A stretch of 64,000 nucleotides of DNA from Streptomyces sp. NBC_01485 (GTDB lineage Bacteria; Actinomycetota; Actinomycetes; Streptomycetales; Streptomycetaceae): NCBI RefSeq assembly GCF_036227125.1, contig NZ_CP109435.1:4960001-5024000 (forward strand), read 5' to 3'. Positions 1-64,000 of this stretch are shown one piece after another. How positions within the stretch are numbered: the stretch's first letter is position 1; each line of letters starts with the position of its first letter. The notes beneath the pieces are model-generated. The model made no database searches. It was not told the DNA's origin and saw nothing but the letters and a program-made list of their open reading frames with translations. Both the position numbers and the translations under genes were made by a program.

Positions 1-1012
1 GCCAGTCGGTCCAGCCCTCGTGCTCGGCGGTCTGGAGCAGCAGCGGCGGGTCGTCGCCCACCACCGGGGCGTGGACGAGGGACAGGTGCTGGCCCGGCAG
101 GCCCGTGGACTCGCCGAGGGCCTCGTCGTGGACGGTCTCCGCGTGGACGGCGGGGGTGGTGCCGCCGACCGTGAACACCTCGGCGGAGCGGACGGTCGGG
201 GAGGTGGTGTAGAAGGGCTGGCCGGGGAGGGGGTCGGTGACGCGGCAGCGCAGCCAGCCGGCCTCCTGGCCGCCGGAGCGGGACAGGACGTGGCCGCCGG
301 GGATGTGCAGGACGACCTCGCCGGGGCGGTTGAGGCCGCCGGTGCCGTCGCGGTCGACCTCGCACTCCTGCCAGCCGTCCTCCGTCCAGGCCTCCCAGAC
401 GAGCGGCGGCTGACGGGGGTCGACGCCGACGCCGTCCACGCGGCTGTCCAGTTCCAGGACGACCGCGCAGTGCGGGACGGCGGCGCTGAGGCCGAACAGC
501 ATGCAGTCGCCGGGCTGCGGGGCCTCGGCGAAGCAGAGCAGGTCCTTGCCCTCGGTGAGGTCGGTGGTCCTGTCCGTGACCGGCTCGCCCCGGTGCTGCA
601 CGACGAGGTGGCTCAACTGGCAGGGCACTACGGTGAGTTCGCGTTCCGTCGCGAAGACGACCGCGTCCTCGTTCTCGGTGCGGACCGTCGCGACCTCGGT
701 GCCCACGGGGAGGTGGATCGGCTCCTCCTGGGGCGCCGACAGCCAGAACGTCACCTCGGTGCGGGCGGCGGACGGCGGGAAGAGGCGGATGCCGGCCAGG
801 TCGAGGAAGGCGAGGTGGTTCTTCTCGGGGACGCGGTTGAGGCGGTAGACGATCTGGTCGGCCATGTGGGCGACCGTCTCGACGAGGGTCACGCCCGGGT
901 CGGAGACGTTGTGGTCGGTCCACTCCGGCGCACGCTGCTGGATGTAGCGCTTGGCGTCGTCGACGAACTGCTGGAAGCGGCGGTCGTCCAGGTTGGGAGA
1001 GGGCAGGGCCAT
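1..1012 (-). CDS. Baseplate J-like protein of the contractile injection system (partial, 3' end outside window)
   Basis: The reading frame is open from an ATG at 1012 to the window edge, giving about 337 N-terminal residues. The start is MALPSPNLDDRRFQQFVDDA, followed by a segment on being oriented to the next module (HNVSDPGVTLVETVAHMADQ), which is typical of the N-terminus of phage baseplate J/gp6-type proteins in eCIS loci. Baseplate J proteins form the wedge ring around the spike. The start codon overlaps the stop of the upstream gp25-like gene (ATGA), so the two are translationally coupled. The C-terminal half, and any further baseplate genes, lie off the left edge. The family call is from recognition of the N-terminal pattern and the gene order; it is firm as a baseplate gene and less firm as to the exact subfamily. 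Confidence 0.8.
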   Translation of the reverse strand, partial: MALPSPNLDDRRFQQFVDDAKRYIQQRAPEWTDHNVSDPGVTLVETVAHMADQIVYRLNRVPEKNHLAFLDLAGIRLFPPSAARTEVTFWLSAPQEEPIHLPVGTEVATVRTENEDAVVFATERELTVVPCQLSHLVVQHRGEPVTDRTTDLTEGKDLLCFAEAPQPGDCMLFGLSAAVPHCAVVLELDSRVDGVGVDPRQPPLVWEAWTEDGWQECEVDRDGTGGLNRPGEVVLHIPGGHVLSRSGGQEAGWLRCRVTDPLPGQPFYTTSPTVRSAEVFTVGGTTPAVHAETVHDEALGESTGLPGQHLSLVHAPVVGDDPPLLLQTAEHEGWTDW

Positions 1013-1479
1013 CAGCGTTCGCTTTCGGGAGCCGGGCCGGACCCGGGGCCGGAGCCAGGGCCGGGGGAGCCGGAAGCGTCCGGCTCGTCGTGGGACGGAA
1101 TGACGTAGAAGGGGAAGACGAGGCTGCGCGGGTTGTTGGTGCCGCGGATCGCGTAGCGGACGTCGATGAAGAGGACGCCCTGTTCGGCGCCCGCGGTGAC
1201 CTCGACGTCGGTGACCTCGATGCGCGGCTCCCAGCGGTCCAGGCTGGCGTACACCTCGTGCTGGATACGGCCGGCCGTCGCCTCGTTGACCGGGGCGAAG
1301 ACCAGGTCGTGGATGGCGCAGCCGTACTCCGGGCGCATCGGGCGCTCGCCCGGCGCGGTCGCGAGGATCAGCCGGATCGCCTCCTCGATCTCGCGTTCGC
1401 CGCTGACCAGGGCGATGCCCCCGGTGGGGCCGATGCGGAGCGGGAACGCCCAGCCCGAACCGACGAATTGCTCGGCCAT
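1012..1479 (-). CDS. GPW/gp25-like baseplate wedge protein
   Basis: This 155-residue protein has the gp25 pattern: a short N-terminus ending in FPLRIGPTGGIAL, then an EREIEEAIRLILATAPGERP segment followed by RPEYGCAIHDLVF and a later RWEPRIEVTDVEV stretch. gp25 is a lysozyme-fold baseplate wedge protein that nucleates sheath assembly in T4-like phages and eCIS. The last 20 residues are a Pro/Gly/Ser-rich tail not expected in the core fold. An AAGGAG-rich stretch precedes the ATG at 1479. It overlaps the baseplate-J start at its 3' end and lies 73 bp downstream of vgrG. Confidence 0.88.
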   Translation of the reverse strand: MAEQFVGSGWAFPLRIGPTGGIALVSGEREIEEAIRLILATAPGERPMRPEYGCAIHDLVFAPVNEATAGRIQHEVYASLDRWEPRIEVTDVEVTAGAEQGVLFIDVRYAIRGTNNPRSLVFPFYVIPSHDEPDASGSPGPGSGPGSGPAPESER

Positions 1480-1552
1480 CAGTCGGCCACCTGCCTTCTC
1501 CTTCTCCTGCTCCAGCTTCCGGATCGCACGGCGGGCCCGCGCTCTCGGTGCC

Positions 1553-3460
1553 TCACGGCAGCGGGTACGGCTTGGAGTTGACCATGACCACGCCCTGGAG
1601 CAGGAGGGTCGCGGCCCGGATGCCCACGTTGGCGGTGGAGTTGACCTGGATGGTGGCGCCCGCGCTCATCGTGGCGGCGCCGCCCGCCTTGAGGTTGAGC
1701 AGGCCCGCCGCGTCCACCGACACCACACCCGTCAGCGACCTGATGTTGACCAGGCTGCCCCGGATGGTGAGCGAACCGCCGCTCCTGATCGAGAGGTTGC
1801 GGCGGGCGGAGAGGGAGAGGTCGGTGCCGGCCTCGACGGACACCGCCCGGCTGCCCTTGATGCTGACCGCGCCCTTGCTGTCGACGGTGATCTCGGTCTT
1901 CGTCCGGTCCAGGTTGATGACGAGTTTGTCGTCGCCGGACGTCACCCGCACCCCCTGCTTCCGTCCGCCGGTCTTCTGGCTGAGCAGGTCGACGCGGTTG
2001 CCGTCCCGGTCGGAGAGGGTGTGCCGGGCCGCGCGGCGGCGGGCGCCGTCGTGCAGCGGCACGTCCTTGACGGGCGTCGGCTTGTCCTTGCCGTTGTAGA
2101 GGCCGCCGATGACGTACGGGTGGTCGAGGGCGCCCCGGTCGAAGGCGACCAGCACCTCGTCGCCGACGTCGAGCGGGAAGATCGACCCGCCGGCCTTGCC
2201 GCCCCACTGCACGACCCGCGTCCAGTCGCTGATGTAGGTGTCGTCGAGCCAGGGGAACTGGAGCTTCACCCTGCCCTGCTTGAGGGGATCCTGGATGTCG
2301 GTGACGAGGGCGTTGGTGGTGCCGGGCAGGTGCAGCCCGTTCGTCGTGCCGCCGCCCCCGCCCGAGGCCAGCCCGTACAGCGACCGCCACTGCCGTCCGC
2401 TGACGGTGACCCAGGCCTCGTAGTGCTTGCCGTCGCCGAAGACGTGCCGTACGGACGTGGCGGTGTACTTGCCCTCGAAGGGGGCGCCGACGTCGGCGAG
2501 CGTGACGGGCAGGCCGGGGCGGAGCTTCGGGGTGCCGCGCGCGATGACCTCCAGCTCGGCGAAGGAACCGGTGACGTCGTCGGCGAGGGCCTCAGCGGCG
2601 AACTTCACCTCCGTCTGCCGGTCGTACGGCGTCTGCGCGTCGACCAGTTTGGCCGGCTTGAACTTGGCGGCGGCCTCGCCGGGCGTCGTCCCGATGCTGA
2701 TGCCCGGGTTGGTCTTCGCGGGCGCGGTGGCGGTCAGCTTCTTCTTCGTCGTCACGTCCCAGCCGCGCGCCTCGACGGTCCCGACCTGCTCGGCGGCGGT
2801 GACGGCGGCCCGCAGCCGCAGGATGTCGGTGCCGGCTTCGAGGACGAACGGGCTCTTGTCACCCGGGGTGGAGGTGGCCGGCGCGCCGGACGCCGGGTCG
2901 GGCTTGAGGAACTGGAACTTCCCCTTCGCGTCGACCGACATGACCATCTCGTTCTCGTCGGCGAGCCGGGCGAGGAAGTCCCAGTCGGTGACGTTGGCCT
3001 GGCTGATGAACTCGTAGACCGTCTTGGTGGACTGGATCTTCCCGACCGGGACGCCGTCCTGCGCCGCCAGTTTGCGGGCGATGTCGGAGGCGCTCTGGTT
3101 GCGGTACGCGGCGACGCGGCGCTGGCGCATCAGGCGGTGGCCGAAGTCGTAGCCGCGGATCACGGTGAAGGTGCCGGTGCCGTCGTAGTCGGCCTCCAGA
3201 CCGCACACCTCGCCGGTGAGGAGCGGGTCGGCGGCGCCCTTGCCGTCGGCGATCGGGGTGAGGACGACGGGGGTGCCGAACTTGACGCCCAGCTTGCCGA
3301 GGACCTGACGGTAGGGGTCGCGGAAGGTCAGCCGGAAGGCGGCGGGGACGCCGAGCCCCTGGTCCACCCAGCCCTCGACGAGCAGCGGCGCGAAGTCGAC
3401 GGGCAGGGGACGGCCGCCCAGGGTGACCTGGATGACGCTGGAGAACGCGGACTGGACCAC
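1553..3460 (-). CDS. vgrG: VgrG-type spike protein
   Basis: Product of 635 residues if it starts at the GTG at 3460. That codon shares one base with the TAG stop of the upstream LysM gene (TAGTG) and has GAGGAGG about 10 bases before it. A longer open frame upstream exists but is antisense-type noise inside the LysM gene. Residues ~1-340 look like the gp27/gpD hub domain. Around residues 385-455 is the gp5 OB-fold (TDIQDPLKQGRVKLQFPW, then DVGDEVLVAFDRG and HPYVIGGLYNGKDKPT). The C-terminus is a repetitive beta-rich stem. In eCIS this trimer caps the tube and carries the tip or effectors. No extra toxin domain is visible after the stem. Confidence 0.93.
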   Translation of the reverse strand: MVQSAFSSVIQVTLGGRPLPVDFAPLLVEGWVDQGLGVPAAFRLTFRDPYRQVLGKLGVKFGTPVVLTPIADGKGAADPLLTGEVCGLEADYDGTGTFTVIRGYDFGHRLMRQRRVAAYRNQSASDIARKLAAQDGVPVGKIQSTKTVYEFISQANVTDWDFLARLADENEMVMSVDAKGKFQFLKPDPASGAPATSTPGDKSPFVLEAGTDILRLRAAVTAAEQVGTVEARGWDVTTKKKLTATAPAKTNPGISIGTTPGEAAAKFKPAKLVDAQTPYDRQTEVKFAAEALADDVTGSFAELEVIARGTPKLRPGLPVTLADVGAPFEGKYTATSVRHVFGDGKHYEAWVTVSGRQWRSLYGLASGGGGGTTNGLHLPGTTNALVTDIQDPLKQGRVKLQFPWLDDTYISDWTRVVQWGGKAGGSIFPLDVGDEVLVAFDRGALDHPYVIGGLYNGKDKPTPVKDVPLHDGARRRAARHTLSDRDGNRVDLLSQKTGGRKQGVRVTSGDDKLVINLDRTKTEITVDSKGAVSIKGSRAVSVEAGTDLSLSARRNLSIRSGGSLTIRGSLVNIRSLTGVVSVDAAGLLNLKAGGAATMSAGATIQVNSTANVGIRAATLLLQGVVMVNSKPYPLP

Positions 3461-4185
3461 TAGTAGCGCACCTCCTCGACGGCGGGCAGCACGAGTTCGA
3501 TGCCGTTCGGCAGGCGGGAGGGGTCGTCGATGCCGTTGACCTCGGCGATGGACCGCCAGGCGGCGGCGTCGCCGTACTCGCGCCAGGCGAGCGACTGGAG
3601 GGAGTCGCCGGCGACGACGCGGTGCACGCGCTGCGCGGTGAGCGCGCCGGACGTCGGGTTCTGGCCCTTCGTCTTGCTCGGGATCTCGTGCAGGCGCACC
3701 TGGCAGGTGGCGCGGATGGGGACGCCGGTCGTGCCGAAGAGCGAGTACGTGACGTCGATGCTGCTCACGTAGGCGGTGAAGCGGGCCGTGGAGAACGAGC
3801 CCCACTGGAACACCACCCACGGCGGGGAAGGCTGCTTGGCGGCGATGCTCTTGGTGGTGACCTCGCAGCACTCGAGCAGTGACTCGACCTTCTTCAGGAC
3901 GGTGTTGCTGCCGGGCTGGTCGGAGGAGTCGAGGAAGATCTCGACGGTCATCTCGCGCGGCTCGGGGCCCATGAACTCCGGTACGGAGCCGTCGCGGACG
4001 GCCGCGGTCGGGGTGACCTTCCACTGGGCGCGGCGGCCGAGCTGCAACTGCGACGGGTTGAAGTCGAACCCGAAGGACTTGATCAGTCCGCCGGGGGTGG
4101 TGCTGGTGCCGACCGGCGGTTCGTGGATCGCGAGGGTGGCACGGACCAGGCTCTTGCCGGCGCCGCCTTTGCTTCCCTTGGCCAT
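3460..4185 (-). CDS. CIS tube-initiator/hub adaptor protein with C-terminal LysM domain
   Basis: Product of 241 residues. The N-terminal two thirds (IKSFGFDFNPSQLQLGRRAQ, later PEPREMTVEIFLDSSDQPG) match the CIS tube/Afp7-type adaptor that joins tube to spike. Residues ~183-232 form a LysM module (HRVVAGDSLQSLAWREYGDA ... LPNGIELVLP). In injection systems the LysM of this protein is structural and need not bind cell wall. It ends in the TAG that overlaps the vgrG start, so hub and spike are coupled. The ATG at 4185 opens a Lys/Gly-rich start (MAKGSKGGAGKS). Confidence 0.88.
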   Translation of the reverse strand: MAKGSKGGAGKSLVRATLAIHEPPVGTSTTPGGLIKSFGFDFNPSQLQLGRRAQWKVTPTAAVRDGSVPEFMGPEPREMTVEIFLDSSDQPGSNTVLKKVESLLECCEVTTKSIAAKQPSPPWVVFQWGSFSTARFTAYVSSIDVTYSLFGTTGVPIRATCQVRLHEIPSKTKGQNPTSGALTAQRVHRVVAGDSLQSLAWREYGDAAAWRSIAEVNGIDDPSRLPNGIELVLPAVEEVRY

Positions 4186-4211
4186 GACGTCCTCGTCTTG
4201 TCTGTCTTCTG

Positions 4212-4297
4212 CTGGTCGGTGGTGGGCCGGCTGCTGGCCGGTCGGTGCTGGTCGGTCGGTTGTCAGTCGGTCGGTTGTCGGTCGGTCGTCAGTCGGT
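4212..4297. repeat. Short GTCGGT-type tandem repeats between tube gene and LysM gene
   Basis: The spacer upstream of the LysM gene is built from repeats of GTCGGT/GTCAGTCGGT units, continuing a few bases into the 3' end of the second tube gene, whose stop is at 4289. No hairpin strong enough to call a terminator is visible. It is probably slippage-prone filler. Confidence 0.6.
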
Positions 4298-4714
4298 GAA
4301 GCCGTGGTGGGTGATCTCCAGGACCTCCGTGGCCACGCCCGGGCTGTCGGGGCTGAGTGACGGCCCCTGCCAGCTCACCGGCAGTACGTCGATGAGGCCC
4401 CACCGGGCGACCTCCGAGCCGTCCGCGCGCAGCGCCGCGATCTGGGCGGTCGGGCGGGTCACCCCGGTGGTGACCGACGAGATCCACTTCGCGACCTTCG
4501 TCGTGTCCGGGGTGAGGGGCCGGGTCAGCCGGATCGTGGAGAACGTGACCCGGGACGGCAACTGCCACACGAACCCGTTGTTCCCGCCCTCCTGGCGGTG
4601 CTCGATCTCCACCTGGGACGAGAGTCCCTCACACCCGTTGAAGTAACCGAGGCTCTCGCCGTCGATGGTCAGGGTGAAGAAGATGGTGGATCCCGGGTCG
4701 AGATCGGAGGGCAT
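4289..4714 (-). CDS. Tail tube protein (T4 gp19-like), second copy
   Basis: Product of 141 residues with the gp19/Hcp-fold signature: an N-terminal FFTLTIDGESLGYFNGCEGL (the 'F-x-V/L-x-I-dG ... F-x-c-x-GL' pattern), an EIEHRQEGGNNGF loop, a VTFSTIRLTRPLTPDTTKVA strand-helix, and a C-terminal ATEVLEITHHGFTD. eCIS loci usually carry one main tube protein and one or two modified copies near the hub. Given its place next to the LysM and VgrG genes, this is likely the hub-proximal tube protein, with 9088-9531 as the main polymer. It is separated from the low-complexity gene upstream by 91 bp. Confidence 0.9.
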   Translation of the reverse strand: MPSDLDPGSTIFFTLTIDGESLGYFNGCEGLSSQVEIEHRQEGGNNGFVWQLPSRVTFSTIRLTRPLTPDTTKVAKWISSVTTGVTRPTAQIAALRADGSEVARWGLIDVLPVSWQGPSLSPDSPGVATEVLEITHHGFTD

Positions 4715-4805
4715 CGGGTGCCTTGCCTTTTCTGGGAGGGGAGGGGAGGGGCAGGAAGGGGCGGGGGAAGGCAGTCGGGGCGGGCGTTGTGGGGAGGGGC
4801 GCGGG

Positions 4806-7800
4806 TTAGCGGCGGGGGTCGCGGAGTCGGCCTATTCGTTCGCGGTCCAGGCGGAGTTCGGTGCGCAGGAGGCGGGTGATGCGGCCGGTCAGGCGGTGCG
4901 TCAGCTCGTCGAGCTGGAAGTCCGTGAGGGAGCGGGGGTCGAAGCCGGGGGGTGCCTCGGTGGGGGTGGTGGTCTTGGGTGCGGGTTTGGGGGTGGGTGC
5001 GGGTGCCGGGGTGGGGGCCGGGGCTGTCTTGGGTGCGCTGCGGGGTGCGGGTGGCGCGGGTGGTGTGGGGAGGCGCTGGATCGTGGGGGCGGGGATGGGG
5101 GTGAGGGCGGCGGGCTGGGCTGACGGTGCCGGTGGGGTGGCGGGGCGTACCGGGGTGGGCAGCGGGCTGTGCTGGATGGTGGGGGGTGTGGGGGCGTTCG
5201 GGTTCGCGTGGGGGGCGTGCGAGGGCGTGGGGTACGGGCGGGCTATGGGCTGGCCTGTGGCTGCGCCGGGTGCGGTGCGGCGCAGGGGTACGGGGGCTGT
5301 GACCGGGCGGCGCTGTACGGGCGGCGGCGGGGACAGCGGGGGTACGGGGTGTACGGGGTGTGCGGCGTGCACGGGCGTCGTCTTGGGGGGCTTGGGGTGC
5401 AGCGGGTGGGCGACGGGGGCGGTCGTCGCGGCGGTTCGGGGGTGCGTCTGGGTGCCGGTGGACGCGGGGGTGGGCAGCGGGAGTTGGGCGGCGACGGGTG
5501 GCGGTGGTGGTGTGGTGGTGCGTTGTGCGACGGGGTGTGTGGCTGCGGGGCCGGTTGTCGTACGGGGGGTGGCGTCGGCGGGGAGGGGGGCGCCCAGTAG
5601 GGGGCGTGCGGGGGGTGCGGGCGGCGTGGGGGGTGCCGGTGTGGTGGCGCGCTGGATGGGGGCGCCGAGGGGGGAGGGCGGAGTCACTGAGGGGGTGACG
5701 GGGGTTGCCGTCGGGCGGGGGCGGTTCGAGGGGAGGCTCGTGGGGGCGCCGAGGCCTGTCCGACGTGCGGGCGCGGGGGCGGGTATGGGGGAGGCGGCCC
5801 GTTGAACGCTCGTCGAGGACGCGGAACTGATGTTGGGAGAAGGGGAGTTGACGGACGGGCGCGCGGGACCGGTCGGGGCCGGGGCGGGAGCGGCGGGGCG
5901 CGTCGGTGTGGTGGCCGCCACGGGGGGCGTCGCAGTGCGTTGCACGTCGAGGGATGGCGTACGAGCGCCGTCGGTCGGGCCCGAGCCGGTGCGTGGAGCA
6001 GGGGCGGGGGCAGGGGCAGAAGCGGAGCCGGAAGTGCGGGCGGCCGACGACCCGGTGCGGGTGTCGGCGCTGGGGGCGGGGCGTCCGCTCACGGGGTGAG
6101 GCGTGCTCGCGGCGGGTGGGCTGTGGGTGGGTGTCGGGCCAGGGGCCTTGCTTCCGGGCCGAGGTGCGGTGGAGGTGCTGCTCGGCGTGGACGGTGTCGT
6201 GCGTCCCGCTACGGCACGCTGCACGTTGCGATCACCGGCACTGCTCGCCGTCGCGGCGGGTGGCACGGTCGCAGCCCTCGACGCGGTAGGCGACGGCGTT
6301 GCACTGGAGGTCGCCGGGAGCGGCTGGACGGAACCGGTCCGCACGGTGGGCGGGACGCCGTCCACCGCCGACGGACCGGAGGCCGTGCGCGGTCCATCTG
6401 CGTGCGGTACCGCTCGCTGCGCGGCGACCGGGTTCCCACTGGGCGTTACCGGGGAAAGGGGTGCCGTATTGCTCTCCACTGCACGGGAGTTGCTGGGCGC
6501 GGTGGCGTCCCCGTCGCCATGACGGGGGGCTGCCCGCTGGATCTCGACCGGTTGCTGGGACGGCGTACCGGCCGCCTTTGGCGTCGGGGTGTTGGTGCCG
6601 GCCGGGGTGGCGTCCTCGTGGCGGGGTAGCGCGCGCTGGATGCCGGGCGGCTGGGGGGAGGGCGTACTGGCCTGTGCAGTGGGGGAGTTGAGCGGCGCGG
6701 CGCGTTCGTTTCGGGGTGCCGCCGGGGTGTTGGCCGGGGCAGCGCCTTCGTTACCGGGTACCGCCCGCTGGAGCCCGACAGGCCGGGGAGACGGCGTCCC
6801 GCCCGTTGCCGCCGGGGCGTCGGTCGAGGTGTCGCCCTCGTGCCGGGGCACCACACGCTGGATCCCCACCGGCTGTCCACCGGACGTCGCGGCAGGAGTC
6901 GGCGTACCTCCCGTGCTAGCCGCCGCCGTCGGCCCCGCCGTCGCGGGAGCCGCAGCGGCGTTCGGGCCCTGTCGCGGGCCGGGAGCAGGTTCCTTGCCGC
7001 TCGCCGTGCCTCCGCCGTCGGTGTCCGTACCCGTACCCGTACCCCGGCTGGAGGCCTGACCTGATCCACCGCCCCCAGACGGCGTCGCGGGCGCGGACGT
7101 CGACGCGGATGCCGCCCGGGCAGGCAGCGTACGCCGCTGAACCGGTGCGGACACCGACCTCGTCAGCGGGGCCGAACTCGTCGCCGGTGCCGGACTCGCC
7201 GGGGAGACACGGATGCCCCGCGTCGGGAAGACGGCAACGGGAACGCTCCGCTCTGCCGGCCGCGCCGTCACCACAGGCACCGCCGGGGCAACCGGAGCCC
7301 CCGGAACGGGGGAAGCCGCCGGATACGTGGGCGCGGCGGCACGCTCGGACGATCGCGGCACCGAACCCGAAACAGAAGCTGGAGCCGAACCCGCAGCCCG
7401 GCGCTGAGCCCAGGCTTGCCCCGAAGCCGAAGCCGAAGCCGAAGCCGAAGCCGAAGCCGGAGCCGCGCCCGAACCCGGACCCGGACCCGAGCCCGCAGCC
7501 CGGCCCTGACCCGGAGCTGAGCCCGTCGTCGCAGCCGAACCCCGAGCCGGCGCTGATCCCCGAGCTCTAGCCGAACTCCGAGCCGATGCTGAACCCGTAG
7601 CCGTAGCCGACCCCCGAGCCGGCGCTGAACCCGTAGCCGTAGCCGACCCCCGAGCCGGCGCTGAACCCGTAGCCGTAGCCGACCCCCGAGCCGGCGCTGA
7701 ACCCGTAGCCGTAGCCGACCCCCGACCCGGCGCTGAACCCGTAGCCGTAGCCGACCCCCGAGCCGATGCTGCACCTGGAGCCGCAGCCGAACCCGAACCC

Positions 7801-8414
7801 GCAGCCGAACCCCGAGTCTGAGCCGACCCCGGAACCACAGGCGAAGCCGCAGCCCAAACCGGAGTTGAACCCGCACCCGCACCCGCACCCGCACCCGGCG
7901 CCCAAGCCGAAGCAGGACCGCCGCTCGAAGCCGTACCCCCCGCCGCCGTAGCCGGGCCCCCGCCCGGAGTCGAGGGCACCGTCCGCTGCAACTGGGTCGG
8001 TCGAGGCGGCGCAGCCACCCGCTCGGGTTCCGCGACCGGCGGGTTCGTCGCCCGCAGGCTGCTCATCAGGCCGCCCGGGCCCGAGTCCAGCACCGCGTGG
8101 GAGCGGGTGCCGATGAAGGAGGGGTTCTGCCAGGTGGCCAGCCGGCCGCCGAACCCGGAGTCGGCGACGCCCGCCGCCCCTCCGAGGGTCGCCCGCTGGA
8201 TGGGAGGCAGCGCCGTCCAGGCGGCCGGCACGACACGCGGCGCCGAACCGACACCACCCGCCGAACCGCCGTCGCCCGTCGAACCCGAAGCACCGCCGCC
8301 CGCCGCCGACGTACCGGCGTCGCCGCCCGCCGACGTACCGGCGACGCCCGACGACGTACCCGCGTCACCGCCGGAGGCACCCCGGCCGCCCCGCAGACGT
8401 TCCAGGAACCCCAT
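4806..8414 (-). CDS. Very long low-complexity Ala/Pro/Ser/Thr protein of the eCIS locus with recurring QR motifs
   Basis: Product of 1202 residues, starting MGFLERLRGGRGASGG. The only sequence that looks folded is near the N-terminus (residues ~60-110: ATLGGAAGVADSGFGGRLA, TWQNPSFIGTRSHAVLDSG) and at the C-terminal ~45 residues, a charged helix (LTDFQLDELTHRLTGRITRL ... LRLDRERIGRLRDP). Between them is a Pro/Ala/Ser/Thr/Gly linker in which about 15 short motifs of the form (I/V/L/A)QR(A/T/V) recur, many as QRAVP or QRALPRHE. A tandem 12-residue repeat lies around residues 215-280. Similar genes in Streptomyces eCIS loci are often annotated 'syndecan' or 'extensin'. The C-terminal helix and place in the cluster suggest a structural or scaffold role; that is inference, and the function is unknown. 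Confidence 0.8.
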   Translation of the reverse strand: MGFLERLRGGRGASGGDAGTSSGVAGTSAGGDAGTSAAGGGASGSTGDGGSAGGVGSAPRVVPAAWTALPPIQRATLGGAAGVADSGFGGRLATWQNPSFIGTRSHAVLDSGPGGLMSSLRATNPPVAEPERVAAPPRPTQLQRTVPSTPGGGPATAAGGTASSGGPASAWAPGAGAGAGAGSTPVWAAASPVVPGSAQTRGSAAGSGSAAAPGAASARGSATATGSAPGRGSATATGSAPARGSATATGSAPARGSATATGSAPARGSATATGSASARSSARARGSAPARGSAATTGSAPGQGRAAGSGPGPGSGAAPASASASASASASGQAWAQRRAAGSAPASVSGSVPRSSERAAAPTYPAASPVPGAPVAPAVPVVTARPAERSVPVAVFPTRGIRVSPASPAPATSSAPLTRSVSAPVQRRTLPARAASASTSAPATPSGGGGSGQASSRGTGTGTDTDGGGTASGKEPAPGPRQGPNAAAAPATAGPTAAASTGGTPTPAATSGGQPVGIQRVVPRHEGDTSTDAPAATGGTPSPRPVGLQRAVPGNEGAAPANTPAAPRNERAAPLNSPTAQASTPSPQPPGIQRALPRHEDATPAGTNTPTPKAAGTPSQQPVEIQRAAPRHGDGDATAPSNSRAVESNTAPLSPVTPSGNPVAAQRAVPHADGPRTASGPSAVDGVPPTVRTGSVQPLPATSSATPSPTASRAATVPPAATASSAGDRNVQRAVAGRTTPSTPSSTSTAPRPGSKAPGPTPTHSPPAASTPHPVSGRPAPSADTRTGSSAARTSGSASAPAPAPAPRTGSGPTDGARTPSLDVQRTATPPVAATTPTRPAAPAPAPTGPARPSVNSPSPNISSASSTSVQRAASPIPAPAPARRTGLGAPTSLPSNRPRPTATPVTPSVTPPSPLGAPIQRATTPAPPTPPAPPARPLLGAPLPADATPRTTTGPAATHPVAQRTTTPPPPPVAAQLPLPTPASTGTQTHPRTAATTAPVAHPLHPKPPKTTPVHAAHPVHPVPPLSPPPPVQRRPVTAPVPLRRTAPGAATGQPIARPYPTPSHAPHANPNAPTPPTIQHSPLPTPVRPATPPAPSAQPAALTPIPAPTIQRLPTPPAPPAPRSAPKTAPAPTPAPAPTPKPAPKTTTPTEAPPGFDPRSLTDFQLDELTHRLTGRITRLLRTELRLDRERIGRLRDPRR
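7583..7770. repeat. 36-bp tandem repeat inside the low-complexity eCIS gene (about 5 copies)
   Basis: A 36-bp unit is repeated about five times with single-base changes, encoding RGSATATGSAPA on the minus strand. Because the unit is in frame and has no spacers, it is a coding minisatellite and not a CRISPR array. Copy number can change by slippage without breaking the frame. Confidence 0.85.
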
Positions 8415-8417
8415 GCC

Positions 8418-8576
8418 TCAGCCCTCCGCCCGGCCCCTGGTCACCAGGGTCGCGATCTGGTCGGCGTAACGGCGCCGGTCGTGGTGTTCCAGGTCGAGGA
8501 TGTCGTCCTGGCTCCAGTGGAAGTGGTAGGCGACGTACGCGATCTCCTCGTGCATCCGGTCGGTCGCGTACGTCAC
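8418..8576 (-). CDS. Small eCIS-locus protein, DUF6760-like (52 residues)
   Basis: It starts at the GTG at 8576, which overlaps the TGA of the upstream gene (GTGA). The product is VTYATDRMHEEIAYVAYHFH continuing to WSQDDILDLEHHDRRRYADQ and ending RGRAEG. A tiny His/Asp-rich helical protein in this position is characteristic of Streptomyces and other eCIS/phage tail loci, where it follows the zinc-motif chaperone gene, and it resembles gene products of the small T4-gp-like class that help baseplate assembly. It ends only 4 bp before the low-complexity gene. A longer start in the same frame would lie inside the upstream gene and is not needed. Confidence 0.75.
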   Translation of the reverse strand: MTYATDRMHEEIAYVAYHFHWSQDDILDLEHHDRRRYADQIATLVTRGRAEG

Positions 8577-9088
8577 GATTCCCCCAGGCGGCTCCCGCCG
8601 AGTTCCACCTCGAAGGGCTCCGAGCAGTGGGGGCACTGCACCGAGGCGCGGGTGTGGCCCTCGGCGTTGACCTGGCGGTAGAAGTCCTGAAGGAACGCAA
8701 GGTCGGAGGCGAACATGTTCTCCACCACCCCGTCGTGGACGAGCGGGAGGGCGCCCAGGCGGGTGATGACCCGGCCGAGCAGGACCACCGACAGGTACGC
8801 GGGGTTCTCCTGGACGCGGATGTCCCGGAGCGGGACCAGTTCGTCCCGCGCCGTCGCGAGGCGCATCACGCCGTCGCGGTGGACCGTGCCCGCCTCGTCC
8901 ACGTAGCCGCGCGGCAGCTCGAAGGGGAACTCCGTCTGCAGCCGGTACGCCGCCGGGGCCGGGGCCGGGGCGGCCGTCGCGGGCGCCGCCCCCAGGAACG
9001 GGGCCGCCTCCTGAGGCTGCTCCGCCCCGGCCGCAGCGCCCGTCACCGGTCCCGTCACCGACCCCCGCACAGCCGACGAACGCCGCAT
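8573..9088 (-). CDS. T4-type baseplate hub assembly chaperone-like protein with CxxC motif
   Basis: Product of 171 residues from the ATG at 9088, which overlaps the TAA of the tube gene (TAATG). Residues 1-45 are an Ala/Pro-rich leader. The core begins at YRLQTEFPFELPRGYVDEAG, carries a GxVHRDGVMRLATARDEL stretch and a LLGRVITRLGALPLVHDGVV helix, and ends with a CPHC pair (VQCPHCSEPFEVELGG) that may bind zinc. This matches the family annotated as T4 baseplate hub assembly chaperone in eCIS loci. It would act in assembly and not be part of the finished particle. It overlaps the downstream DUF6760-like gene by 4 bp. Confidence 0.78.
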   Translation of the reverse strand: MRRSSAVRGSVTGPVTGAAAGAEQPQEAAPFLGAAPATAAPAPAPAAYRLQTEFPFELPRGYVDEAGTVHRDGVMRLATARDELVPLRDIRVQENPAYLSVVLLGRVITRLGALPLVHDGVVENMFASDLAFLQDFYRQVNAEGHTRASVQCPHCSEPFEVELGGSRLGES

Positions 9089-9531
9089 TACTCGATGACC
9101 AGTTCTTCGAACGTGATCGTCACGGTCTCGGTCAGCGCGGAGGCCTCGCCGGCCTTCACCGAGCTGGTGTCGATCTTGCTGCACCAGGCGTTGCGCATGT
9201 TGTACCGCTTGACCGGGTTGTTCTGGTAGTCCATCACCATGATCGTGGCGTTCTTGCGGGCGGTGCCCATCACGCCGTTGATCGACTCGGTGATCCACTG
9301 GTTGAACGCCGCCGACTGGGTCATGCCGCGCACGACCGTGCAGGTGCCCGCCTTCTTCACGCCCGGCAGCTTCTTCGTGACGGGCTTGCCCTGCGCGGAG
9401 ACCTGCTGGTACTCGATGACGTCCTGTTCGAGGCTGAGGCCGCTGACCTCGGCGAGGTACTCGACCATCACGCCGTCGATCTGGAGGCCGAAATTGTGTG
9501 AAGTGAGGGCGTCACCCGGCTGGAGACTCAT
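9088..9531 (-). CDS. Main tail tube protein (T4 gp19/Hcp-like)
   Basis: Product of 147 residues: N-terminal SHNFGLQIDGVMVEYLAEVS leading to GLSLEQDVIEYQQ, then KKLPGVKKAGTCTVVRGMTQ and a C-terminal ALTETVTITFEELVIE. This is the gp19-like inner tube subunit that stacks as hexamers inside the sheath. It lies directly downstream of the sheath gene, the usual order, and its stop overlaps the next start. It is likely highly translated: a good purine-rich region precedes the ATG at 9531. Confidence 0.93.
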   Translation of the reverse strand: MSLQPGDALTSHNFGLQIDGVMVEYLAEVSGLSLEQDVIEYQQVSAQGKPVTKKLPGVKKAGTCTVVRGMTQSAAFNQWITESINGVMGTARKNATIMVMDYQNNPVKRYNMRNAWCSKIDTSSVKAGEASALTETVTITFEELVIE

Positions 9532-9610
9532 CTGGCTGTCCTTCTAGGGGAGTTGACTGCGGTCCGCGCAAGCGGAGGAGAGCGGAGGGGAGGGGGAGGA
9601 AAGGGGGACC

Positions 9611-9687
9611 GGGGTGCCCCGGTACCCGAAGTCCCCGGAGTGCCCGAAGTACCCGGAGTGCCCCGGTACCCGAAGTACCCGGAGTGC
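9611..9687. repeat. Tandem GGTACCCGAAGT/CCCGGAGTGCC repeats between sheath and tube genes
   Basis: The 156-bp spacer between the sheath stop (9688) and the tube start (9531) is mostly alternating short units with the shared core ACCCGAAGTACCCGGAGTG. The units contain the self-complementary GGTACC. The repeat may act as a processing or attenuation signal between two genes needed in similar high amounts; that is inference. Confidence 0.65.
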
Positions 9688-11286
9688 CTACTCCTCCAAC
9701 TCCCCGCTCCCGCTCTGGAACTGGGCCAGCCGGAAGATCACGAACTCGGCCGGCTTGACCGGCGCGATGCCGATCTCGCAGATCACCCGGCCGAGGTCGA
9801 CGGACTCCGGCGGGTTGGACTCCTCGTCACACTTGACGTAGTACGCCTCCTCGGGGCGGGCCCCGAACAGGGCGCCGTTGCGCCACTCGTTGACGAGGAA
9901 CGCGGAGACGTTGCGCCGGATCCGGGCCCACAGGGCGTGGTCGTTCGGCTCGAACACCACCCACTGGGTGCCGATCAGGATCGACTCCTCCAGGTAGTTG
10001 AAGTACCGGCGGACGTTCAGGTAGCGCCACGCCGGGTCGGAGGAGAGGGTGCGGGCGCCCCAGATGCGGATGCCGCGGCCCGGGAACGCCCGGATGCAGT
10101 TCACGCCGATCGGGTTCAGCAGGTCCTGCTCGCCGCGCGTGATCTGGATCTCCAGGTCCACCGCGCCGCGCACGACCTCGTTCGCGGGGGCCTTGTGGAC
10201 GCCGCGCTCGGAGTCGTTGCGGGCCCACACGCCGGCCACGTGACCGCTCGGCGGGATCAGCCGCGCCTGGCCGGACGCCGGGTCGAAGGCCTTGATCCAC
10301 GGGTAGTACAGGGCCGCGTACTTGGAGTCGTAGCCGGCCGTCTCCTGGCGCCAGACGCGGATCTGACGGGCGTTCAGGCTCGGCGGCGGGTCGATGATCG
10401 CGACGCGGTCGCCCATCAGCTCGCAGTGCGCGATCAGGCCGAGCTGGACGGCCTTGACGGCCTCCAGGTCGATCGCGCCGCGCTGGTAGGCGGCCATCAG
10501 GTCGGGCACCGCGACCATGGACACCTCGTCGACGGCCTCCAGGCCGCCGAAGCCGGTGCGGTCGGAGCTGTCGCCCAGGTACTGGGCCGGTCCGACCGTA
10601 GCCACCTGGTCCGCCGGGACGGCGGGGGCGCCGGCCGCCGGGGCGGACGCGGACGGCAGCGCGACCGTCTGGTTCTCCGGGCGGGCGAGCTGCGCCGCGG
10701 GCGCGGCCTCGGCCACGGTGATGAGCCTGGAGCGCTCCTTGACCTGCGTGACGACGTAGGAGCGGTTGCCCTTCTTCGCCGACACGTCGAACGTCTCGAC
10801 GGCCTTGTCGCCGTCCTTGACGATCAGCTTGAAGCGTTCGGCGGGGCCCTCGCCCTCGGCGTCCGCGACCTCGACGCTCAGCGGGCCGCCGCTCTCGCCG
10901 GCCGCCACGGCCGTCACCGTGAAGGTGCCGAGCTGCCTGGGCTCACCGGCGGTCAGCGCGGCCGGAGCGGAGGAACCCCCCACGGCTGCCGGGGACTTGA
11001 CGTCACCGGAGGCGCCCGCGGACGTACCGCCGACGCGGACGACGTAGGCGGCCGAACCGCCGTTGTTGAAGAACCCGTAGACGGAGTGCGCCAGGTAGTA
11101 GCCGTCGGTGAAGTCACCGAAGGCCGCCACGTACTGGGTCCAGTTGGTCACCAGCGTCGGCTCGTTGAGCGGGCCGGTCGGGGCGAGCCCGACGAAGGCC
11201 GCCACCGAGGTGCCCACCCCTTCGATCGGGCGGGAGCCGCTGGCCACCTCCTCGACGTATACGCCGGGCGACAGGTAGGACGGCAT
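9688..11286 (-). CDS. Contractile tail sheath protein
   Basis: Product of 532 residues. It starts MPSYLSPGVYVEEVASGSRP, the classic sheath N-terminus (PGVYVEE, followed by GVGTSVAAFVGLAPTGPLNE). A variable, Ala-rich inserted domain covers residues ~90-225. The conserved C-terminal third includes INPIGVN-type text (QDLLNPIGVNCIRAFPGRG), IRIWGARTLSSDPAWRYLNV, RRYFNYLEESI and the terminal handshake region ending SGSGELEE. This is the outer contractile layer that drives firing. It begins the minus-strand eCIS operon; the 345-bp gap to the divergent membrane-protein gene should hold both promoters. Confidence 0.96.
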   Translation of the reverse strand: MPSYLSPGVYVEEVASGSRPIEGVGTSVAAFVGLAPTGPLNEPTLVTNWTQYVAAFGDFTDGYYLAHSVYGFFNNGGSAAYVVRVGGTSAGASGDVKSPAAVGGSSAPAALTAGEPRQLGTFTVTAVAAGESGGPLSVEVADAEGEGPAERFKLIVKDGDKAVETFDVSAKKGNRSYVVTQVKERSRLITVAEAAPAAQLARPENQTVALPSASAPAAGAPAVPADQVATVGPAQYLGDSSDRTGFGGLEAVDEVSMVAVPDLMAAYQRGAIDLEAVKAVQLGLIAHCELMGDRVAIIDPPPSLNARQIRVWRQETAGYDSKYAALYYPWIKAFDPASGQARLIPPSGHVAGVWARNDSERGVHKAPANEVVRGAVDLEIQITRGEQDLLNPIGVNCIRAFPGRGIRIWGARTLSSDPAWRYLNVRRYFNYLEESILIGTQWVVFEPNDHALWARIRRNVSAFLVNEWRNGALFGARPEEAYYVKCDEESNPPESVDLGRVICEIGIAPVKPAEFVIFRLAQFQSGSGELEE

Positions 11287-11631
11287 GCTGTGCTCTCCTC
11301 GGGGTACGCGTCAGGACGTCTTTCACCGTCACGCGCGAAGCGCGTCCGTCGAAACGGCCCCCGGTGCACAGGTCGGGGCACGTCTGTTGCCCTCCGGGGC
11401 AGCGGAGGGCGGCGGAGGACGGATGACGACGGCGAGGGGTGCGCGCGGCCCGCCCGCGCCGTCCCTTTCCTGCGGGTCTGTCGGCACCCCGGCCCGGCGC
11501 CGCCCGCCGCCGCGCCCGCTCGAAGGCCTCCTGCCGCGTCCCGACGGGCAGGTCGGGTGCGTCCGGGCGGGCACGCACCCCTGCCCCCTGGCCTCTGACT
11601 TCGCGCGCCGCCTTCCCCGTAACGTCGGCCC
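11287..11631. other. Divergent intergenic region between sheath gene and membrane-protein gene
   Basis: No convincing gene is present in these 345 bp; antisense frames here have no recognisable protein. It should carry the promoter of the minus-strand eCIS operon and that of the plus-strand membrane-protein gene. The string GCCGTCCCTTTC near 11459 recurs near 13147 upstream of the second membrane paralogue, so it may be a shared upstream element. No clear sigma factor consensus was recognised. Confidence 0.5.
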
Positions 11632-13086
11632 GTGAGCCTGTGGACTTCCCTCGAACCCTCCTCCGTCACCGTCGACCCCGGCAGCCGGGCGACCGTACGG
11701 CTGCGCGTGCGCAACACCGGCGACGTGGTGGACGAGTACCGCTTCGAGCCCGTGGGCCCGGTCGCCCCGTGGACGACGGTGGAGCCGCAGACGCTGCGTC
11801 TCTTCCCGGGGACGACGGGCACGGTGGAGCTGACCTTCGCCCCGCCCCGTACCCCCGACGCGACGGCCGGCCCCAACCCGTACGCCGTACGTATTACGCC
11901 GACCGAGCACCCGGAGGCCGTCACCGTCCCCGAGGGGAACCTGACGGTCACCGCGTTCACGGAGGTGCGGGCGGAGCTGGTGCCCCCGACCGTCAAGGGA
12001 CGGTTCCGGGGACGTCCGCGTCTCGCCATCGACAACGTCGGCAACACCCGCGTCACCGCCTCGCTGAACGGCAGTGACAACGGGGACCGGCTGGCCTACG
12101 AGATCCAGCCGGCCAACGTGCAGATCGAGCCGGGCCGGGCGGCGTTCGTCAACGCGACGCTGCGTCCCCGCCAGATCATCTGGTTCGGGGCGAAGGAAGA
12201 GCAGCCGTACGCGCTGAACGTGCTGCGGTCGGGGGCCGTGCCGCTGGCGGTGGACGGGACGTTCGTGCAGCGCGGGTTCCTGCCGCGCTGGCTGGCGACC
12301 GTCTTCAGCCTCAGCCTGGCCCTCGGGATCGCGTTCGTGATGATCTGGCTGGCGTACAAGCCGCCGGTCGCCTCCAGCGCCAAGGAGCTCGTGGAGGCGG
12401 GTGCCAGCACCCTGGCGCCCAGCCCCTCGGCGACGCCCAGCGCCCCGGTCCTGGCGCCGCCCCCGTCGGCCCCCGCCGTGGTCGAGGCCCCGGTCAGCGC
12501 CCCGGCCGCCGGCGGCGCGGGCGACAGCGCCGGCGCCGGCGGTGGTGGGGGCGGTGGCGGTGGTGGCGGTGGTGGCGGCGAGTCGAAGAAGCCCGCGAAG
12601 CCGAAGAAGCAGACCGCCGCCGACGCCGTGCAGGCGCTGGCCGCGCGCAGCGACGGACGGCACATCTGCTACCGCGCCTATGTCGCCGACCGGGGCTGGC
12701 AGGACCCGGTGTGCGACGGCGCCATCGCCGGCACGACCGGCAAGAGCCTGCCGATCAAGAAGCTGAACATCGCCACGGTGGGCACCCGGGGCGTCAGCGG
12801 CAACGGCGCCCATGTGACCGAGGGCTGGCTGACCGGTCCCAAGTGGTCGCATGCGGCCGACGGGATCGACATGTACATCGGCAGCGAAAAGGAGGCGGTC
12901 TCGCCGCTTCAGGGCTTCACCATCGGGCTGGGGGACGGCAGTTCCGTCTGCCAGAACGCGCACATCAAGGACAAGGGCTGGCGGGGTCTGGGCTGTTCGA
13001 GCCCGACCGCCAAGGACAAGTGGATCTACGGCGGCAGCCCCATGGACTGGAAGCTCCAGTTGGAAGCGGTCCGCTTCACCGTCTGA
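11632..13086 (+). CDS. eCIS-associated single-pass membrane protein with C-terminal ChW-like repeats
   Basis: Product of 484 residues from a GTG at 11632. Residues 1-~215 are two immunoglobulin-like beta domains (MSLWTSLEPSSVTVDPGSRA, NTGDVVDEYRFEPVG, later VPPTVKGRFRGRPRLAIDN). Residues ~221-243 are one membrane helix (LGIAFVMIWLAY). An Ala/Pro and poly-Gly linker follows, then two Trp/Gly modules (CYRAYVADRGWQDPVCDGAI and NAHIKDKGWRGLGC) that resemble ChW hydrophobic-Trp repeats. No signal peptide is present, so the Ig-like part should be cytoplasmic and the ChW part outside. From memory, a protein of this layout (CisA in S. coelicolor) links the cytoplasmic injection system to the membrane. 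Homologues are often mislabelled 'hydrolytic protein'. Confidence 0.8.
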   Translation: MSLWTSLEPSSVTVDPGSRATVRLRVRNTGDVVDEYRFEPVGPVAPWTTVEPQTLRLFPGTTGTVELTFAPPRTPDATAGPNPYAVRITPTEHPEAVTVPEGNLTVTAFTEVRAELVPPTVKGRFRGRPRLAIDNVGNTRVTASLNGSDNGDRLAYEIQPANVQIEPGRAAFVNATLRPRQIIWFGAKEEQPYALNVLRSGAVPLAVDGTFVQRGFLPRWLATVFSLSLALGIAFVMIWLAYKPPVASSAKELVEAGASTLAPSPSATPSAPVLAPPPSAPAVVEAPVSAPAAGGAGDSAGAGGGGGGGGGGGGGGESKKPAKPKKQTAADAVQALAARSDGRHICYRAYVADRGWQDPVCDGAIAGTTGKSLPIKKLNIATVGTRGVSGNGAHVTEGWLTGPKWSHAADGIDMYIGSEKEAVSPLQGFTIGLGDGSSVCQNAHIKDKGWRGLGCSSPTAKDKWIYGGSPMDWKLQLEAVRFTV

Positions 13087-13134
13087 CGCGAACTCTCCGT
13101 CCGACGCCGTCGCACCGGCTGAAACCGGGCGCAG

Positions 13135-13174
13135 GGGCACGACCCGCCGTCCCTTTCGGGCAGCGGTCGTGCCC
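13135..13174 (+). terminator. Hairpin between the two membrane-protein paralogues
   Basis: GGGCACGACC at 13135-13144 pairs perfectly with GGTCGTGCCC at 13165-13174 around a 20-base loop, 48 bp after the first gene's stop. There is no T-tract, as is common for actinomycete terminators. It may separate transcription of the two paralogues. Confidence 0.5.
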
Positions 13175-13219
13175 GACGGCCTCCTGACGGGACCCGGTCA
13201 GGCGTCGTAGCGTCGCCAG

Positions 13220-14614
13220 GTGACTCTGTGGACCTCTCTGGAACCGGCCGCCGCGACCGTGGATCCCGGCGACACCACGACCGTGCGGCTGCGTGTCCGC
13301 AACACCGGTGACGTCGTCGACGAGTACCGCTTCGAGCCGGTCGGGAACGTGGCTCCCTGGACGAGGGTGGAGCCGCAGACGCTGCGTCTCTTCCCGGGGA
13401 CGACGGGGACGGTGGAGCTGACGTTCGCCCCGCCCCGTACCCCGGACGCGGCCGCGGGTCCCAACCCGTACGCCGTACGTATTACGCCGACCGAGCATCC
13501 GGAGGCCGTGACCGTCCCGGAGGGAAATCTGACGGTCACTCCGTTCACGGAGGTGCGGGCGGAGTTGGTGCCGCCGACCGTGAAGGGACGGTTCCGGGGG
13601 CGTCCGCGTCTCGCGATCGACAACATCGGCAACACACGGGTGACGGCGTCCGTCGCGGGCACCGACATGGGCGACCACCTCGGGTACGAGTTCCGTCCGG
13701 GCAGTGTGCAGATCGAGCCGGGGCGGGCGGCGTTCGTCGACGCGACGCTGCGCCCGCGCCAGGTCATCTGGTTCGGGGCGAAGGAGCAGCGGCCGTACGC
13801 GCTGAGTGTGCAGCGGTCGGGGGCCGTGCCGTTGTCGGTGGACGGGACGTTCGTGCAGCGCGGGTTCCTGCCGCGCTGGCTGGCGACGGCGCTCAGTCTG
13901 ACGGTGGCGCTGGGGATCGCGTTCGTGATGATCTGGCTGGCGTACAAGCCGCCGGTCACCAGCAGCGCCAAGGAGCAGCCGCTCGCGGCGGGCGCCACCG
14001 CGCTGCCCGGCCCGTCCGTCTCGGCGCCGTCCGCGCCGAAGGTGGACGCCTCCGCCGACCCGCTGCCCGAGCAGCAGACGCCGTCCGCCCCGCCGAAGCA
14101 GGACGACAACAGCGGTGCCGGGTCCGGGAGTTCCGCCGACACCTCGGCTTCGGGCGGCGGCGGCACGACGGACAGCGGCGGCTCCGGCGCGTCGGGCGGG
14201 GCGAAGGTGACGACCCCGGTACCCGGCGCGCTCATCATCGGGCAGGCCTCGAACCGGTGTATCGACGTCACTGACGCGCAGACGGGCAAGGGCAAGGACG
14301 GCACCCCGCTCCAACTGTGGGACTGCGCCGGGTCGGCCAACCAGAAGTGGGTCTTCGGCAAGGACGGCACCGTGCGCTCGCTCGGCCTGTGCATGGACGT
14401 CGCCTGGGGCTCGCGGGACGACGGCGCGGTCATCCAGCTCGCCAAGTGCAGCGGCAACCCCGCCCAGCAGTTCGTGCTGAGCAAGGCCGGTGACCTGGTC
14501 AACCCGCAGGCCGACAAGTGCGTGGACGCCAAGAACAACGGCACCGGCAACGGCACGAAGCTCCAGTTGTGGACCTGCTCGGGGACACCGAACCAGAAGT
14601 GGCGCACGCAGTGA
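13220..14614 (+). CDS. eCIS-associated single-pass membrane protein with C-terminal ricin-type lectin domain
   Basis: Product of 464 residues from a GTG at 13220. Its first ~245 residues are a near copy of the upstream protein (MTLWTSLEPAAATVDPGDTT, the same VPPTVKGRFRGRPRLAIDN block and the same helix LGIAFVMIWLAYKPPV). After a Ser/Gly/Pro linker the ectodomain differs: residues ~335-464 form a ricin B-type beta-trefoil with QxW-type repeats (NQKW, AQQF, NQKW) and paired cysteines (RCIDVTD, LCMDVAW, KCVDAKN). Such lectin folds bind glycans, so outward binding of cell-wall or extracellular sugar is plausible. It arose by duplication of the neighbouring gene with exchange of the C-terminal domain. 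Confidence 0.83.
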   Translation: MTLWTSLEPAAATVDPGDTTTVRLRVRNTGDVVDEYRFEPVGNVAPWTRVEPQTLRLFPGTTGTVELTFAPPRTPDAAAGPNPYAVRITPTEHPEAVTVPEGNLTVTPFTEVRAELVPPTVKGRFRGRPRLAIDNIGNTRVTASVAGTDMGDHLGYEFRPGSVQIEPGRAAFVDATLRPRQVIWFGAKEQRPYALSVQRSGAVPLSVDGTFVQRGFLPRWLATALSLTVALGIAFVMIWLAYKPPVTSSAKEQPLAAGATALPGPSVSAPSAPKVDASADPLPEQQTPSAPPKQDDNSGAGSGSSADTSASGGGGTTDSGGSGASGGAKVTTPVPGALIIGQASNRCIDVTDAQTGKGKDGTPLQLWDCAGSANQKWVFGKDGTVRSLGLCMDVAWGSRDDGAVIQLAKCSGNPAQQFVLSKAGDLVNPQADKCVDAKNNGTGNGTKLQLWTCSGTPNQKWRTQ

Positions 14615-14680
14615 CGCGGTAGCGGGAAAGCGCGGGCGCGGGTGCGGGCGCAGGTGCCGCTCCGGGTCGGAGTCCGTCGG

Positions 14681-16096
14681 TCAGGCGGCCGGCTTCAGGT
14701 CCGCGCGCAGGTGGCTGACGGTGACGAAGTGGTAGCCCTGCTCCTTGAGGCTGGTCAGGATACGGGGCACGGCGTCGACGGAGGTGGGGTGGATGTCGTG
14801 CAGGAGCACGATGTCGCCCGGCTTGGCGTTGTTCAGCACGGAGTCGGCGACCTTGGTGCTGTCCCGGTACTTCCAGTCCTCGGTGTCGTAGTTCCACAGG
14901 GCGATCGGCAGGCCCGCGGCCGCCTTGACCGCCGGGTTGACGGCGCCGTAGGGCGGGCGCAGCAGGGTGGGATTCTTGCCGGTGGCCGCCTTGACCGCGT
15001 CGTTGGTGCGTGAGATCTGCTCGCGCAGTTCGGTGGGCCCGAGCCGGGTGAGGTCGGCGTGGCTCCAGGAGTGGTTGCCTATCTCGTGCCCGGCCTTGGC
15101 CATGGCGCGGAGCAGGTCGGGGTGGGCGGCGGCGTTCTGGCCGACGACGAAGAAGGTGGCGTGGGCGTCGTTGGCGGCGAGTATGTCGAGCAGGCGGGCG
15201 GTGTCCGCGCCGGGCCCGTCGTCGAAGGTGAGGGCGAGGCACTTGGCCTGGGAGCAGTCGACGTCCGAGTCGGCCGGGAGCGCCCCGGTGGGAGGGGTCA
15301 GCGGCTTCGCGCTCACACCCAGGTCGAGGGAGTCGGACGGGTCGGTGGCCTGCTTCTGGGCGCGGCGGCCGAAGTCGGAGAGCAGGGGGGTGGCTTCCTC
15401 GGCGGGGATGACGGCCTGGTAGCGGCCGCCGGTCGGGACGGCGACGGTGCCGCGGTCGAACTCCGCGATGAGGTCGCCGTCGGTGGTGAAGGAGAGGTCG
15501 TCGAGCGTGGAGTCGCGGTACTCCGCGAGGCTGTTGAGCCGGTCGGCGATGATGCCTTTCTGGTCCTTCAGCCGGTCCTTGACGGCGTCGGTGAAGTCGT
15601 CGAAGGAGTCGTCGCTGATGAGGGTGGCCGCTTTCCGGGCTTTGCCGGCCTTGCCGTCGTACCAGTAGGTGCGGGTGTCGGTGCCGTCGCCGGCCGCCTG
15701 GTAGTCGAGGGTGGTCAGCCGTACGCCGAGCACGTCACCGGAGGCCACCAGCAGGTCGTGGCTGATGTTGATCGCCTTGCACCCGGCGTCTTCGGCGAGC
15801 GGGTCGCCGAGACGGGACTCGCTGTCGGCCTTCATGGCGGCGGTGAGGGGGTCCGCGCCGGGGACGGCGGGGTAGCTGACGGCCCAGGGACAGTCGGGGT
15901 CCTCGCTGCCGTCCCGGAAGATCCGCAGGCCGGTGACGGCGGCCGGGTCGGCGCTGCCGGCCTTGGCGGCAGCGGGTTTCGCGTCGCCGCCCGCGGCAGG
16001 GCTGTTCGTGTCACTCCCGGAAGAGGATGAGCAGGCTGTGGTGGTGGCGAGGGCTGTGGCCGCCAGCACGGCGATTCCGAGAGAACGTCTTTTCAT
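14681..16096 (-). CDS. Secreted polysaccharide deacetylase lipoprotein (NodB domain with DUF3298-like domain)
   Basis: Product of 471 residues. An N-terminal lipoprotein signal MKRRSLGIAVLAATALATTT runs into AC with the lipid-modified Cys at residue 22. Residues ~60-245 look like a DUF3298-type domain (SHDLLVASGDVLGVRLTTLD). Residues ~285-470 are NodB: TFDDGPG (catalytic Asp and metal Asp), NHSWSHADLT (metal-binding HSxxH), RPPYG, and LLHDIHP. The enzyme would remove acetyl groups from cell-wall or capsule sugars at the outer face of the membrane. It converges with the lectin-type membrane gene and may modify the wall through which the injection system acts, but a direct link is only positional. 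Confidence 0.92.
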   Translation of the reverse strand: MKRRSLGIAVLAATALATTTACSSSSGSDTNSPAAGGDAKPAAAKAGSADPAAVTGLRIFRDGSEDPDCPWAVSYPAVPGADPLTAAMKADSESRLGDPLAEDAGCKAINISHDLLVASGDVLGVRLTTLDYQAAGDGTDTRTYWYDGKAGKARKAATLISDDSFDDFTDAVKDRLKDQKGIIADRLNSLAEYRDSTLDDLSFTTDGDLIAEFDRGTVAVPTGGRYQAVIPAEEATPLLSDFGRRAQKQATDPSDSLDLGVSAKPLTPPTGALPADSDVDCSQAKCLALTFDDGPGADTARLLDILAANDAHATFFVVGQNAAAHPDLLRAMAKAGHEIGNHSWSHADLTRLGPTELREQISRTNDAVKAATGKNPTLLRPPYGAVNPAVKAAAGLPIALWNYDTEDWKYRDSTKVADSVLNNAKPGDIVLLHDIHPTSVDAVPRILTSLKEQGYHFVTVSHLRADLKPAA

Positions 16097-16233
16097 GCGC
16101 CGGACGCTAGTTGAGGGTTAAACATGAAGCGCGGCAGTTTCCTAAGTCTTTGCATGGACGCGTCACGGCGGTGTGACAGGCAGGGCTCGCGTGACCTCCA
16201 CCCCGCCCGACTGAAGCAACTCGCCTACGGCGG

Positions 16234-18330
16234 CTACCAGTTGGCCTCGCCGGGTACCAGGCGGCCCGCCTTGCGGTACTCGCGGCGGGCGCCCTCCAGC
16301 AGGTCGCCGTCGCCGACCGGCTCGTCGCGGCCGGCGGCGAGGTAGGCGGCGGTGACGACCGCGCTGCGGATGGAGCCGCCGGCCAGCTCGAAGTCCCGGG
16401 CCAGGGGCGCCGGATCGATCCCCTCGGCGCACGGCACGTGGACCAGCCCGTGCCGCCAGAGCGCGAGGCGCTGACCGGCGTCCGGGAACGGGAAGTCGAC
16501 CACCAGGTCGAGCCGCCGGGTGAACGCCTCGTCGATGTTGGCGCGCAGGTTGGTGGTGAGCAGCGCGATGCCGTCGAAGGACTCCAGCCGCTGGAGCAGG
16601 TAGGCGCTCTCCATGTTGGCGTACTTGTCGTGCGCGTCCTTCACCTCCGACCGCTTCCCGAACACGGCGTCGGCCTCGTCGAAGAGGAGTACGGCGTCGG
16701 TGCGGTCGGCCTCGCTGAAGATGCGCTCCAGGTTCTTCTCGGTCTCGCCGACGTACTTGTCGACGACGGAGGAGAGCTGGACGACGTAGAGGTCGAGGCC
16801 GAGTTCGGCGGCGACGACCTCGGCGGAGAGCGTCTTCCCGGTGCCGGACTCGCCCGCGAACAGCCCGAGCACCCCGCGCCCGCGCCCGCCGCCCGCGCTG
16901 AGCCGCCAGTCGCCGAGGACCCGGTCGCGGTGCCGGGCCCGCAGGGCGAGTTCGTGCAGTTGCGTCAACGGCCGCTCGGGCAGCACCAGATCGTCCCAGC
17001 CGACGTCCGGCCGGATCCGCCGCGCATGCCGCTCCAGCCCCGACGCGGACTGCTGCCGCGCCGCCAGCCGCACATGCTCGGCGGTGACCGGCCCGCCCTC
17101 GAAGCCGGCCAGCGCGGCGGCGGCCAGTGCGGCCCGCGCGACCCGCTCGCCCCCGAGCCGGTAGGGCGCGACGGTGGCGGCCAGGTCGAAGCCCAGGGGG
17201 GCGGGAGTGGCGCTGGGGGTGGTGGTCGCCGAGGCCAGGGCTGTCGCCCAGGTGGCGGTTCCGCCTGCCCGGCGGCGCGGTGCGTCCAGGACGAGGGGGT
17301 CGTGGGTGGACCAGTGCGGGTCGTAGGGGCGGGGGTCGGTGAGGAGGACGGTGACGTCGTCTGAGGCGTCGGCCAACATGCCGACCAGCGCGGCCGGTTG
17401 GTCCGCCAGCCCCGACAGGACGACCGCCCGGCCCCCGAGGCGCGCCTCGCGCAGCAGGTCGGGTACGCGGTCGTCGGGCCCGGTGAAGCGGAGGGCGTCG
17501 ACGCCTGCCGCGTGCAGGGCCGAGGCGATCGCGGCGAGGCCGTCGCCCTCGCGGTGTTCGCGCAGGTAGACGGTGAGCGGGCCGCCCTCCCGCAGCCGGT
17601 GCGCCAGCAGGCGGACGAGGCTCTCGTCGCCGTCGGCGGGCAGCGGCGGGGGGAGCGGATGCAGGTGTCCGTGCAGGGCGGCGTCCGGGGTGTCGTCGCC
17701 GAGGAGGTGGGCGAGCAGCCGGTCCGGGACGCGCAACGAGCGGGACAGGAAAGGCCGTTCGGGTTCCTCGACGTCCAGCAGTCCGTACGCGCGCAGGGGT
17801 GCCGAGGAGTGGAAACGGGCCCGGGCCGTGGCCTGGTGCGCGGGCGCCCCGCACAGTTCGAGGGCGAGCCCGACCGTGGCCCGCCGCCTGCTGACGTCGT
17901 CGTTCAGGTAGCCGTAGAGCGGCTCGAAGGAACGGTCGAGGTCGGGCGCGAGCGCGACGAGGAGGATCGCGGCGTCGAGGTCGGTGAGACGGAGCCGGGC
18001 GGCGAGGCCGGTGAGGGCGGTGGGGGCGGTTTGGTCGTTGCCAGGCGCTGGCGCTGGCGCTGGCGCTGGCGCCGGGGTCGGGGTCGGGCCCGGGGCGGGG
18101 GCGGGGGCGGCCGTCCCGGCGCTGGTGAGCAGGTGGTGACGTACCGCGTCCTCGGAGAGGTACAGCCCGCGGAGCGGATCGCCGGCGGTGGGGTCTCCGG
18201 CGGAACGCCGGTCGACCAGCTCGGCCACCCGGTCGCGCAGCTCGGCGAGACGGGTGAGCAGCTCGACGGCGGCCTCGCCCCCCGGGCAGCCGATCACGGG
18301 CTGCCGCTCCCTGACGGTCGCCCCGTTCAC
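16234..18330 (-). CDS. AAA+ ATPase of the eCIS locus
   Basis: Product of 698 residues from a GTG at 18330 that overlaps the upstream DUF4255 stop (GTGA). The N-terminal half is a helical/winged region with an Ala-Pro repeat linker near residues 85-105. The AAA core is at residues ~470-640: Walker A GESGTGKT (~residue 495), Walker B AVLLFDEADAVFG (~residue 545), sensor region IALLTTNLRANIDEAFTRRLDLVVDF (split here as IALLTTNLRANIDEAF and TRRLDLVVDF), and an arginine-finger RRLD. eCIS loci almost always include such a membrane-free AAA ATPase (Afp15/PVC15 type), thought to act in assembly, loading or recycling. Confidence 0.9.
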   Translation of the reverse strand: MNGATVRERQPVIGCPGGEAAVELLTRLAELRDRVAELVDRRSAGDPTAGDPLRGLYLSEDAVRHHLLTSAGTAAPAPAPGPTPTPAPAPAPAPAPGNDQTAPTALTGLAARLRLTDLDAAILLVALAPDLDRSFEPLYGYLNDDVSRRRATVGLALELCGAPAHQATARARFHSSAPLRAYGLLDVEEPERPFLSRSLRVPDRLLAHLLGDDTPDAALHGHLHPLPPPLPADGDESLVRLLAHRLREGGPLTVYLREHREGDGLAAIASALHAAGVDALRFTGPDDRVPDLLREARLGGRAVVLSGLADQPAALVGMLADASDDVTVLLTDPRPYDPHWSTHDPLVLDAPRRRAGGTATWATALASATTTPSATPAPLGFDLAATVAPYRLGGERVARAALAAAALAGFEGGPVTAEHVRLAARQQSASGLERHARRIRPDVGWDDLVLPERPLTQLHELALRARHRDRVLGDWRLSAGGGRGRGVLGLFAGESGTGKTLSAEVVAAELGLDLYVVQLSSVVDKYVGETEKNLERIFSEADRTDAVLLFDEADAVFGKRSEVKDAHDKYANMESAYLLQRLESFDGIALLTTNLRANIDEAFTRRLDLVVDFPFPDAGQRLALWRHGLVHVPCAEGIDPAPLARDFELAGGSIRSAVVTAAYLAAGRDEPVGDGDLLEGARREYRKAGRLVPGEANW

Positions 18331-19025
18331 CGTTGTTCCGGCCGGCGGGCCGTGGCCTCTCGGGCGGCTTCTCCGGCTGCCTCTTTGGCGGCGCGGGCCG
18401 CGGCCACCTGGTGAGGGCGGTGGGCGCGCTCGCCGGACTCCGGCGGGTCGCCGTCCATGCCGCGCAGGCGGACCGCCGCGCCCTCCGTGACCGGCGGCCC
18501 GGCGTCGTACTCCGGGTACGCCGGGAAGGGCGCCGTCACCACCAGGTCCAGGGACGGCTTGAGTTCACCGCCCAGGGCGGACCAGATCTCGGCGAGGGAA
18601 CGCGACTCGGTCTGGATGCCGGCCACCGTCAACGGCATCGCCAGCCCCAACGCGCCCAGGGCACCGGGGAGTTCGTCGGCCGTGAGCATCTCGCGCGGCA
18701 GCAGCGTCGCCAACACGGCCGACAGCAGCCGGTGTTCGTCCTGCGGCGTCCGCGTCCAGGCGGTCACGAGGTACGACAGGCGGAACCAGCGCGGCGGTTG
18801 ACGGCGCTTCACGACGACGTCGCGTTCGTCGCGCACCGCCATCTGGCCGCGCTGCCGCCGGGTCACGTCCTCGCGGATGTCGTACAGGTAGGTGTTGATC
18901 ACCGGGGCGTTGCGCCGGGCGGCCCAGTCGCGGGTCGGGGCCTCGAAGGAGACCTCGATGCCGGAGCCGGCGAGCGTGCCGCCCTCGAGCAGGCTTTTGA
19001 GGACTTCGTCCACCTCGTGGATCAA
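18327..19025 (-). CDS. DUF4255 (Pvc16-type) eCIS protein
   Basis: About 232 residues if it starts at the TTG at 19025, which has GAGGAG 7 bases upstream and gives LIHEVDEVLKSLLEGGTLAG, the usual N-terminus of the family. The upstream extension to 19397 is noise. The motif set APVINTYLYDIREDVTRRQR and RWFRLSYLVTAWTRTPQDEH with LLSAVLATLLPREML is typical of DUF4255. In eCIS particles the Pvc16 homologue caps the distal end of sheath and tube. The last ~50 residues are a charged Ala/Glu/Arg tail. It is coupled to the AAA ATPase by a 4-bp overlap. Confidence 0.87.
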   Translation of the reverse strand: MIHEVDEVLKSLLEGGTLAGSGIEVSFEAPTRDWAARRNAPVINTYLYDIREDVTRRQRGQMAVRDERDVVVKRRQPPRWFRLSYLVTAWTRTPQDEHRLLSAVLATLLPREMLTADELPGALGALGLAMPLTVAGIQTESRSLAEIWSALGGELKPSLDLVVTAPFPAYPEYDAGPPVTEGAAVRLRGMDGDPPESGERAHRPHQVAAARAAKEAAGEAAREATARRPEQR

Positions 19026-19176
19026 CGTCGTGCTCCTCAACTGCCTTGCCGATCGCCCCGTCAACTGACGTAGAGCATCCACCGTGCCCCGGGCGGCCCC
19101 GGTTCCGCAGGCGCGGCGGGGTCGACGGGCGGGCACGGCACACTGCCCGCGTGGCCGCCTTCGATTGCCCGTTCGG

Positions 19177-19848
19177 TCAGATGTAGCCTTCCCTGAGGGC
19201 ATATGCCACAGCGTGCGCCCGGTTGCGCAGATGCAACCGCGTTGTGAGTCCGTGCATGACGTTCTTGACGGTTCGTTCGGAGTAGGACAGCTTGCTGGCG
19301 ATCTCTCCGGTGTCCAGCCCCTCGGCGACCAGCCGCAGGACGTCCACCTCCCGAGGCGCGAGCCCCAGGGAGGGGGCGCCGGGCCGGCCCGCCGCACCGC
19401 GGTGCATGGTGCCGACCTGGCTGATGAGCCTGCCGAGCAGGTCGGCGGGCAGGTCGCCGTCGCCCCGGTGGGCGGCCACCACCGCCTGCACCAGCCGGTG
19501 CGCGGTGGCCTCGCGGCGCCAGACGATCGCCCCGACCCCGCACTCGATGACGTCCAGCAGCTCGGTCTCGCGGATCGTGCCCACGACGAGCACCGCCCGC
19601 GCCCCCTCGCTGCGCACGATCCGCCGCAGCCGGGCCAGCGCCGCCTCGTCGAGGGTGTCCTCGATCAGCAGCGCCACCCCGCCGCCGACGGCCGGGAGTT
19701 CCTCGCGGACCTCGACCTCCGGACGCCCGCGCAACTGGCTGACCGCGCCCTCGCGGGAGATCGGATCCGGTGCCTCGACGGTCACGGGAATCCGCCGCCG
19801 GGTACCGACGGCGGCACCGGTGTCTGGTGTCCGAGGTGAGCTGAGCAA
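19177..19848 (-). CDS. LuxR-type regulator with degenerate receiver-like domain
   Basis: Product of about 223 residues using a TTG at 19848; the true start is uncertain because no clear ribosome site is seen (the frame stays open to 20043). The conserved part begins IPVTVEAPDPISREGAVSQL. Residues ~20-140 have a receiver-like alternation, but the usual phospho-Asp site reads VALLIEDTLDE, not a canonical acidic pocket, so phosphorylation is doubtful. The C-terminal GerE/LuxR HTH is clear (LAPREVDVLRLVAEGLDTGE, then SKLSYSERTVKNVMHGLTTR). It sits between the eCIS operon and the divergent LAL gene and is a candidate controller of the locus. Confidence 0.85.
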   Translation of the reverse strand: MLSSPRTPDTGAAVGTRRRIPVTVEAPDPISREGAVSQLRGRPEVEVREELPAVGGGVALLIEDTLDEAALARLRRIVRSEGARAVLVVGTIRETELLDVIECGVGAIVWRREATAHRLVQAVVAAHRGDGDLPADLLGRLISQVGTMHRGAAGRPGAPSLGLAPREVDVLRLVAEGLDTGEIASKLSYSERTVKNVMHGLTTRLHLRNRAHAVAYALREGYI

Positions 19849-20139
19849 CCGTGGCCCCCATGTGGTGACGGATGGGTCAGGTCCAGACTTCTGCGCTCCG
19901 TGTGGTGCGCGCAATCGTGGAGCACCACGAGACAGACCACGAGACCAAGCCGCCGGCGACCACGGTTTGCCTACATCATCGCAGGTCAGGGCCGATATCG
20001 TCGCCGTTGTTCGACCCGTCGTGAGCCTCGCCACAACGGCCACGCGAACCCGTATCCGTCCACACGACCTCTACATGTACGCGCCCGACATACCCGGCGA
20101 TGTCCCCGACGACGTACCCGACAGCAGCAGGAGGCAGCG
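19849..20139. promoter_or_regulatory. Divergent intergenic region between LuxR regulator and LAL regulator
   Basis: About 290 bp between the two regulator starts. It holds AGGAGG at 20128-20133, the ribosome site of the LAL gene. No RNA gene or strong palindrome was recognised. Both regulators probably have their promoters here. Confidence 0.45.
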
Positions 20140-23031
20140 ATGACCGGACCCTTGCGGGAACGCGACGACGCGCACGCACTGCTCACGGCGGAGGCGGAGC
20201 ACGCCCGCGCCGGCGGCGGCCGTCTCGTCCTGCTGCGCGGCGCGACCGGCACCGGCCGGTCCGCCGTCCTGGAGGCCGCCGCCGCGCACGCGACCCGCCT
20301 CGGCCTGCGCGTCCTGCGCGCCCGCTGCTCCCCCGAGGACACCGCGCTGCCGTTCTCCTCCGTCCTCCATCTCCTGGGCCCCGTACCGGAGTTCGCGGAC
20401 GTCGCACCGGGCGTCGACGACCGCGACAGCGCGGCCCGGCTGTGGCGGGTGCTGCGTTCGTACGCGGACGAGGCGCCGATCATGGTCGCCGTGGACGACG
20501 TCCACCTCGCCGACGAGGCCTCGCGCCGCTGGTTCGTGGAGGCGGCCCGCCGGATCGACCGCCTGCCGGTCCTGCTGGTGGCCACCGAGCGCAGCCAGTA
20601 CGACATCGACTTACGGCCCGCCGGTCTCACCCACGCCCTCTCCCCGTCCGCCGTCCGCACCCACACCCTCGCCCCCCTCACCGACCACGCCTCGGCCGAC
20701 CTGGTCCGCGCCGCCTTCCCGACGGCCTCCGACCGGTGGACGGCGGACTGCGTGCGCGCCGGCGCGGGCAACCCGCTGCTCCTGCACGCCCTCCTCGACG
20801 ACCTCGTCGGCGTCCCGCCCCCGACGGCGGTCCCGCGCACGTGCGCCGCGCTGTACCCGGGCGCCTACCCGGCGGCCGTCTCCTGGTGGCTGGACAGCGC
20901 GGGCCCGACGACGGCGGAGGTGGCCCGCACGCTCGCAGCACTGGAACAGGCGGAACAGGCGGAACAGGCTGAACGGGCTGAACAGGCTGAACGGGCTGAA
21001 CGGGCTGAACGGGCTGAACAGGCGGGACAGTCGCAGGACGAAGGTGCCGGCGCTACGGGAACCACCCCCACCTCCCTCAACGCCACCTCCCTCGCCCCCA
21101 CCTCCCTCAACGCCACCTCCCTCGCCGCCACCCTCGCCGACGCCTCCGGCGCCGACCACGCCCGCGTCTCCGGCTGGCTGACGGCGATGACGCGGCTCGG
21201 CGTGCTGCGCCCGGACCCGTCCGGCGGCCGACCCCGCTACGCCCATCCCCTCCTCCGGGACGCCGTACTCGCCGGCTGGTCCACCGCGCGCCGTCAGGAC
21301 GCGCACCGGGCGGCGGCCCACGCGATGCTGCGCCGGGGCGACCATGTCGACGCCGTGGCACGGCAGTTGCTGGCCAGCGCGCCGGCCGGACCGTCCTGGG
21401 CGCTGTGCGCACTGCGCGAGGCCGCGACCGTCGCCGTGCGCGAGAACCGCCCCGGCGACGCCGTCCGCTACCTGGGCCGAGCCCTCCGGGAACCCCTCCC
21501 CGACGACCTCCGCCAACGCCTGCTCACCGAACTCGGCTCGCTGGAGTACGCCTCCGCCGACGCCCCCGGCGGCATCCCCCGCCTCACCGAGGCACTGGAC
21601 CTGCCCGCCGACCCCCACGACCAGGTCCGTACGGCGATCGCCCTGGGCACCGCCCTCGCGGGCCGCGGGGAGGTCCGTACGGCCGTGGAGGCGCTGCGCC
21701 GCCTGGAGTCGCGGCTGCCGGCCGGCCACGCCGACCTGGCCCGCACCCTCCAGACGGCGTCCGCGCTCCTCTCCGACCAGGACCAGACGGTCCGCGGCGA
21801 GGCCTACCGCTGGCTCACCGACACCGCCGAACGTTCCCCGGAGCTGGTCGGCGCCTCCGGTCAGGCCCTCCTCGTGCGGTACGCGGCGACGGCCGGGGAG
21901 ATACCGGCGCGGGAGGCGATGCGCAGGCTGCGCACCCTCCTGACGGAGCCCGCCGACCCCCTCGCCGAGCCGTTCCTGCTGGGCACGGCCGCGGCGGTGG
22001 CGCAGTGGGCCGACGAACTCGACGAGGCGGAACGCCTGGTGGAACGCGGTCTGGCCGGCCAGCACCCGTCTCTCCTGCACCCGATGGAACAGGCCCTGCT
22101 GGACACCCGATGGGACATAGCGGCGGCGCGCGGCACGTACGCCGCCCTGCTCGCCGAGCACCCCGGGGCCCCGGCCCGCCGTCACACCGGCGGCGGCCCC
22201 GCGAACGCCGACGCGCACGCCGTGCTGGCCCTGGTGGAGACGGGCCGTACGCAGGAGGCCCGCCGCCTGGCGGACACCTTCGACCTGCGCGCCACCTCCG
22301 ACTCCTGGGAACTGAACCGGTTCCTCTACGCGCGGGGTGTGCTGCGGTTCACCGAGGGGGACGTCGCGGGCGCCCTGCACGACTTCCTGGAGTGCGGGCG
22401 CCGTCAGTCGGCCCGCGCGGTCCTCAGCCCGGTCGTCACCCCGTGGCGGACGGCGGTCGCGGAATGCCGGCTGGCCCTGGGCAGCCCCCAGGAGGCGCTG
22501 GCCCTGGCGGCGGAGGAACTCCGGCTGGCCCGCGTCTGGGACACCCCGCGCACGCTGGGCCGGGCGCTGCGCGTCCTGGGCCGCGCGACCCGTGGACGCC
22601 GGGGCCTGCAACTGGGCGAGGAGGCGGTGGCGGTCCTGCGGAACTCACCGGCCGAGGCGGAACTCGTCGCCTCCCTCCTGGCCCAGGGCGGCCAGCTCAT
22701 CTCCGCCGGCGAACGCATCCGTGGCCGCGACTACCTCCGCGAGGCCGCCGAACGAGCCGAACGCCTGGGCAGCGCAAGGCTGTTGCGGTACGCCGACCAG
22801 GCCCTCCGCACGGCCGGCGCCCGCCGCACCACCCTCACCCACACCGGCGCGGCCTCTCTCACCGGCAGCGAACGCCGCATCGCGGAACTCGCGGCGGAGG
22901 GCCGCACGAACACCCAGATAGCGGACCTCCTCCACGTGGCCCGCCGCACAGTCGAAACCCACCTGACGAACACGTACAAGAAGCTGGGCATCCGGAAGCG
23001 GGGCGAACTCCGAGAGGCCCTGGATGACTGA
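20140..23031 (+). CDS. LAL-family (large ATP-binding LuxR-like) transcriptional regulator
   Basis: Product of 963 residues from the ATG at 20140 (AGGAGG 7 bases upstream); an upstream in-frame extension lacks support. The N-terminal AAA domain has a Walker A-like GATGTGRS at residues 34-41, with Arg40 in place of the usual Lys, and a Walker B PIMVAVDDVHLAD (~residues 115-127). A helical, TPR-like middle follows. The C-terminal LuxR HTH is LTGSERRIAELAAEGRTNTQ followed by IADLLHVARRTVETHL. Residues ~268-295 are tandem EQA/ERA triplets and ~305-330 a TSLNATSLAPTSLNATSL repeat, both from local DNA repeats. LAL proteins next to Streptomyces eCIS loci are candidate regulators of the cluster. Confidence 0.92.
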   Translation: MTGPLRERDDAHALLTAEAEHARAGGGRLVLLRGATGTGRSAVLEAAAAHATRLGLRVLRARCSPEDTALPFSSVLHLLGPVPEFADVAPGVDDRDSAARLWRVLRSYADEAPIMVAVDDVHLADEASRRWFVEAARRIDRLPVLLVATERSQYDIDLRPAGLTHALSPSAVRTHTLAPLTDHASADLVRAAFPTASDRWTADCVRAGAGNPLLLHALLDDLVGVPPPTAVPRTCAALYPGAYPAAVSWWLDSAGPTTAEVARTLAALEQAEQAEQAERAEQAERAERAERAEQAGQSQDEGAGATGTTPTSLNATSLAPTSLNATSLAATLADASGADHARVSGWLTAMTRLGVLRPDPSGGRPRYAHPLLRDAVLAGWSTARRQDAHRAAAHAMLRRGDHVDAVARQLLASAPAGPSWALCALREAATVAVRENRPGDAVRYLGRALREPLPDDLRQRLLTELGSLEYASADAPGGIPRLTEALDLPADPHDQVRTAIALGTALAGRGEVRTAVEALRRLESRLPAGHADLARTLQTASALLSDQDQTVRGEAYRWLTDTAERSPELVGASGQALLVRYAATAGEIPAREAMRRLRTLLTEPADPLAEPFLLGTAAAVAQWADELDEAERLVERGLAGQHPSLLHPMEQALLDTRWDIAAARGTYAALLAEHPGAPARRHTGGGPANADAHAVLALVETGRTQEARRLADTFDLRATSDSWELNRFLYARGVLRFTEGDVAGALHDFLECGRRQSARAVLSPVVTPWRTAVAECRLALGSPQEALALAAEELRLARVWDTPRTLGRALRVLGRATRGRRGLQLGEEAVAVLRNSPAEAELVASLLAQGGQLISAGERIRGRDYLREAAERAERLGSARLLRYADQALRTAGARRTTLTHTGAASLTGSERRIAELAAEGRTNTQIADLLHVARRTVETHLTNTYKKLGIRKRGELREALDD

Positions 23032-23046
23032 GCGTGGACTGACCGA

Positions 23047-23250
23047 TCAGCCCCTGACGGCACCGGCTATGAACGCGGCGAGCCCCCCGGCCGAGAACTC
23101 CAGGATGGGCCCGCCCGGATCCTTGCTGTCACGTATCGCACGGGTGCCACCAGGCAGAACGGCGACTTCCACGCAGTTGCCGTTGTTTCCGGAGTACGAG
23201 GACTTCACCCACTCCAGTGGGGCCGAAGCGGGTCGGGTGTTTGGCTTCAT
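23047..23250 (-). CDS. DUF397 domain protein
   Basis: Product of 67 residues: LEWVKSSYSGNNGNCVEVAV, then GTRAIRDSKDPGGPILEFSA. This is the DUF397 pattern (W-x-KSSYSx-x-x-x-CVEVA ... VRDSK). Its ATG at 23250 overlaps the stop of the XRE/DUF5753 gene (ATGA). Such pairs are abundant in Streptomyces; in the BldB-like/WhiJ-type model the small protein modulates its XRE partner. Confidence 0.95.
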   Translation of the reverse strand: MKPNTRPASAPLEWVKSSYSGNNGNCVEVAVLPGGTRAIRDSKDPGGPILEFSAGGLAAFIAGAVRG

Positions 23251-24077
23251 GGGCCCTTTTCCATTTCGTGAAGGGCGTTCTGGATGAGCGCCCGGGACTT
23301 GCTGACGTTCGCTGCGGCCATGTTCAGACGACGGAACAGCGTCGTGTACGTCTCGACGTCGGCTGCTTCCTCGTAATAGAGGGTGCTGGTGGGCGACTCG
23401 GTATAGGCGACGTCGGTCTCTGCCGAGGTGGGGAAGCTCATGATCACGAACGGCCCGAACAGGCAGGCGTTCATGGGGTCTTCGCGCGGCAGGACCTGAA
23501 GCTCGATGTGCTGCTTCTTGCTGTCGGCGATCAGGGACTCGAGCTGTGCCCTCATCACGTCGCGCTTGCCGACCTGGTGGTACAGGACGTTCTCGGCGAT
23601 GATCACCCACAGTTGCAGCGGGTTGTTCCTGGTCAGGATGCTTTTCCGCTCCCGACGCACGTTGATCTGAGCTTCCACATGGTCCGGCGTGGCATCCGGC
23701 ACCTGCAACTGGATCAGGGCTCCGGTGTACTCGGGAGTTTGCAGAAGCCCCGGCACCAGGTTGGTCTGGACGTTGTAGAGCTCAGAGGAGTCCCACTCGA
23801 CAGCGGCGTATGCCGCGTACGCCGGATCGACCACGTTGACGTACCGACTCCACCAACCCTTTTGCCTGGACTCGCGCGACAACTTCTCGATCGCGGTCCG
23901 CTCGGTCGGGTCGGTGACGTTGTACGCGTCCATCAGGGCGCGAAGGTCGGGCAGGCGGATACCGGACTGGGCGTTCTCGATCCGGCCGACCTTCGATTCC
24001 GCCGAGCCGAGCACCTTGGCGGTGTCGGCGTGCGTCAGCCCGGCCGCGGTCCGAAGCTCGCGCAGCGTCCGCGCCAA
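23247..24077 (-). CDS. XRE-family regulator with DUF5753 domain
   Basis: Product of about 276 residues. The N-terminal HTH (LRELRTAAGLTHADTAKVLG, SAESKVGRIENAQSG) is followed by DUF5753 (LYNVQTNLVPGLLQTPEYTG, later NPLQLWVIIAENVLYHQVG and LPREDPMNACLFGPFVIMSF). The start is unusual: the only initiation codon is a TTG at 24077 with no ribosome site, and an in-frame TAG lies about 50 bases upstream, so the true 5' end may have been shifted by a small indel. It is coupled to DUF397. Confidence 0.9.
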   Translation of the reverse strand: MARTLRELRTAAGLTHADTAKVLGSAESKVGRIENAQSGIRLPDLRALMDAYNVTDPTERTAIEKLSRESRQKGWWSRYVNVVDPAYAAYAAVEWDSSELYNVQTNLVPGLLQTPEYTGALIQLQVPDATPDHVEAQINVRRERKSILTRNNPLQLWVIIAENVLYHQVGKRDVMRAQLESLIADSKKQHIELQVLPREDPMNACLFGPFVIMSFPTSAETDVAYTESPTSTLYYEEAADVETYTTLFRRLNMAAANVSKSRALIQNALHEMEKGP

Positions 24078-24215
24078 CTGCCGCTGACGGAACGTCGATT
24101 GTTGTTGATGGGCACCGGTCGGCCGCCTCTCCTACTGCTTCTTGCAGGTCAAGTGTGCCGCTCACGTCCTGGTGAGGGCAACAGGCATTCGTGGTCACTC
24201 GAAGTGGGTACTTGA

Positions 24216-24389
24216 CACTCCGGCGCACCCCTGGACACGACCCGGGCCCATCGGGAGCCCGTACCGCTCGTCCTGCCGCCGGGCGTCCGGCCACCGCGAG
24301 GTCCGGTCGACGACCAGGCACGTTCGGCACTGCTGGACCAGCTCTGGGAGACGACGCTCACGGCGATGGCGGCGGCGCGAGCGAATTAG
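24216..24389 (+). pseudogene. Probable gene remnant: 3' coding end converging on the subtilisin gene
   Basis: The frame has no usable start codon, but its C-terminal text (DDQARSALLDQLWETTLTAM, AAARAN, stop at 24387-24389) reads like the end of a real helical protein. A strong hairpin follows 20 bases after the stop, as if this were a transcribed gene end. It could be a chance frame; the support is compositional only. Confidence 0.3.
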
Positions 24390-24408
24390 CCCCGTCCTCC
24401 CCGCCCCG

Positions 24409-24474
24409 GGGTACCAGTTCCAAAAAACTGTGACACTCCCGGTAGGAAGTGTCACAGTTTTTGAACTGGTACCC
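24409..24474. terminator. Long bidirectional hairpin downstream of subtilisin gene
   Basis: Left arm 24409-24437 and right arm 24448-24474 pair over about 27 bp with only two extra bases in the left arm, around the loop CCCGGTAGGA. The inner core is ACTGTGACACT/AGTGTCACAGT, flanked by A and T tracts that could act as a slippery terminator in both directions. It starts 14 bases after the subtilisin stop (24488). The same core recurs at 33100 and 58061. Confidence 0.85.
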
Positions 24475-24487
24475 GGTACCCGGGGGC

Positions 24488-27400
24488 CTACTTGGTGGTG
24501 CGGTAGGCGCGGTGGATGGTCTGGGTCAGGGTGTTGCCGTCGGCGTCGGTGAGGGTGACGCGGAGGGAGACCGGGCCGGGTTTGGCGGGGCTGCGCAGCT
24601 TGAGCAGCTTGCCGTTCACGGCGGTGGTCTTCTTCCACGTCTTGCCGTCGTCGTAGGACACGGCGAAGGCCAGCTTGCGCAGCGTGCCGACCTTGGTGGC
24701 CGCGCCCTGGAGGGCGAAGGGCACGCTGAGGGTCGTACCGGCCTTGGCGGTGGAGGCCGTCGACAGCGCCGGCGTGTAGCGGACGACCGTCAGCGGGAGC
24801 CGCTCGGGGGAGTTGCCGGGGACGTGCGCCGAGGTGAAGGTCCAGGTGGCGGCGACCCGGGTGCTGACCGCGGTCTGTGACGGGGCGCGGGAGACGTCCA
24901 CGTCGAGCTTGTAGGTGTGCTTGCCGGCCGGGAGGGTGTGCTCGTCGCCGTTCAGCTGGTCGTCGACGGCGAAGATCTTCTGGCCGTCGGCGTGAAGCGA
25001 ACTGCTGGCCCTGGTGTAGTCGGAGCTGCCCTGGTTGCCGACGCCGTCGGAGAACAGCGGCAGGGACGCCGCGAAGGTGTCGCCGACGCGGACCGCTCCG
25101 GTCCGGTCGATGCGGGCGGGGGAGGCCGAGGTGAGGGACGGGCCGAAGACGCCGATGTTGAAGCGCTGGGTGTACTCCTTGCCCGCCGCGTACGCCCTGG
25201 GGGGGCTGGCCTGGGTGTTCTCCCAGGTCGGGTCGCCCTCGGCGTCGAGCGGGCCGTACTGGCTGGTCTGGTAGAACCACTTGAGGCCGTTGGGGAAGAC
25301 GTAGTCGGTGCCGGTCAGCGGCAGCCGGGCCGGCGTCTCGAAGGTGTTGTAGTAGCCGCCGGGCATCAGCGGCGCGGCCCAGACGGTCGCGGTCTTGCCC
25401 TTGGCCGGCGCCCCGACGACGAGCTTGACCTTGGTGAGTTGCGAGCGCTTCACGTTCTGTGTGAAGCCGGACAGGTCACCCGTACGGTTCCAGGCCAGCC
25501 GGTAGCTGCCCGCCTTGTTCGTCCAGATGCCGTGGTAGACCGCGGACGCCTCGGCGGCCGGCACCGGGGCGCCGAGCTGTCCGACGCGCACGCTGCCGAA
25601 GGAGGGCGCGCTGTAAAGGGTGGTGTACGGCTTGTCGTTGACGTCGACGTGCAAGAAGAACATCGCGCCCGCCGGCTTGGCCGCGCCGTCCGGCACGGTG
25701 ATCTTGACGGGTTTCGTCTTCCGGGCGTCCATGACCAGGGTCGCGTCCTTGGTCAGCGCGAACTTCGGCTGCACCAGCACGGACCATCCGGTGCTGCCGG
25801 TGGGGATCCTGCCTTCCAGGGCGTAACGCCCCTTCGGCAGACGGATGGTGACCTCGCCGTCCCGCTCGTCGGCGACGTCCGTCCAGATGTCGTTGTCCAG
25901 GCCGTAGATCCCCGTCGAACCGTCGCGGGCGGCCTTGCCCTTGAGGTCGACGTGCTTGATGGTCAGGTCGTACGACTCGACCTCGCGGACGACGCCGAGC
26001 GAGGTGCGCGCGCTGGTGGCGCCGTCGGCGGTGGTGGCGGTCACCGAGCCGCCGAAGCTGCCCTCGGCCGTGCCCACCCGGGTGTCGGCGGTCACGGTGG
26101 CGGTCGCCGTACCGCCCGCCGGGACGGTGAGCCGCCGCGGCGAGACGGTGAACAGGCCCTCCGCGGCGGGCTTTCCGTCATTGCCGTAGGCCTCGGTCGC
26201 CAGGTCGAGGGTGAGCGGCTCGCTGCCCGCGTTGCGGTACGTGACATCCTTGGTGACCGGCTGGTCGTCGGTGTGGGGGTACTGCTGTGTCCCGAAGCCC
26301 AGCCCGGTCGGGCTGCTGGTGAGCCGCTGGCCGATCGCCCGGGCGACGTCCACCCGGCCGGTGCCCTGCGTGTACGCAGAGGTGGCGGCGGTCGGCTTCG
26401 CGGAGGCGGTGAGGGCGGCCTTGATCTGCGCGCCGGTCCAGTCCGGGTGCTCCTGCGCCAGGATCGCCGCGGCGCCCGCCACATGCGGGGTCGCCATCGA
26501 CGTACCGCTCATGGAGACGTAGCCGTCGGCGGCGGGGTCGCCCATGAAGCCCTCGGCGGCCTTGGCGGCGACGATGTCCACGCCCGGCGCGGTGACGTCG
26601 GGCTTGAGGGAGCCGTCGGCCGTGGGGCCGCGGCTGGAGAAGTCGGCGATGGCGTCCTGGCGGTCGACCGCGCCGACGGTGAGCGCGGCGGCGGCGCTGC
26701 CGGGGGTGCCGACGGTGCCTTCGTCCGGGCCCTCGTTGCCGGCGGCTATCACGAACAGCGCGCCGGAACTGGCCGACAGGTCGTTGACGGCCTGCTCGAC
26801 GGGATCGATGCCGGGGGTGTCGGTGCCGCCCAGGCTCATGTTGACGACCTTGGCGCCCTGCGCGACGGCCCACTGCATACCGGCGATGACACCGGAGTCC
26901 TCGCCCGAGCCTTCGTCGTCGAGCACCTTGCCGACCAGGAGCCGGGCGCCGGGCGCGACCCCCGCGTACTTGGTGCCCGCGGGAGACGCGGCCCCGGAGC
27001 CCGCGATCGTCGAGGCCACGTGTGTGCCGTGCCCCGCCCGGTCGACGGTGTCCGCGGCGGCGGAGAAGTTCTTCGCCGCGTCGATACGGTCCTTCAGGTC
27101 CGGGTGCGTGGCGTCGATGCCGGTGTCGAGGACGGCGATCTTGACGCCCTTGCCGTCGTAGCCCGCCGCGTGCGCCGCGGGCGCGCCGATCTGCGGCACG
27201 CTCCGGTCCAGGGTCGCCTTCACCTTGCCGTCCAGCCAGATCTTCCTGACCTTCGCGGAGCCGGCGCCGCTGGTGAGGGTCTCCCACAGGGCGGAGCCCT
27301 CGGACTTACGGGCGCGTACGGCGTCGCCGTTGATGCTCGGCAGGTCCCGCCGGACGGTCGCGCCCGAGCCGCGGAACGTACTCGCCGGCACGGACGTGCC

Positions 27401-27817
27401 CTTGTCGTAGGTGACGATCAGCGGCAGGTCGGAGCGGCGGGCGTCGTCGTAGCGCGAACTCACCAGTCGCGTCACGTCGAACAGCCGCCGGTCGGCGGTC
27501 CCGTTCGCGATCAGCGGTTCGGCGTCGCGCGGCAGGACGTACGCGTGGCCCGCGGCCTGCTGCACGCGGAAGGCCATCCCCTCGCGGCCCTTGGCGGCCG
27601 TCACACCGGTGACCTTGCCCGCGGCGTCGAGGGTCACCCGGTCGCCGGTGACGAGGGTGACGGTCCTCGCGGGGGCGCCGGCGCCGGTGGGGGGATCGGC
27701 CTGGGCGGCGGTCTCGGCGGCGGTCTCGGCGCCGGCGGGCGTGCTCGCCAGCAGCCCGGCGCCGAGCGCCGCGACCAGGACGGCCGCCAACGGGGTGATG
27801 AGCTTGTGCGACGTCAA
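24488..27817 (-). CDS. Large secreted subtilisin-like serine protease (S8 family)
   Basis: About 1109 residues from the TTG at 27817 (AAAGG 6 bases upstream). This start gives a good secretion signal LTSHKLITPLAAVLVAALGA ending near TPAGAE; the ATG at 27850 has no ribosome site. A propeptide follows (residues ~30-200). The catalytic triad is visible: Asp in IAVLDTGIDATHPDL, His in GHGTHVASTIAG, Ser in MSGTSMATPHVAGAAAIL. The oxyanion-region text FVIAAGNEGPDEG is intact. About 600 C-terminal residues are beta-rich accessory domains. It is an extracellular degradative enzyme; no cognate inhibitor gene is adjacent. Confidence 0.95.
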   Translation of the reverse strand: MTSHKLITPLAAVLVAALGAGLLASTPAGAETAAETAAQADPPTGAGAPARTVTLVTGDRVTLDAAGKVTGVTAAKGREGMAFRVQQAAGHAYVLPRDAEPLIANGTADRRLFDVTRLVSSRYDDARRSDLPLIVTYDKGTSVPASTFRGSGATVRRDLPSINGDAVRARKSEGSALWETLTSGAGSAKVRKIWLDGKVKATLDRSVPQIGAPAAHAAGYDGKGVKIAVLDTGIDATHPDLKDRIDAAKNFSAAADTVDRAGHGTHVASTIAGSGAASPAGTKYAGVAPGARLLVGKVLDDEGSGEDSGVIAGMQWAVAQGAKVVNMSLGGTDTPGIDPVEQAVNDLSASSGALFVIAAGNEGPDEGTVGTPGSAAAALTVGAVDRQDAIADFSSRGPTADGSLKPDVTAPGVDIVAAKAAEGFMGDPAADGYVSMSGTSMATPHVAGAAAILAQEHPDWTGAQIKAALTASAKPTAATSAYTQGTGRVDVARAIGQRLTSSPTGLGFGTQQYPHTDDQPVTKDVTYRNAGSEPLTLDLATEAYGNDGKPAAEGLFTVSPRRLTVPAGGTATATVTADTRVGTAEGSFGGSVTATTADGATSARTSLGVVREVESYDLTIKHVDLKGKAARDGSTGIYGLDNDIWTDVADERDGEVTIRLPKGRYALEGRIPTGSTGWSVLVQPKFALTKDATLVMDARKTKPVKITVPDGAAKPAGAMFFLHVDVNDKPYTTLYSAPSFGSVRVGQLGAPVPAAEASAVYHGIWTNKAGSYRLAWNRTGDLSGFTQNVKRSQLTKVKLVVGAPAKGKTATVWAAPLMPGGYYNTFETPARLPLTGTDYVFPNGLKWFYQTSQYGPLDAEGDPTWENTQASPPRAYAAGKEYTQRFNIGVFGPSLTSASPARIDRTGAVRVGDTFAASLPLFSDGVGNQGSSDYTRASSSLHADGQKIFAVDDQLNGDEHTLPAGKHTYKLDVDVSRAPSQTAVSTRVAATWTFTSAHVPGNSPERLPLTVVRYTPALSTASTAKAGTTLSVPFALQGAATKVGTLRKLAFAVSYDDGKTWKKTTAVNGKLLKLRSPAKPGPVSLRVTLTDADGNTLTQTIHRAYRTTK

Positions 27818-27896
27818 CTCAAGCCTTTCATAAGGGTTCTGAGGCAGCATCAGGGCACGGCTGAGCGACGTGTGGCCGCTCGGCCGCGCCCTGGTG

Positions 27897-28018
27897 CGAA
27901 GAGGGAGAGAAGAGAGATGAAGAGAGAGAAGTAGAGAGAAGAGAGAGAAGTAGAGAGAAGAGAGAGAAGTAGAGAGAAGAGAGAGAAGTAGAGAGAAGTA
28001 GAGAGAAGAGAGAGAAGG
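27897..28018. repeat. Purine (GA-rich) microsatellite
   Basis: About 120 bp of GAGAGAAG and AGTAGAGAGAAG units with the purine strand on plus, between the ABC permease stop and the subtilisin 5' end. It is very AT-richer than its surroundings and has no coding role. Such tracts can form H-DNA and vary in length between strains. Confidence 0.9.
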
Positions 28019-28027
28019 GGCGGCGGC

Positions 28028-29068
28028 TCAGACGAGGCGCTTACGGCCCCAGAGAATGACGAACGCCGAGATGGCCGCGGTCAGGGCCAGCAGGATCGAG
28101 GCGCCGAACCACTGCATGGCGGACATCTGGGAGATCGGGAGGTAGTCGACGGACCAGCCCACGACGTGTGCCTTGTCCAGGCAGGCGGCGGCGGCCTTCT
28201 CCGTCGCCTCGTTGCAACTGCCATAGCCGATGAGGTCGCCGGACGCGGTGAGGTACGACTGGTCCAGGTTGACGGCGCTGTCGGGGAGGGCCGGGAAGGT
28301 GCCGTCCCCCACCCCGTTGTGACTGGTCTTCACGAGGACGTCCCCGAGGGACAGCCGGAAGTGCGACCAGACCACCTGCACGACGACGGCGAAGCCGAGG
28401 GTGACGACCATCGCCATCAGGGTGCGGCGCACGAGCATGCCGATCGCCACACCGCCGACGACGGTGAGCAGGGTGAGCGCCGTGGGCACGGGCCCGGTGC
28501 CGTCGAAGACGGAGGCGTCGGTCCAGAACGAGATGTAGGACGACGACTTGATCGGCGACCACCACCAGGTGAACGCGGCGGAGAGCGCCGCGGTGCACAC
28601 GGTGACCACGAGCACGGTCACCCCGAGCTTGGTGGCCAGCCAGCGGACGCGGCTGGTGGACTGCGCGTTGACCAGCTTGGCGGTGCCGCTCTCCAGATCA
28701 CCGGCGAGCAGGGGCGCGCCCAGGAAGACGCCGATCAGGATGGGTACGACCCCGAGTACCTGGGAGACGACGTCGAACATCCGCCGGTCGAACTTGTCCT
28801 CCCAGCCGTCCTTCAGGTGGGGGTATCCGTACCCCTCGAGGTACGTCATCATCTGCTGGCGCTCGTAGACGATCACCGCGAGGGTGATGGCGGCGGCGGC
28901 CAGGATGGTCCAGTAGGCGGCGCGGTGCTGACGCCAGACGAGCCAGTTCACGCCGCTGAGCCGCAGGCCACGACCTCGGCCGGCGCCGGTGCGGGCGGAG
29001 TCGGGAGCGGAGCCGGAGGAGGCGCTGCCGGTGTTTCCGGTGCTGCCTGTGTTGGTCATCGTGCTCAT
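28028..29068 (-). CDS. ABC transporter permease (ABC-2 type)
   Basis: Product of 346 residues. A Ser/Gly/Thr-rich N-terminus (MSTMTNTGSTGNTGSASSGS) precedes six predicted membrane helices, beginning WLVWRQHRAAYWTILAAAAI and ending WFGASILLALTAAISAFVIL. A VPILIGVFLGAPLLAGDLES segment with LVNAQSTSRVRWLATKLG is typical of ABC-2 permeases of the YtrC/GntR-linked class. Its ATG overlaps the stop of the ATPase gene (ATGA). Confidence 0.92.
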   Translation of the reverse strand: MSTMTNTGSTGNTGSASSGSAPDSARTGAGRGRGLRLSGVNWLVWRQHRAAYWTILAAAAITLAVIVYERQQMMTYLEGYGYPHLKDGWEDKFDRRMFDVVSQVLGVVPILIGVFLGAPLLAGDLESGTAKLVNAQSTSRVRWLATKLGVTVLVVTVCTAALSAAFTWWWSPIKSSSYISFWTDASVFDGTGPVPTALTLLTVVGGVAIGMLVRRTLMAMVVTLGFAVVVQVVWSHFRLSLGDVLVKTSHNGVGDGTFPALPDSAVNLDQSYLTASGDLIGYGSCNEATEKAAAACLDKAHVVGWSVDYLPISQMSAMQWFGASILLALTAAISAFVILWGRKRLV

Positions 29069-30009
29069 GCCGCCACCGCCTGCGGGTCGACGTAGGAACT
29101 GGGACCGATCAGCGGCGGCGCTTCGGGCGAGCGCAGATAGGAGAGGAGGAGTTCCTCCAGGTTCGGGGTGCTCGCCTGCCAGGGGCCGACGGCCGGCCCG
29201 TCGGGGCGGACCAGCGAGGTGAACTGCCGTCCGCTGACGCGGGTTTCGACCACGGTGTGGTACGCCAGCTCCGGCGGCGTCTGCCCGTCGGTGTGGACCC
29301 CGGTCAACACGGCGTGGGCGGTGCGGAGTTCGTCGACCTCACCGGCCAGCCGCAGCCCGCCGCCCGAGATGACCAGCAGGTAGTCGCAGGTGTTCTCCAG
29401 CTCGGCGAGCATGTGGGTGGACATCAGCACGGTGGTGCCGCGTTCGGCGGCCTCGGCCAGCAGGGTGCCCATCAACTCGTGGCGCACCAGCGGGTCGAGA
29501 TCCGACATGGGCTCGTCGAGGAGCAGCAGGTCGGGACGCTTGCCGAAGGAGACGGCGAAGGCCACCCGGGTGCGCTGGCCGCCGGAGAGGGTGCCGATCT
29601 TCGCGTCGAAGGGCACATTGCCCGCGCGGACGATGTTCTCGGCGGCCCGCTGGTCCCAGCCGGGGTTCAGTTCGCGGCCCATGCGCAGGGTCTCGGCGAC
29701 GGTGAAGCGCCGGAACAGGGGCTTCTCCTGGGCGAGGAACGCGGTACGCCGCGTGGCCTCCGCGGACTCCGGGGCCGCGCCGAACACGCGCAGGGTGCCG
29801 GTGGTCGGCTCCAGCAGGTTGGCGGCGATGGCCATCAGCGTGGTCTTGCCGGCCCCGTTGGGGCCCACCAGCCCGCAGATCCGCCCGGCCGGCAGCCGGA
29901 AGGAGCAGTCCCGCAGCGCCCAGCCCCGGCGATACTTCCGGCCGAGCCCGCGGGCTTCTATGGCGGACGTGTCCGCCGACCCCCCGTGCCCCGTCTCGTA
30001 GCTATTCAT
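29065..30009 (-). CDS. ABC transporter ATP-binding protein
   Basis: Product of 314 residues with all ABC motifs: Walker A GLVGPNGAGKTTLM, Q-loop FLAQEKPLFRRF, signature LSGGQRTRVAFAV, Walker B LLLLDEPMSDLDP and the H-loop STHMLAEL. Together with the permease downstream and the GntR regulator upstream it forms a YtrABC-like operon, a class often tied to cell-wall stress. No substrate can be read from the sequence. Confidence 0.95.
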   Translation of the reverse strand: MNSYETGHGGSADTSAIEARGLGRKYRRGWALRDCSFRLPAGRICGLVGPNGAGKTTLMAIAANLLEPTTGTLRVFGAAPESAEATRRTAFLAQEKPLFRRFTVAETLRMGRELNPGWDQRAAENIVRAGNVPFDAKIGTLSGGQRTRVAFAVSFGKRPDLLLLDEPMSDLDPLVRHELMGTLLAEAAERGTTVLMSTHMLAELENTCDYLLVISGGGLRLAGEVDELRTAHAVLTGVHTDGQTPPELAYHTVVETRVSGRQFTSLVRPDGPAVGPWQASTPNLEELLLSYLRSPEAPPLIGPSSYVDPQAVAA

Positions 30010-30078
30010 GCGCGTCCCCTAGTTCCCGTTGGTCCCTGTTATTGCTGCTGTTGCGGTTGTTGCAGGTGTCGCTGCTGT

Positions 30079-30498
30079 TCACGTGTGCTCGGCGGCAGGC
30101 CTGGTCCCGGCGTACCGCTCCTCCATCACCGACGTGACCAGAGCGGTCACGTCGTCCTGCTCGAGACCTGCCTCGCGGGCCCGGTCCATCCAGGCCTCCA
30201 GCTCGCCGCGCAGCGGCGAATCCGCCCCCGCCTGCGGACGGGCCAGCGACTGGCGCACGAAGGTCCCCAGCCCCGGCCGCGCTTCGACCAGGCCCTCCCG
30301 TTCCAGTTCGCGGTACGCCTTGAGCGTGGTGTTCGGGTTGACCGAGGAGCTCTGGGCAACCGCCTTGGCCGTGGGCAACTGATCCCCGGGCACGAGTACG
30401 CCGAGCCGCAGCGCCTGCTTGGTCTGCTGAACGATCTGCTGATAGGCGGCGACCCCACTCCGCCTGTCGATGCGGAACTCCAACCCCTTCACCGTCAT
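30079..30498 (-). CDS. GntR-family regulator (YtrA-like)
   Basis: Product of 139 residues: winged helix with VAAYQQIVQQTKQALRLGVL, PGDQLPTAKAVAQSSSVNPN, TTLKAYRELEREGLVEARPG, and a short C-terminal helical dimerisation tail of the YtrA subfamily. First gene of the GntR-ATPase-permease operon. The ATG at 30498 is preceded directly by a 16-bp palindrome and lacks a ribosome site, suggesting a leaderless message under self-repression. Confidence 0.95.
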   Translation of the reverse strand: MTVKGLEFRIDRRSGVAAYQQIVQQTKQALRLGVLVPGDQLPTAKAVAQSSSVNPNTTLKAYRELEREGLVEARPGLGTFVRQSLARPQAGADSPLRGELEAWMDRAREAGLEQDDVTALVTSVMEERYAGTRPAAEHT

Positions 30499-30500
30499 TT

Positions 30501-30516
30501 CACTAGTCGACTAGTG
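30501..30516. promoter_or_regulatory. Putative GntR operator, perfect 16-bp palindrome
   Basis: CACTAGTCGACTAGTG is perfectly self-complementary and ends 2 bases before the gntR start codon. Binding of the regulator here would block transcription start and early elongation. Its AT content is high for the genome. That it is the operator of the adjacent regulator is inference from position and symmetry. Confidence 0.7.
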
Positions 30517-30952
30517 GATTGATGATGGAGCACACTTCGCGAACATGTCAAAGCCCGCAGGCCAGGGATGCTGCTGCCAGGAGGGGGGAGGGGGCGAGGG
30601 GGCTGTCAGGCCAAGGAGGATCAGGAGAGATGCCGAATCACGCGGCCGGTACCCACGGTTCACAGTTCACGCCGGGAGTGACTAAACAACCGCGAACGCT
30701 CCCAACCGCCAGGGCAGAGCCCCGGAGTTGTGATCCCTTCCGACCGGCGTGATCCTGACGGTATCCGGCCGGCTGGCGACGGCGACCGTGCCGACCTGCA
30801 CAGGCAGTTCATCCACGAGTCCCCGCACATGTGCCCGCTAGGACACACCTGGCAGCCCACGGGCCGGCGGACGACTGAACCGACGACCGAGCGAACCGAC
30901 CGGGTGAACCGATAAGCAAACCGATGAGCGAACCGGCGAACGGACGACCCCG
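30517..30952. other. Intergenic region without a supportable gene
   Basis: These 436 bp between the gntR operator and the next plus-strand gene hold no recognisable gene or strong repeat. Short proline/arginine frames here have no protein character. Near 30890-30950 there is a run of GAACCGA-like short repeats (ACCGACGACCGAGCGAACCG). The region should hold the promoter for 30953-31327. Confidence 0.5.
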
Positions 30953-31327
30953 ATGACTCTCCTCCCTTCGGGCATGGTCATGGACGATTCATCCGTGGGC
31001 GTCTTCTTCAACTGCTCCGACCAGCAACCGGTCCCCGCGCGCTACCAGTTCAGGAGTTTCGACGCCGGAGGAGTCCTGACCTCCGAACAACTCCAGCTCC
31101 TGACCGTGAACACGACCCGGAACGCCCCGGCTTCGCGGGACGACATAGCGGACCGAGTCTCGGACGCCGTCCTCGAAACACACTCCGGGGCCCCGGTGAC
31201 CTGGGCCCTGGCCGACCAGAACATCAGACTCCGGCTCGGCGGCTTCATCGTGGGCGACTGGGACGTGACATTCGCCGCCCCGGTCGAACCGTTCCGCCTC
31301 GACGGCACGTGGACCCGGAAGGTGTAG
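30953..31327 (+). CDS. Hypothetical small protein (124 residues)
   Basis: MTLLPSGMVMDDSSVGVFFN, CSDQQPVPARYQFRSFDAGG and a C-terminal FIVGDWDVTFAAPVEPFRLD. It is soluble, acidic and rich in beta-type residues. Codon use fits the genome, but no family is recognised. The start may be the ATG at 30974 or 30980. No ribosome site decides it. Confidence 0.6.
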   Translation: MTLLPSGMVMDDSSVGVFFNCSDQQPVPARYQFRSFDAGGVLTSEQLQLLTVNTTRNAPASRDDIADRVSDAVLETHSGAPVTWALADQNIRLRLGGFIVGDWDVTFAAPVEPFRLDGTWTRKV

Positions 31328-31420
31328 CCGACTGCGGCCGCCGGCGAAGAGTCGTGACGGCGCCCGGCCCGCCTCCGCTTCCCCCGACTCCCCCGATCTC
31401 CCCGACGAGGCGCTGTGACA

Positions 31421-31455
31421 GGCCTGTGACCGGAGGAGTGGCTTCCGTCACGGCC
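31421..31455. terminator. Hairpin between two small plus-strand genes
   Basis: GGCCTGTGAC at 31421-31430 pairs with GTCACGGCC at 31447-31455 with one bulged base, and the inner CGGAGG/CTTCCG adds further pairs. It lies about 95 bases past the stop of 30953-31327. A weak terminator is the simplest reading. Confidence 0.4.
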
Positions 31456-31485
31456 GGGGGATCATCGTCCTGGTGGGGTGATCGA

Positions 31486-31857
31486 ATGCGCCCCGCCCTC
31501 GCCGTCCTCTCCGCTCTGCGGAGCTACCTGCCGCCGTTTCTGGCGCACCTGCTGATCGGTATCCCGACGGCCGTCGTCGTGGCCTGCGCGCGGTGGTACA
31601 TCGCCTACGGGCACTGCGGCGACGACGACCTCGACCGCCGTGACCTGGACAACTGCACGTACGACCAGATCGAGAGCAGTGTGTTCGTGCTGATCATCCT
31701 CGTCGTCTTCGCCGTGCTCGTCGCGCTGATGCTCGTCCTCTACGACTGGTTCCGCCCCGTGAAGGCGGGCCGCTCGCTCAGGCCACGGCTGCTGACCCTC
31801 CCCGCGATCCTGCTGCCGTACGCCATGTTCGCCGTGTACGCGCCGAACGGTGGGTGA
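31486..31857 (+). CDS. Small integral membrane protein of unknown function
   Basis: 123 residues from the ATG at 31486 (GGTGGGG 6 bases upstream). Three hydrophobic segments are visible: FLAHLLIGIPTAVVVACARW, SSVFVLIILVVFAVLVALML and LLTLPAILLPYAMFAVYA. Between the first two is an acidic loop with two cysteines (CGDDDLDRRDLDNC). No family is recognised. It is 73 bp upstream of the polyprenyl synthetase and may be co-transcribed. Confidence 0.75.
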   Translation: MRPALAVLSALRSYLPPFLAHLLIGIPTAVVVACARWYIAYGHCGDDDLDRRDLDNCTYDQIESSVFVLIILVVFAVLVALMLVLYDWFRPVKAGRSLRPRLLTLPAILLPYAMFAVYAPNGG

Positions 31858-31930
31858 CGGGAGCAGACAGCGAACCCACCGAATCCCCCGAACCGTCCCG
31901 CCCGCCGTCCCAGAACAGGAGCCCCGCCCC

Positions 31931-33070
31931 ATGCCCCACACCGCCACCGGCACCCCCGCCGGCCCCGGCACCGGCCCCGGCGAACGGCTGCGTGAGCGGA
32001 TCGCCGGATATGAGCGCCGCTTCCGCACCCTCTTCGAGGAGTACTTCGACGCCCTGGCCGCCGGCGCCCTCGACGCGCCGTCGTTCAGCCGCTTCACCCC
32101 GGAGTGCCTCGCCCTGCTGCGCGATCTGTCCCTGCGAGGCGGCAAGCGGATGCGCGTCGTGCTCCTGAACGAGGCCGCCCGCCTGGTGACGGACGAACCG
32201 GTCGAGGGGCTGGACTCCGCCGCGCTCAGCATCGAACTGCTCCAGACCCACGGCCTGGTCCACGACGACCTCATCGACGACAGCGCCACCCGCCGGGGCG
32301 GCCCGTCCACGTACTACGCCTACCGGGAGAAGTTCCCGCACGACCGCCAGGCGGCGATCGGCCTCACCGTCCTCGCGGGCGACCTCGCGCTGGCCCTGTC
32401 CCTGCGGGCCCTCCTCGACGCCCCGCTGCCGCCCGCGATGCGGCAGGCCATGGTCGAGGTGCAGACGCGGGCGGCGACGGACACGTTCGTCGGCCAGATC
32501 GTCGACCTGGAACGCGACTTCACCCCCACCGTCCCGGACGAGGACGTCCTGCACGGCGTCGCCGACTACAAGTCCGCCCGCTACTCACTGCTCGCGCCCC
32601 TGCGCCTGGGCCTCCTGGCCGCAGGCGGTCAACCGGACCGGTACGACGACGAGTTGAGCCGCTACGCCCAACTCGTAGGCATCTGCGGCCAGATGCGCGA
32701 CGACTACCTGGACCTGTTCGGGGACGCGGCCACCATGGGCAAGCCGACCGGCACCGATCTCCGTGACGGGAAGCGCAGTTACACCGTCGTCGCGCTGCTG
32801 TCGGCCGTAGCCGACAGCGGCACAGGCGGAGGCAGCGACCGGGTGGTCGTGGAGTCCGCGCTCGGCGACGCCTCCTGTACGCCGGAGACGGTCGCCGCCG
32901 TCCGGGAGATCGCCGAACGCCGAGGCGTGCCCGACCGGATGCGGGCGGACATGCGCCGCCACGCGGAACAGGCGTCCCTCGTGGCCGCCGCCTGGCGCCC
33001 CCGATGGCGAGACGAGGCGGTCACCTTCTTCGAGCAGCTACCGGTGTGGAGCGTCGAACGAACCCGGTGA
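31931..33070 (+). CDS. Polyprenyl (geranylgeranyl-type) diphosphate synthase
   Basis: 379 residues from the ATG at 31931 (GGAG about 10 bases upstream). It has both Asp-rich motifs of trans-isoprenyl diphosphate synthases: first DDLIDD in LLQTHGLVHDDLIDDSATRR, second DDYLD in ICGQMRDDYLDLFGDAATMG. RGGKRMR binds isopentenyl diphosphate, and KTY-like GKRSYTVV follows the second motif. The enzyme makes linear C15-C20 or longer prenyl diphosphates in the cytosol. No terpene cyclase or carotenoid gene is adjacent, so the product length is open. Confidence 0.93.
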   Translation: MPHTATGTPAGPGTGPGERLRERIAGYERRFRTLFEEYFDALAAGALDAPSFSRFTPECLALLRDLSLRGGKRMRVVLLNEAARLVTDEPVEGLDSAALSIELLQTHGLVHDDLIDDSATRRGGPSTYYAYREKFPHDRQAAIGLTVLAGDLALALSLRALLDAPLPPAMRQAMVEVQTRAATDTFVGQIVDLERDFTPTVPDEDVLHGVADYKSARYSLLAPLRLGLLAAGGQPDRYDDELSRYAQLVGICGQMRDDYLDLFGDAATMGKPTGTDLRDGKRSYTVVALLSAVADSGTGGGSDRVVVESALGDASCTPETVAAVREIAERRGVPDRMRADMRRHAEQASLVAAAWRPRWRDEAVTFFEQLPVWSVERTR

Positions 33071-33099
33071 AGAGGAGGGGGAGGGGGGACGTAGCGCGA

Positions 33100-33135
33100 G
33101 AACTGTGACACTCCGAGTGGAAAGTGTCACAGTTC
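33100..33135. terminator. Convergent hairpin between polyprenyl synthase and DEAD-box helicase
   Basis: GAACTGTGACACT (33100-33112) pairs perfectly with AGTGTCACAGTTC (33123-33135) around a 10-base loop. It lies between two converging genes and shares its core with hairpins at 24409 and 58061. A bidirectional terminator is the likely role. Confidence 0.85.
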
Positions 33136-33190
33136 CACGGCGAAGCCCCCCTGGGTCCCCGCGCCGCGTCAGTGGACGAACCCGCTGAAC

Positions 33191-34741
33191 TCAGCGGCCG
33201 TTCCCGCTGCCGCCGTTGCCGCCCCCGCCCCCGTTGCCCTTCGCGGGGGCGCGGCGACGGCCCTGGGAGGCGGGTCGGCCGCCCCCGGCCGCGGCGGGAC
33301 GACCGCCCTGGCCTCCGGCCGGACGGCCGCGTCGGGCGCGCGGGGCGGAACCCGAGCGCTCGGGCCGCTTCTCCGAGGCGGGCGGCGGGGTGAGCACGAC
33401 GGGCACGCCCGACGGCGCCTGCGCACCGGTGATACGGCTCAGCTCGGCCTCTCCCGAGCGGACCCGGGTGGTCTGCGGGGTGATGCCGGCGTCGGCCATC
33501 AGCCGCGTCATCTCCCGCCGCTGGTGGGGCAGGACCAGCGTGACGACCGTGCCGGACTCGCCGGCGCGTGCCGTACGGCCGCCCCGGTGCAGGTAGTCCT
33601 TGTGGTCGCCGGGCGGGTCGACGTTGACGACGAGGTCGAGGTTGTCGACGTGGATGCCACGGGCCGCGACGTTGGTCGCCACCAGCACCGTCACATGGCC
33701 GTCCTTGAACTGGGCCAGCGTGCGCGTGCGCTGGTTCTGCGACTTGCCGCCGTGCAGCGACGCCGCGCGCACCCCGACCGCCAGCAGCTTCTTGGCCAGC
33801 CGGTCCGCCGCGTGCTTGGTGTCGAGGAACATGATCACTCGTCCGTCGCGGGCGGCGATCTCCGTCGTCGTGGCGTGCTTGTCCTCGTCCTCGACGTGCA
33901 GCACGTGGTGCTCCATCGTCGTCACCGCGCCCGCGGACGGGTCGACGGAGTGGACGACCGGGTCGTGCAGGTAGTTGCGCACCAGCCGGTCGACGTTACG
34001 GTCCAGGGTCGCCGAGAACAGCATGCGCTGGCCGTCCGGACGCACCTGGTCGAGGAGCTGCGTCACCTGCGGCATGAAGCCCATGTCGGCCATCTGGTCG
34101 GCCTCGTCGAGGACGGTGATGGCGACCCGGTCGAGACGGCAGTCGTCCCGGTCGATGAGGTCCTTGAGCCGGCCGGGCGTGGCCACGACCACCTCGGCGC
34201 CGCCGCGCAGCGCGCTCGCCTGCCGGCCGATCGACAGACCGCCGACCACCGTGGCGATCCGCAGCCGCAGCGCACGGGCGTAGGGGGTGAGGGCGTCGTT
34301 GACCTGCTGGGCGAGTTCCCGGGTGGGGACGAGGACCAGGGCCAGCGGCTGACGGGGCTCGGCGCGCTGCCCGTCCATACGGGCCAGCATCGCGAGGCCG
34401 AAGGCGAGGGTCTTGCCGGAGCCGGTGCGGCCACGGCCCAGGACGTCCCGGCCGGCCAGCGAGTTCGGCAGCGTCGCGGCCTGGATCGGGAACGGGGTGG
34501 TGACGCCTTCGGCGCCGAGGGCGGTCAACAGCCGCTCGGGCATGTCGAGTTCGGCGAACGCCTCGACCGGCGGCAACCCCGGGGTGAGGGTGACGGGCAG
34601 GGCGAACTCACCGCCGGACGCGGCGGGACGACTCCCGCGCCCACTCCGCCCGGCCTTGGCCGAACCGGCCGAACCGGCCGAACGGGAGGGGGCGGTACCG
34701 CCGCCACCACGGCGGGAGCGGACGGAGCTGTTGCGGTTCAT
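33191..34741 (-). CDS. DEAD-box RNA helicase (cold-shock-linked), copy 1
   Basis: 516 residues from the ATG at 34741 (GAGGAAGG 6 bases upstream). Motifs in order: Q-motif region PFPIQAATLPNSLAGRDVLG, Walker A GRGRTGSGKT, motif Ia LVPTRELAQQV, DEAD in ITVLDEADQMADMGFMPQV, SAT in MLFSATLDRN, HRGGRTARAGESG (motif VI). The C-terminus is an Arg/Gly-rich tail of ~75 residues, likely RNA-binding. It lies downstream of a cold-shock gene in the same direction with a hairpin between them. A paralogue is at 58794-60299. Confidence 0.97.
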   Translation of the reverse strand: MNRNSSVRSRRGGGGTAPSRSAGSAGSAKAGRSGRGSRPAASGGEFALPVTLTPGLPPVEAFAELDMPERLLTALGAEGVTTPFPIQAATLPNSLAGRDVLGRGRTGSGKTLAFGLAMLARMDGQRAEPRQPLALVLVPTRELAQQVNDALTPYARALRLRIATVVGGLSIGRQASALRGGAEVVVATPGRLKDLIDRDDCRLDRVAITVLDEADQMADMGFMPQVTQLLDQVRPDGQRMLFSATLDRNVDRLVRNYLHDPVVHSVDPSAGAVTTMEHHVLHVEDEDKHATTTEIAARDGRVIMFLDTKHAADRLAKKLLAVGVRAASLHGGKSQNQRTRTLAQFKDGHVTVLVATNVAARGIHVDNLDLVVNVDPPGDHKDYLHRGGRTARAGESGTVVTLVLPHQRREMTRLMADAGITPQTTRVRSGEAELSRITGAQAPSGVPVVLTPPPASEKRPERSGSAPRARRGRPAGGQGGRPAAAGGGRPASQGRRRAPAKGNGGGGGNGGSGNGR

Positions 34742-34840
34742 TCGGAACCTTCCTCGATGCGGCACGTATCGAGGAATTCCTCCCGATTTGAGGATTCACA
34801 AGAATGAGCCGAAGAAAATACATCAAATACAACGACGTGA

Positions 34841-34875
34841 GCCGGGGCCCGCACTACGAGAGTGCGAGCCCCGGC
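34841..34875 (-). terminator. Hairpin between cold-shock gene and DEAD-box gene (copy 1)
   Basis: GCCGGGGCCCGCACT pairs with AGTGCGAGCCCCGGC around ACGAG, 15 bp with one mismatch. It lies 28 bases after the cold-shock stop. An equivalent hairpin sits at 60462-60495 in the second module, so it is conserved. It probably terminates most csp transcripts and lets a fraction run into the helicase gene. Confidence 0.8.
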
Positions 34876-34903
34876 CACGTGGTACGCGTAGGTCGCGTCA
34901 GCG

Positions 34904-35107
34904 TCAGGCGGGAACGATGTTCTCGGCCTGCGGGCCCTTCTGGCCCTGCGTGACGTCGAAGGTAACCTTCTGGCCTTCCTGAAGCTCGCGGAAGCCCTGG
35001 GTGGCGATGTTCGAGTAGTGGGCGAAAACGTCGGGGCCGCCACCCTCCTGCTCGATGAAGCCGAAGCCCTTTTCCGCGTTGAACCACTTCACGGTGCCAG
35101 ATGCCAT
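34904..35107 (-). CDS. Cold-shock protein (CspA family), copy 1
   Basis: 67 residues. The RNP1 and RNP2 motifs are visible ([14 protein letters not shown] and DVFAHYSNI), as is the start MASGTVKWF. It is a single-stranded nucleic-acid-binding OB-fold RNA chaperone. AAGGGAG precedes the ATG by 6 bases. The ~150-base leader contains a block shared with the second csp gene. Confidence 0.97.
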
Positions 35108-35224
35108 ATTGATCTCCCTTGGGGCAGTGCCCGGTGTCCGCACCTTGCGGAACCGGCGTCGCAGGATCAGAAAGCCCCGGAAACAAAAAGAGTGCCCGTC
35201 GACGGAAGGTCGAAGAGCACTCAC

Positions 35225-35268
35225 AAGCCTCTGGTAACCGAAACTGCCACTTTTATCACGGTAGCACA
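35225..35268 (-). promoter_or_regulatory. Conserved promoter/leader block of cold-shock gene 1
   Basis: On the minus strand a TGCTACCGT (possible -10) is followed by GGCAGTTTCGGTTACCAGAG. The second csp gene has the matching TGCTACTGT and TTGCAGTTGTGGTTGCCTAG at the same order and spacing (60765-60809), although the sequence between is different. Conservation between paralogues points to a shared promoter plus a 5'-leader element controlling expression. Confidence 0.6.
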
Positions 35269-35370
35269 GGTCGGAGCGAAGGGCCCACGATGCCCCCACG
35301 GAGTGTCTGAAAAGTGTCCTAGGAGCGCTCCAGGCCGTGGGACGGCACACCTGAGTTGTATAACCTGATC

Positions 35371-35739
35371 ATGATTTATCACGTCGTACCGCTCGACGAG
35401 TGGAGCGCCGCCCCCGACCGGCCCTACGCGCCCGCCTCCCTCGCCGAGGACGGATTCGTGCACTGCTCGCCCGACGAGGAGACCACCCTCACCGTCGTCA
35501 ACGCCTTCTACCGCGACGCTCCCCGCCCCCTGCTGGCCCTGGTCCTCGACGAGAATCGCCTCACCGCGAGATGCGAGTGGGAGGCAGCCGCCCCTGCCCC
35601 ACCCCCCGGCACCGCCGAGACCACCCTGTTCCCCCACGTATTCGGCCCCCTCGACCGCAACGCCGTCACCCGAGTCCTCGAGGTCCGCTGGGACGAGGAG
35701 GGCCGGGCGACGGGCCTGGAGGACCGCGACGGACACTGA
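35371..35739 (+). CDS. DUF952 family protein
   Basis: 122 residues from the ATG at 35371. It starts MIYHVVPLDEWSAAPDRPYA and has the family's SLAEDGFVHCSPDEETTLTV and PHVFGPLDRNAVTRVLEV segments. The fold is small and alpha/beta, of unknown function. It is divergent from csp copy 1, and the 263-bp gap holds both promoters. Confidence 0.88.
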   Translation: MIYHVVPLDEWSAAPDRPYAPASLAEDGFVHCSPDEETTLTVVNAFYRDAPRPLLALVLDENRLTARCEWEAAAPAPPPGTAETTLFPHVFGPLDRNAVTRVLEVRWDEEGRATGLEDRDGH

Positions 35740-35757
35740 TTAAGGTGCCGCCGCAGC

Positions 35758-35874
35758 TCATCCGGGCTCTCCCAGCCGCTCCGTCTCCGTCCTCCTCGCC
35801 CTCCGCGTCCGCACGAAGTGGACGATCGCCAGGACGAGGGTGAGCAGCACGACGTCCTCGATCAGGTCCTCCAC
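35758..35874 (-). CDS. Possible 38-residue single-pass membrane peptide
   Basis: From a GTG at 35874: VEDLIEDVVLLTLVLAIVHF, then VRTRRARRTETERLGEPG. One hydrophobic helix with a basic C-terminal side is plausible for a small membrane protein. It overlaps the 3' end of the broken TerB-like gene by 13 bases. It could equally be noise. Confidence 0.3.
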   Translation of the reverse strand: MEDLIEDVVLLTLVLAIVHFVRTRRARRTETERLGEPG

Positions 35875-36131
35875 GGCCCTCGCCGTCCTCGCGGCGGAGT
35901 GCCCGAAGGTGGCGCCAGGTCGAGGGAGAAGCACGCCTCGCGGACGACGGCCTGCTCCGTCTTGTCGAAGTCGCCGTCGGCGCCGCCGATGACGATGCCG
36001 ATCTGGATGACCGCCCGTGCCTCGGCCGGCTTCTTCTTCGCCTTGGCGATCTCCTGCAACACGCTGACCTTGCCGAAGTCGAAGTCGGCGGTCAGCTTGT
36101 CGATGTTGGCGTCGAAACGCCGCTGAAGATC
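35862..36131 (-). pseudogene. TerB-like gene, 3' part (interrupted by the transposon island)
   Basis: On the minus strand the frame reads DLQRRFDANIDKLTADFDFG, then KVSVLQEIAKAKKKPAEARA and GIVIGGADGDFDKTEQAVVR, which is the C-terminal half of the TerB-type tellurite-resistance protein of Streptomyces. The N-terminal half is at 52208-52430, on the other side of the island. Joining the two at the repeated GATCTTC (minus strand) restores one frame. The last ~15 residues (PSGTPPRGRRGPWRT) differ from what I remember of the family, so a second change near the 3' end is possible. Confidence 0.85.
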
Positions 36132-36168
36132 GGCGTTGGGGACCAGCGGTACAGCCGTTGGCGCTAAG
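36132..36168. repeat. Left terminal inverted repeat of the Tn3-family element
   Basis: 37 bp beginning GGCGTTGGGGACCAGCGG and ending GTTGGCGCTAAG. It matches the right end (52171-52207) except for two bases in the outer six. It is the binding site of TnpA. Confidence 0.9.
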
Positions 36169-36265
36169 GATTTGATCTTCGTCGTCTAGCACAGGTGATC
36201 GGTCTGCTGCGGAGGTTCGGAGGAAGATCCCCGACCCCCGGCCGGGGCTGATTACCGTCCGTCGC

Positions 36266-39200
36266 ATGCCGGTGGAATTTCTGACTGATGAGCAGGCCGA
36301 GGCGTACGGGAAGTTCGCCGAGGAGCCGACGAGGCCCGAGCTGGAGCGGTTCTTCTTCCTCGACGACGAGGACAGGAAGCTGATCGCGAAGCGGCGTGGT
36401 GACCACAACCGGCTCGGTTTCGCCCTCCAGATGTGCACGGTCCGCTACATCGGGCTGTTCCTGGAGGACCCCCTGGCGGTGCCGTGGCCGGTGGTGAAGC
36501 ACCTGGCCGTGCAGTTGGAGATCGAGGACGTCTCCTGCGTCAAGGAGTACACCGAGCGGTTGAAGACGGCGTACGAGCACGCGTGGGAGATCCGCGATGC
36601 GTACGACTACCACCCATTCGAGGACCACACCCAGGGCCGGAGGTTCCGGGCGTTCCTGCACGGCCGGGCGTGGACGGCGCACGCCGAGGGACCGAAGGCG
36701 CTGTTCGATCACTCGGTGGGCTGGCTGCGCCGGCACCGGGTGCTGCTGCCGGGGGTGAGCGTGCTGGCCCGCCAGGTCTCCGAGGTCCGCGCCATCGCGG
36801 AGAAGCGGCTGCACACCACGGTCGCGAAGGCCGCCCGCAGGGCGGACCCCGCGCTGCCCGGTGATCTGGTGGCCACGCTGAAGACTCCGGAGGGCAGGCG
36901 GTACTCGGAGCTTGAGCGGATGCGCCAGCCTCCGACGCGGACCACGGGTACCGCGATGAAGGGCGCCTTGCAGCGGGTCGAGGACATCGCCGCCTTCCAG
37001 CTGGGCCGTTTGAAGCTGGAGCAGATCCCGCCGAACCGGCTGTCCGCGCTGGCCCGGTACGGGCTGGGCACCAAGGCGCCGAAGCTGGAGCGGACCCCGG
37101 AGCCCAAGCGCACGGCGATGCTCACCGCGGTGGTGCGCCACCTGGAGGCCAAGGCAATCGACGACGCCCTGGACCTGTTCGAGATTCTGATGGCCACCAG
37201 GCTGATCAGCACCGCGAAGCGGTCCACCGACAAGCAGCGCCTCTCCACGCTGCCGCAGTTGGAGAAGGCATCGCGGCTCGTGGCCAAGGCCGCGACGGTG
37301 TTCATCGAGGAGCTGGAACTCATCGAGCAGAGCGGCTGCGCTGTGGACGTGACCGCACTGTGGGCGGCGCTGGAGGAGGTCGCGCCCCGGGCGGCACTGT
37401 CCAGCGCGGCCACGGTGGTGGTGAGCCTGGTCCCGGAGGACGACGGGACGGCGGAGTCCGCGCTGCGTGGGGCGCTGGCGCTGCGCTACAACACGGTCAA
37501 GCCGTTCCTGTCGCTGCTGGGCGAGACCTCGGCGCTGGGGGCTGCGACTGGCGGGGCCCGCGTCCTGGCCGGGGTGAAGAGGCTGCCGGCGCTGTCGCGG
37601 CGGAAGGTGGGCGAGAAGCCGCTGCTGCCGCGGGAGGTCGACGACAAGCTGGTGCCGGCGCACTGGCGCAAGGCGGTGTACGCGAACACCGAGCTCCCGC
37701 AAGGGGCGGTGGACCGCGACGCGTACGTGGTGTGCGTGCTGGAGCAGTTGTTCCGCGCGCTCAAGCGCCGCGACATCTTCGCCTCTCCCTCGCACCGCTG
37801 GTCCGACCCGCGCGCCCGCCTGCTGGACGGCAAGAGCTGGGAGGCGGTGCGCGAGGACGTCCTGGCGGGGCTGAGTCTGGAGGAGGACGCCGAGGAGCAC
37901 CTGCGGGAGCTGACGGCGGTCCTGGACGCGACGTGGAAGCAGATGGCCGAGCGCCTGGAGGAGGCTGGCACCGGCGCGAAGATCAGCATCGAGGTCCAGC
38001 CGAACGGTAGGGCGAAGCTGAACGTGGAGAAGCTCCACGCGCTCGGAGAGCCGAAGTCCCTGGCCTGGCTGCGCGGCCGGGTCGAGAAGATGCTCCCGAA
38101 GATCGACCTGCCGGACCTGCTGTTTGAGGTGCAAGCCTGGACCGGATTCCTGGACGCCTTCGTGCACCTGGGCGACGGCAAGACCCGCATGAAGGACCTG
38201 ACCACCTCAGTCGTCGCGCTCCTCGTGAGCGAGGCGTGCAATATCGGCATGACCCCGGTCATCAACCCGAACCACGAGGCGCTCACCCGGGCCCGGCTCG
38301 TCCACGTCGACCAGTACTACCTGCGCGCGGAGACCATCGCCGCGGCGAACGCCGCGCTGATTGAGGCCCAGGCCCGGGTGGCGATCGTTCAGCACTGGGG
38401 CAAGGGACTGCTCGCCTCCGTCGACGGCCTGCGCTTCGTTGTCCCCGTCCGCACCATCAACGCCGCCCCCAGCCCCAAGTACTTCGCGAAGAAGAAGGGC
38501 ATCACCTGGCTGAACGCCATCAACGACCAGGTCATCGGCATCGGGCAGATGGTCGTGCCCGGCACCCCACGCGACTCCCTGTTCATCCTGGACGCCCTAC
38601 TGAACCTGGACGGCGGAGTGAAGCCGGAGATGGTCGCCACCGACAACGCCTCCTACTCCGACATGGTCTTCGGCATCTTCAAGATGCTCGGCTACCGCTT
38701 CTCCCCGCGCTTCAAGGACCTCGAAGACCAGCGGTTCTGGAAGGCGGCGATGCCCGGCGCCGAGACGGCGGGCGGGTACGGGCCGCTGGAGGCGCTGGCC
38801 CGCAACAAGGTCAACGTGAAGAAGGTCCTGACCGCCTGGCCGGACATGCTGCGGGTGGCCGGCTCCCTGGTCACCAACCAGGTGAGGGCCTACGACCTGC
38901 TGCGGATGTTCGGCCGCGAGGGCCACCCCACCCCGCTGGGGCAGGCGTTCGCCGAGTATGGGCGGATCGCCAAGACCCTGCACCTACTCGCCGTCGTCGA
39001 CCCGGTCGACGACACCTACCGGCGTCAGATGCACAAGCAGCTCACCGTCCAGGAGTCCCGCCACAAACTCGCCCGTGACATCTGCCACGGCAAGAAGGGC
39101 ACCATCCACCAGGCGTACCGGGACGGGATGGAAGATCAGTTGGGGTCGCTGGGTCTCGTCTTGAATGCGGTGGTGCTCTGGACGACCCGGTACATCGACG

Positions 39201-39403
39201 CTGCCGTCGCCCAGCTCCGCGCCGAGGGGCACGAGATCCGCGACGCGGACGTGGCCCGTCTCTCCCCGCTCAAGCACAAGAACCTCAACGTCCTGGGTCG
39301 CTACAGCTTCACCGCTACCCAGCCGGCGAGCGGCACCCTGCGCCCGCTGCGCGACCCGGACGCGGCCGGACTCGATGACGACGAGGACGGCGCGGAGGAC
39401 TGA
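36266..39403 (+). CDS. tnpA: Tn3-family transposase TnpA
   Basis: 1045 residues, full length for the family, starting MPVEFLTDEQAEAYGKFAEE about 100 bp inside the left end. The N-terminal DUF4158-type DNA-binding domain covers residues ~1-170. The DDE catalytic residues can be placed: Asp720 in ASVDGLRFVVPV, Asp793 in MVATDNASYSDMVFG, Glu930 in VQESRHKLARDICHGKKG. All motifs are intact, so replicative transposition is likely still possible. It acts on the 37-bp ends. Confidence 0.97.
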   Translation: MPVEFLTDEQAEAYGKFAEEPTRPELERFFFLDDEDRKLIAKRRGDHNRLGFALQMCTVRYIGLFLEDPLAVPWPVVKHLAVQLEIEDVSCVKEYTERLKTAYEHAWEIRDAYDYHPFEDHTQGRRFRAFLHGRAWTAHAEGPKALFDHSVGWLRRHRVLLPGVSVLARQVSEVRAIAEKRLHTTVAKAARRADPALPGDLVATLKTPEGRRYSELERMRQPPTRTTGTAMKGALQRVEDIAAFQLGRLKLEQIPPNRLSALARYGLGTKAPKLERTPEPKRTAMLTAVVRHLEAKAIDDALDLFEILMATRLISTAKRSTDKQRLSTLPQLEKASRLVAKAATVFIEELELIEQSGCAVDVTALWAALEEVAPRAALSSAATVVVSLVPEDDGTAESALRGALALRYNTVKPFLSLLGETSALGAATGGARVLAGVKRLPALSRRKVGEKPLLPREVDDKLVPAHWRKAVYANTELPQGAVDRDAYVVCVLEQLFRALKRRDIFASPSHRWSDPRARLLDGKSWEAVREDVLAGLSLEEDAEEHLRELTAVLDATWKQMAERLEEAGTGAKISIEVQPNGRAKLNVEKLHALGEPKSLAWLRGRVEKMLPKIDLPDLLFEVQAWTGFLDAFVHLGDGKTRMKDLTTSVVALLVSEACNIGMTPVINPNHEALTRARLVHVDQYYLRAETIAAANAALIEAQARVAIVQHWGKGLLASVDGLRFVVPVRTINAAPSPKYFAKKKGITWLNAINDQVIGIGQMVVPGTPRDSLFILDALLNLDGGVKPEMVATDNASYSDMVFGIFKMLGYRFSPRFKDLEDQRFWKAAMPGAETAGGYGPLEALARNKVNVKKVLTAWPDMLRVAGSLVTNQVRAYDLLRMFGREGHPTPLGQAFAEYGRIAKTLHLLAVVDPVDDTYRRQMHKQLTVQESRHKLARDICHGKKGTIHQAYRDGMEDQLGSLGLVLNAVVLWTTRYIDAAVAQLRAEGHEIRDADVARLSPLKHKNLNVLGRYSFTATQPASGTLRPLRDPDAAGLDDDEDGAED

Positions 39404-39615
39404 CGGCGTCAGGTACCGACCGCGGCGTCGATCAGCTTGTGGGCCGCCGCCTCCGGCAGCCGCTTCGACTCCGTGGCGGTCTGCTCTCTGGGGGCATGCC
39501 GACGCTACGGGCAGCCGCTGGCACTGAGCGCCACCTGGCCCGCTTGGACAAAATATGCCGTTCACCGCATGGACCGCCGGAGCACGGGCGGGATCGGAGT
39601 CGAGGTCTTGTGCCC

Positions 39616-40179
39616 TCAGCCCAAGCTGCCGGCGGTACGGCCAAGTACGGTGCGGAACCGTTCCCGCCCCGCCCCGATGCTCGCCTCCCACAGTCCTGCG
39701 GCGTCACCGGACACCGAGAGGGCCTGGAGCCCGTGCTCCTGTGCAAGGAACCCGGCGCCGAACACATTCTGGTCGAGCATCCCCATCGCAGTGAGCGCCG
39801 CATGGCCACAGGACACCGCGTCATCAACGCTCCCGGAGCCGTTGGCCAGTAGGGCATATCGCAGGACCAGGGCGGCGAAGAAGGTGTTGATGCCGACGAC
39901 GTCGGTGACCACTTCGTCATCCGTCGGCTGCAGCTCGGGGAACCGCTCCAACACACGTACGCGCTCCGCGCCGTCGGAGAGCGGGCGGTCGGCATGCCAG
40001 AGGTCGCGTACGGACTCCGCGTAGAAATCCACGTCGTCTTCCCGGCCCGGTGCGCCCACCCGCAGCCCCACAAACAGTGGCGCCATGCGTTCGGTACAGG
40101 CGGCTACGTACAGACGGACCATCTCTGCGTCCCCGCCGCGAAGGGTCTCCGTGACGGCCTCTTCCACCAGCTTCTTCAC
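39616..40179 (-). CDS. Passenger gene of unknown function (Tn3 element)
   Basis: 187 residues from the GTG at 40179 (AAAGGTGAGG just upstream); the frame is open to 40218. Text: VKKLVEEAVTETLRGGDAEM, RLYVAACTERMAPLFVGLRV, later VGINTFFAALVLRYALLANG. It is a soluble helical protein with no recognised domain. Codon use is less extreme than in core genes. It lies between tnpA and the two-gene DUF2199 unit, all on the minus strand. Confidence 0.7.
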   Translation of the reverse strand: MKKLVEEAVTETLRGGDAEMVRLYVAACTERMAPLFVGLRVGAPGREDDVDFYAESVRDLWHADRPLSDGAERVRVLERFPELQPTDDEVVTDVVGINTFFAALVLRYALLANGSGSVDDAVSCGHAALTAMGMLDQNVFGAGFLAQEHGLQALSVSGDAAGLWEASIGAGRERFRTVLGRTAGSLG

Positions 40180-40321
40180 GTCCTCACCTTTCCTGTAAGC
40201 CGTCCGTATGGCCGTCATGCTCGCAGGAGGCTGGCGCGTTCCAGTGCCTGGGGCACCAGTACCGCAACAGGGTCAACGCTCCGCAGATGTGACTGAGCGC
40301 TGAAAGCTTGGGCTGCAGGAG

Positions 40322-40987
40322 TCAGTGGCCGCTGAGGCCCCATACGTCGAGTCCGCCGTAGATATGGGCCTCCAGGCAGTGGGCCGCGGCGAAGCCGACG
40401 GCTCCGCCGCGGTAGATGGCGATGAGCGAGTCCTTGCCCCGCCACCAGGTGTCAGCGAGTCCCTGGACTTCGGGCACTGGCTCGAATCCGTCGAGGTCCA
40501 CCTGTTCGACGGCGTCGCCCTTGATCTTCGTGACGGTCTTGGCCCAGCAGCCCGCGTGGTGGGCCAGTGCCAGGGCTTCCACCCATCCCTCCGTGCTGGC
40601 GTGCAGAGGTGTCCAGTGGTCGGCGTCGATCCCGAACTCGCCTCCGGGCCCGATCATGAATCCGTGGGCCATGGACACCCGGCAGTCGCCGGCCGGGAAG
40701 CGCCACCCGTTCGCGGCCGAGCCCTCGGGAACGTCGGCTTCGAGAACGCGCGGGCCGCCCTCGTACGCGGGAGCCGGGGGCAGGGCGATGCCGCCCCAGA
40801 GCTCCTGGAAGGCCACGGCTCGGTCGATCTCCGCACCGGGTATCCCGTGCTTGAGCCATACGTCCCGATGCCTCCGGATGTCCCGGCGGGGAACACGGAG
40901 CCCGTGCGCTTCGACGAAGTACCGGGCCCGGCGGCTCAGGCCTTCTGGCGCCCGAGGGGTCCGCGGCACTCGCGCGTCGGCCCTCAC
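40322..40987 (-). CDS. Passenger gene of unknown function, coupled to DUF2199 gene
   Basis: 221 residues from a GTG at 40987 that overlaps the DUF2199 stop (GTGA). Residues 1-40 are Arg-rich. The middle is Trp/Gly-rich (ENGWRFPAGDC-like NGWRFPAGDCRVSMAHGFMI) and the C-terminus reads IYRGGAVGFAAAHCLEAHIY then GGLDVWGLSGH. No family is recognised. The tight coupling suggests a functional pair with the upstream gene. Confidence 0.7.
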   Translation of the reverse strand: MRADARVPRTPRAPEGLSRRARYFVEAHGLRVPRRDIRRHRDVWLKHGIPGAEIDRAVAFQELWGGIALPPAPAYEGGPRVLEADVPEGSAANGWRFPAGDCRVSMAHGFMIGPGGEFGIDADHWTPLHASTEGWVEALALAHHAGCWAKTVTKIKGDAVEQVDLDGFEPVPEVQGLADTWWRGKDSLIAIYRGGAVGFAAAHCLEAHIYGGLDVWGLSGH

Positions 40988-41511
40988 GACTGGTTCCTGT
41001 CGCGGGAGGGGTGAAGCACCGCCGCGGCAATCTCCCTTACGCGGTCCCGGGTGATTCCCGTGCGCTGTTCGACGGCGAGGGGGTGGTCGGTGGGTTCGAG
41101 TTCGACGAGAGGGCGCTCGCCGACCGGGCGGGTGTGGACGTGAGTCTTTAGGTTGAGAGTCGTGGGCGAGTAGGCCGAGAGGTCAGTAGTGAGCCAGCCG
41201 AAGTAGGGCGCCTCCGCTTCTCGGCCGGTGGTGTCCCACAAGTCCGCCGCGCGGGAGAAGTTCTCGCGGCTGAGCGAGACCCAGACAGCCCAGGAAAACA
41301 CCTCGTCGCTGCCGATGACTGGTATCTCGATCAGACCCTTGACGAAGTAGTGCTGTGCCCGGATCACGCACTGGTCCGACGAGAGCAGGCAGTCGTCCGC
41401 GTCAGCGAAGGCCGGATCCCACACGGCCGGGGCCTCGGCCGTGTAGTTCATGGGCAGCTCAGGGTGGTGCGCCCCACAGCACGAGCAGAGGAATCCGAGA
41501 TCACTGGTCAT
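40984..41511 (-). CDS. DUF2199 family protein
   Basis: 175 residues from the ATG at 41511. It starts MTSDLGFLCSCCGAHHPELP, with the CSCCG zinc-type motif, and continues with SDQCVIRAQHYFVKGLIEIP and SWAVWVSLSRENFSRAADLW, the DUF2199 pattern. Function unknown; proteins of this type are often found as single accessory genes. The paired gene downstream overlaps it. Confidence 0.85.
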   Translation of the reverse strand: MTSDLGFLCSCCGAHHPELPMNYTAEAPAVWDPAFADADDCLLSSDQCVIRAQHYFVKGLIEIPVIGSDEVFSWAVWVSLSRENFSRAADLWDTTGREAEAPYFGWLTTDLSAYSPTTLNLKTHVHTRPVGERPLVELEPTDHPLAVEQRTGITRDRVREIAAAVLHPSRDRNQS

Positions 41512-41665
41512 GACGTGGAGCCTAGTGACCGCCTTCGCCACCCTCGATCGGCACCCACTGGCACCACCAACGAGCATGCGGGCCGCGCGTAGCGCTCAGG
41601 CGGGCCAACTGCGTCCGGTCACAGCAGCCTGGCGACCTCCGGCCACGGGCATCACACACAGTCAT

Positions 41666-41785
41666 TCTCATAAATGAACATCTGTGAGAGTTCTGCGAGA
41701 GCGCCGGAAGTGATCACTTTTCCGCAGGTCAACGCTCGCAAAAGTCCTCTCGAAACCCGCACGTTGTGCGACGGGGTTCTGAGAG
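41666..41785. other. Candidate res site (three imperfect dyads) upstream of tnpR
   Basis: Three spaced inverted repeats precede the tnpR start: TCTCA...TGAGA (41666-41689), GCGAGAGCG...CGCTCGC (41695-41739, with the inner palindrome AAGTGATCACTT), and CTCTCGAAACCC...GGGGTTCTGAGAG (41747-41785). Tn3-type res sites have three resolvase-binding subsites next to tnpR. The block is AT-richer than its surroundings. Assignment is by position and symmetry only. Confidence 0.45.
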
Positions 41786-41794
41786 ACTCCCAGC

Positions 41795-41812
41795 ATGGAT
41801 CTCACGCCCGAT
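41795..41812 (+). pseudogene. tnpR: tnpR resolvase, fragment 1 (start codon and residues 1-6)
   Basis: ATGGATCTCACGCCCGAT encodes MDLTPD. It joins in frame to fragment 2 at 43609 when the composite element 41813-43603 and one CCGAT copy are removed, giving MDLTPDQAALAVERHDCPNC, the normal N-terminus of Streptomyces Tn3-type resolvases as I remember them. Confidence 0.8.
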
Positions 41813-41961
41813 TGTCAGGTTCCGTAGTCGTCTGCACTGATGTCCGAAGTCCTCTGCACGCGCGTCGGCTGAGGTCGGCGACGGTCGCGCTCGTCCGAAC
41901 TTCCCGTGCACTCGACTACGAACGCGCTGGTCACCTGTGCAGGCGACTTCGGACATTGACA
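41813..41961 (+). repeat. 149-bp miniature inverted-repeat element, copy 1
   Basis: It starts TGTCAGGTTCCGTAGTCG; the complement of its end starts TGTCAATGTCCGAAGTCG. The two ends agree at about 23 of the first 30 positions. It has no coding capacity of its own. It is identical over all 149 bases to copy 2. Confidence 0.9.
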
Positions 41962-42202
41962 CTTCGGAGTCGCGGGAGCCGTGTTGCCGAACCGGCTTTC
42001 CAGGCGCCCGTATCCCCTGCTGATCTCCTCCCGGCTGACGAATGCGCGGTCGAGAATCGCCTCGTGGGCCTTGCCGTACTGGATCACGGCGTTCTGGCTC
42101 ACCGGGGCTGGGGGGCGGCGACTTCACCGGTTCCCCCGAGTCGCAGGCACCGGTGAGCGCCACAGCGGCGACGAGGCACAGCACCCCTGTGCCTCGTCGC
42201 AC
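41815..42202 (-). pseudogene. Lipoprotein gene damaged by a frameshift and by the miniature element
   Basis: From a GTG at 42202 the frame gives a lipoprotein signal: RRGTGVLCLVAAVALTGACD (lipobox LTGAC). At a run of six G on plus (42110-42115) the sensible frame is lost; deleting one base rejoins it to VSQNAVIQYGKAHEAILDRA and EEISRGYGRLESRFGNTA. The gene then runs into miniature element copy 1 at 41961, so its native C-terminus is gone and an element-encoded tail follows to a stop at 41815. The frameshift could be a real mutation, slippage, or a sequencing error. Confidence 0.6.
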
Positions 42203-42213
42203 CGCTGCTCAGG

Positions 42214-42870
42214 TCACGAGTTCTGGCGGCCGATCGACATGTCACCCTTGCGCGGGGCCTTCACGATGATGGTCTTCGTCTTCTTGACGCACGGCGGCGC
42301 GTACCAGGTCTTCACCGAGGTCAGCTTCCAGCCCACCTGCCCGAGAACGGCACGGTACGCCTTGCTGGTGCTGTTCTTGTCGGTGACCGTCTGAGACCCG
42401 GTCCACGTCCACGAGTTGCCGATCTTGACGTCGACCTTCACCTTGGCCTTCGCCACGATGATCTTGGCCTCTGCCTCGTACCCACCGCTGACGTCGAACG
42501 TGAAGGTGTGGGAGCCCGACACTTCCCACTTCACCGACTGCCGGGGCAGGAGCCACGTCGACTGCGGCTCGTCCTTGTCGGCCAGGAAGTACGGCTTCCC
42601 CTTCACGGTGTACGTGGCCGGCTGGTTCACCTCGGGGCAGACGGAACCGAACGCAGACTTCGACGGCCTCTCCTCCGGCTCGTCCCCGTCGAACGCGAAG
42701 TCGGTCTCGTCGTCGACACCGACGACCGTCCCGTCGTTCATGACGATGTTCGTACCGCCGGCCGGTACGGGCTCGTCGTCCTGCGCCGCCGCGCCGGCGC
42801 CGGACGCCGTCAACAGCACGGTCGCTGCGGTCACGAGCGGAAGGGCGGTGCGTGTCAACACGTATCTCAT
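42214..42870 (-). CDS. Secreted protein of unknown function carried by the composite element
   Basis: 218 residues: signal peptide MRYVLTRTALPLVTAATVLL ending near ASGAGAAAQ, then an acidic segment (VVGVDDETDFAFDGDEPEER) and a beta-rich Lys-rich region (YEAEAKIIVAKAKVKVDVKI, then GNSWTWTGSQTVTD) with one late Cys pair region (YAPPCVKK). It could be a pore-type or surface beta protein: the alternating Val/Lys strand pattern is suggestive, but no family is recognised. It is the only intact gene of the composite element and lies 11 bp upstream of the damaged lipoprotein gene. Confidence 0.75.
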   Translation of the reverse strand: MRYVLTRTALPLVTAATVLLTASGAGAAAQDDEPVPAGGTNIVMNDGTVVGVDDETDFAFDGDEPEERPSKSAFGSVCPEVNQPATYTVKGKPYFLADKDEPQSTWLLPRQSVKWEVSGSHTFTFDVSGGYEAEAKIIVAKAKVKVDVKIGNSWTWTGSQTVTDKNSTSKAYRAVLGQVGWKLTSVKTWYAPPCVKKTKTIIVKAPRKGDMSIGRQNS

Positions 42871-43337
42871 GGGTCCCCGTTTCGATGAAGCCGATCACTT
42901 GCTCACGGACAGAAGGACAAGCGCACACCACCGCAGCGCCTTGACGACACCTCCCCGGCTGGCATGCACACGCCGTTTCCGCCTGCCTGTGATTATTGGG
43001 CACGCCAGAGCGGGAAAACCTCAGAGGGACCTCAGACTTTGGCTGGAAAGGCTCGGAGGACGGCGGGGCATCAACCGCCGTACGGGAGCCAAGACCTGAA
43101 CCACCCTCACTACGCGATCGCCGCTCTCCCCAGCTCCTCCCGGCTGACCAAACCGACGGACGCGACACTCCATGCGATCCGCGACGGCTACGCCACCGAC
43201 TGCCCCGGCAACCCCCTCTAAGCGTGGGTGCAGGACGGCGTCCTCGACACCGGGGAAGGCGTGACGATCGTCCTGGCCGTCCTCGCCGCGTGGGGCATCA
43301 CCTGGGCCGTTCCCAACCCGCCCACGCAGGAGGGCAG

Positions 43338-43469
43338 ATGGTGGCGGACACCTCGACCGGTAAACCGACCGTGGACGCTACGGTCGCCTGGTCCGTGGCC
43401 GTCGGCGCCCTCGCCGGGTTCTGCACCCTGGTCTGGCAGGTCCTCCGGGCCGTCTGTCAGGTTCCGTAG
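43338..43469 (+). CDS. Small membrane protein truncated by miniature element copy 2 (43 residues)
   Basis: It starts at an ATG with GGAGG 5 bases upstream: MVADTSTGKPTVDATVAWSV, then AVGALAGFCTLVWQVLRAVC, after which the frame enters the element and stops at 43469. One membrane helix is clear. The frame before it (43228-43337, DTGEGVTIVLAVLAAWGITW then AVPNPPTQ) resembles phage holin-type text, so this may be a prophage lysis-cassette remnant. That is inference. Confidence 0.45.
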   Translation: MVADTSTGKPTVDATVAWSVAVGALAGFCTLVWQVLRAVCQVP

Positions 43470-43603
43470 TCGTCTGCACTGATGTCCGAAGTCCTCTGCA
43501 CGCGCGTCGGCTGAGGTCGGCGACGGTCGCGCTCGTCCGAACTTCCCGTGCACTCGACTACGAACGCGCTGGTCACCTGTGCAGGCGACTTCGGACATTG
43601 ACA
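43455..43603 (+). repeat. 149-bp miniature inverted-repeat element, copy 2
   Basis: Identical over all 149 bases to the copy at 41813-41961 and in the same orientation. Its outer end is followed by CCGAT, which matches the five bases before copy 1. Confidence 0.9.
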
Positions 43604-43608
43604 CCGAT

Positions 43609-43869
43609 CAGGCAGCGCTTGCGGTAGAGCGGCACGACTGCCCGAACTGTGACGCGCCCGCCGGCAGCGCCTGCCGCACCCGAGGCGGGAAGACCGCCGC
43701 GAAGTACCACACCCCCCGTTTTGTCCTGGTCCCTGCACTTCGCGAGGAACTGGAGATTCCTGTCCCCGCGGACCGCCACCCGGGCCGCGCGTGGAAGCAG
43801 GGCCCGGCGCTCGCCGTCGTGCCCGCCCCGCGCACCGAGCGGCCGGTGCGGATCGGGTACGCCAGATAG
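43609..43869 (+). pseudogene. tnpR: tnpR resolvase, fragment 2 (zinc-finger N-terminal domain)
   Basis: QAALAVERHDCPNCDAPAGS, ACRTRGGKTAAKYHTPRFVL and a final RPVRIGYAR followed by a TAG created at the insertion junction. The CPNC...C motif with HTxRF is a zinc-finger module found in front of many actinobacterial resolvases. RIGYAR is the first strand of the serine recombinase fold; its continuation with the catalytic Ser is at 51415. The break is at the 7-bp repeat ACGCCAG. Confidence 0.88.
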
Positions 43870-43959
43870 CCGGGCATGAGACGTGTCCGCGAGAGAGTGT
43901 CCCGCTCTTGATCGGATCACTCGTCTGGTGATGTCGGTCCTCCGGTCAGGGGCCGTGTC

Positions 43960-44766
43960 TCATTCGCCTTTGGGCGCGTTTGGTCCTTTCTCATCCTCCT
44001 TTTGAACAGGAGAGAGAGCATCAGCACCCCGCGCGACGATCGTCTCGTCGAACTCTTCCTGGCGTGCTGCGGCGGTCTGTTGGTCGATCGCGGTGCGCAC
44101 GTCCTCGCCTGGACGACGGGTCGGCGCATCCAGCCGAAGTTCCGGCGGGAACGGTGGAAGTCCGGCCAGCAGTGTTGCCAGGCCGGGATCCTCCACGGTG
44201 ACCAGCGGCTCCAACTCACTCGCCCGAGCCAGAATCCGTCGTAGCTCGATCTGAATGACCTTCAGGTCGAGTTTCTCTCCGGCGACCTCGACGACCCACG
44301 ATTCCTGATCAACTTGTCGCATCGGCACCGAGGGGAAGGCCGGCAGGTCGCCTGTCTCCATTTGGTCGGCACTGGGACGAGGCTGATGGGCCACCCACTC
44401 GTCCAGGCGCTCGTCGAAATGCTCGCTGGCGTCTCGAACCTTCCGGTCCAGGACGGGTGATGTGTCATCGATGTCGAGCAGGTCACGCAAGTAGCTGCCC
44501 CGTTTTTGGCGCCACTCCCAGCCTTCTTGAGTCTGCCCTTTGTTCGTCCTCGGTTTGTCGGTCACGAGGGGCAATAGCATCTTGGAGACCTTGGCGGTGA
44601 ACATGAGGAAGGTCTCCAGCGAGATCCAGGTCCCCGGAGGCGGTGGTGTCAGGCTCGCCTGCGCGTATACCTCGGTCAGTGCCACCTGCGCGTATCGGAT
44701 TTCTTTCGCGAGCCAGGTCAGATAGACCCGATGCGCCCACTCGTCCCAGATCGGCTCGCCGCTCAC
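43960..44766 (-). CDS. Hypothetical passenger protein of the Tn554-like element
   Basis: 268 residues: MSGEPIWDEWAHRVYLTWLA, later SLETFLMFTAKVSKMLLPLV, and a charged C-terminal half ending GADALSPVQKEDEKGPNAPK. No signal peptide, and no recognised domain. Codon use is noticeably less GC3-extreme than core genes, consistent with transfer. It sits at the left end of the element. Confidence 0.75.
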   Translation of the reverse strand: MSGEPIWDEWAHRVYLTWLAKEIRYAQVALTEVYAQASLTPPPPGTWISLETFLMFTAKVSKMLLPLVTDKPRTNKGQTQEGWEWRQKRGSYLRDLLDIDDTSPVLDRKVRDASEHFDERLDEWVAHQPRPSADQMETGDLPAFPSVPMRQVDQESWVVEVAGEKLDLKVIQIELRRILARASELEPLVTVEDPGLATLLAGLPPFPPELRLDAPTRRPGEDVRTAIDQQTAAARQEEFDETIVARGADALSPVQKEDEKGPNAPKGE

Positions 44767-44843
44767 AGTCCACCATCCTTCACCGGCCCCGGACTCTGTG
44801 CCACGGTCAGAGAACCACAGCCACCGGGATAGATCCCCACAGT

Positions 44844-45479
44844 TCAGCCACTGCGTCCAAGCCGCCTTCGTTCAGGCGGGCCGAGCGTCCGTGGCGGATC
44901 GGGGCGACGGTCGAGCGTTGTGACCAGGTGCTCCGTCCATATGTGCCCCCCTTCGCGCGCCGAGCACTTCAGCTCCAGCTCGACCCGTAGGGGTGTGACG
45001 TGCCGGTACTCCAAGTCGATGTAGAACTTGGCGTCCGCGCCGTCCGACATACTGCCGAGATCGAGGCTCTGCACCCGGGCGTACCCCTCGTCGCACTCGC
45101 CATGGGTGCGCTCACCTCGCAGCCCGAGAACGTAGCTGCCGGACGGGGTGACCACGACGCTGCTCAGCGCGACACCATCGTCCTGTTTGATGACCAGCTC
45201 GCCCCGAGGGAAGTTCACGTCCTCCCAGCTCACGTGCCCCAGCTCGACCTTGAAGTGCGGACGGCGTGCCTCGACGCGATCGGCTTCCTCTCCGGCCAGC
45301 TGCCTCCGCATGATCTCCACCTGTTCCTCGGCCGCAGTTGCCTGGCGCTGCGCCGAGGCAGCGGAATCCTCGGCGAGCTGCGCTTGCCGCTTCGCGATCC
45401 GGGTCTGCCATACCGCGATCCCAGCCGCTCCCGCGCTGATGACGGCACCGGCAACTGCGGTTGCGACTCCTGCGTCCAC
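44844..45479 (-). CDS. Membrane-anchored coiled-coil passenger protein of unknown function
   Basis: 211 residues from a GTG. One N-terminal helix (VATAVAGAVISAGAAGIAVW) is followed by a coiled coil (KRQAQLAEDSAASAQRQATA, AEEQVEIMRRQLAGEEADR) and a beta-rich C-terminal domain (HFKVELGHVSWEDVNFPRGE). Layouts with a membrane helix, coiled coil and small beta domain are common in accessory genes of Streptomyces; no function is assigned. Confidence 0.75.
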   Translation of the reverse strand: MDAGVATAVAGAVISAGAAGIAVWQTRIAKRQAQLAEDSAASAQRQATAAEEQVEIMRRQLAGEEADRVEARRPHFKVELGHVSWEDVNFPRGELVIKQDDGVALSSVVVTPSGSYVLGLRGERTHGECDEGYARVQSLDLGSMSDGADAKFYIDLEYRHVTPLRVELELKCSAREGGHIWTEHLVTTLDRRPDPPRTLGPPERRRLGRSG

Positions 45480-45578
45480 GCTCTCTCCTCGCCCATGTGA
45501 TACCGGGTGTCACCGTAGCGGCGGTCAGCCGGCGGCGGGGCGGCTGTCACGCAACACGTTCATCCCGCTGCCCACGGG

Positions 45579-46007
45579 TTATCGGGTCGGGAACACCCGG
45601 ACCTCGGCCTGCGGGGTGGACTCCAAATCCATCCGCAGTCTGATGATCTCGTTGTGCTGGGCTGCGAGGCGGGACAAGGCCGTGACCTGGAACTCTTTCA
45701 AGGCGTCGAGCTCCGTGTTCTTCCTGCTGAGACGTTCGCGCAGCGTCGCGACTTCGGCCTTGAGCCGTTCGATCTGTGCCAGTCGTGGGTCGGGGTGCTG
45801 TCCGGCTTCCTGGGCGGCGGTCCGCTGACGGTCGAACTCGGCTTTCAGGTGCGGGTAGGTGCGGTAGAGCGTCGCCCGCGGCACTCCCGCGAGGGTGCAA
45901 AGGCTCTTGACGTCACACTTCAGGCCATCGGGGACGGAGCCGGCGAGGAGTTGTTGCATCGCGCTCCGGATCCTGGTCTCGGCCTCCGCTTGGTGGTCAT
46001 GCGTCAT
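45579..46007 (-). CDS. DUF6262/TnpC-like accessory protein of the recombinase operon
   Basis: 142 residues from the ATG at 46007, overlapping the upstream recombinase by 11 bases. MTHDHQAEAETRIRSAMQQL, then an HTH-like KSLCTLAGVPRATLYRTYPH, then a long coiled coil (LAQIERLKAEVATLRERLSR). This matches the small TnpC-type protein that follows the two recombinases of Tn554-like elements, where it aids orientation or efficiency. Confidence 0.8.
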   Translation of the reverse strand: MTHDHQAEAETRIRSAMQQLLAGSVPDGLKCDVKSLCTLAGVPRATLYRTYPHLKAEFDRQRTAAQEAGQHPDPRLAQIERLKAEVATLRERLSRKNTELDALKEFQVTALSRLAAQHNEIIRLRMDLESTPQAEVRVFPTR

Positions 46008-48174
46008 GAACGGGTTCCTCGTCAGCATGTTCGGCGGTGTCAATCTCGGCGACGATGCGGGCGGCGCGGTCGAACGCCGCTTGGGCTCGGGCCCGTTCGG
46101 GCTTGGAGAGTCTGGGGTTGCCCAGGAAGACGGACTGGGTGTTCTCCACGTGGTCGGCCCAGATCTGCCGGTGCTGGGGGTGGTGGGTGGCCTGCGGGCA
46201 GCGGGCCGAGTCGCACAACCCCATCAGGGGCTCGGCGGCGTTCGGGGTGCCGGCGAGTTTCAGGCACAACGCCTTGCCCGGGTCGGAGAACCAGCAGTAG
46301 TTACCGACGCCGACATGCAGGGTTTTCGCCTTCACTTTCAAGACACGCTCGACGCGCCGGTCGTCGATCACGGTGACCGGACCGGCGTCGTGCCGCTCCA
46401 GGGCCTGGTCGACGGCCTTGAAGGCGGCGATGAGGTCGCGGGCGCCTTGGCCGCTGGGCAGTATGCCGCGCTGGTAGTCCTCGTAGGCGGCGACGGTCAG
46501 CCGCAGGTGTTCGGCTTCTTCCTCGGCGGCGACTTCGGCTGCGAAGGCGGCCTGGTGTCCGCCGGGGCGGGCGGCATAGCCCTCGGCTGTGGCGACGCTG
46601 ACATGCTTGAGGTGCAGTTTCACGGCCATCAGACCGTGAGGGCGCTGTGCGATGGTCATCGCGAGCGTGCGCCGCAGGGCTCTGGGATTGACCGGGCCGT
46701 CGGGGATGGGATCCAGGCCGAGCCGCAGTCCATATTCGCCGTTCACCCAGGAACGCAGGGCCGTGTAGCGGCTGTTGCTGTTGTTGGACGCCTTGGCGAA
46801 CAGCCGCTCACCCGGGGCGGCACCGGTGAGGGCTTCGGCGGTGGCGATGGCCCGGTGCACGTCCTCGGTGATCACCCAAGCGTCCTCGGTCCCGCCGAAC
46901 GCCTCGCTCTTGATGCGGCGGGAAACCAGGCGGTAGCGGGCGGCGCCTCCGGGCCGCTTTTCCTGTTGGCGGCAGCCGCTCGTCAGTTCCACCAGCTCCG
47001 AGGCACGCATCCCGGAAAGCGCGGAGGTGAGGAAGTAGGCCGCTGAGGTGACGGCATGAACCGTGGCGTCCAGTTGGTGCCGGGCCATCGGCAGAGTCCA
47101 GGGCACTGGTGTGCCGTCATCGTGCCGGGGCACCTGTGCCGCATTGCGGCACCAGGGCTGCTCAAGGCCGCACTCACTCACCCACTGTTCCAGTTCGGGG
47201 CGGAGGGTCTCCAGGTCTCTGCGGTGCCCCATGGCCCCTGCGGCCTCGACTACGAGGGGGTGCCACGACATGTGCAGAAGCGGGTCGCTGGGGGACCATC
47301 CATTCTTCAGGCGCTGGGTGACCGTCGACTTCGTGGCCCGTGGTGCGGACGTTCTGGTTTTTCGCCGTCGCTCGATCGCCTCACGCAGACCGTCGATCTC
47401 CCTGATCAGCAGGCCCCGCCGCGAGGCGATCTCATGTTCGTCGGCGGCGCGGGCCTCGGCCGCCTCGGCCGCCAACAGCGGGCCGATCGTCTCCAGCAAG
47501 TACAGACAGTTCGCCAGCAGTGGCCGCAGCAGGGTGTCCGGGACCGGCAGCACCCGGTTCTCGTCACTACGTACGTATCCGGTGACCTCGTCCGCGCTGC
47601 GGCCCGGCCACGGGCTGAAACCGGTCTGGTAGCAGTCGCTGAGGATCTCCGCGTAGAGGCTGAGGAACTGTGGAATACGAATCCTGGCGACCGTGGTCGC
47701 GGGCGACAGCAGCCGGTCAGGGTTGGTGGCACTGCGCGAGGCAGCCGCGAGATAGACGTCGCAGTGGCGCTGACAGACCTGCGACAGAGTTGTGATGCCG
47801 ACCGAGGTGAGGTGGTTGAACCACAGGGCCAGGTGCCTGAGCTCGGACCAGAGCGAGTTCGGGTTCAGCGGGAACCGGAACGCCTGCGGCAGGATGGCCA
47901 CGTCCGGATGGAGCGGGGCCATCCGCGCCATCAGGTATTCGCGGGCGACCTGCCGCCAGCGGGGGTTGGTGATGGCGGTGAAGTCCAGGATCTTGCGGTG
48001 TGCGGTCATCACCACCGGGGCGTCGGCGAGGCCGGTCAGGTCCCAGACGTCCTGGTCGAATACGGGCCGGGGGCTGCCGGGCTCGCGTCGCAGGCCGGCG
48101 GTCTCGACGACCGGCAGACCATGGAAGGGGCGCAGCCCGGCCAGGGCCGGGGAAGCGGCATGGGCGGTGGTCAC
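45997..48174 (-). CDS. Tyrosine recombinase 3 (large, 725 residues)
   Basis: It starts at a GTG at 48174 overlapping the upstream stop (GTGA); the longer frame to 48489 lies inside the neighbouring gene. Catalytic-domain text: Arg I in TSALSGMRASELVELTSGCR, the second basic motif in NPRALRRTLAMTIAQRPHGL, and His/Tyr in LKHVSVATAEGYAARPGG. The ~350-residue N-terminal part would bind element ends. A Cys/His cluster near the C-terminus (GLCDSARCPQATHHPQHRQ) could bind zinc. Confidence 0.88.
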   Translation of the reverse strand: MTTAHAASPALAGLRPFHGLPVVETAGLRREPGSPRPVFDQDVWDLTGLADAPVVMTAHRKILDFTAITNPRWRQVAREYLMARMAPLHPDVAILPQAFRFPLNPNSLWSELRHLALWFNHLTSVGITTLSQVCQRHCDVYLAAASRSATNPDRLLSPATTVARIRIPQFLSLYAEILSDCYQTGFSPWPGRSADEVTGYVRSDENRVLPVPDTLLRPLLANCLYLLETIGPLLAAEAAEARAADEHEIASRRGLLIREIDGLREAIERRRKTRTSAPRATKSTVTQRLKNGWSPSDPLLHMSWHPLVVEAAGAMGHRRDLETLRPELEQWVSECGLEQPWCRNAAQVPRHDDGTPVPWTLPMARHQLDATVHAVTSAAYFLTSALSGMRASELVELTSGCRQQEKRPGGAARYRLVSRRIKSEAFGGTEDAWVITEDVHRAIATAEALTGAAPGERLFAKASNNSNSRYTALRSWVNGEYGLRLGLDPIPDGPVNPRALRRTLAMTIAQRPHGLMAVKLHLKHVSVATAEGYAARPGGHQAAFAAEVAAEEEAEHLRLTVAAYEDYQRGILPSGQGARDLIAAFKAVDQALERHDAGPVTVIDDRRVERVLKVKAKTLHVGVGNYCWFSDPGKALCLKLAGTPNAAEPLMGLCDSARCPQATHHPQHRQIWADHVENTQSVFLGNPRLSKPERARAQAAFDRAARIVAEIDTAEHADEEPVHDA

Positions 48175-49886
48175 TGGGGCTGTTCCTCCAGGTGCAGCGG
48201 CAAGAAGGCGGCAGTCTCGGCGCTTTGCCGGGTGGCGGCCTCGATGGCGGCCGGGCCGAACCGGGGCAGGATGTCCTCGTCCAGGCGGGCCGTGTACGGA
48301 CCGAAGATCCGCAGGAACTGCGCGGTGGTCATCTGCTGGGCCTGCCGGGAGAAGTACTCCTTGAGCCTGAGCAGGTTGGGCAGGTGACGGGGCGCGAACG
48401 CGGCGAGCGGACACAGCAGACACACCCAGGGCCGGGCCGGACACAAGGTTCCCGCCGGGGCGTGCGGGCCGTTGAGCGGGCTGGCGCACGCGGCGACGAA
48501 CATGTCCTGCTCACCGGAGAGCAGGGCCTTAATGGCCGCCGCGTCCAGACCGGCGTCCTCGACCAGGCGCGGGAAGTCCGCGACGAACGCGGCAGCGTCC
48601 TCACCATTGATCACGACCGGCGGGGCGGCCTTGCGGCGCACATCGCCCTGGGCCTGCTCGATGACGCCCTCCAGAGCGTCCAGCTGGGCCGGGGTGTGAG
48701 AGCTGAGGTAGTGATCTCCCTCGACGCGGGCGCTGTGGTTGGGGTCGATCGTCGTGCGGCCGGTCCAGGTCGTGCGGTCGCGCCGGTGGTGGTAGGTGGC
48801 CCTGACCCGGCCGCCGTGCACCGAAAGGAGCTGCCCGTCGTCGCCGAGCACGCCCGAGGACTCCATCCAGGCCCGGCGCTGGCGCTGGCCGCGGGGGCGG
48901 TCGAAGATCCTGCCCTGCCCTCTTCCGAGTCCGTCATGGCCCACATAGATCCATAGACGACCAGCCAAATCCCCGGCGTGCTCACGTAGTTGGGCCGAGT
49001 GCTCCAGCCAGCGGTCCAGCAGCCGCACGGCATCACGGGGCAGGTTGAGCGCCTCGTCCCCGGTGCGGCCCTTGCGGTAGGAGAGCAGGACCGTGTTCGC
49101 CGAAGTCCGGGTGATGTTGTCGAGTCTCAGGGCGTCGATGCCGTCAGGGACGATGCCCGTGCGCATCGCGAACAGCGTGAGGTAGGCGAACGCCGTCTCC
49201 GAGGCCGGGAACAGCGCGGCTTCGACCGTCGCGCACTGGGCCCGGTCAACACCGGCGCCTCTGCTGAACCGCTCGACGGCCTTTCTCGCCTCCGCGGGGC
49301 CCGCGTGGAGCCAGAGCCAGGCGAGGTTGTCGAAGGTGACGCCGTGGACGGACGGATCGGCGCCCCGGCCGGCTGCCTCCAGCGCCTGACGGTGTGTGCG
49401 GCGGGCCGCCGCGATCTGATTGGTGCGGGAGGCTTCCAGCTGCCGCCATTCACCGTCGCTGTAGGGCCGGTTGGGTCGGCTTTTCTCCACCTTGTTGATC
49501 CGCCGCCCGACCAGGTGACGGCAGATGCCCGGGTCCAGTCCTCCGGCGGTCTCTTGGAAGGCGTTCAGCACCACGCGGATGCGTCGTTCGCGGTGGTAGT
49601 CGCAGGTCAGCCAGTATTGGACCAGCGTGGCCGGGGTCAGATCGGCAAGACCGCCCGTGACCCCCAAGGCATCGAAGTCGCGCGCCATCCGGCGCATCGT
49701 CGTCATGTACTGCCTGGCCACCGAGCGAGTGCGGACCGGCCCGTGCGGATGCGTGGCTGCCACCAGCCCCACGGCCAGGTCCGCGGCCAGCTGCTGGTTC
49801 GGCAGATCGTGCAGGACGCCGTGGTGGATGACGCCGTCCGGCAGCGTGAACAGCACCGCCAGGGGCTGCTGGATCTCGGCCGGCAT
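48171..49886 (-). CDS. Tyrosine recombinase 2 (TnpB-like, 571 residues)
   Basis: ATG at 49886 overlaps the stop of recombinase 1 (ATGA). The box II part is readable: HGGRVRATYHHRR (HxxR), then DPNHSARVEGDHYLSS. The box I position reads FAMRTGIVPDGIDALRLDNI, in which the usual Arg after TG is missing, as if this subunit were catalytically modified. A C-terminal Cys-rich stretch (CPARPWVCLLCPLAAF) may bind zinc. It functions with its neighbours as a multi-subunit integrase. Confidence 0.85.
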   Translation of the reverse strand: MPAEIQQPLAVLFTLPDGVIHHGVLHDLPNQQLAADLAVGLVAATHPHGPVRTRSVARQYMTTMRRMARDFDALGVTGGLADLTPATLVQYWLTCDYHRERRIRVVLNAFQETAGGLDPGICRHLVGRRINKVEKSRPNRPYSDGEWRQLEASRTNQIAAARRTHRQALEAAGRGADPSVHGVTFDNLAWLWLHAGPAEARKAVERFSRGAGVDRAQCATVEAALFPASETAFAYLTLFAMRTGIVPDGIDALRLDNITRTSANTVLLSYRKGRTGDEALNLPRDAVRLLDRWLEHSAQLREHAGDLAGRLWIYVGHDGLGRGQGRIFDRPRGQRQRRAWMESSGVLGDDGQLLSVHGGRVRATYHHRRDRTTWTGRTTIDPNHSARVEGDHYLSSHTPAQLDALEGVIEQAQGDVRRKAAPPVVINGEDAAAFVADFPRLVEDAGLDAAAIKALLSGEQDMFVAACASPLNGPHAPAGTLCPARPWVCLLCPLAAFAPRHLPNLLRLKEYFSRQAQQMTTAQFLRIFGPYTARLDEDILPRFGPAAIEAATRQSAETAAFLPLHLEEQPQ

Positions 49887-51314
49887 CAGACCTCGCCCTC
49901 GAACTCGGCGACCGCGTCGGTATCCACGGCCAAGGCTCCGCCGGCGGTCGCGTAGGCGTCCCGGTAGATCCGCTGGGTGTCGAGCAGATGCAGATACGCC
50001 TGAGTGGTGGCGGCACTGGTATGCCCCAACAAATCACGCAGCACCAGCAGCGGATCGGCCTTGGTCAGATAGAGCGCCAAGGCGTCGTCGCCGCCCGTGT
50101 CCACGACGAGCTGGGCGGCCTGCTGGTAGTAGCCGCGTACCAGCCGCTCCAAGGTGGCCATCGCGAAGGTGTGCCTGGTGACATGGGGATGGACATGCGG
50201 GAAGGACGGCTCAAAGCGGTCCCGGATCCGCTGCGCGGTCCGGCGCAGAACGGTCGCCCAGTCGACGAATGGCCTCCCGCCGGACTGCACCGCCAGCAGC
50301 GCGCTGCCCCCGCCGGGCGCCACCAGCCGCAGCCGCTCGGCCGGGGTGAGGCTGTGCCAGCGCCGTCGCATTCCGTTGATCAGCGCGCCGTCGTGAGTCG
50401 GGGCGTCGACAAATAGCGGGTCACGGGGCCGCCAGCGCGAGCCCTCCGCCGCCGCGGCCCGCTCCCAGCCGATGTAGTCGTGGACCCGGGCCAGGTCCTC
50501 GTAACCGATCCACGTCGACCGGCCCTTTCTGCCCTTCGCCGTCGGCGGAGCCAGCACCAGCGGCACCGGCACCGCCGTGCGGCGGCGCGGCAGCGGCGGC
50601 ACCTCGTAGACCGTCAGATGTGTGAACTCCTGTGACCGCAGCCCAGTGGACAGCGCCAGGCCGATCACGGCCGCGTTGCGGCCCGTCTCCCGCCCCCGGA
50701 ACGAGACGTCCCTCTCGCCCGCCGGGTCGTTGCCCGCCAGGGCGTGCATCAGCAAGTCCGCGTACGGCTTCTCCAGGTACTTCCGCGTCGCGTGCGCGTT
50801 GCCCGTACGCACCGTCGCCAGATTCCTGGCCACCTCCACGCGTGCACCGTCCGGGCGGGTCATCGACTGCCGCACGTAGGAGAACGGGACCGTCGGCGCA
50901 TGCCCCTCGGCCGCCGCCCACTGGTAGAAGGACGAGAGGGTCTTGACCGCCAGATTCCAGCTTGCCGGGCTCAGCCTCGCCTCCAGCGGCCCGGCCAGCC
51001 GGTACTCGGCGTACATCGACAGCCCGTCCCGAAGCCGCTGCCGTTCGGCGAAGACGGAGATTCGGCGGGTGGCGAGGAACTCCGCCCAGCCCTTGAGAGC
51101 CTGGGCGTACGTACGCCACGACCTCGGCGACGGCGCCCCGCTGACCGGTAACTCCCGGAGCCACAGGTTCATCACCACCGTCGACCGAAGCCCCGCGGCG
51201 TCCTCGAAGCAGAGGTCCTCATCGATGAGGACGGGCATGGCCTCCCGGATGACGGGCCGCCCGTACAGGCCCCACTCTTCCCACCCGGCAGAACTGAAGT
51301 AGTGCAGGATCACA
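49886..51314 (-). CDS. Tyrosine recombinase 1 (TnpA-like, ~475 residues)
   Basis: Full catalytic set: Arg in LALSTGLRSQEFTHLTVYEV, HxxR in HPHVTRHTFAMATLERLVRG, and His/Tyr in LLGHTSAATTQAYLHLLDTQ. A SAM-like core-binding domain is at residues ~60-170 (RSWRTYAQALKGWAEFLATR). The start is uncertain: GTG at 51314 is used here, ATG at 51238 and a GTG at 51394 are alternatives and none has a good ribosome site. It is the first gene of the operon, near the right end of the element, and its promoter would lie in the last ~100 bp. Confidence 0.9.
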
Positions 51315-51414
51315 TGACGAACCTGGAGTGAGACACGAGACAGAGCAAGAGCTATCACTCGTACGTGGGAAGGAACTTCACCCCCACGAGACACACTGAA
51401 ACTGCAGAGCTAAC

Positions 51415-52155
51415 GCCAGGACGTCGACCGCGCGGCAGGAGCTGGCGAGCCAGCTCGAAGCCCTTCACCGTGCCGAGTGCCACAAGGTCTTCAAGGAGCA
51501 GATCAGCACCCGGGTGAAGGTGCGGCCCGAACTGGAGAAGGCGCTCGCGCTGGCCCACCAGTTCAAGGAGGCCGCCCCCGAGACGCCCGTCATCCTCACG
51601 GTGCACGAGCTCAAGCGCCTGGCCAGGAACGCCGCCGAGCTGATGACGCTGTCCGCCGACCTCCAGGCCGGCGGCATCCAGCTCGAACTTCTCACCGGAC
51701 CGCTCACCGGGATCTACGACCCCAACGGCATGGGCGCCATGTTCTTCGCCGTGCTCGCCGTCGCCGGACAGATCGAGCGCAACTACATCCGGGAGAAAAC
51801 CCTAGAAGGCCAGGTCACCGCGGCAGCCAAGGGCAACCATGGTGGACGCCCGAAGGTCATCGACGACGACATGCTCACCTTTGCCGTCGCCCTCAAGAAC
51901 AAAGGTGTCCCCGTCCCCGAGATCGCGAAGAAGCTGACCATCAAGACCGGGAAGAACGCGGGCAAGCACCCCTCGGTCGCCTCGCTCTACCGGGCACTCG
52001 CCGAAGCCGAGGAAGCCGCGACGGACGACCACCTGCCGCTGCGACCCAGGCCCGTTCGCATCCGCCGGCCCGAGGACCCGCTCACCGCCGAGGAGATCGA
52101 CCTCCGCGAACGGCTTCAGTCCCAGCCTCATCCGAACGCCGAGAGCCGCAGCTGA
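51415..52155 (+). pseudogene. tnpR: tnpR resolvase, fragment 3 (catalytic and C-terminal domains)
   Basis: In frame from 51415: ARTSTARQELASQLEALHRA (catalytic Ser in ARTST), VHELKRLARNAAELMTLSAD (Arg motif), GIYDPNGMGAMFFAVLAVAG, AQIERNYIREKTLEGQ-type text and a C-terminal HTH (VPVPEIAKKLTIKTGKNAGK, PSVASLYRALAEAE). Upstream in frame is a TGA, and the first possible start (GTG at 51514) lies after the catalytic Ser, so no active enzyme can be made from this piece. Confidence 0.9.
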
Positions 52156-52170
52156 GAGCCGCAATCAAGG

Positions 52171-52207
52171 CTTAGCGCCAACGGCTGTACCGCTGGTCCC
52201 CATGGCC
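52171..52207. repeat. Right terminal inverted repeat of the Tn3-family element
   Basis: Reverse complement of the left end apart from two bases in the outer six. The direct repeat GAAGATC follows at 52208-52214. Confidence 0.9.
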
Positions 52208-52430
52208 GAAGATCCGTGGCGTCGAAGTTCTGCAGCACCTCGTTGCCGGCGATCAACTGCGCCACGCGACGCCGCTCGGCGGGGTCGATGGTGCCGTCCG
52301 CCGCCGCGACCAGGGCGCACATCGCCATGCTCGCATCGCGGAAGGCACCGCTCTTGAGGTCGTTCTTCTTCGCCTCGAGCTGGGTCTGCATCGTCGACGC
52401 GGACTCCTTGATGCGGTCCCACAGGGCCAT
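52208..52430 (-). pseudogene. TerB-like gene, 5' part
   Basis: From the ATG at 52430: MALWDRIKESASTMQTQLEA, then KNDLKSGAFRDASMAMCALV, AAADGTIDPAERRRVAQLIA and NEVLQNFDATDL before the transposon end. This is the N-terminal half of the TerB-like protein whose second half is at 35862-36131, 16 kb away. The AAADGxIDxxE metal-site motif lies in this half and the second GGADGDFDxxE copy in the other. Tellurite-resistance or stress function, if any, is lost unless the element leaves. Confidence 0.9.
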
Positions 52431-52627
52431 GAGAACTCCAGAAGGTCGGTTCGGGTCATCTACAGCAACGTAGAAACTAACAGTCGCCTCGATAAGTTCC
52501 GCTGAACAACTGAACAACTGAACAAGGGAAGGAAGCCATGCCCGACGCGGAGATCCGGTACGGACGCCGCCGCCCCGGACACCTGGGGTGTCCGGGGCAG
52601 CGGCGGAGGCGAGCGAGGTATCCCGGG

Positions 52628-53497
52628 TCAGCTGATGCAGAGCAGGCCCAGCACGCAGAGTCCTGACGGCGAGGTCGCCTCCTCGGACGGGGGGCTCGTC
52701 GGGGACGTCGACGACGGCGTCCCTGACTCCGACCCCGAGTTCGACCCCGACCCGGACGCCGTGCCGTCGCTCGCGGTGGGGTCCGGGGCGGGTGACTGCT
52801 GCTCGGTCGTGCCGGTGGTGCCCGTCGTACCGGTCGTGCCCGTCGGGTCCGTGGGAGTGGTCACCGTCCCGGCGTAGGGCGAGGTGTCGGCTCGCTGGCC
52901 GGGGGTCGATGGCGCCGTCGACGGGGACGTGGGCGGCGTCGGGGAAGAGGCCACGGTGTCCGGGTGGGTGTTCGCCGGTGACTGCGACGGGGTGGTGTGG
53001 CCCGGCGCGGACCGGTGCGTGCCGGACCCGGTCACCGTCGGGCGGATGTACTCCGACGCCGGTTCCTCGCCGCCCGGCGTGGTCGGCAGCTCGGGCGCGG
53101 TGGCCGCCTGCGTCCGGTCGCCGCCCTGGCCGTGCAGCACGGAGACGGTCAGCCCGCCTCCGACGAGTGCGACGGCCGTCGCGACCACGGCTCGGCGCTG
53201 GTTCTTCTTCCACCGGGCCAACTGCCGCCGCCGCGCCGCCCGCCCTTCCGGCATCGGAAGCGGCACGGGCGCCACGTCCTCGACCGGAGCGACGTCCGAA
53301 GTGGTGGACGGAGCAATGCCCGGAGCGCTGCCCAAAGCGATCGCCGTGAACGGGGCGACGACCGGGGCGGGCTCGGCCTCGTAGCGGGTGGTGGTGATCA
53401 GCGGGATGACCGGAGCGATGTCAGGCGCGTAGGCGCCGCATCCAGGGCACACCAGGGCGCCGTTGAGATGCCGGCGACACGTGGAGCAGTAGTCCAT
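52628..53497 (-). CDS. SCO2400-like zinc-ribbon membrane protein
   Basis: 289 residues. The N-terminus MDYCSTCRRHLNGALVCPGC has two CxxC pairs (zinc ribbon) and runs into GAYAPDIAP, the hallmark of this Streptomyces family. A basic region (RAARRRQLARWKKNQRRAV) precedes one membrane helix (VATAVALVGGGLTVSVL), followed by a Ser/Thr/Pro-rich external tail with GTTGTTGTTGTT repeats and a final Cys pair (GLCVLGLLCIS). Function unknown. Confidence 0.85.
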   Translation of the reverse strand: MDYCSTCRRHLNGALVCPGCGAYAPDIAPVIPLITTTRYEAEPAPVVAPFTAIALGSAPGIAPSTTSDVAPVEDVAPVPLPMPEGRAARRRQLARWKKNQRRAVVATAVALVGGGLTVSVLHGQGGDRTQAATAPELPTTPGGEEPASEYIRPTVTGSGTHRSAPGHTTPSQSPANTHPDTVASSPTPPTSPSTAPSTPGQRADTSPYAGTVTTPTDPTGTTGTTGTTGTTEQQSPAPDPTASDGTASGSGSNSGSESGTPSSTSPTSPPSEEATSPSGLCVLGLLCIS

Positions 53498-53669
53498 CTG
53501 CGGTCTTCCTACGCGAGGGGCTGATGGCGGGCAACGCTAACGACTCGTTCGAAAGCTTGTGTGAAGTCTGTGTGGTGCTCCTGCACGAATCCCTTGAGGG
53601 GATGGAGCGCATGCGACGTCCGCCCAAGGCTTCGTCCATCTACATGAACAGAAATCAAGTACGCGTCTA

Positions 53670-53718
53670 TTGACGTGCTCCGGGCGACGCCCCTAGCTTC
53701 CGGGGGAAAGCGCTTTCC
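53670..53718 (+). promoter_or_regulatory. Promoter with LacI-type operator of the pectate lyase gene
   Basis: TTGACG at 53670-53675 and TAGCTT at 53694-53699, 18 bases apart, form a plausible housekeeping promoter. Five bases after the -10 lies the perfect 14-bp palindrome GGAAAGCGCTTTCC (53705-53718), which has the central CG of LacI-family operators and would cover the transcription start. Substrate-induced derepression is the expected logic; the regulator is not in the window. Confidence 0.75.
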
Positions 53719-53766
53719 GCACCTCTGGCAGACGTCCCGCACCGTCCTGGAGATGGAGAGATCACG

Positions 53767-55401
53767 ATGCGTCATCTGAGACACGCCATGGCATGCACCG
53801 GCCTACTGGCAGGCACCCTCGTCACTCTGTCCGCCACCGCCCCGGCACAGGCCGCCCCCACGCCCGCACAGGCCATCACGCCCCCGGCACAGGCCGCCGC
53901 CGCCACGATCACCCGCTACGAGGCCGAGACCGCCCCGGCCGTCTGCACCGGCACCCTCGACTCCGACTGGACCGGCTACTCCGGCACCGGATTCTGCAAC
54001 GGCGCCAACGCGACCAGCGGCTCCGTCCAGTTCACCGTGAACGCGGCCACCGCCGGCGCGGCGACGCTGAACGTCCGCTTCGCCAACGGCGCCACCGCCG
54101 CGCGCCCCGCCTCGCTCGTCGTCAACGGTACGACGGTGCAGACGCCGTCCTTCGAGGCCACGGGCGCCTGGTCGACCTGGGCCACCAAGACGCTCACCGT
54201 GACGTTGAACGCCGGCAGCAACACCGTCCGCCTCAACCCCACCACCGCGGCCGGCCTGCCCAACGTCGACCACATCGAGGCCACCACCACCGACAGCACC
54301 ACACCCCCCGCCACCGGCGCGATCTACGTCTCGCCGAGCGGCACGGACGGCGCGGCCGGCACCCAGTCCGCGCCGACCACCCTCACCTCGGCGATCAGCC
54401 GGGTCACCGCGGGCGGCACGATCTACCTGCGCGGCGGGACGTACGCGTACGCCTCGACGGTCACGATTCCGCAGACCAGCAACGGGACTTCGGCCGCCCG
54501 GACCACCCTGTCCGCCTATCCCGGCGAGACCCCCGTCCTCAACTTCTCGGCGCAGAGCGAGAGTTCGTCGAACCGGGGGCTCCAGCTCTTCGGTTCGTAC
54601 TGGCATGTCTACGGCCTCGTCGTCGAACGCGCCGGTGACAACGGGATCTACGTCGGCGGCAGCGACAACGTCATCGAGCGCACGATCACCCGCTACAACC
54701 GCGACACCGGGCTCCAGCTCGGCCGGATCGCCTCCAGCACCCCCGCCGCCCAGTGGCCGTCCGACAACCTCGTCCTCTCCGCCGAGTCGCACGACAACGC
54801 CGACTCCGACGGCGAGGACGCCGACGGTTTCGCCGCGAAACTCACCACCGGCACCGGGAACGTCTTCCGCTACGCCGTCTCCCACAACAACATCGACGAC
54901 GGCTGGGACCTCTACACCAAGACCGACACGGGCGCGATCGGCCCGGTCACCATCGAGGACTCGCTCTCCTACACCAACGGCACCCTCTCCGACGGCACCG
55001 TGAACTCCAACGGCGACCGCAACGGCTACAAGCTCGGCGGCGACGACATCGCCGTCAACCACGTCGTGCGGCGCAGCATCGCCTTCCACAACGGCAAGCA
55101 CGGGTTCACGTACAACAGCAACCCGGGCTCCATGGCCGTCTCGAACAACCTGAGCATCGACAACGCCACCCGCAACTACTCGTGGGACGCGGGGACTTCG
55201 GTCTTCCGCAGCAACACCTCGTGCCGGTTCGGCGTGAGCGGCTCCAACGACAAGACCATCGGCGACGCCGACACCACCAACCAGTTCTGGACCGGTGCCA
55301 ACGCCTCCCGCTGCGCGTCGTACTCGGGCGCGCTGGGCTGGTCCTTCGCCTCGGACGGCCGTCTCGTCGTGACGTTGGGGGGCAAGCAGGTCACGCTGTG
55401 A
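53767..55401 (+). CDS. Secreted pectate lyase (PL9-type) with N-terminal carbohydrate-binding module
   Basis: 544 residues from the ATG at 53767 (GGAG about 9 bases upstream). Signal peptide MRHLRHAMACTGLLAGTLVT ending near TAPAQA. Residues ~45-175 form a CBM6/35-type beta-sandwich (RYEAETAPAVCTGTLDSDWT, ending NVDHIEATT). Residues ~185-544 are a right-handed beta-helix with the PL9 motif DADGFAAKLTTGTGNVFR and SHNNIDDGWDLYTKTD, in which the paired Asp residues bind calcium and a Lys acts as base. It cleaves pectin or related polyuronides outside the cell. Confidence 0.9.
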   Translation: MRHLRHAMACTGLLAGTLVTLSATAPAQAAPTPAQAITPPAQAAAATITRYEAETAPAVCTGTLDSDWTGYSGTGFCNGANATSGSVQFTVNAATAGAATLNVRFANGATAARPASLVVNGTTVQTPSFEATGAWSTWATKTLTVTLNAGSNTVRLNPTTAAGLPNVDHIEATTTDSTTPPATGAIYVSPSGTDGAAGTQSAPTTLTSAISRVTAGGTIYLRGGTYAYASTVTIPQTSNGTSAARTTLSAYPGETPVLNFSAQSESSSNRGLQLFGSYWHVYGLVVERAGDNGIYVGGSDNVIERTITRYNRDTGLQLGRIASSTPAAQWPSDNLVLSAESHDNADSDGEDADGFAAKLTTGTGNVFRYAVSHNNIDDGWDLYTKTDTGAIGPVTIEDSLSYTNGTLSDGTVNSNGDRNGYKLGGDDIAVNHVVRRSIAFHNGKHGFTYNSNPGSMAVSNNLSIDNATRNYSWDAGTSVFRSNTSCRFGVSGSNDKTIGDADTTNQFWTGANASRCASYSGALGWSFASDGRLVVTLGGKQVTL

Positions 55402-55407
55402 GCGGCC

Positions 55408-56226
55408 TCAGGAACCGGATGGCCTCAGGGACCGGACGGCGTTGTCGATCTCCAGGTCGATCAGTCGCCGCGCGTTGATCGTGTGGTTGTCGAACGCGCC
55501 GGTGAGTTCGAGGCTCACGATCCCGTGGACCCGCGTCCAGATCAGGATGGCGGCGTGGGCCACGCCCGGTGCGACGTCCGGCCGCTCCTGCGAGCGGGCC
55601 CGCAGCCGCAGCAGTTGCCCGTCCAGTGTGCGGTCGCCGCTGGTGCTGTCGGCCGACGCGGTGCCCTGGACGGCCACCAGCAGGTCCATGAGCAGTGCCA
55701 TCGCCTGATCGAGCGGAGTCTGCGCGGCTTGCGCGGTCTGCCCGCTCTGCCCCGCCTGCCCGGTGACCTCGCCGGGCAGGCCGCCGTCGGATGGACCGCC
55801 GCCGGATGGGCCGCCGTCGGATGGACCGCCGGGCAGGTCGCCGGCCCGTTCGCCGAACAGCATGCCGTAGCGCCGCCGGTACCGCAGCGCCCAGTCGCGG
55901 TACGCGGTGACCACCAGCCGTACCCGCGTGCGCGGCGCCCTCCTGCCGCCCTCCACGGCCTGGCTCATCGCCGCCGCGAGCTGCTGGTAGGACAGGGTCG
56001 CCAGGTGCGCCACCAGCGCGTCCCGCGACGGGAAGTAGCGGTAGACCGCCGGCGCGGACATCGCCATGCTCCGGGCCAGCGCCGCGACCGACAACGCCTG
56101 CACGCCGTCCGCGTCGATGATCGCGAACGACGTGTCCTCGATCTCCTGAAGCGTCTGGGCCCGTAGCCGCTCACGCCTGCTCACCGTCCGCGTTTCGTTG
56201 GTCACCGTCACATCGTAACGGACCAT
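55408..56226 (-). CDS. TetR-family regulator
   Basis: 272 residues. HTH: RLRAQTLQEIEDTSFAIIDA, DGVQALSVAALARSMAMSAP, AVYRYFPSRDALVAHL. The ligand domain has a WHG-type region (YRDWALRYRRRYGMLFGERA) and a low-complexity insert of GGPSDGG repeats. It is divergent from the zinc-less alcohol dehydrogenase gene with 158 bp between starts, a typical regulator-target pair. The start at 56226 or the GTG 15 bases later are both possible. Confidence 0.92.
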   Translation of the reverse strand: MVRYDVTVTNETRTVSRRERLRAQTLQEIEDTSFAIIDADGVQALSVAALARSMAMSAPAVYRYFPSRDALVAHLATLSYQQLAAAMSQAVEGGRRAPRTRVRLVVTAYRDWALRYRRRYGMLFGERAGDLPGGPSDGGPSGGGPSDGGLPGEVTGQAGQSGQTAQAAQTPLDQAMALLMDLLVAVQGTASADSTSGDRTLDGQLLRLRARSQERPDVAPGVAHAAILIWTRVHGIVSLELTGAFDNHTINARRLIDLEIDNAVRSLRPSGS

Positions 56227-56384
56227 GCGGATGCTGACGGTCTGAACATCGTGTTACGAAGATTAACGCATCACCGTTATGACTTGACGCATCATGACGG
56301 ACAGGTTCATAGTTACGACCACTAACAGAGCGACGGGAAGTTGCGAACGTCGCGGAAGTCGCAGAATCCTGAAGGGGTCCGACC

Positions 56385-57458
56385 ATGACCGAGACGAACG
56401 CCACCGACGAGGCCACCGTGACCGTTACCGAGGTGGTGCTGCCGGGCAAGGTCGCGCCGTCCGGCCTGCGGCTCGTCCAGCGCGCCCTGCCGACTCCCGC
56501 CGCCGGCCAGGCCCTGGTGCGCGTCGAGTCGACCGCCGTGTCCTTCGCCGAGGGTGCGATGCGCCGGGGCCGCTACCACGGCCAGCCCGCGTTCCCGTTC
56601 GTGCCGGGCTACGACCTCGTCGGCGTCGTCGAGGCCGTCGGCCCCGGCGTGGACCGTGCGCTCGTCGGCCGACGGGTGGCCTCGCTGACCAAGACCGGCG
56701 GCTGGGCCACCGCCGTCCTGCTGACCGCCGCCGACCTGGTGGAGGTGCCCGACGGGATCGCCGCCGACGACGCGGAGACGCTGATCGTCAACGGGCTGAC
56801 CGCGTACCAGATGCTCCACCGCAGCGCGAAGGTACGGGCGGGGCAGACCATCCTCGTCACGGGAGTCAGCGGCGGCGTGGGCACCGTCCTGGCGCAGCTC
56901 GCCCGGCACGTGGGCGCCCGCGTGATCGGCACCGCCCACCCGCGCCACCACGAAGCGCTGCGCACCCTGGGCGTGGAGCCGATCGACTACCGGGACCCCG
57001 ACCTGACCGCCCGCGTCCGCGCACTCGCCCCCGACGGCGTGGACGCCGTGTTCGACCACCTCGGCGGCGCCAGCGTCACCCTGTCCTACCGCCTGCTCAA
57101 CCGCACCGGCACGCTGGTCTCGTACAGCATCGCGGCAGCGCTCGACGACACCAGGCCCGTGCTGCTCGACTTCCTGCCGTTGCTCGCCAAGCTGGCGTTC
57201 TGGAACTACCTGCCCACCCGCAGGCACGCGAGCTTCTACGATGTCTGGGCGGGCGCCGGCAAGCCGGACTCGGCCAAGCGCGAGGCGTTCCGGGCCCGGA
57301 TGCGCACCGACCTCGCCCAGGTCTTCGACCTGCTGCGCGACGGCCGGCTCACTGCGATGATCGCCGCCCGTTTCCCGCTGGCCGAGGTCGCCGAGGCCAT
57401 GGAGTTGGCGGAGTCCTCCGGCCGCACCGCCGTCGGCAAGATCATCCTCGTTCCCTGA
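56385..57458 (+). CDS. NADPH-dependent quinone oxidoreductase-like protein (MDR family)
   Basis: 357 residues. GroES-like N-domain (ALVRVESTAVSFAEGAMRRG, PFVPGYDLVGVVEAVGPGVD) and Rossmann domain with the nucleotide motif TILVTGVSGGVGTVLAQLAR. The catalytic zinc ligands of alcohol dehydrogenases are absent, so a zinc-independent quinone or enone reductase is expected. It is probably controlled by the divergent TetR gene. Confidence 0.93.
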   Translation: MTETNATDEATVTVTEVVLPGKVAPSGLRLVQRALPTPAAGQALVRVESTAVSFAEGAMRRGRYHGQPAFPFVPGYDLVGVVEAVGPGVDRALVGRRVASLTKTGGWATAVLLTAADLVEVPDGIAADDAETLIVNGLTAYQMLHRSAKVRAGQTILVTGVSGGVGTVLAQLARHVGARVIGTAHPRHHEALRTLGVEPIDYRDPDLTARVRALAPDGVDAVFDHLGGASVTLSYRLLNRTGTLVSYSIAAALDDTRPVLLDFLPLLAKLAFWNYLPTRRHASFYDVWAGAGKPDSAKREAFRARMRTDLAQVFDLLRDGRLTAMIAARFPLAEVAEAMELAESSGRTAVGKIILVP

Positions 57459-57555
57459 CCGGCCGGACCAGCGCCATCATCAGTCGGGGCGTCGTCGACG
57501 GCAGCGGGCAGACGCCGTCGCGGGCCGGCTGAGCCGTCGGACGTAAGGTGAGGGC

Positions 57556-57957
57556 ATGGGTGCGGAGGTGGGTGAGGCGTCTCTCGTGGACCGGGTGCGG
57601 AATGCCGACGCCGGTGACGGGATGTGTCCCCATCGACTGGTGATGGAGCATGTCACCAGCCGTTGGGGCACCCTGGTCCTGATCGCGCTGCGGGACCGTT
57701 CGTACCGGTTCGGCGAGCTGCGCCGGAAGATCGGCAAGGTCAGCGAGAAGATGCTGACGCAGACCTTGCAGACCCTGGAGCGCGACGGCCTCGTCCACCG
57801 CGACGCCAAGCCCGTGATTCCGCCCCGCGTCGACTACTCCCTCACGGACCTGGGCCGCGAGGCGGCCGACCAGGTCCGGAGTGTCGCGCAGTGGGTGGAG
57901 CGGCGGATGACGGCGATCCAGCAGGCCCGCGAGGAGTACGACTCCGCGAAGTCGTGA
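57556..57957 (+). CDS. HxlR-family regulator
   Basis: 133 residues: CPHRLVMEHVTSRWGTLVLI, ALRDRSYRFGELRRKIGKVS, EKMLTQTLQTLERDGLVHRD. The N-terminal Cys in GMCPHR is the redox-sensing position in HxlR/HypR-type proteins. Classic winged helix. It converges on the SCO5918-like gene. Confidence 0.95.
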   Translation: MGAEVGEASLVDRVRNADAGDGMCPHRLVMEHVTSRWGTLVLIALRDRSYRFGELRRKIGKVSEKMLTQTLQTLERDGLVHRDAKPVIPPRVDYSLTDLGREAADQVRSVAQWVERRMTAIQQAREEYDSAKS

Positions 57958-58060
57958 TTGTGTCGAGCGTTGCCGGGTGTTGTCGGGAGCGGTCGGGCGC
58001 GGTCGAGCGTCGTTACGGGCTTTGTGCGCCGCTCCGCGCCCGTCCGCGTCCTGGGGGCCG

Positions 58061-58098
58061 GGAAATGTGACAGGTGGAGATGGAAGTGTCACATTTCC
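58061..58098. terminator. Convergent hairpin between HxlR and SCO5918-like genes
   Basis: GGAAATGTGACA (58061-58072) pairs perfectly with TGTCACATTTCC (58087-58098) around a 14-base loop. It lies 7 bases after the stop of the minus-strand gene. Third member of the GTGACA/TGTCAC hairpin set in this window. Confidence 0.85.
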
Positions 58099-58104
58099 GT
58101 GGGC

Positions 58105-58419
58105 TTATGCGTCCTGGGAGCCGGGGCTTCCGAGCAGTTCCGACGCGGTCTGGAGCGGGGTGAGGACGTACTGGGGCGCCGCTTCGGGGTGGTCGTGGCA
58201 GGTGAAGCCGAGGCGGGTCATGGCCCGGACGACCTCGCCGCTGGTGAAGTCGCGGCGGTCCTGCCGGGTGAGGATCTCGCCGACCTGCTTCACGGGGTAG
58301 CGGCGGCGGCCGATGGTCACGGATTCGCCGGTGACGAGTTCGGGCGTGATGCCCTTCATCGAGTCCAGCACCCCGTTCCTGGTCAAGTCGAACGGGTAAC
58401 GGGCGATGACACAGCGCAT
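58105..58419 (-). CDS. SCO5918-like protein
   Basis: 104 residues from the ATG at 58419 (GGGAGG 4 bases upstream). MRCVIARYPFDLTRNGVLDS, MKGITPELVTGESVTIGRRR, YPVKQVGEILTRQDRRDFTS. I recognise the text as the family beside the DEAD-box/csp module in Streptomyces. Its charged alpha/beta pattern suggests nucleic-acid binding; function unknown. Confidence 0.85.
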   Translation of the reverse strand: MRCVIARYPFDLTRNGVLDSMKGITPELVTGESVTIGRRRYPVKQVGEILTRQDRRDFTSGEVVRAMTRLGFTCHDHPEAAPQYVLTPLQTASELLGSPGSQDA

Positions 58420-58478
58420 GATGCCTCCCAGGGAGGAGAGGGTAACGGGGGACTGGGGTGGGGAGAGAGCGAGTCGGG

Positions 58479-58709
58479 TCAGTGAGCTGGGTGGAGAAGG
58501 GGGAGGACGTCTCGGAGGCGGGCTCGGTCCGTGTATGCGGAGCTGTCCCGGAAGGCGGTGAGCCGGGTCCGGGTGACTGCGCCCGTGGTCTGGTCGTCGC
58601 CGTCGCACAGGAGCAGGTACTCGACTCGGGCGCCGTCCATGAGAGAGAGCGCCACCTCGATGGTCATGTCGTCGAGGACCCGCGGTTGCAGCATCCGAAC
58701 CGGTGTCAA
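58479..58709 (-). CDS. Small CBS-like protein of the DEAD-box/csp module
   Basis: 76 residues from a TTG at 58709 (AGGAG 8 bases upstream): MTPVRMLQPRVLDDMTIEVA, LSLMDGARVEYLLLCDGDDQ, TTGAVTRTRLTAFRDSSAYT. This reads like one CBS-type motif. It lies between the helicase and the SCO5918-like gene and is probably co-transcribed with them. Confidence 0.72.
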   Translation of the reverse strand: MTPVRMLQPRVLDDMTIEVALSLMDGARVEYLLLCDGDDQTTGAVTRTRLTAFRDSSAYTDRARLRDVLPLLHPAH

Positions 58710-58793
58710 GAAATAGCTCCTGCCGAGAGGTGAGAGGGGGGAGTTGGCGCGCCTTTGCCTGTCAGCAGGGGCTCGGGCCGTCGGCCTTGGGCC

Positions 58794-60299
58794 TCAGGCC
58801 GCCGGGTCCACCGCCGGGCGCTGCCGCGACGTTGTCCGTCGCCAGCCCGCCTCCGCCGAGGACCGGCCGCCCTGTCCGCCACGGCCGCGGCCGCCTCGGG
58901 ACGCGGACGGACTTCCCGCGCGCCGCGGACGCTTCTCGGCGGCCGGTGCGGTGATGACGACCGGGACGCCGGACGGGGCCTGGGCGCCGGTGATGCGGCT
59001 CAGTTCCGCCTCGCCCGAACGGACCGGGGTGACCTGCGGGGAGATGCCGGCGGTGGCCATCAGGCGGCTCATGCCGCGTCGTTGGGCGGGGGTCACCAGG
59101 GTGACCACGCTGCCGGACTCGCCGGCGCGGGCGGTACGGCCGCCGCGGTGCAGGTAGTCCTTGTGGTCGCTGGGCGGGTCGACGTTGACGACGAGGTCGA
59201 GGTTGTCGACGTGGATGCCGCGCGCGGCGACGTTGGTCGCCACCAGCACCGTCACATGGCCGCTCTTGAACTGGGCGAGGGTGCGGGTGCGTTGCGGCTG
59301 GGACTTGCCGCCGTGCAGGGCCGCCGCGCGGACACCGCTGCTGAGCAGGTGCTCGGTCAGCCGGTCCACCGCGTGCTTGGTGTCGAGGAACATGAGCACC
59401 CGGCCGTCGCGCGCCGCGATCTCGGTGGTCGTGCGGTGCTTGTCGGCGTCGTGCACGTGGAGCACGTGGTGCTCCATCGTGGTGACCGCGCCCGCGGACG
59501 GGTCGACGGAGTGCACCACCGGGTCGCTGAGGTAGCGGCGGACGAGCAGGTCGACGTTGCGGTCGAGGGTGGCGGAGAACAGCATCCGCTGGCCGTCGGG
59601 GCGTACCTGGTCGAGGAGTTCGGTGACCTGGGGCATGAAACCCATGTCGGCCATCTGGTCGGCCTCGTCGAGGACCGTGATGGCGACGTCGCCCAGGCGG
59701 CAGTCGCCGCGGTCGATGAGGTCCTTCAGCCGGCCCGGTGTCGCGACGACGACCTCGGCCCCGGCGCGCAGCGCACCGGCCTGCCGGCCGAGCGACATAC
59801 CGCCGACGACGGTCGCGAGGCGCAGCCGCAGCGAGCGGGCGTACGGGGTGAGCGCGTCGGTGACCTGCTGGGCGAGCTCGCGGGTCGGGACGAGGATGAG
59901 GGCGAGCGGCTGGCGGGGTTCGGCACGCCGGCCTTCCAGCCGGGCCAGCACGGCGAGGCCGAAGGCGAGGGTCTTGCCCGAGCCGGTGCGGCCGCGGCCG
60001 AGTACGTCACGGCCGGCCAGGGAGTTCGGCAGGGTCGCCGCCTGGATGGGGAACGGGACGGTCACGCCCTCGTGGCCGAGCGCGGCCAGCAGCGGGGCGG
60101 GCAGGGCGAGTTCGGCGAACGCCTCGACGGCGGGCAGTGCGGGGGTGATGGTCTTCGGCGGCGCGAATTCACCCTGGAGTGCGGCGGGCCGGCGTCCGTG
60201 ACCTGCGGAGCGGCGCTGAGAGCCGAAACGGCTGCTGCCGCTCGATCCTGACGATCCTGCGAAGCGGTCGTATGTGCGGGTTTTTCGTGCATGATTCAT
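58794..60299 (-). CDS. DEAD-box RNA helicase (cold-shock-linked), copy 2
   Basis: 501 residues. Same motif order as copy 1: PFPIQAATLPNSLAGRDVLG, GRGRTGSGKT, DEAD in VLDEADQMADMGFMPQV, SAT, HRGGRTARAG, and an Arg/Gly tail. It differs in its termini and in scattered positions through the core. It lies downstream of cold-shock gene 2, with a conserved hairpin between them. The SCO5918-like and CBS-like genes are found only beside this copy, so this is probably the ancestral module. Confidence 0.97.
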   Translation of the reverse strand: MNHARKTRTYDRFAGSSGSSGSSRFGSQRRSAGHGRRPAALQGEFAPPKTITPALPAVEAFAELALPAPLLAALGHEGVTVPFPIQAATLPNSLAGRDVLGRGRTGSGKTLAFGLAVLARLEGRRAEPRQPLALILVPTRELAQQVTDALTPYARSLRLRLATVVGGMSLGRQAGALRAGAEVVVATPGRLKDLIDRGDCRLGDVAITVLDEADQMADMGFMPQVTELLDQVRPDGQRMLFSATLDRNVDLLVRRYLSDPVVHSVDPSAGAVTTMEHHVLHVHDADKHRTTTEIAARDGRVLMFLDTKHAVDRLTEHLLSSGVRAAALHGGKSQPQRTRTLAQFKSGHVTVLVATNVAARGIHVDNLDLVVNVDPPSDHKDYLHRGGRTARAGESGSVVTLVTPAQRRGMSRLMATAGISPQVTPVRSGEAELSRITGAQAPSGVPVVITAPAAEKRPRRAGSPSASRGGRGRGGQGGRSSAEAGWRRTTSRQRPAVDPAA

Positions 60300-60461
60300 G
60301 CAGAACCTTCCTTGTTGCGGGCGCGTGACAAGGAATTCCGCAGCTGGAAGAACGGCGCAGAGAATCGCGAGAACGAGCCGGAAACGGGGTGAAAACCGGT
60401 GTGCGGGCCGAGGTGAAGGCCGGGGTCGAGACGGGCGTGAAATCGCCTGAAAACGAAGCGA

Positions 60462-60495
60462 GCCGGGGCCCGCACCCCAAGGTGCGGGCCCCAGC
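60462..60495 (-). terminator. Hairpin between cold-shock gene and DEAD-box gene (copy 2)
   Basis: GCCGGGGCCCGCACC pairs with GGTGCGGGCCCCAGC (one mismatch) around CCAA. It matches the position and sequence of the hairpin at 34841-34875 in the first module. Confidence 0.8.
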
Positions 60496-60522
60496 TGCGA
60501 AAGTATGCGTCAGCGCCGGTGA

Positions 60523-60726
60523 TCAGGCGGGGACGATGTTCTCGGCCGTCGGGCCCTTCTGGCCCTGCGCGATGTCGAACGACACCTTCTGGCCTTCCTG
60601 GAGCTCGCGGAAGCCCTGGGCGGCGATGTTCGAGTAGTGGGCGAAGACGTCGGGGCCGCCGCCGTCCTGCTCGATGAAGCCGAAGCCCTTTTCCGCGTTG
60701 AACCACTTCACGGTACCGGTGGCCAT
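60523..60726 (-). CDS. Cold-shock protein (CspA family), copy 2
   Basis: 67 residues, [20 protein letters not shown] then [14 protein letters not shown], about 90 percent identical to copy 1 by eye. GAAGGAG precedes the ATG. RNA chaperone of the cold-shock class, with the helicase downstream as partner. Confidence 0.97.
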
Positions 60727-60764
60727 GATGTATCTCCTTCGGGATGGTGATCAACCCGTCGGAA

Positions 60765-60809
60765 AACCTCTAGGCAACCACAACTGCAACTGAGGTCGAC
60801 AGTAGCATG
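60765..60809 (-). promoter_or_regulatory. Conserved promoter/leader block of cold-shock gene 2
   Basis: Minus strand: TGCTACTGT followed after about ten bases by TTGCAGTTGTGGTTGCCTAG. It corresponds to the block before cold-shock gene 1 (35225-35268). Confidence 0.6.
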
Positions 60810-60889
60810 CCGTGATCGGGCGGGCGGGAAAAATAATTCTGCGTGACTTCCCGTTCCGGGAATATTCATCGCGCGGAGAGAAGAAAATC

Positions 60890-61414
60890 TCAGCGTGTTA
60901 CGTCGAAGGCGGCGGCGCGGGGCACGAACTTCGTGTCGCCGTCCTTGGCCGTCGCCAGCACCGAGACGTGCCAGGTGCCCGGGGCCAGTTCGGCGGCCTC
61001 CTCCTTCGTGACGTTCAGGGTGTAGGTGCAGCGGGACGTCGTCGCGGTGGACGAGGCGGCCGAGGTCGCCGAGGCCGCCGAGGTGCTGCGGCACTGCGCG
61101 TCGTCCACGTCCCGGAGCTCCGCCTCGGTCGGGTCCAGCTTCGAACTCGCGGGCCAGGCAAGGACCTTGAGGCCACGGACACCGGAGTCGTCACTCACGT
61201 CGGCGGTGAAGGTGATCGAGCCGGCGGCGGTGCCGGACGGGGCGACGTAGCGGGCGGAACTGTTCGCCACGGTCACCTTCGTGGCGGCCGGGGACGAGGT
61301 CGATGTCGAGGACGAAGCCGAGGCCACGGCGATGCCGCCGGCGGCCACCGCGCCGACGACGGCGACACCGATGAGCGAGGACACGAGAGCGCGCTTGGAC
61401 ATGGGCATGGACAT
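60890..61414 (-). CDS. Secreted DUF5707-like protein
   Basis: 174 residues from the ATG at 61414 (GGGGGAT 6 bases upstream). Signal peptide MSMPMSKRALVSSLIGVAVV with cleavage near VASASS. The mature part is a single beta-sandwich (ITFTADVSDDSGVRGLKVLA, later LAPGTWHVSVLATAKDGDTK) with a Ser/Ala/Thr insert and two cysteines (DAQCRS, SRCTYT) likely to form a disulfide. Function unknown. Confidence 0.8.
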   Translation of the reverse strand: MSMPMSKRALVSSLIGVAVVGAVAAGGIAVASASSSTSTSSPAATKVTVANSSARYVAPSGTAAGSITFTADVSDDSGVRGLKVLAWPASSKLDPTEAELRDVDDAQCRSTSAASATSAASSTATTSRCTYTLNVTKEEAAELAPGTWHVSVLATAKDGDTKFVPRAAAFDVTR

Positions 61415-61646
61415 GGGAGATCCCCCTGGACGAGTTCGGTGAGTGTGACGAGTGCGAGATGAGTGCGATGAGCTGGACGCTTTGAACACGTTGAACGCTA
61501 GGGGCGAGGGACCTGCGCCGTCCTCGCGCTGCGGGACGATTGCCGGGTCTAACCGCAGGTGGAGCGTCTGCAACCCAGGTAAGAGACCCGAATCCGCCTT
61601 CAGCCGGAGTCGGGCCGCTCACCTGCGGTCATAGCCTGGATCCGCC

Positions 61647-64000
61647 ATGAACCGAACCGATGACGACCGGCTGCTCCCGGTCCTGCTGCTCTGCGCCCAG
61701 GCCCTGCTGTGGCCCGGCGCGGAACTGGTGCGCGGTGCCGTCCCGCCCGCGTCCGCGCTGCTCGTGGCGGCCCTGGTCGCCGGGCCGGTGACGGCCGCGC
61801 TCGTGCTGCGCCGGACCCGTCCGGTGGCCGCCCTCGTCGTGGTCGTCGCCGCCTGCGCGCTGGGGGCGGGGCCGCTGCCCGCCGGGGCGGTGGCGGTGCT
61901 CGGGACCGCGGGGGTCGCGCTGGCCCTGTTCACCGTGGCGACCGAACGCGACACCTTCACGGCCGTGCTGTGCGTGACGGCGCTGGCCGCCTGGCAGTCC
62001 CTCCAGGGCATCGGCCTGCACGGGCTGGGCGACCGCGACGGCCTCGACCTCGTCCTGACGGCCCTGTTGTACGTCGCCGCGTCCGGCGCGGGCATCCGGG
62101 TACGGCGCGCCCGTCGTGCGCGCCGGGCCTCCGAACGGCTGCTGAACCGGGCCGAGACCGAACGCCATCGGCTCCCGGCAGCCGAACGGCGGCGTATGGA
62201 ACGGGAGTTGCACGACGTCAGCGCCCATCATCTGACGGCCGTGGTGGTCACGGCGGGGGCGGCGCTCGGACTGCGCGACCGTCGTCCCGAACTCGCCGCC
62301 GAGGCGCTGGAGTTCGCGGTCGATACCGGCCGCGAGGTCACCCGGGCGCTCGGCGCGGTACGGGCACCGGCGCCCTCGCGCGAGCAACTGCCGTCGCCGG
62401 ACGACCGGTTGAGGGGCCTGATCGCGGGCTTCCGCCGACTGAACCAGCAGGTGGACGACGAGATCGAGGGCGAGGTCGAGATCGAGGTCGAGGGCAGCCC
62501 GCTGTCGGACGGGGCCGTCGCGGACGCGGTGTACGGCATCGTCCGCGAGGCGCTGACCAACGTGGCCCGGCACGCGCCCGGCGCGCAGACGAGGGTGGAG
62601 TGCCGGTACGGCGACGCCCGTACGGAGGTCGTCGTCACCAGCGCGGCACCCCCGGCCGGTGCGGCGGCGCACGGCGCGGGCCTCGGCGGAGGGCGCGGCC
62701 AGGGCTTCCTGCGGTCCCGGGCGCGGGAGGCGGGCGGCACGCTGACCAGCGGTCCGACGGCGGACGGCGGCTGGGAGGTACGGGCCGTCCTGCCCGGCCG
62801 GAGCGCCACCCCGGCGGAGCGCTCCGTCCCGCGCGGCTACCGCCTCGCGCAGGTGACGGCCGCCGTCGGTCTCGTCCTGCAACCCCTGCTCCCGGCGCTC
62901 GTCATCCGCCCGGAGATCCAGCAGAGCGGCGCCGCGCAGGTCTCCGCCGGCGTACTTTTCGCCCTCCTGGCGGCGGCCCAGGCGGTCGCCCTGCTCTGGC
63001 TGCGCCGAGCGCCCAGCACCGCCCAGTTCGCCCTGCTCGCCCTGGCCCTGCTCTGGCCCCCGGCGATGACCACGGCCGACTACACCGGCCCGGTCCTCCT
63101 GCCGCCGGCCCTGAGCATCCTCGCCACGTGCGTGGCCTTGGTGACGGTGACGTCCCGCGCGACGGCCGATGCGCCCCGCAACGCTGCCCGCAGCCGTCCG
63201 CTTGCCGGGAAGCCGTTGCGCCTGCCCCTGCCGACCCGCCCGGGTGCCGCCCTCGCGGGCGCCGCCGTGGTCGTGCACGCGGGGGCCGTGAGTGCTGCCG
63301 TTCTGGGGCGGGGAACGGGGGTTCCCGGGTGGGGAGTCGGGGTGGGTTCGATGGTCGGGGCGGGGCTTGTGGCCGGGGTGGCCTGGTGGGGTGGGGGCAG
63401 GTGGGGGCGGCGCGTGCTGGCGGTTCGGGGGGCGCGGGACGAACGTCTCGTCGCCTGGACCGAGGAGGCCGTTCGGGAGGCGTGGGCCGAGCGTCGGCGT
63501 ATCGCCGCCGGGCTGGAGAGCACCGTGCTGGCGCGTACCGGCGACATGGTCGAGGAGGCGGAGGCGGGGCGGCTCGACGCGGTCGCCGAACGCGCCCGTG
63601 AGGCCCTGGCCGCGATGCGCGCGCTGCTCGACACCGTCAGGGAGGGGGAGTCGGGGCCGCCCGAACTGCGGCCGCAGCCCACCGTCCAGGCCCTCGACCT
63701 GCTGGCCCAGCAGTGCCGGGCCACCGGCCGCGACGTGGAGATACGGCTCACCGACCGCGTCCCCGACCGACTGCCCACCGCCGTGGACCTGGCCGCCTAC
63801 CACGCCGCCGAGACGGTGCTCGCGGCCGGCGGCGACGAGCCCGCACTGCTCGAACTCGACGCGCACGACGGTACGTTGACGCTCACGGCGACCGGCGTGC
63901 CGCGCGCCGACGAACCGGCCGTACGGGAGCGGCTGGCGGCGCGGGCCGCGACGCTCGGCGGCACCCTGACCACGGGCCGGCCGGGCACGGTCCACCTACG
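61647..64000 (+). CDS. Large sensor histidine kinase with tandem kinase-like halves (partial, 3' end outside window)
   Basis: At least 784 residues from the ATG at 61647. The first half has four or more membrane helices (residues ~10-150), a HisKA_3 H-box MERELHDVSAHHLTAVVV with His189, N-box VREALTNVARHAPGA (~residue 305) and G-box GAGLGGGRGQGFL. A second membrane block (~residues 400-600) and a second kinase-like half follow (AWTEEAVREAWAERRRIAAG, LESTVLARTGDMVEEAEAGR) whose H-box position has no His, so it looks like a degenerate copy. The cut-off 3' end should hold the rest of the second ATPase domain and the cognate LuxR-type regulator would be expected next. Confidence 0.88.
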   Translation, partial: MNRTDDDRLLPVLLLCAQALLWPGAELVRGAVPPASALLVAALVAGPVTAALVLRRTRPVAALVVVVAACALGAGPLPAGAVAVLGTAGVALALFTVATERDTFTAVLCVTALAAWQSLQGIGLHGLGDRDGLDLVLTALLYVAASGAGIRVRRARRARRASERLLNRAETERHRLPAAERRRMERELHDVSAHHLTAVVVTAGAALGLRDRRPELAAEALEFAVDTGREVTRALGAVRAPAPSREQLPSPDDRLRGLIAGFRRLNQQVDDEIEGEVEIEVEGSPLSDGAVADAVYGIVREALTNVARHAPGAQTRVECRYGDARTEVVVTSAAPPAGAAAHGAGLGGGRGQGFLRSRAREAGGTLTSGPTADGGWEVRAVLPGRSATPAERSVPRGYRLAQVTAAVGLVLQPLLPALVIRPEIQQSGAAQVSAGVLFALLAAAQAVALLWLRRAPSTAQFALLALALLWPPAMTTADYTGPVLLPPALSILATCVALVTVTSRATADAPRNAARSRPLAGKPLRLPLPTRPGAALAGAAVVVHAGAVSAAVLGRGTGVPGWGVGVGSMVGAGLVAGVAWWGGGRWGRRVLAVRGARDERLVAWTEEAVREAWAERRRIAAGLESTVLARTGDMVEEAEAGRLDAVAERAREALAAMRALLDTVREGESGPPELRPQPTVQALDLLAQQCRATGRDVEIRLTDRVPDRLPTAVDLAAYHAAETVLAAGGDEPALLELDAHDGTLTLTATGVPRADEPAVRERLAARAATLGGTLTTGRPGTVHL

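Follow-up and report, generated by a model that had tools for sequence, protein, structure and literature searches.

Composite units made of two miniature elements have been described for Pseudomonas (TIME-COMP1 and TIME-COMP2) and for TIME244/IS101. According to the excerpted reports, the two miniature elements of these composites surround passenger genes, the whole moves as a unit and generates 5-bp duplications, and the transposase is supplied in trans (PMC4133298, PMC13367494); the repeats are of the Tn3 family, 38 bp long in the Pseudomonas TIMEs, and are moved by TnpA. In the composites around class 1 integrons of Acinetobacter, an identical pair of 439-bp MITEs in direct orientation likewise holds the passenger between its members and is bordered by an outer 5-bp duplication; the 25-bp termini of this MITE are reported, in the available part of the paper, to match no known insertion sequence or transposon (PMC3934969). 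The tni-defective elements of the Tn5053 family, i.e. the Tn6606 family and class 1 integrons lacking tni, are characterized in extracts of PMC7765201 by 25-bp ends, 5-bp duplications and insertion in or near the res site of a Tn3-family carrier, with tni presumed to act in trans. Their remnant modules are enclosed by a single pair of ends, and members of the Tn5053 family are typically oriented with IRo adjacent to tnpR (extracts of PMC7765201). The hunting for res sites by Tn5053-family transposons is described in the same extracts and in those of PMC11406308. The accessible portion of the 2024 MITE review PMC10969869 does not mention Tn5053, and names Tn402 only in the title of a reference. 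Among the matches listed from the open-licence literature, titles and beginnings of abstracts contained no composite of tni-type miniature elements, nor one in Streptomyces, which agrees with the original prediction that such units are rarely reported in this genus.

The window, i.e. the whole 64-kb stretch of DNA from Streptomyces sp. NBC_01485 that was analyzed, contains a composite non-autonomous transposon at positions 41813–43603. Two copies of a 149-bp miniature element (41813–41961 and 43455–43603, both on the plus strand, delimited by their identity and by flank comparison) agree at 149/149 positions and lie in direct orientation around an interior of 1493 bp; the whole unit measures 1791 bp. 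On its outer sides it is bordered by the target duplication CCGAT (41808–41812 and 43604–43608), whereas the inner flanks differ, being CTTCG (41962–41966) and CCGTC (43450–43454). Both ends of the element begin with TGTCA, and the two 25-bp ends agree at 20/25 positions. The identical copies, their direct orientation, the outer duplication, the unequal inner flanks and the TGTCA start of the ends had been predicted correctly, with exact coordinates. The element is short, has terminal inverted repeats, lacks coding capacity and occurs in more than one copy, as is characteristic of MITEs; from the 439-bp MITE, as presented in the excerpt of PMC3934969, it differs in length and AT-richness. When the window was searched with the end pattern TGTCANNNTCCGNAGTCGNCTGCAC, allowing ≤3 mismatches, only the four element ends were matched, and each of 100 shuffles gave 0 matches.

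The 149-bp sequence has two occurrences only in the genome of strain NBC_01485. Incomplete relatives are present in Streptomyces sp. NBC_01240 and MNU76, and no whole independent copy outside the composite was seen in the genomes searched. Among 392 genomes of the genus (own included), scored on the best 2 candidates per genome, no other genome gave a match over the full length of either the element or the interior. One record of the plasmid collection covers at least 80% of the element, the right end being missing from that copy. The phage collection yielded a single short match to the 1791-bp unit, between its interior and an endolysin gene, and the core pattern of the ends was absent from all viral contigs. 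A donor locus with two copies flanking the interior genes was not found in these searches.

The composite is part of a Tn3-family transposon that spans about 36131–52208. The left terminal repeat of this carrier (36131–36168, plus strand) recurs identically at the left of the plasmid loci L160 and L162, whose right-end partners have 3 and 1 mismatches, respectively; its own right repeat (52171–52208, minus strand) shows 2 mismatches to the left one. The tnpA gene (36266–39403, plus strand; DDE_Tnp_Tn3, PF01526, E 8.7e-126) is 82–98% identical to L160–L163 in those parts upstream of tnpR that could be aligned, the alignment falling into two pieces in L160 and in L162 and being clipped by the locus edge in L163. 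Just upstream of tnpR, three imperfect dyads recognized by eye (41666–41689, 41717–41744 and 41747–41785) make up a res-like site at 41666–41785, and a query of 41650–41812 found matches in 45 plasmid records, of which 40 cover 80% or more of its length. From the dyads and this conservation, we read the non-coding stretch as the putative res site of the carrier. The tnpR gene codes for a serine recombinase with an N-terminal zinc-binding domain (PF24623) and is split into three pieces, all on the plus strand: codons 1–6 (41795–41812), assigned by comparison with plasmid relatives, codons 7 to about 91 with the Phage_zn_bind_8 domain (43609–43865), assigned by the domain match and alignment, and the remainder (51413–52152), which is 97% identical to residues 91–336 of the TnpR protein of L162. 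The composite interrupts the gene after codon 6, 27 bp past the tnpR-proximal dyad, and its right (t-type) end faces the tnpR body. A carrier devoid of its right end, with a simply truncated tnpR, was considered and rejected, since the right repeat is present and tnpR continues on the far side of a second insert. This second insert of about 7.5 kb (43866–51412) splits the same gene at the IGYAR codons and contains three large minus-strand ORFs (49886–51394, 48171–49886 and 45997–48489), the first of which matched Phage_integrase, the third weakly so (E 0.005), and the second not; presumably it resembles a Tn554-like or recombinase-trio element.

When the flanks of the composite are joined, they form the start of an uninterrupted reading frame. 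A 276-base query of the joined flanks matched 68 of 72,556 plasmid records, 42 of which match 80% or more of its length at a single site; since only 18 of the 276 bases are left of the insert, this match alone mainly tests the right side. When the query was extended to 213 bases on the left and 292 on the right of the insert, four of these records, the plasmid loci L160–L163, aligned over 404–407 columns with a gap-free junction, L161 showing two 2-base gaps upstream of it. These empty sites hold a single 5-bp copy, which is CCGAT in L160, L161 and L163, and CCGAC in L162. Two independent insertions into tnpR are unsupported, because neither inner flank of the composite repeats CCGAT.

Next to copy 1, the interior harbors the 5′ part of a predicted lipoprotein gene (41962–42202, minus strand; lipobox by eye), which is cut by copy 1 and frameshifted. 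Its relatives in L180–L183 continue for 80–83 codons beyond the boundary with copy 1, which shows that copy 1 once sat inside the lipoprotein gene. An intact passenger ORF (42214–42870, minus strand) codes for a predicted secreted protein of 218 aa (signal peptide by eye). Proteins with 58–71% identity are encoded in five genomes of the genus (L180–L184), and in four of them (L180–L183) the adjacent gene is a lipoprotein gene matching the remnant in the window. The secreted protein gave no match to Pfam or NCBIfam families or to the plasmid collection, and a search of the own genome revealed no second copy of its gene. Towards the right, the interior resembles pieces of other loci; the fragments at 43079–43340 (plus strand), for instance, have counterparts at other sites within the genus, and one match, on a plasmid, is annotated as peptidoglycan-binding protein. 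The interior is partly degenerate and mosaic. The comparisons show that the interior is foreign to the Tn3-family carrier.

That the composite moved as one piece without carrying a transposase, as had been proposed, is borne out by the outer duplication, the relatives with an uninterrupted target, the foreign interior and the gene cut at the left copy. Together with the identity of the two copies and the tni-type ends described below, these observations make it probable, in our view, that a transposase-less pair of Tn402/Tn5053 miniature elements was moved into tnpR as one 1791-bp unit by TniABQ acting in trans. The 149-bp element would have arisen from a transposon of the Tn402/Tn5053 family (tniA-tniB-tniQ-tniR) when its ends were joined and nearly everything between them was lost. 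Two copies in the same orientation would then have flanked Streptomyces DNA, the left copy, by comparison with the relatives, being located within the lipoprotein gene. TniABQ would have used the outermost left and right ends to mobilize the whole 1791 bp in one step, an enzyme and a route that we infer, and insertion into tnpR beside the res-like site would have created the CCGAT duplication, which is the outcome seen at the locus. Against an origin by TniABQ speaks the insertion inside tnpR with the t-type end facing the tnpR body, opposite to the typical orientation.

We regard as unlikely a route by recombination, which the excerpt of PMC3934969 names as an alternative for the 439-bp MITE composites. 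Here, a single 149-bp element would have inserted into tnpR, with CCGAT on both sides, and a circle consisting of the interior and a further copy would have recombined in afterwards, in the style of a translocatable unit. The final structure would be the same, with identical copies, shared outer flanks and unrelated inner flanks, and the direct orientation of the copies that this route needs is indeed seen. However, 149 bp is short for RecA-dependent exchange, the circle itself must still arise from two flanking copies, and a site occupied by a single copy was seen neither in the 392 genomes of the genus nor in the plasmid collection.

As to the preferred reading, transposition by TniABQ, the 25-bp ends of the element are identical at 18–20/25 positions to the pair of integron repeats given in a figure legend of PMC8248536 and are thus related to IRi/IRt of the Tn402/Tn5053 family. 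When the 25 letters were shuffled, 0/200,000 permutations were as similar as the real ends, and this applied to all four pairings of an end with an integron repeat. The ends consist of 25 bp plus 19-mers, which we take to be TniA binding sites. In the left, i-type end of copy 1 (41813–41859, plus strand), two tandem 19-mers have their cores at positions 10 and 32 of the element, and cores at 10 and 32/33 were present in 17 of the 18 resolvase-adjacent ends examined in relatives, the exception being L046. The right end (41906–41961, minus strand) is t-type by similarity to the tniA-side end of L052/L164, with which its last 33 bp are identical at 31/33 positions; its cores, counted from the right, are at 10 and 41. 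Eleven tniA-side ends examined have further recognized cores at about 50 (other strand), 80 and 111 and none at 41, so that the t-type label rests on the similarity of the outer stretch. The combination of a left end of resolvase-side form with a right end like the tniA-side ends points to the 149-bp element being a miniature tni-type (Tn402/Tn5053-family) derivative, not a Tn3-derived one. As in the Tn402/Tn5053 family, a 5-bp target duplication is found at the composite (and also in the Arthrobacter unit L083, see below), and the insertion lies within or close to res, next to a resolvase gene, in this case inside tnpR; the usual orientation with the IRo end adjacent to tnpR, which is typical but not obligatory, was not found. 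Unlike Tn6606-type elements, the present unit is terminated on either side by a complete 149-bp element that has two ends itself, and it lies the other way round relative to tnpR.

The exact end pattern was detected in 111 stretches of genome_contigs, which according to its description covers 84,980 species; 109 of the stretches are actinobacterial by record title, the other two being a contig labelled Vibrio cholerae and a Thiodictyon MAG. At nine of the 111 loci (L028, L030, L037, L052, L060, L075, L078, L100 and L121), a tniA of one family is located directly inside an end; the end of L037 has 1 mismatch, and L121 is partial. At 101 of the 111 loci, the stretch read contained no tniA of this family: L055 has only a distant (29%) tniA relative, and the other 100 gave no tniA match at E 1e-8. 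A tni operon with the other end matching and 5 mismatches in the tniA-side end is contained in L073 (also L167). Profile matches of the L052 operon were to Mu-transpos_C, TniB (264.8 bits), TniQ and Resolvase, and the L052 TniA shares 61.5% and 62.9% identity with two plasmid-encoded proteins (H44 and H49) that carry the annotation TniA. Autonomous relatives with matching ends (L052, L037, L078 and others) encode tniA, tniB, tniQ and tniR.

Of 112 ends, 16 have the start of a serine recombinase gene at most 450 bp to their outer side, with the gene pointing away from the end in 16/16 cases, and 3 have such a gene on the inner side; about 3 on either side would be expected by density. These counts were obtained with trimmed seeds, and the loci are not independent, some of the 16 being near-copies (e.g. 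L039, L042 and L082). One further gene on the outer side lies the other way round, with its 3′ terminus nearest to the end. Untrimmed seeds had given 12 starts outside and 8 inside, six of the latter with a shared offset of 24 that was ascribed to the seed ORF running through the end; trimming moved all six to the outside, and L038 and L085 dropped from the outside count. The 18 resolvase-adjacent ends used for the core layout stem from the first count, and 16 were retained in the trimmed-seed count. The position of these ends agrees with the res-site hunting of Tn5053-family transposons (excerpts of PMC7765201 and PMC11406308).

Since the ends are of the Tn402/Tn5053 type and not of the Tn3 type, a helper of the Tn402/Tn5053 family probably moved the unit, and going by sequence, this helper was likely TniABQ. 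The search for a helper with matching ends, suggested in the original prediction, thus did yield a candidate, which is TniABQ and not a Tn3 TnpA. In the own genome, no TniA of the Tn402/Tn5053-type family was found, its best TniA-like match being 29% identical (E 8e-12); the composite is therefore probably stranded until a helper enters, e.g. on a plasmid. Mirror-image TniA/TniB-like pairs, 29% identical to the L052 TniA, are located near both ends of the chromosome (22571–24067 and 9118692–9120188). Exact matches to the end pattern in the own genome are confined to the four composite ends. The 16-base core, with ≤1 mismatch, has 37 matches there as compared to 18 for the reversed control, and six of its seven exact matches are within the two 149-bp copies. 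Exact ends are present in 4 of the 392 genomes of the genus (own included). On a plasmid of Streptomyces sp. NBC_00873 (L216), tniABQR and a GNAT gene are enclosed by ends 5763 bp apart, which have 3 mismatches each and no matching 5-bp duplication. Streptomyces sp. MNU76 (L113) was rejected as a source of a helper end, as it contains a 108-bp relic beside what appears to be another transposase gene, in a genome without a TniA match.

The assignment to the Tn3 family in the original prediction, i.e. a true TIME-COMP of Tn3-derived 149-bp elements moved by Tn3 TnpA, did not hold up and is very improbable. The composite layout, with two miniature copies, a transposase-less core and an outer 5-bp duplication, corresponds to that of the published TIME-COMPs (excerpts of PMC4133298 and PMC13367494) but is not specific to Tn3, and the genome contains three Tn3-family transposase genes plus one weak fragment match. 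However, the 25-bp ends share 8/25 positions with the carrier Tn3 end, the only Tn3 end compared, as against 18–20/25 with Tn402-type repeats, and tniABQR is bordered by ends with the pattern of those of the composite. Tn3-type terminal repeats, which in the Pseudomonas TIMEs are 38 bp long (excerpt of PMC4133298), were not found; the repeats of the unit are 25 bp long, of the Tn402/Tn5053 type and combined with 19-mer arrays, which points to TniABQ. A duplication or other rearrangement that placed the 149-bp repeat on both sides, with CCGAT as a coincidence, might account for the partly degenerate and mosaic interior but is hardly credible, as a 5-bp match by chance is expected about 1 in 1000 times, the repeat ends exactly at the junctions, and the flanks join, gap-free, to the uninterrupted gene of the plasmid relatives.

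We consider it about as likely as not that actinobacterial Tn402/Tn5053 transposons shed miniature elements that pair up, capture chromosomal genes and give rise to tni-driven composites hunting for the res sites of Tn3-family transposons. If so, genes could be mobilized by paired miniature elements in a second way, independent of Tn3, alongside the TIME-COMPs. The ends by which class 1 integrons spread are of the Tn402 type. If 149-bp tni-type elements can pair and carry genes, any gene between two of them would become mobile as soon as a tni helper is at hand, and such mobility would be invisible to gene-based annotation. The locus also points to a res-hunting lifestyle of the Tn402/Tn5053 family in Streptomyces and other actinobacteria, and provides a concrete target site and candidate helpers.

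Some further loci deserve separate mention. Arthrobacter sp. ISL-48 (L083:4466–6469) contains a 2004-bp unit whose two tni-type ends match exactly and whose flanks repeat CCAAC as a perfect 5-bp duplication; it gave no tniA match, part of it is masked, and by eye it apparently lies inside a glycosidase-like gene. In Micromonospora sp. KC606 (L116:3249–5300), a 97-bp miniature element of similar end layout is located at the left of a 2052-bp unit with, by eye, an apparent hydrolase gene and a TetR-like gene; it was not counted as a second composite, its flanks being only near-duplications (4/5 bases). The contig labelled Vibrio cholerae 35D (WNZI01000040.1; L061:4305–4581) has actinobacterial-type ends 277 bp apart, with no matching duplication, and assembly contamination is a possible explanation for their presence. 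On a plasmid of Cellulosimicrobium cellulans (L218:2621–10255), tniABQR is followed by merA and merB, apparently representing the actinobacterial counterpart of the mercury transposon Tn5053.
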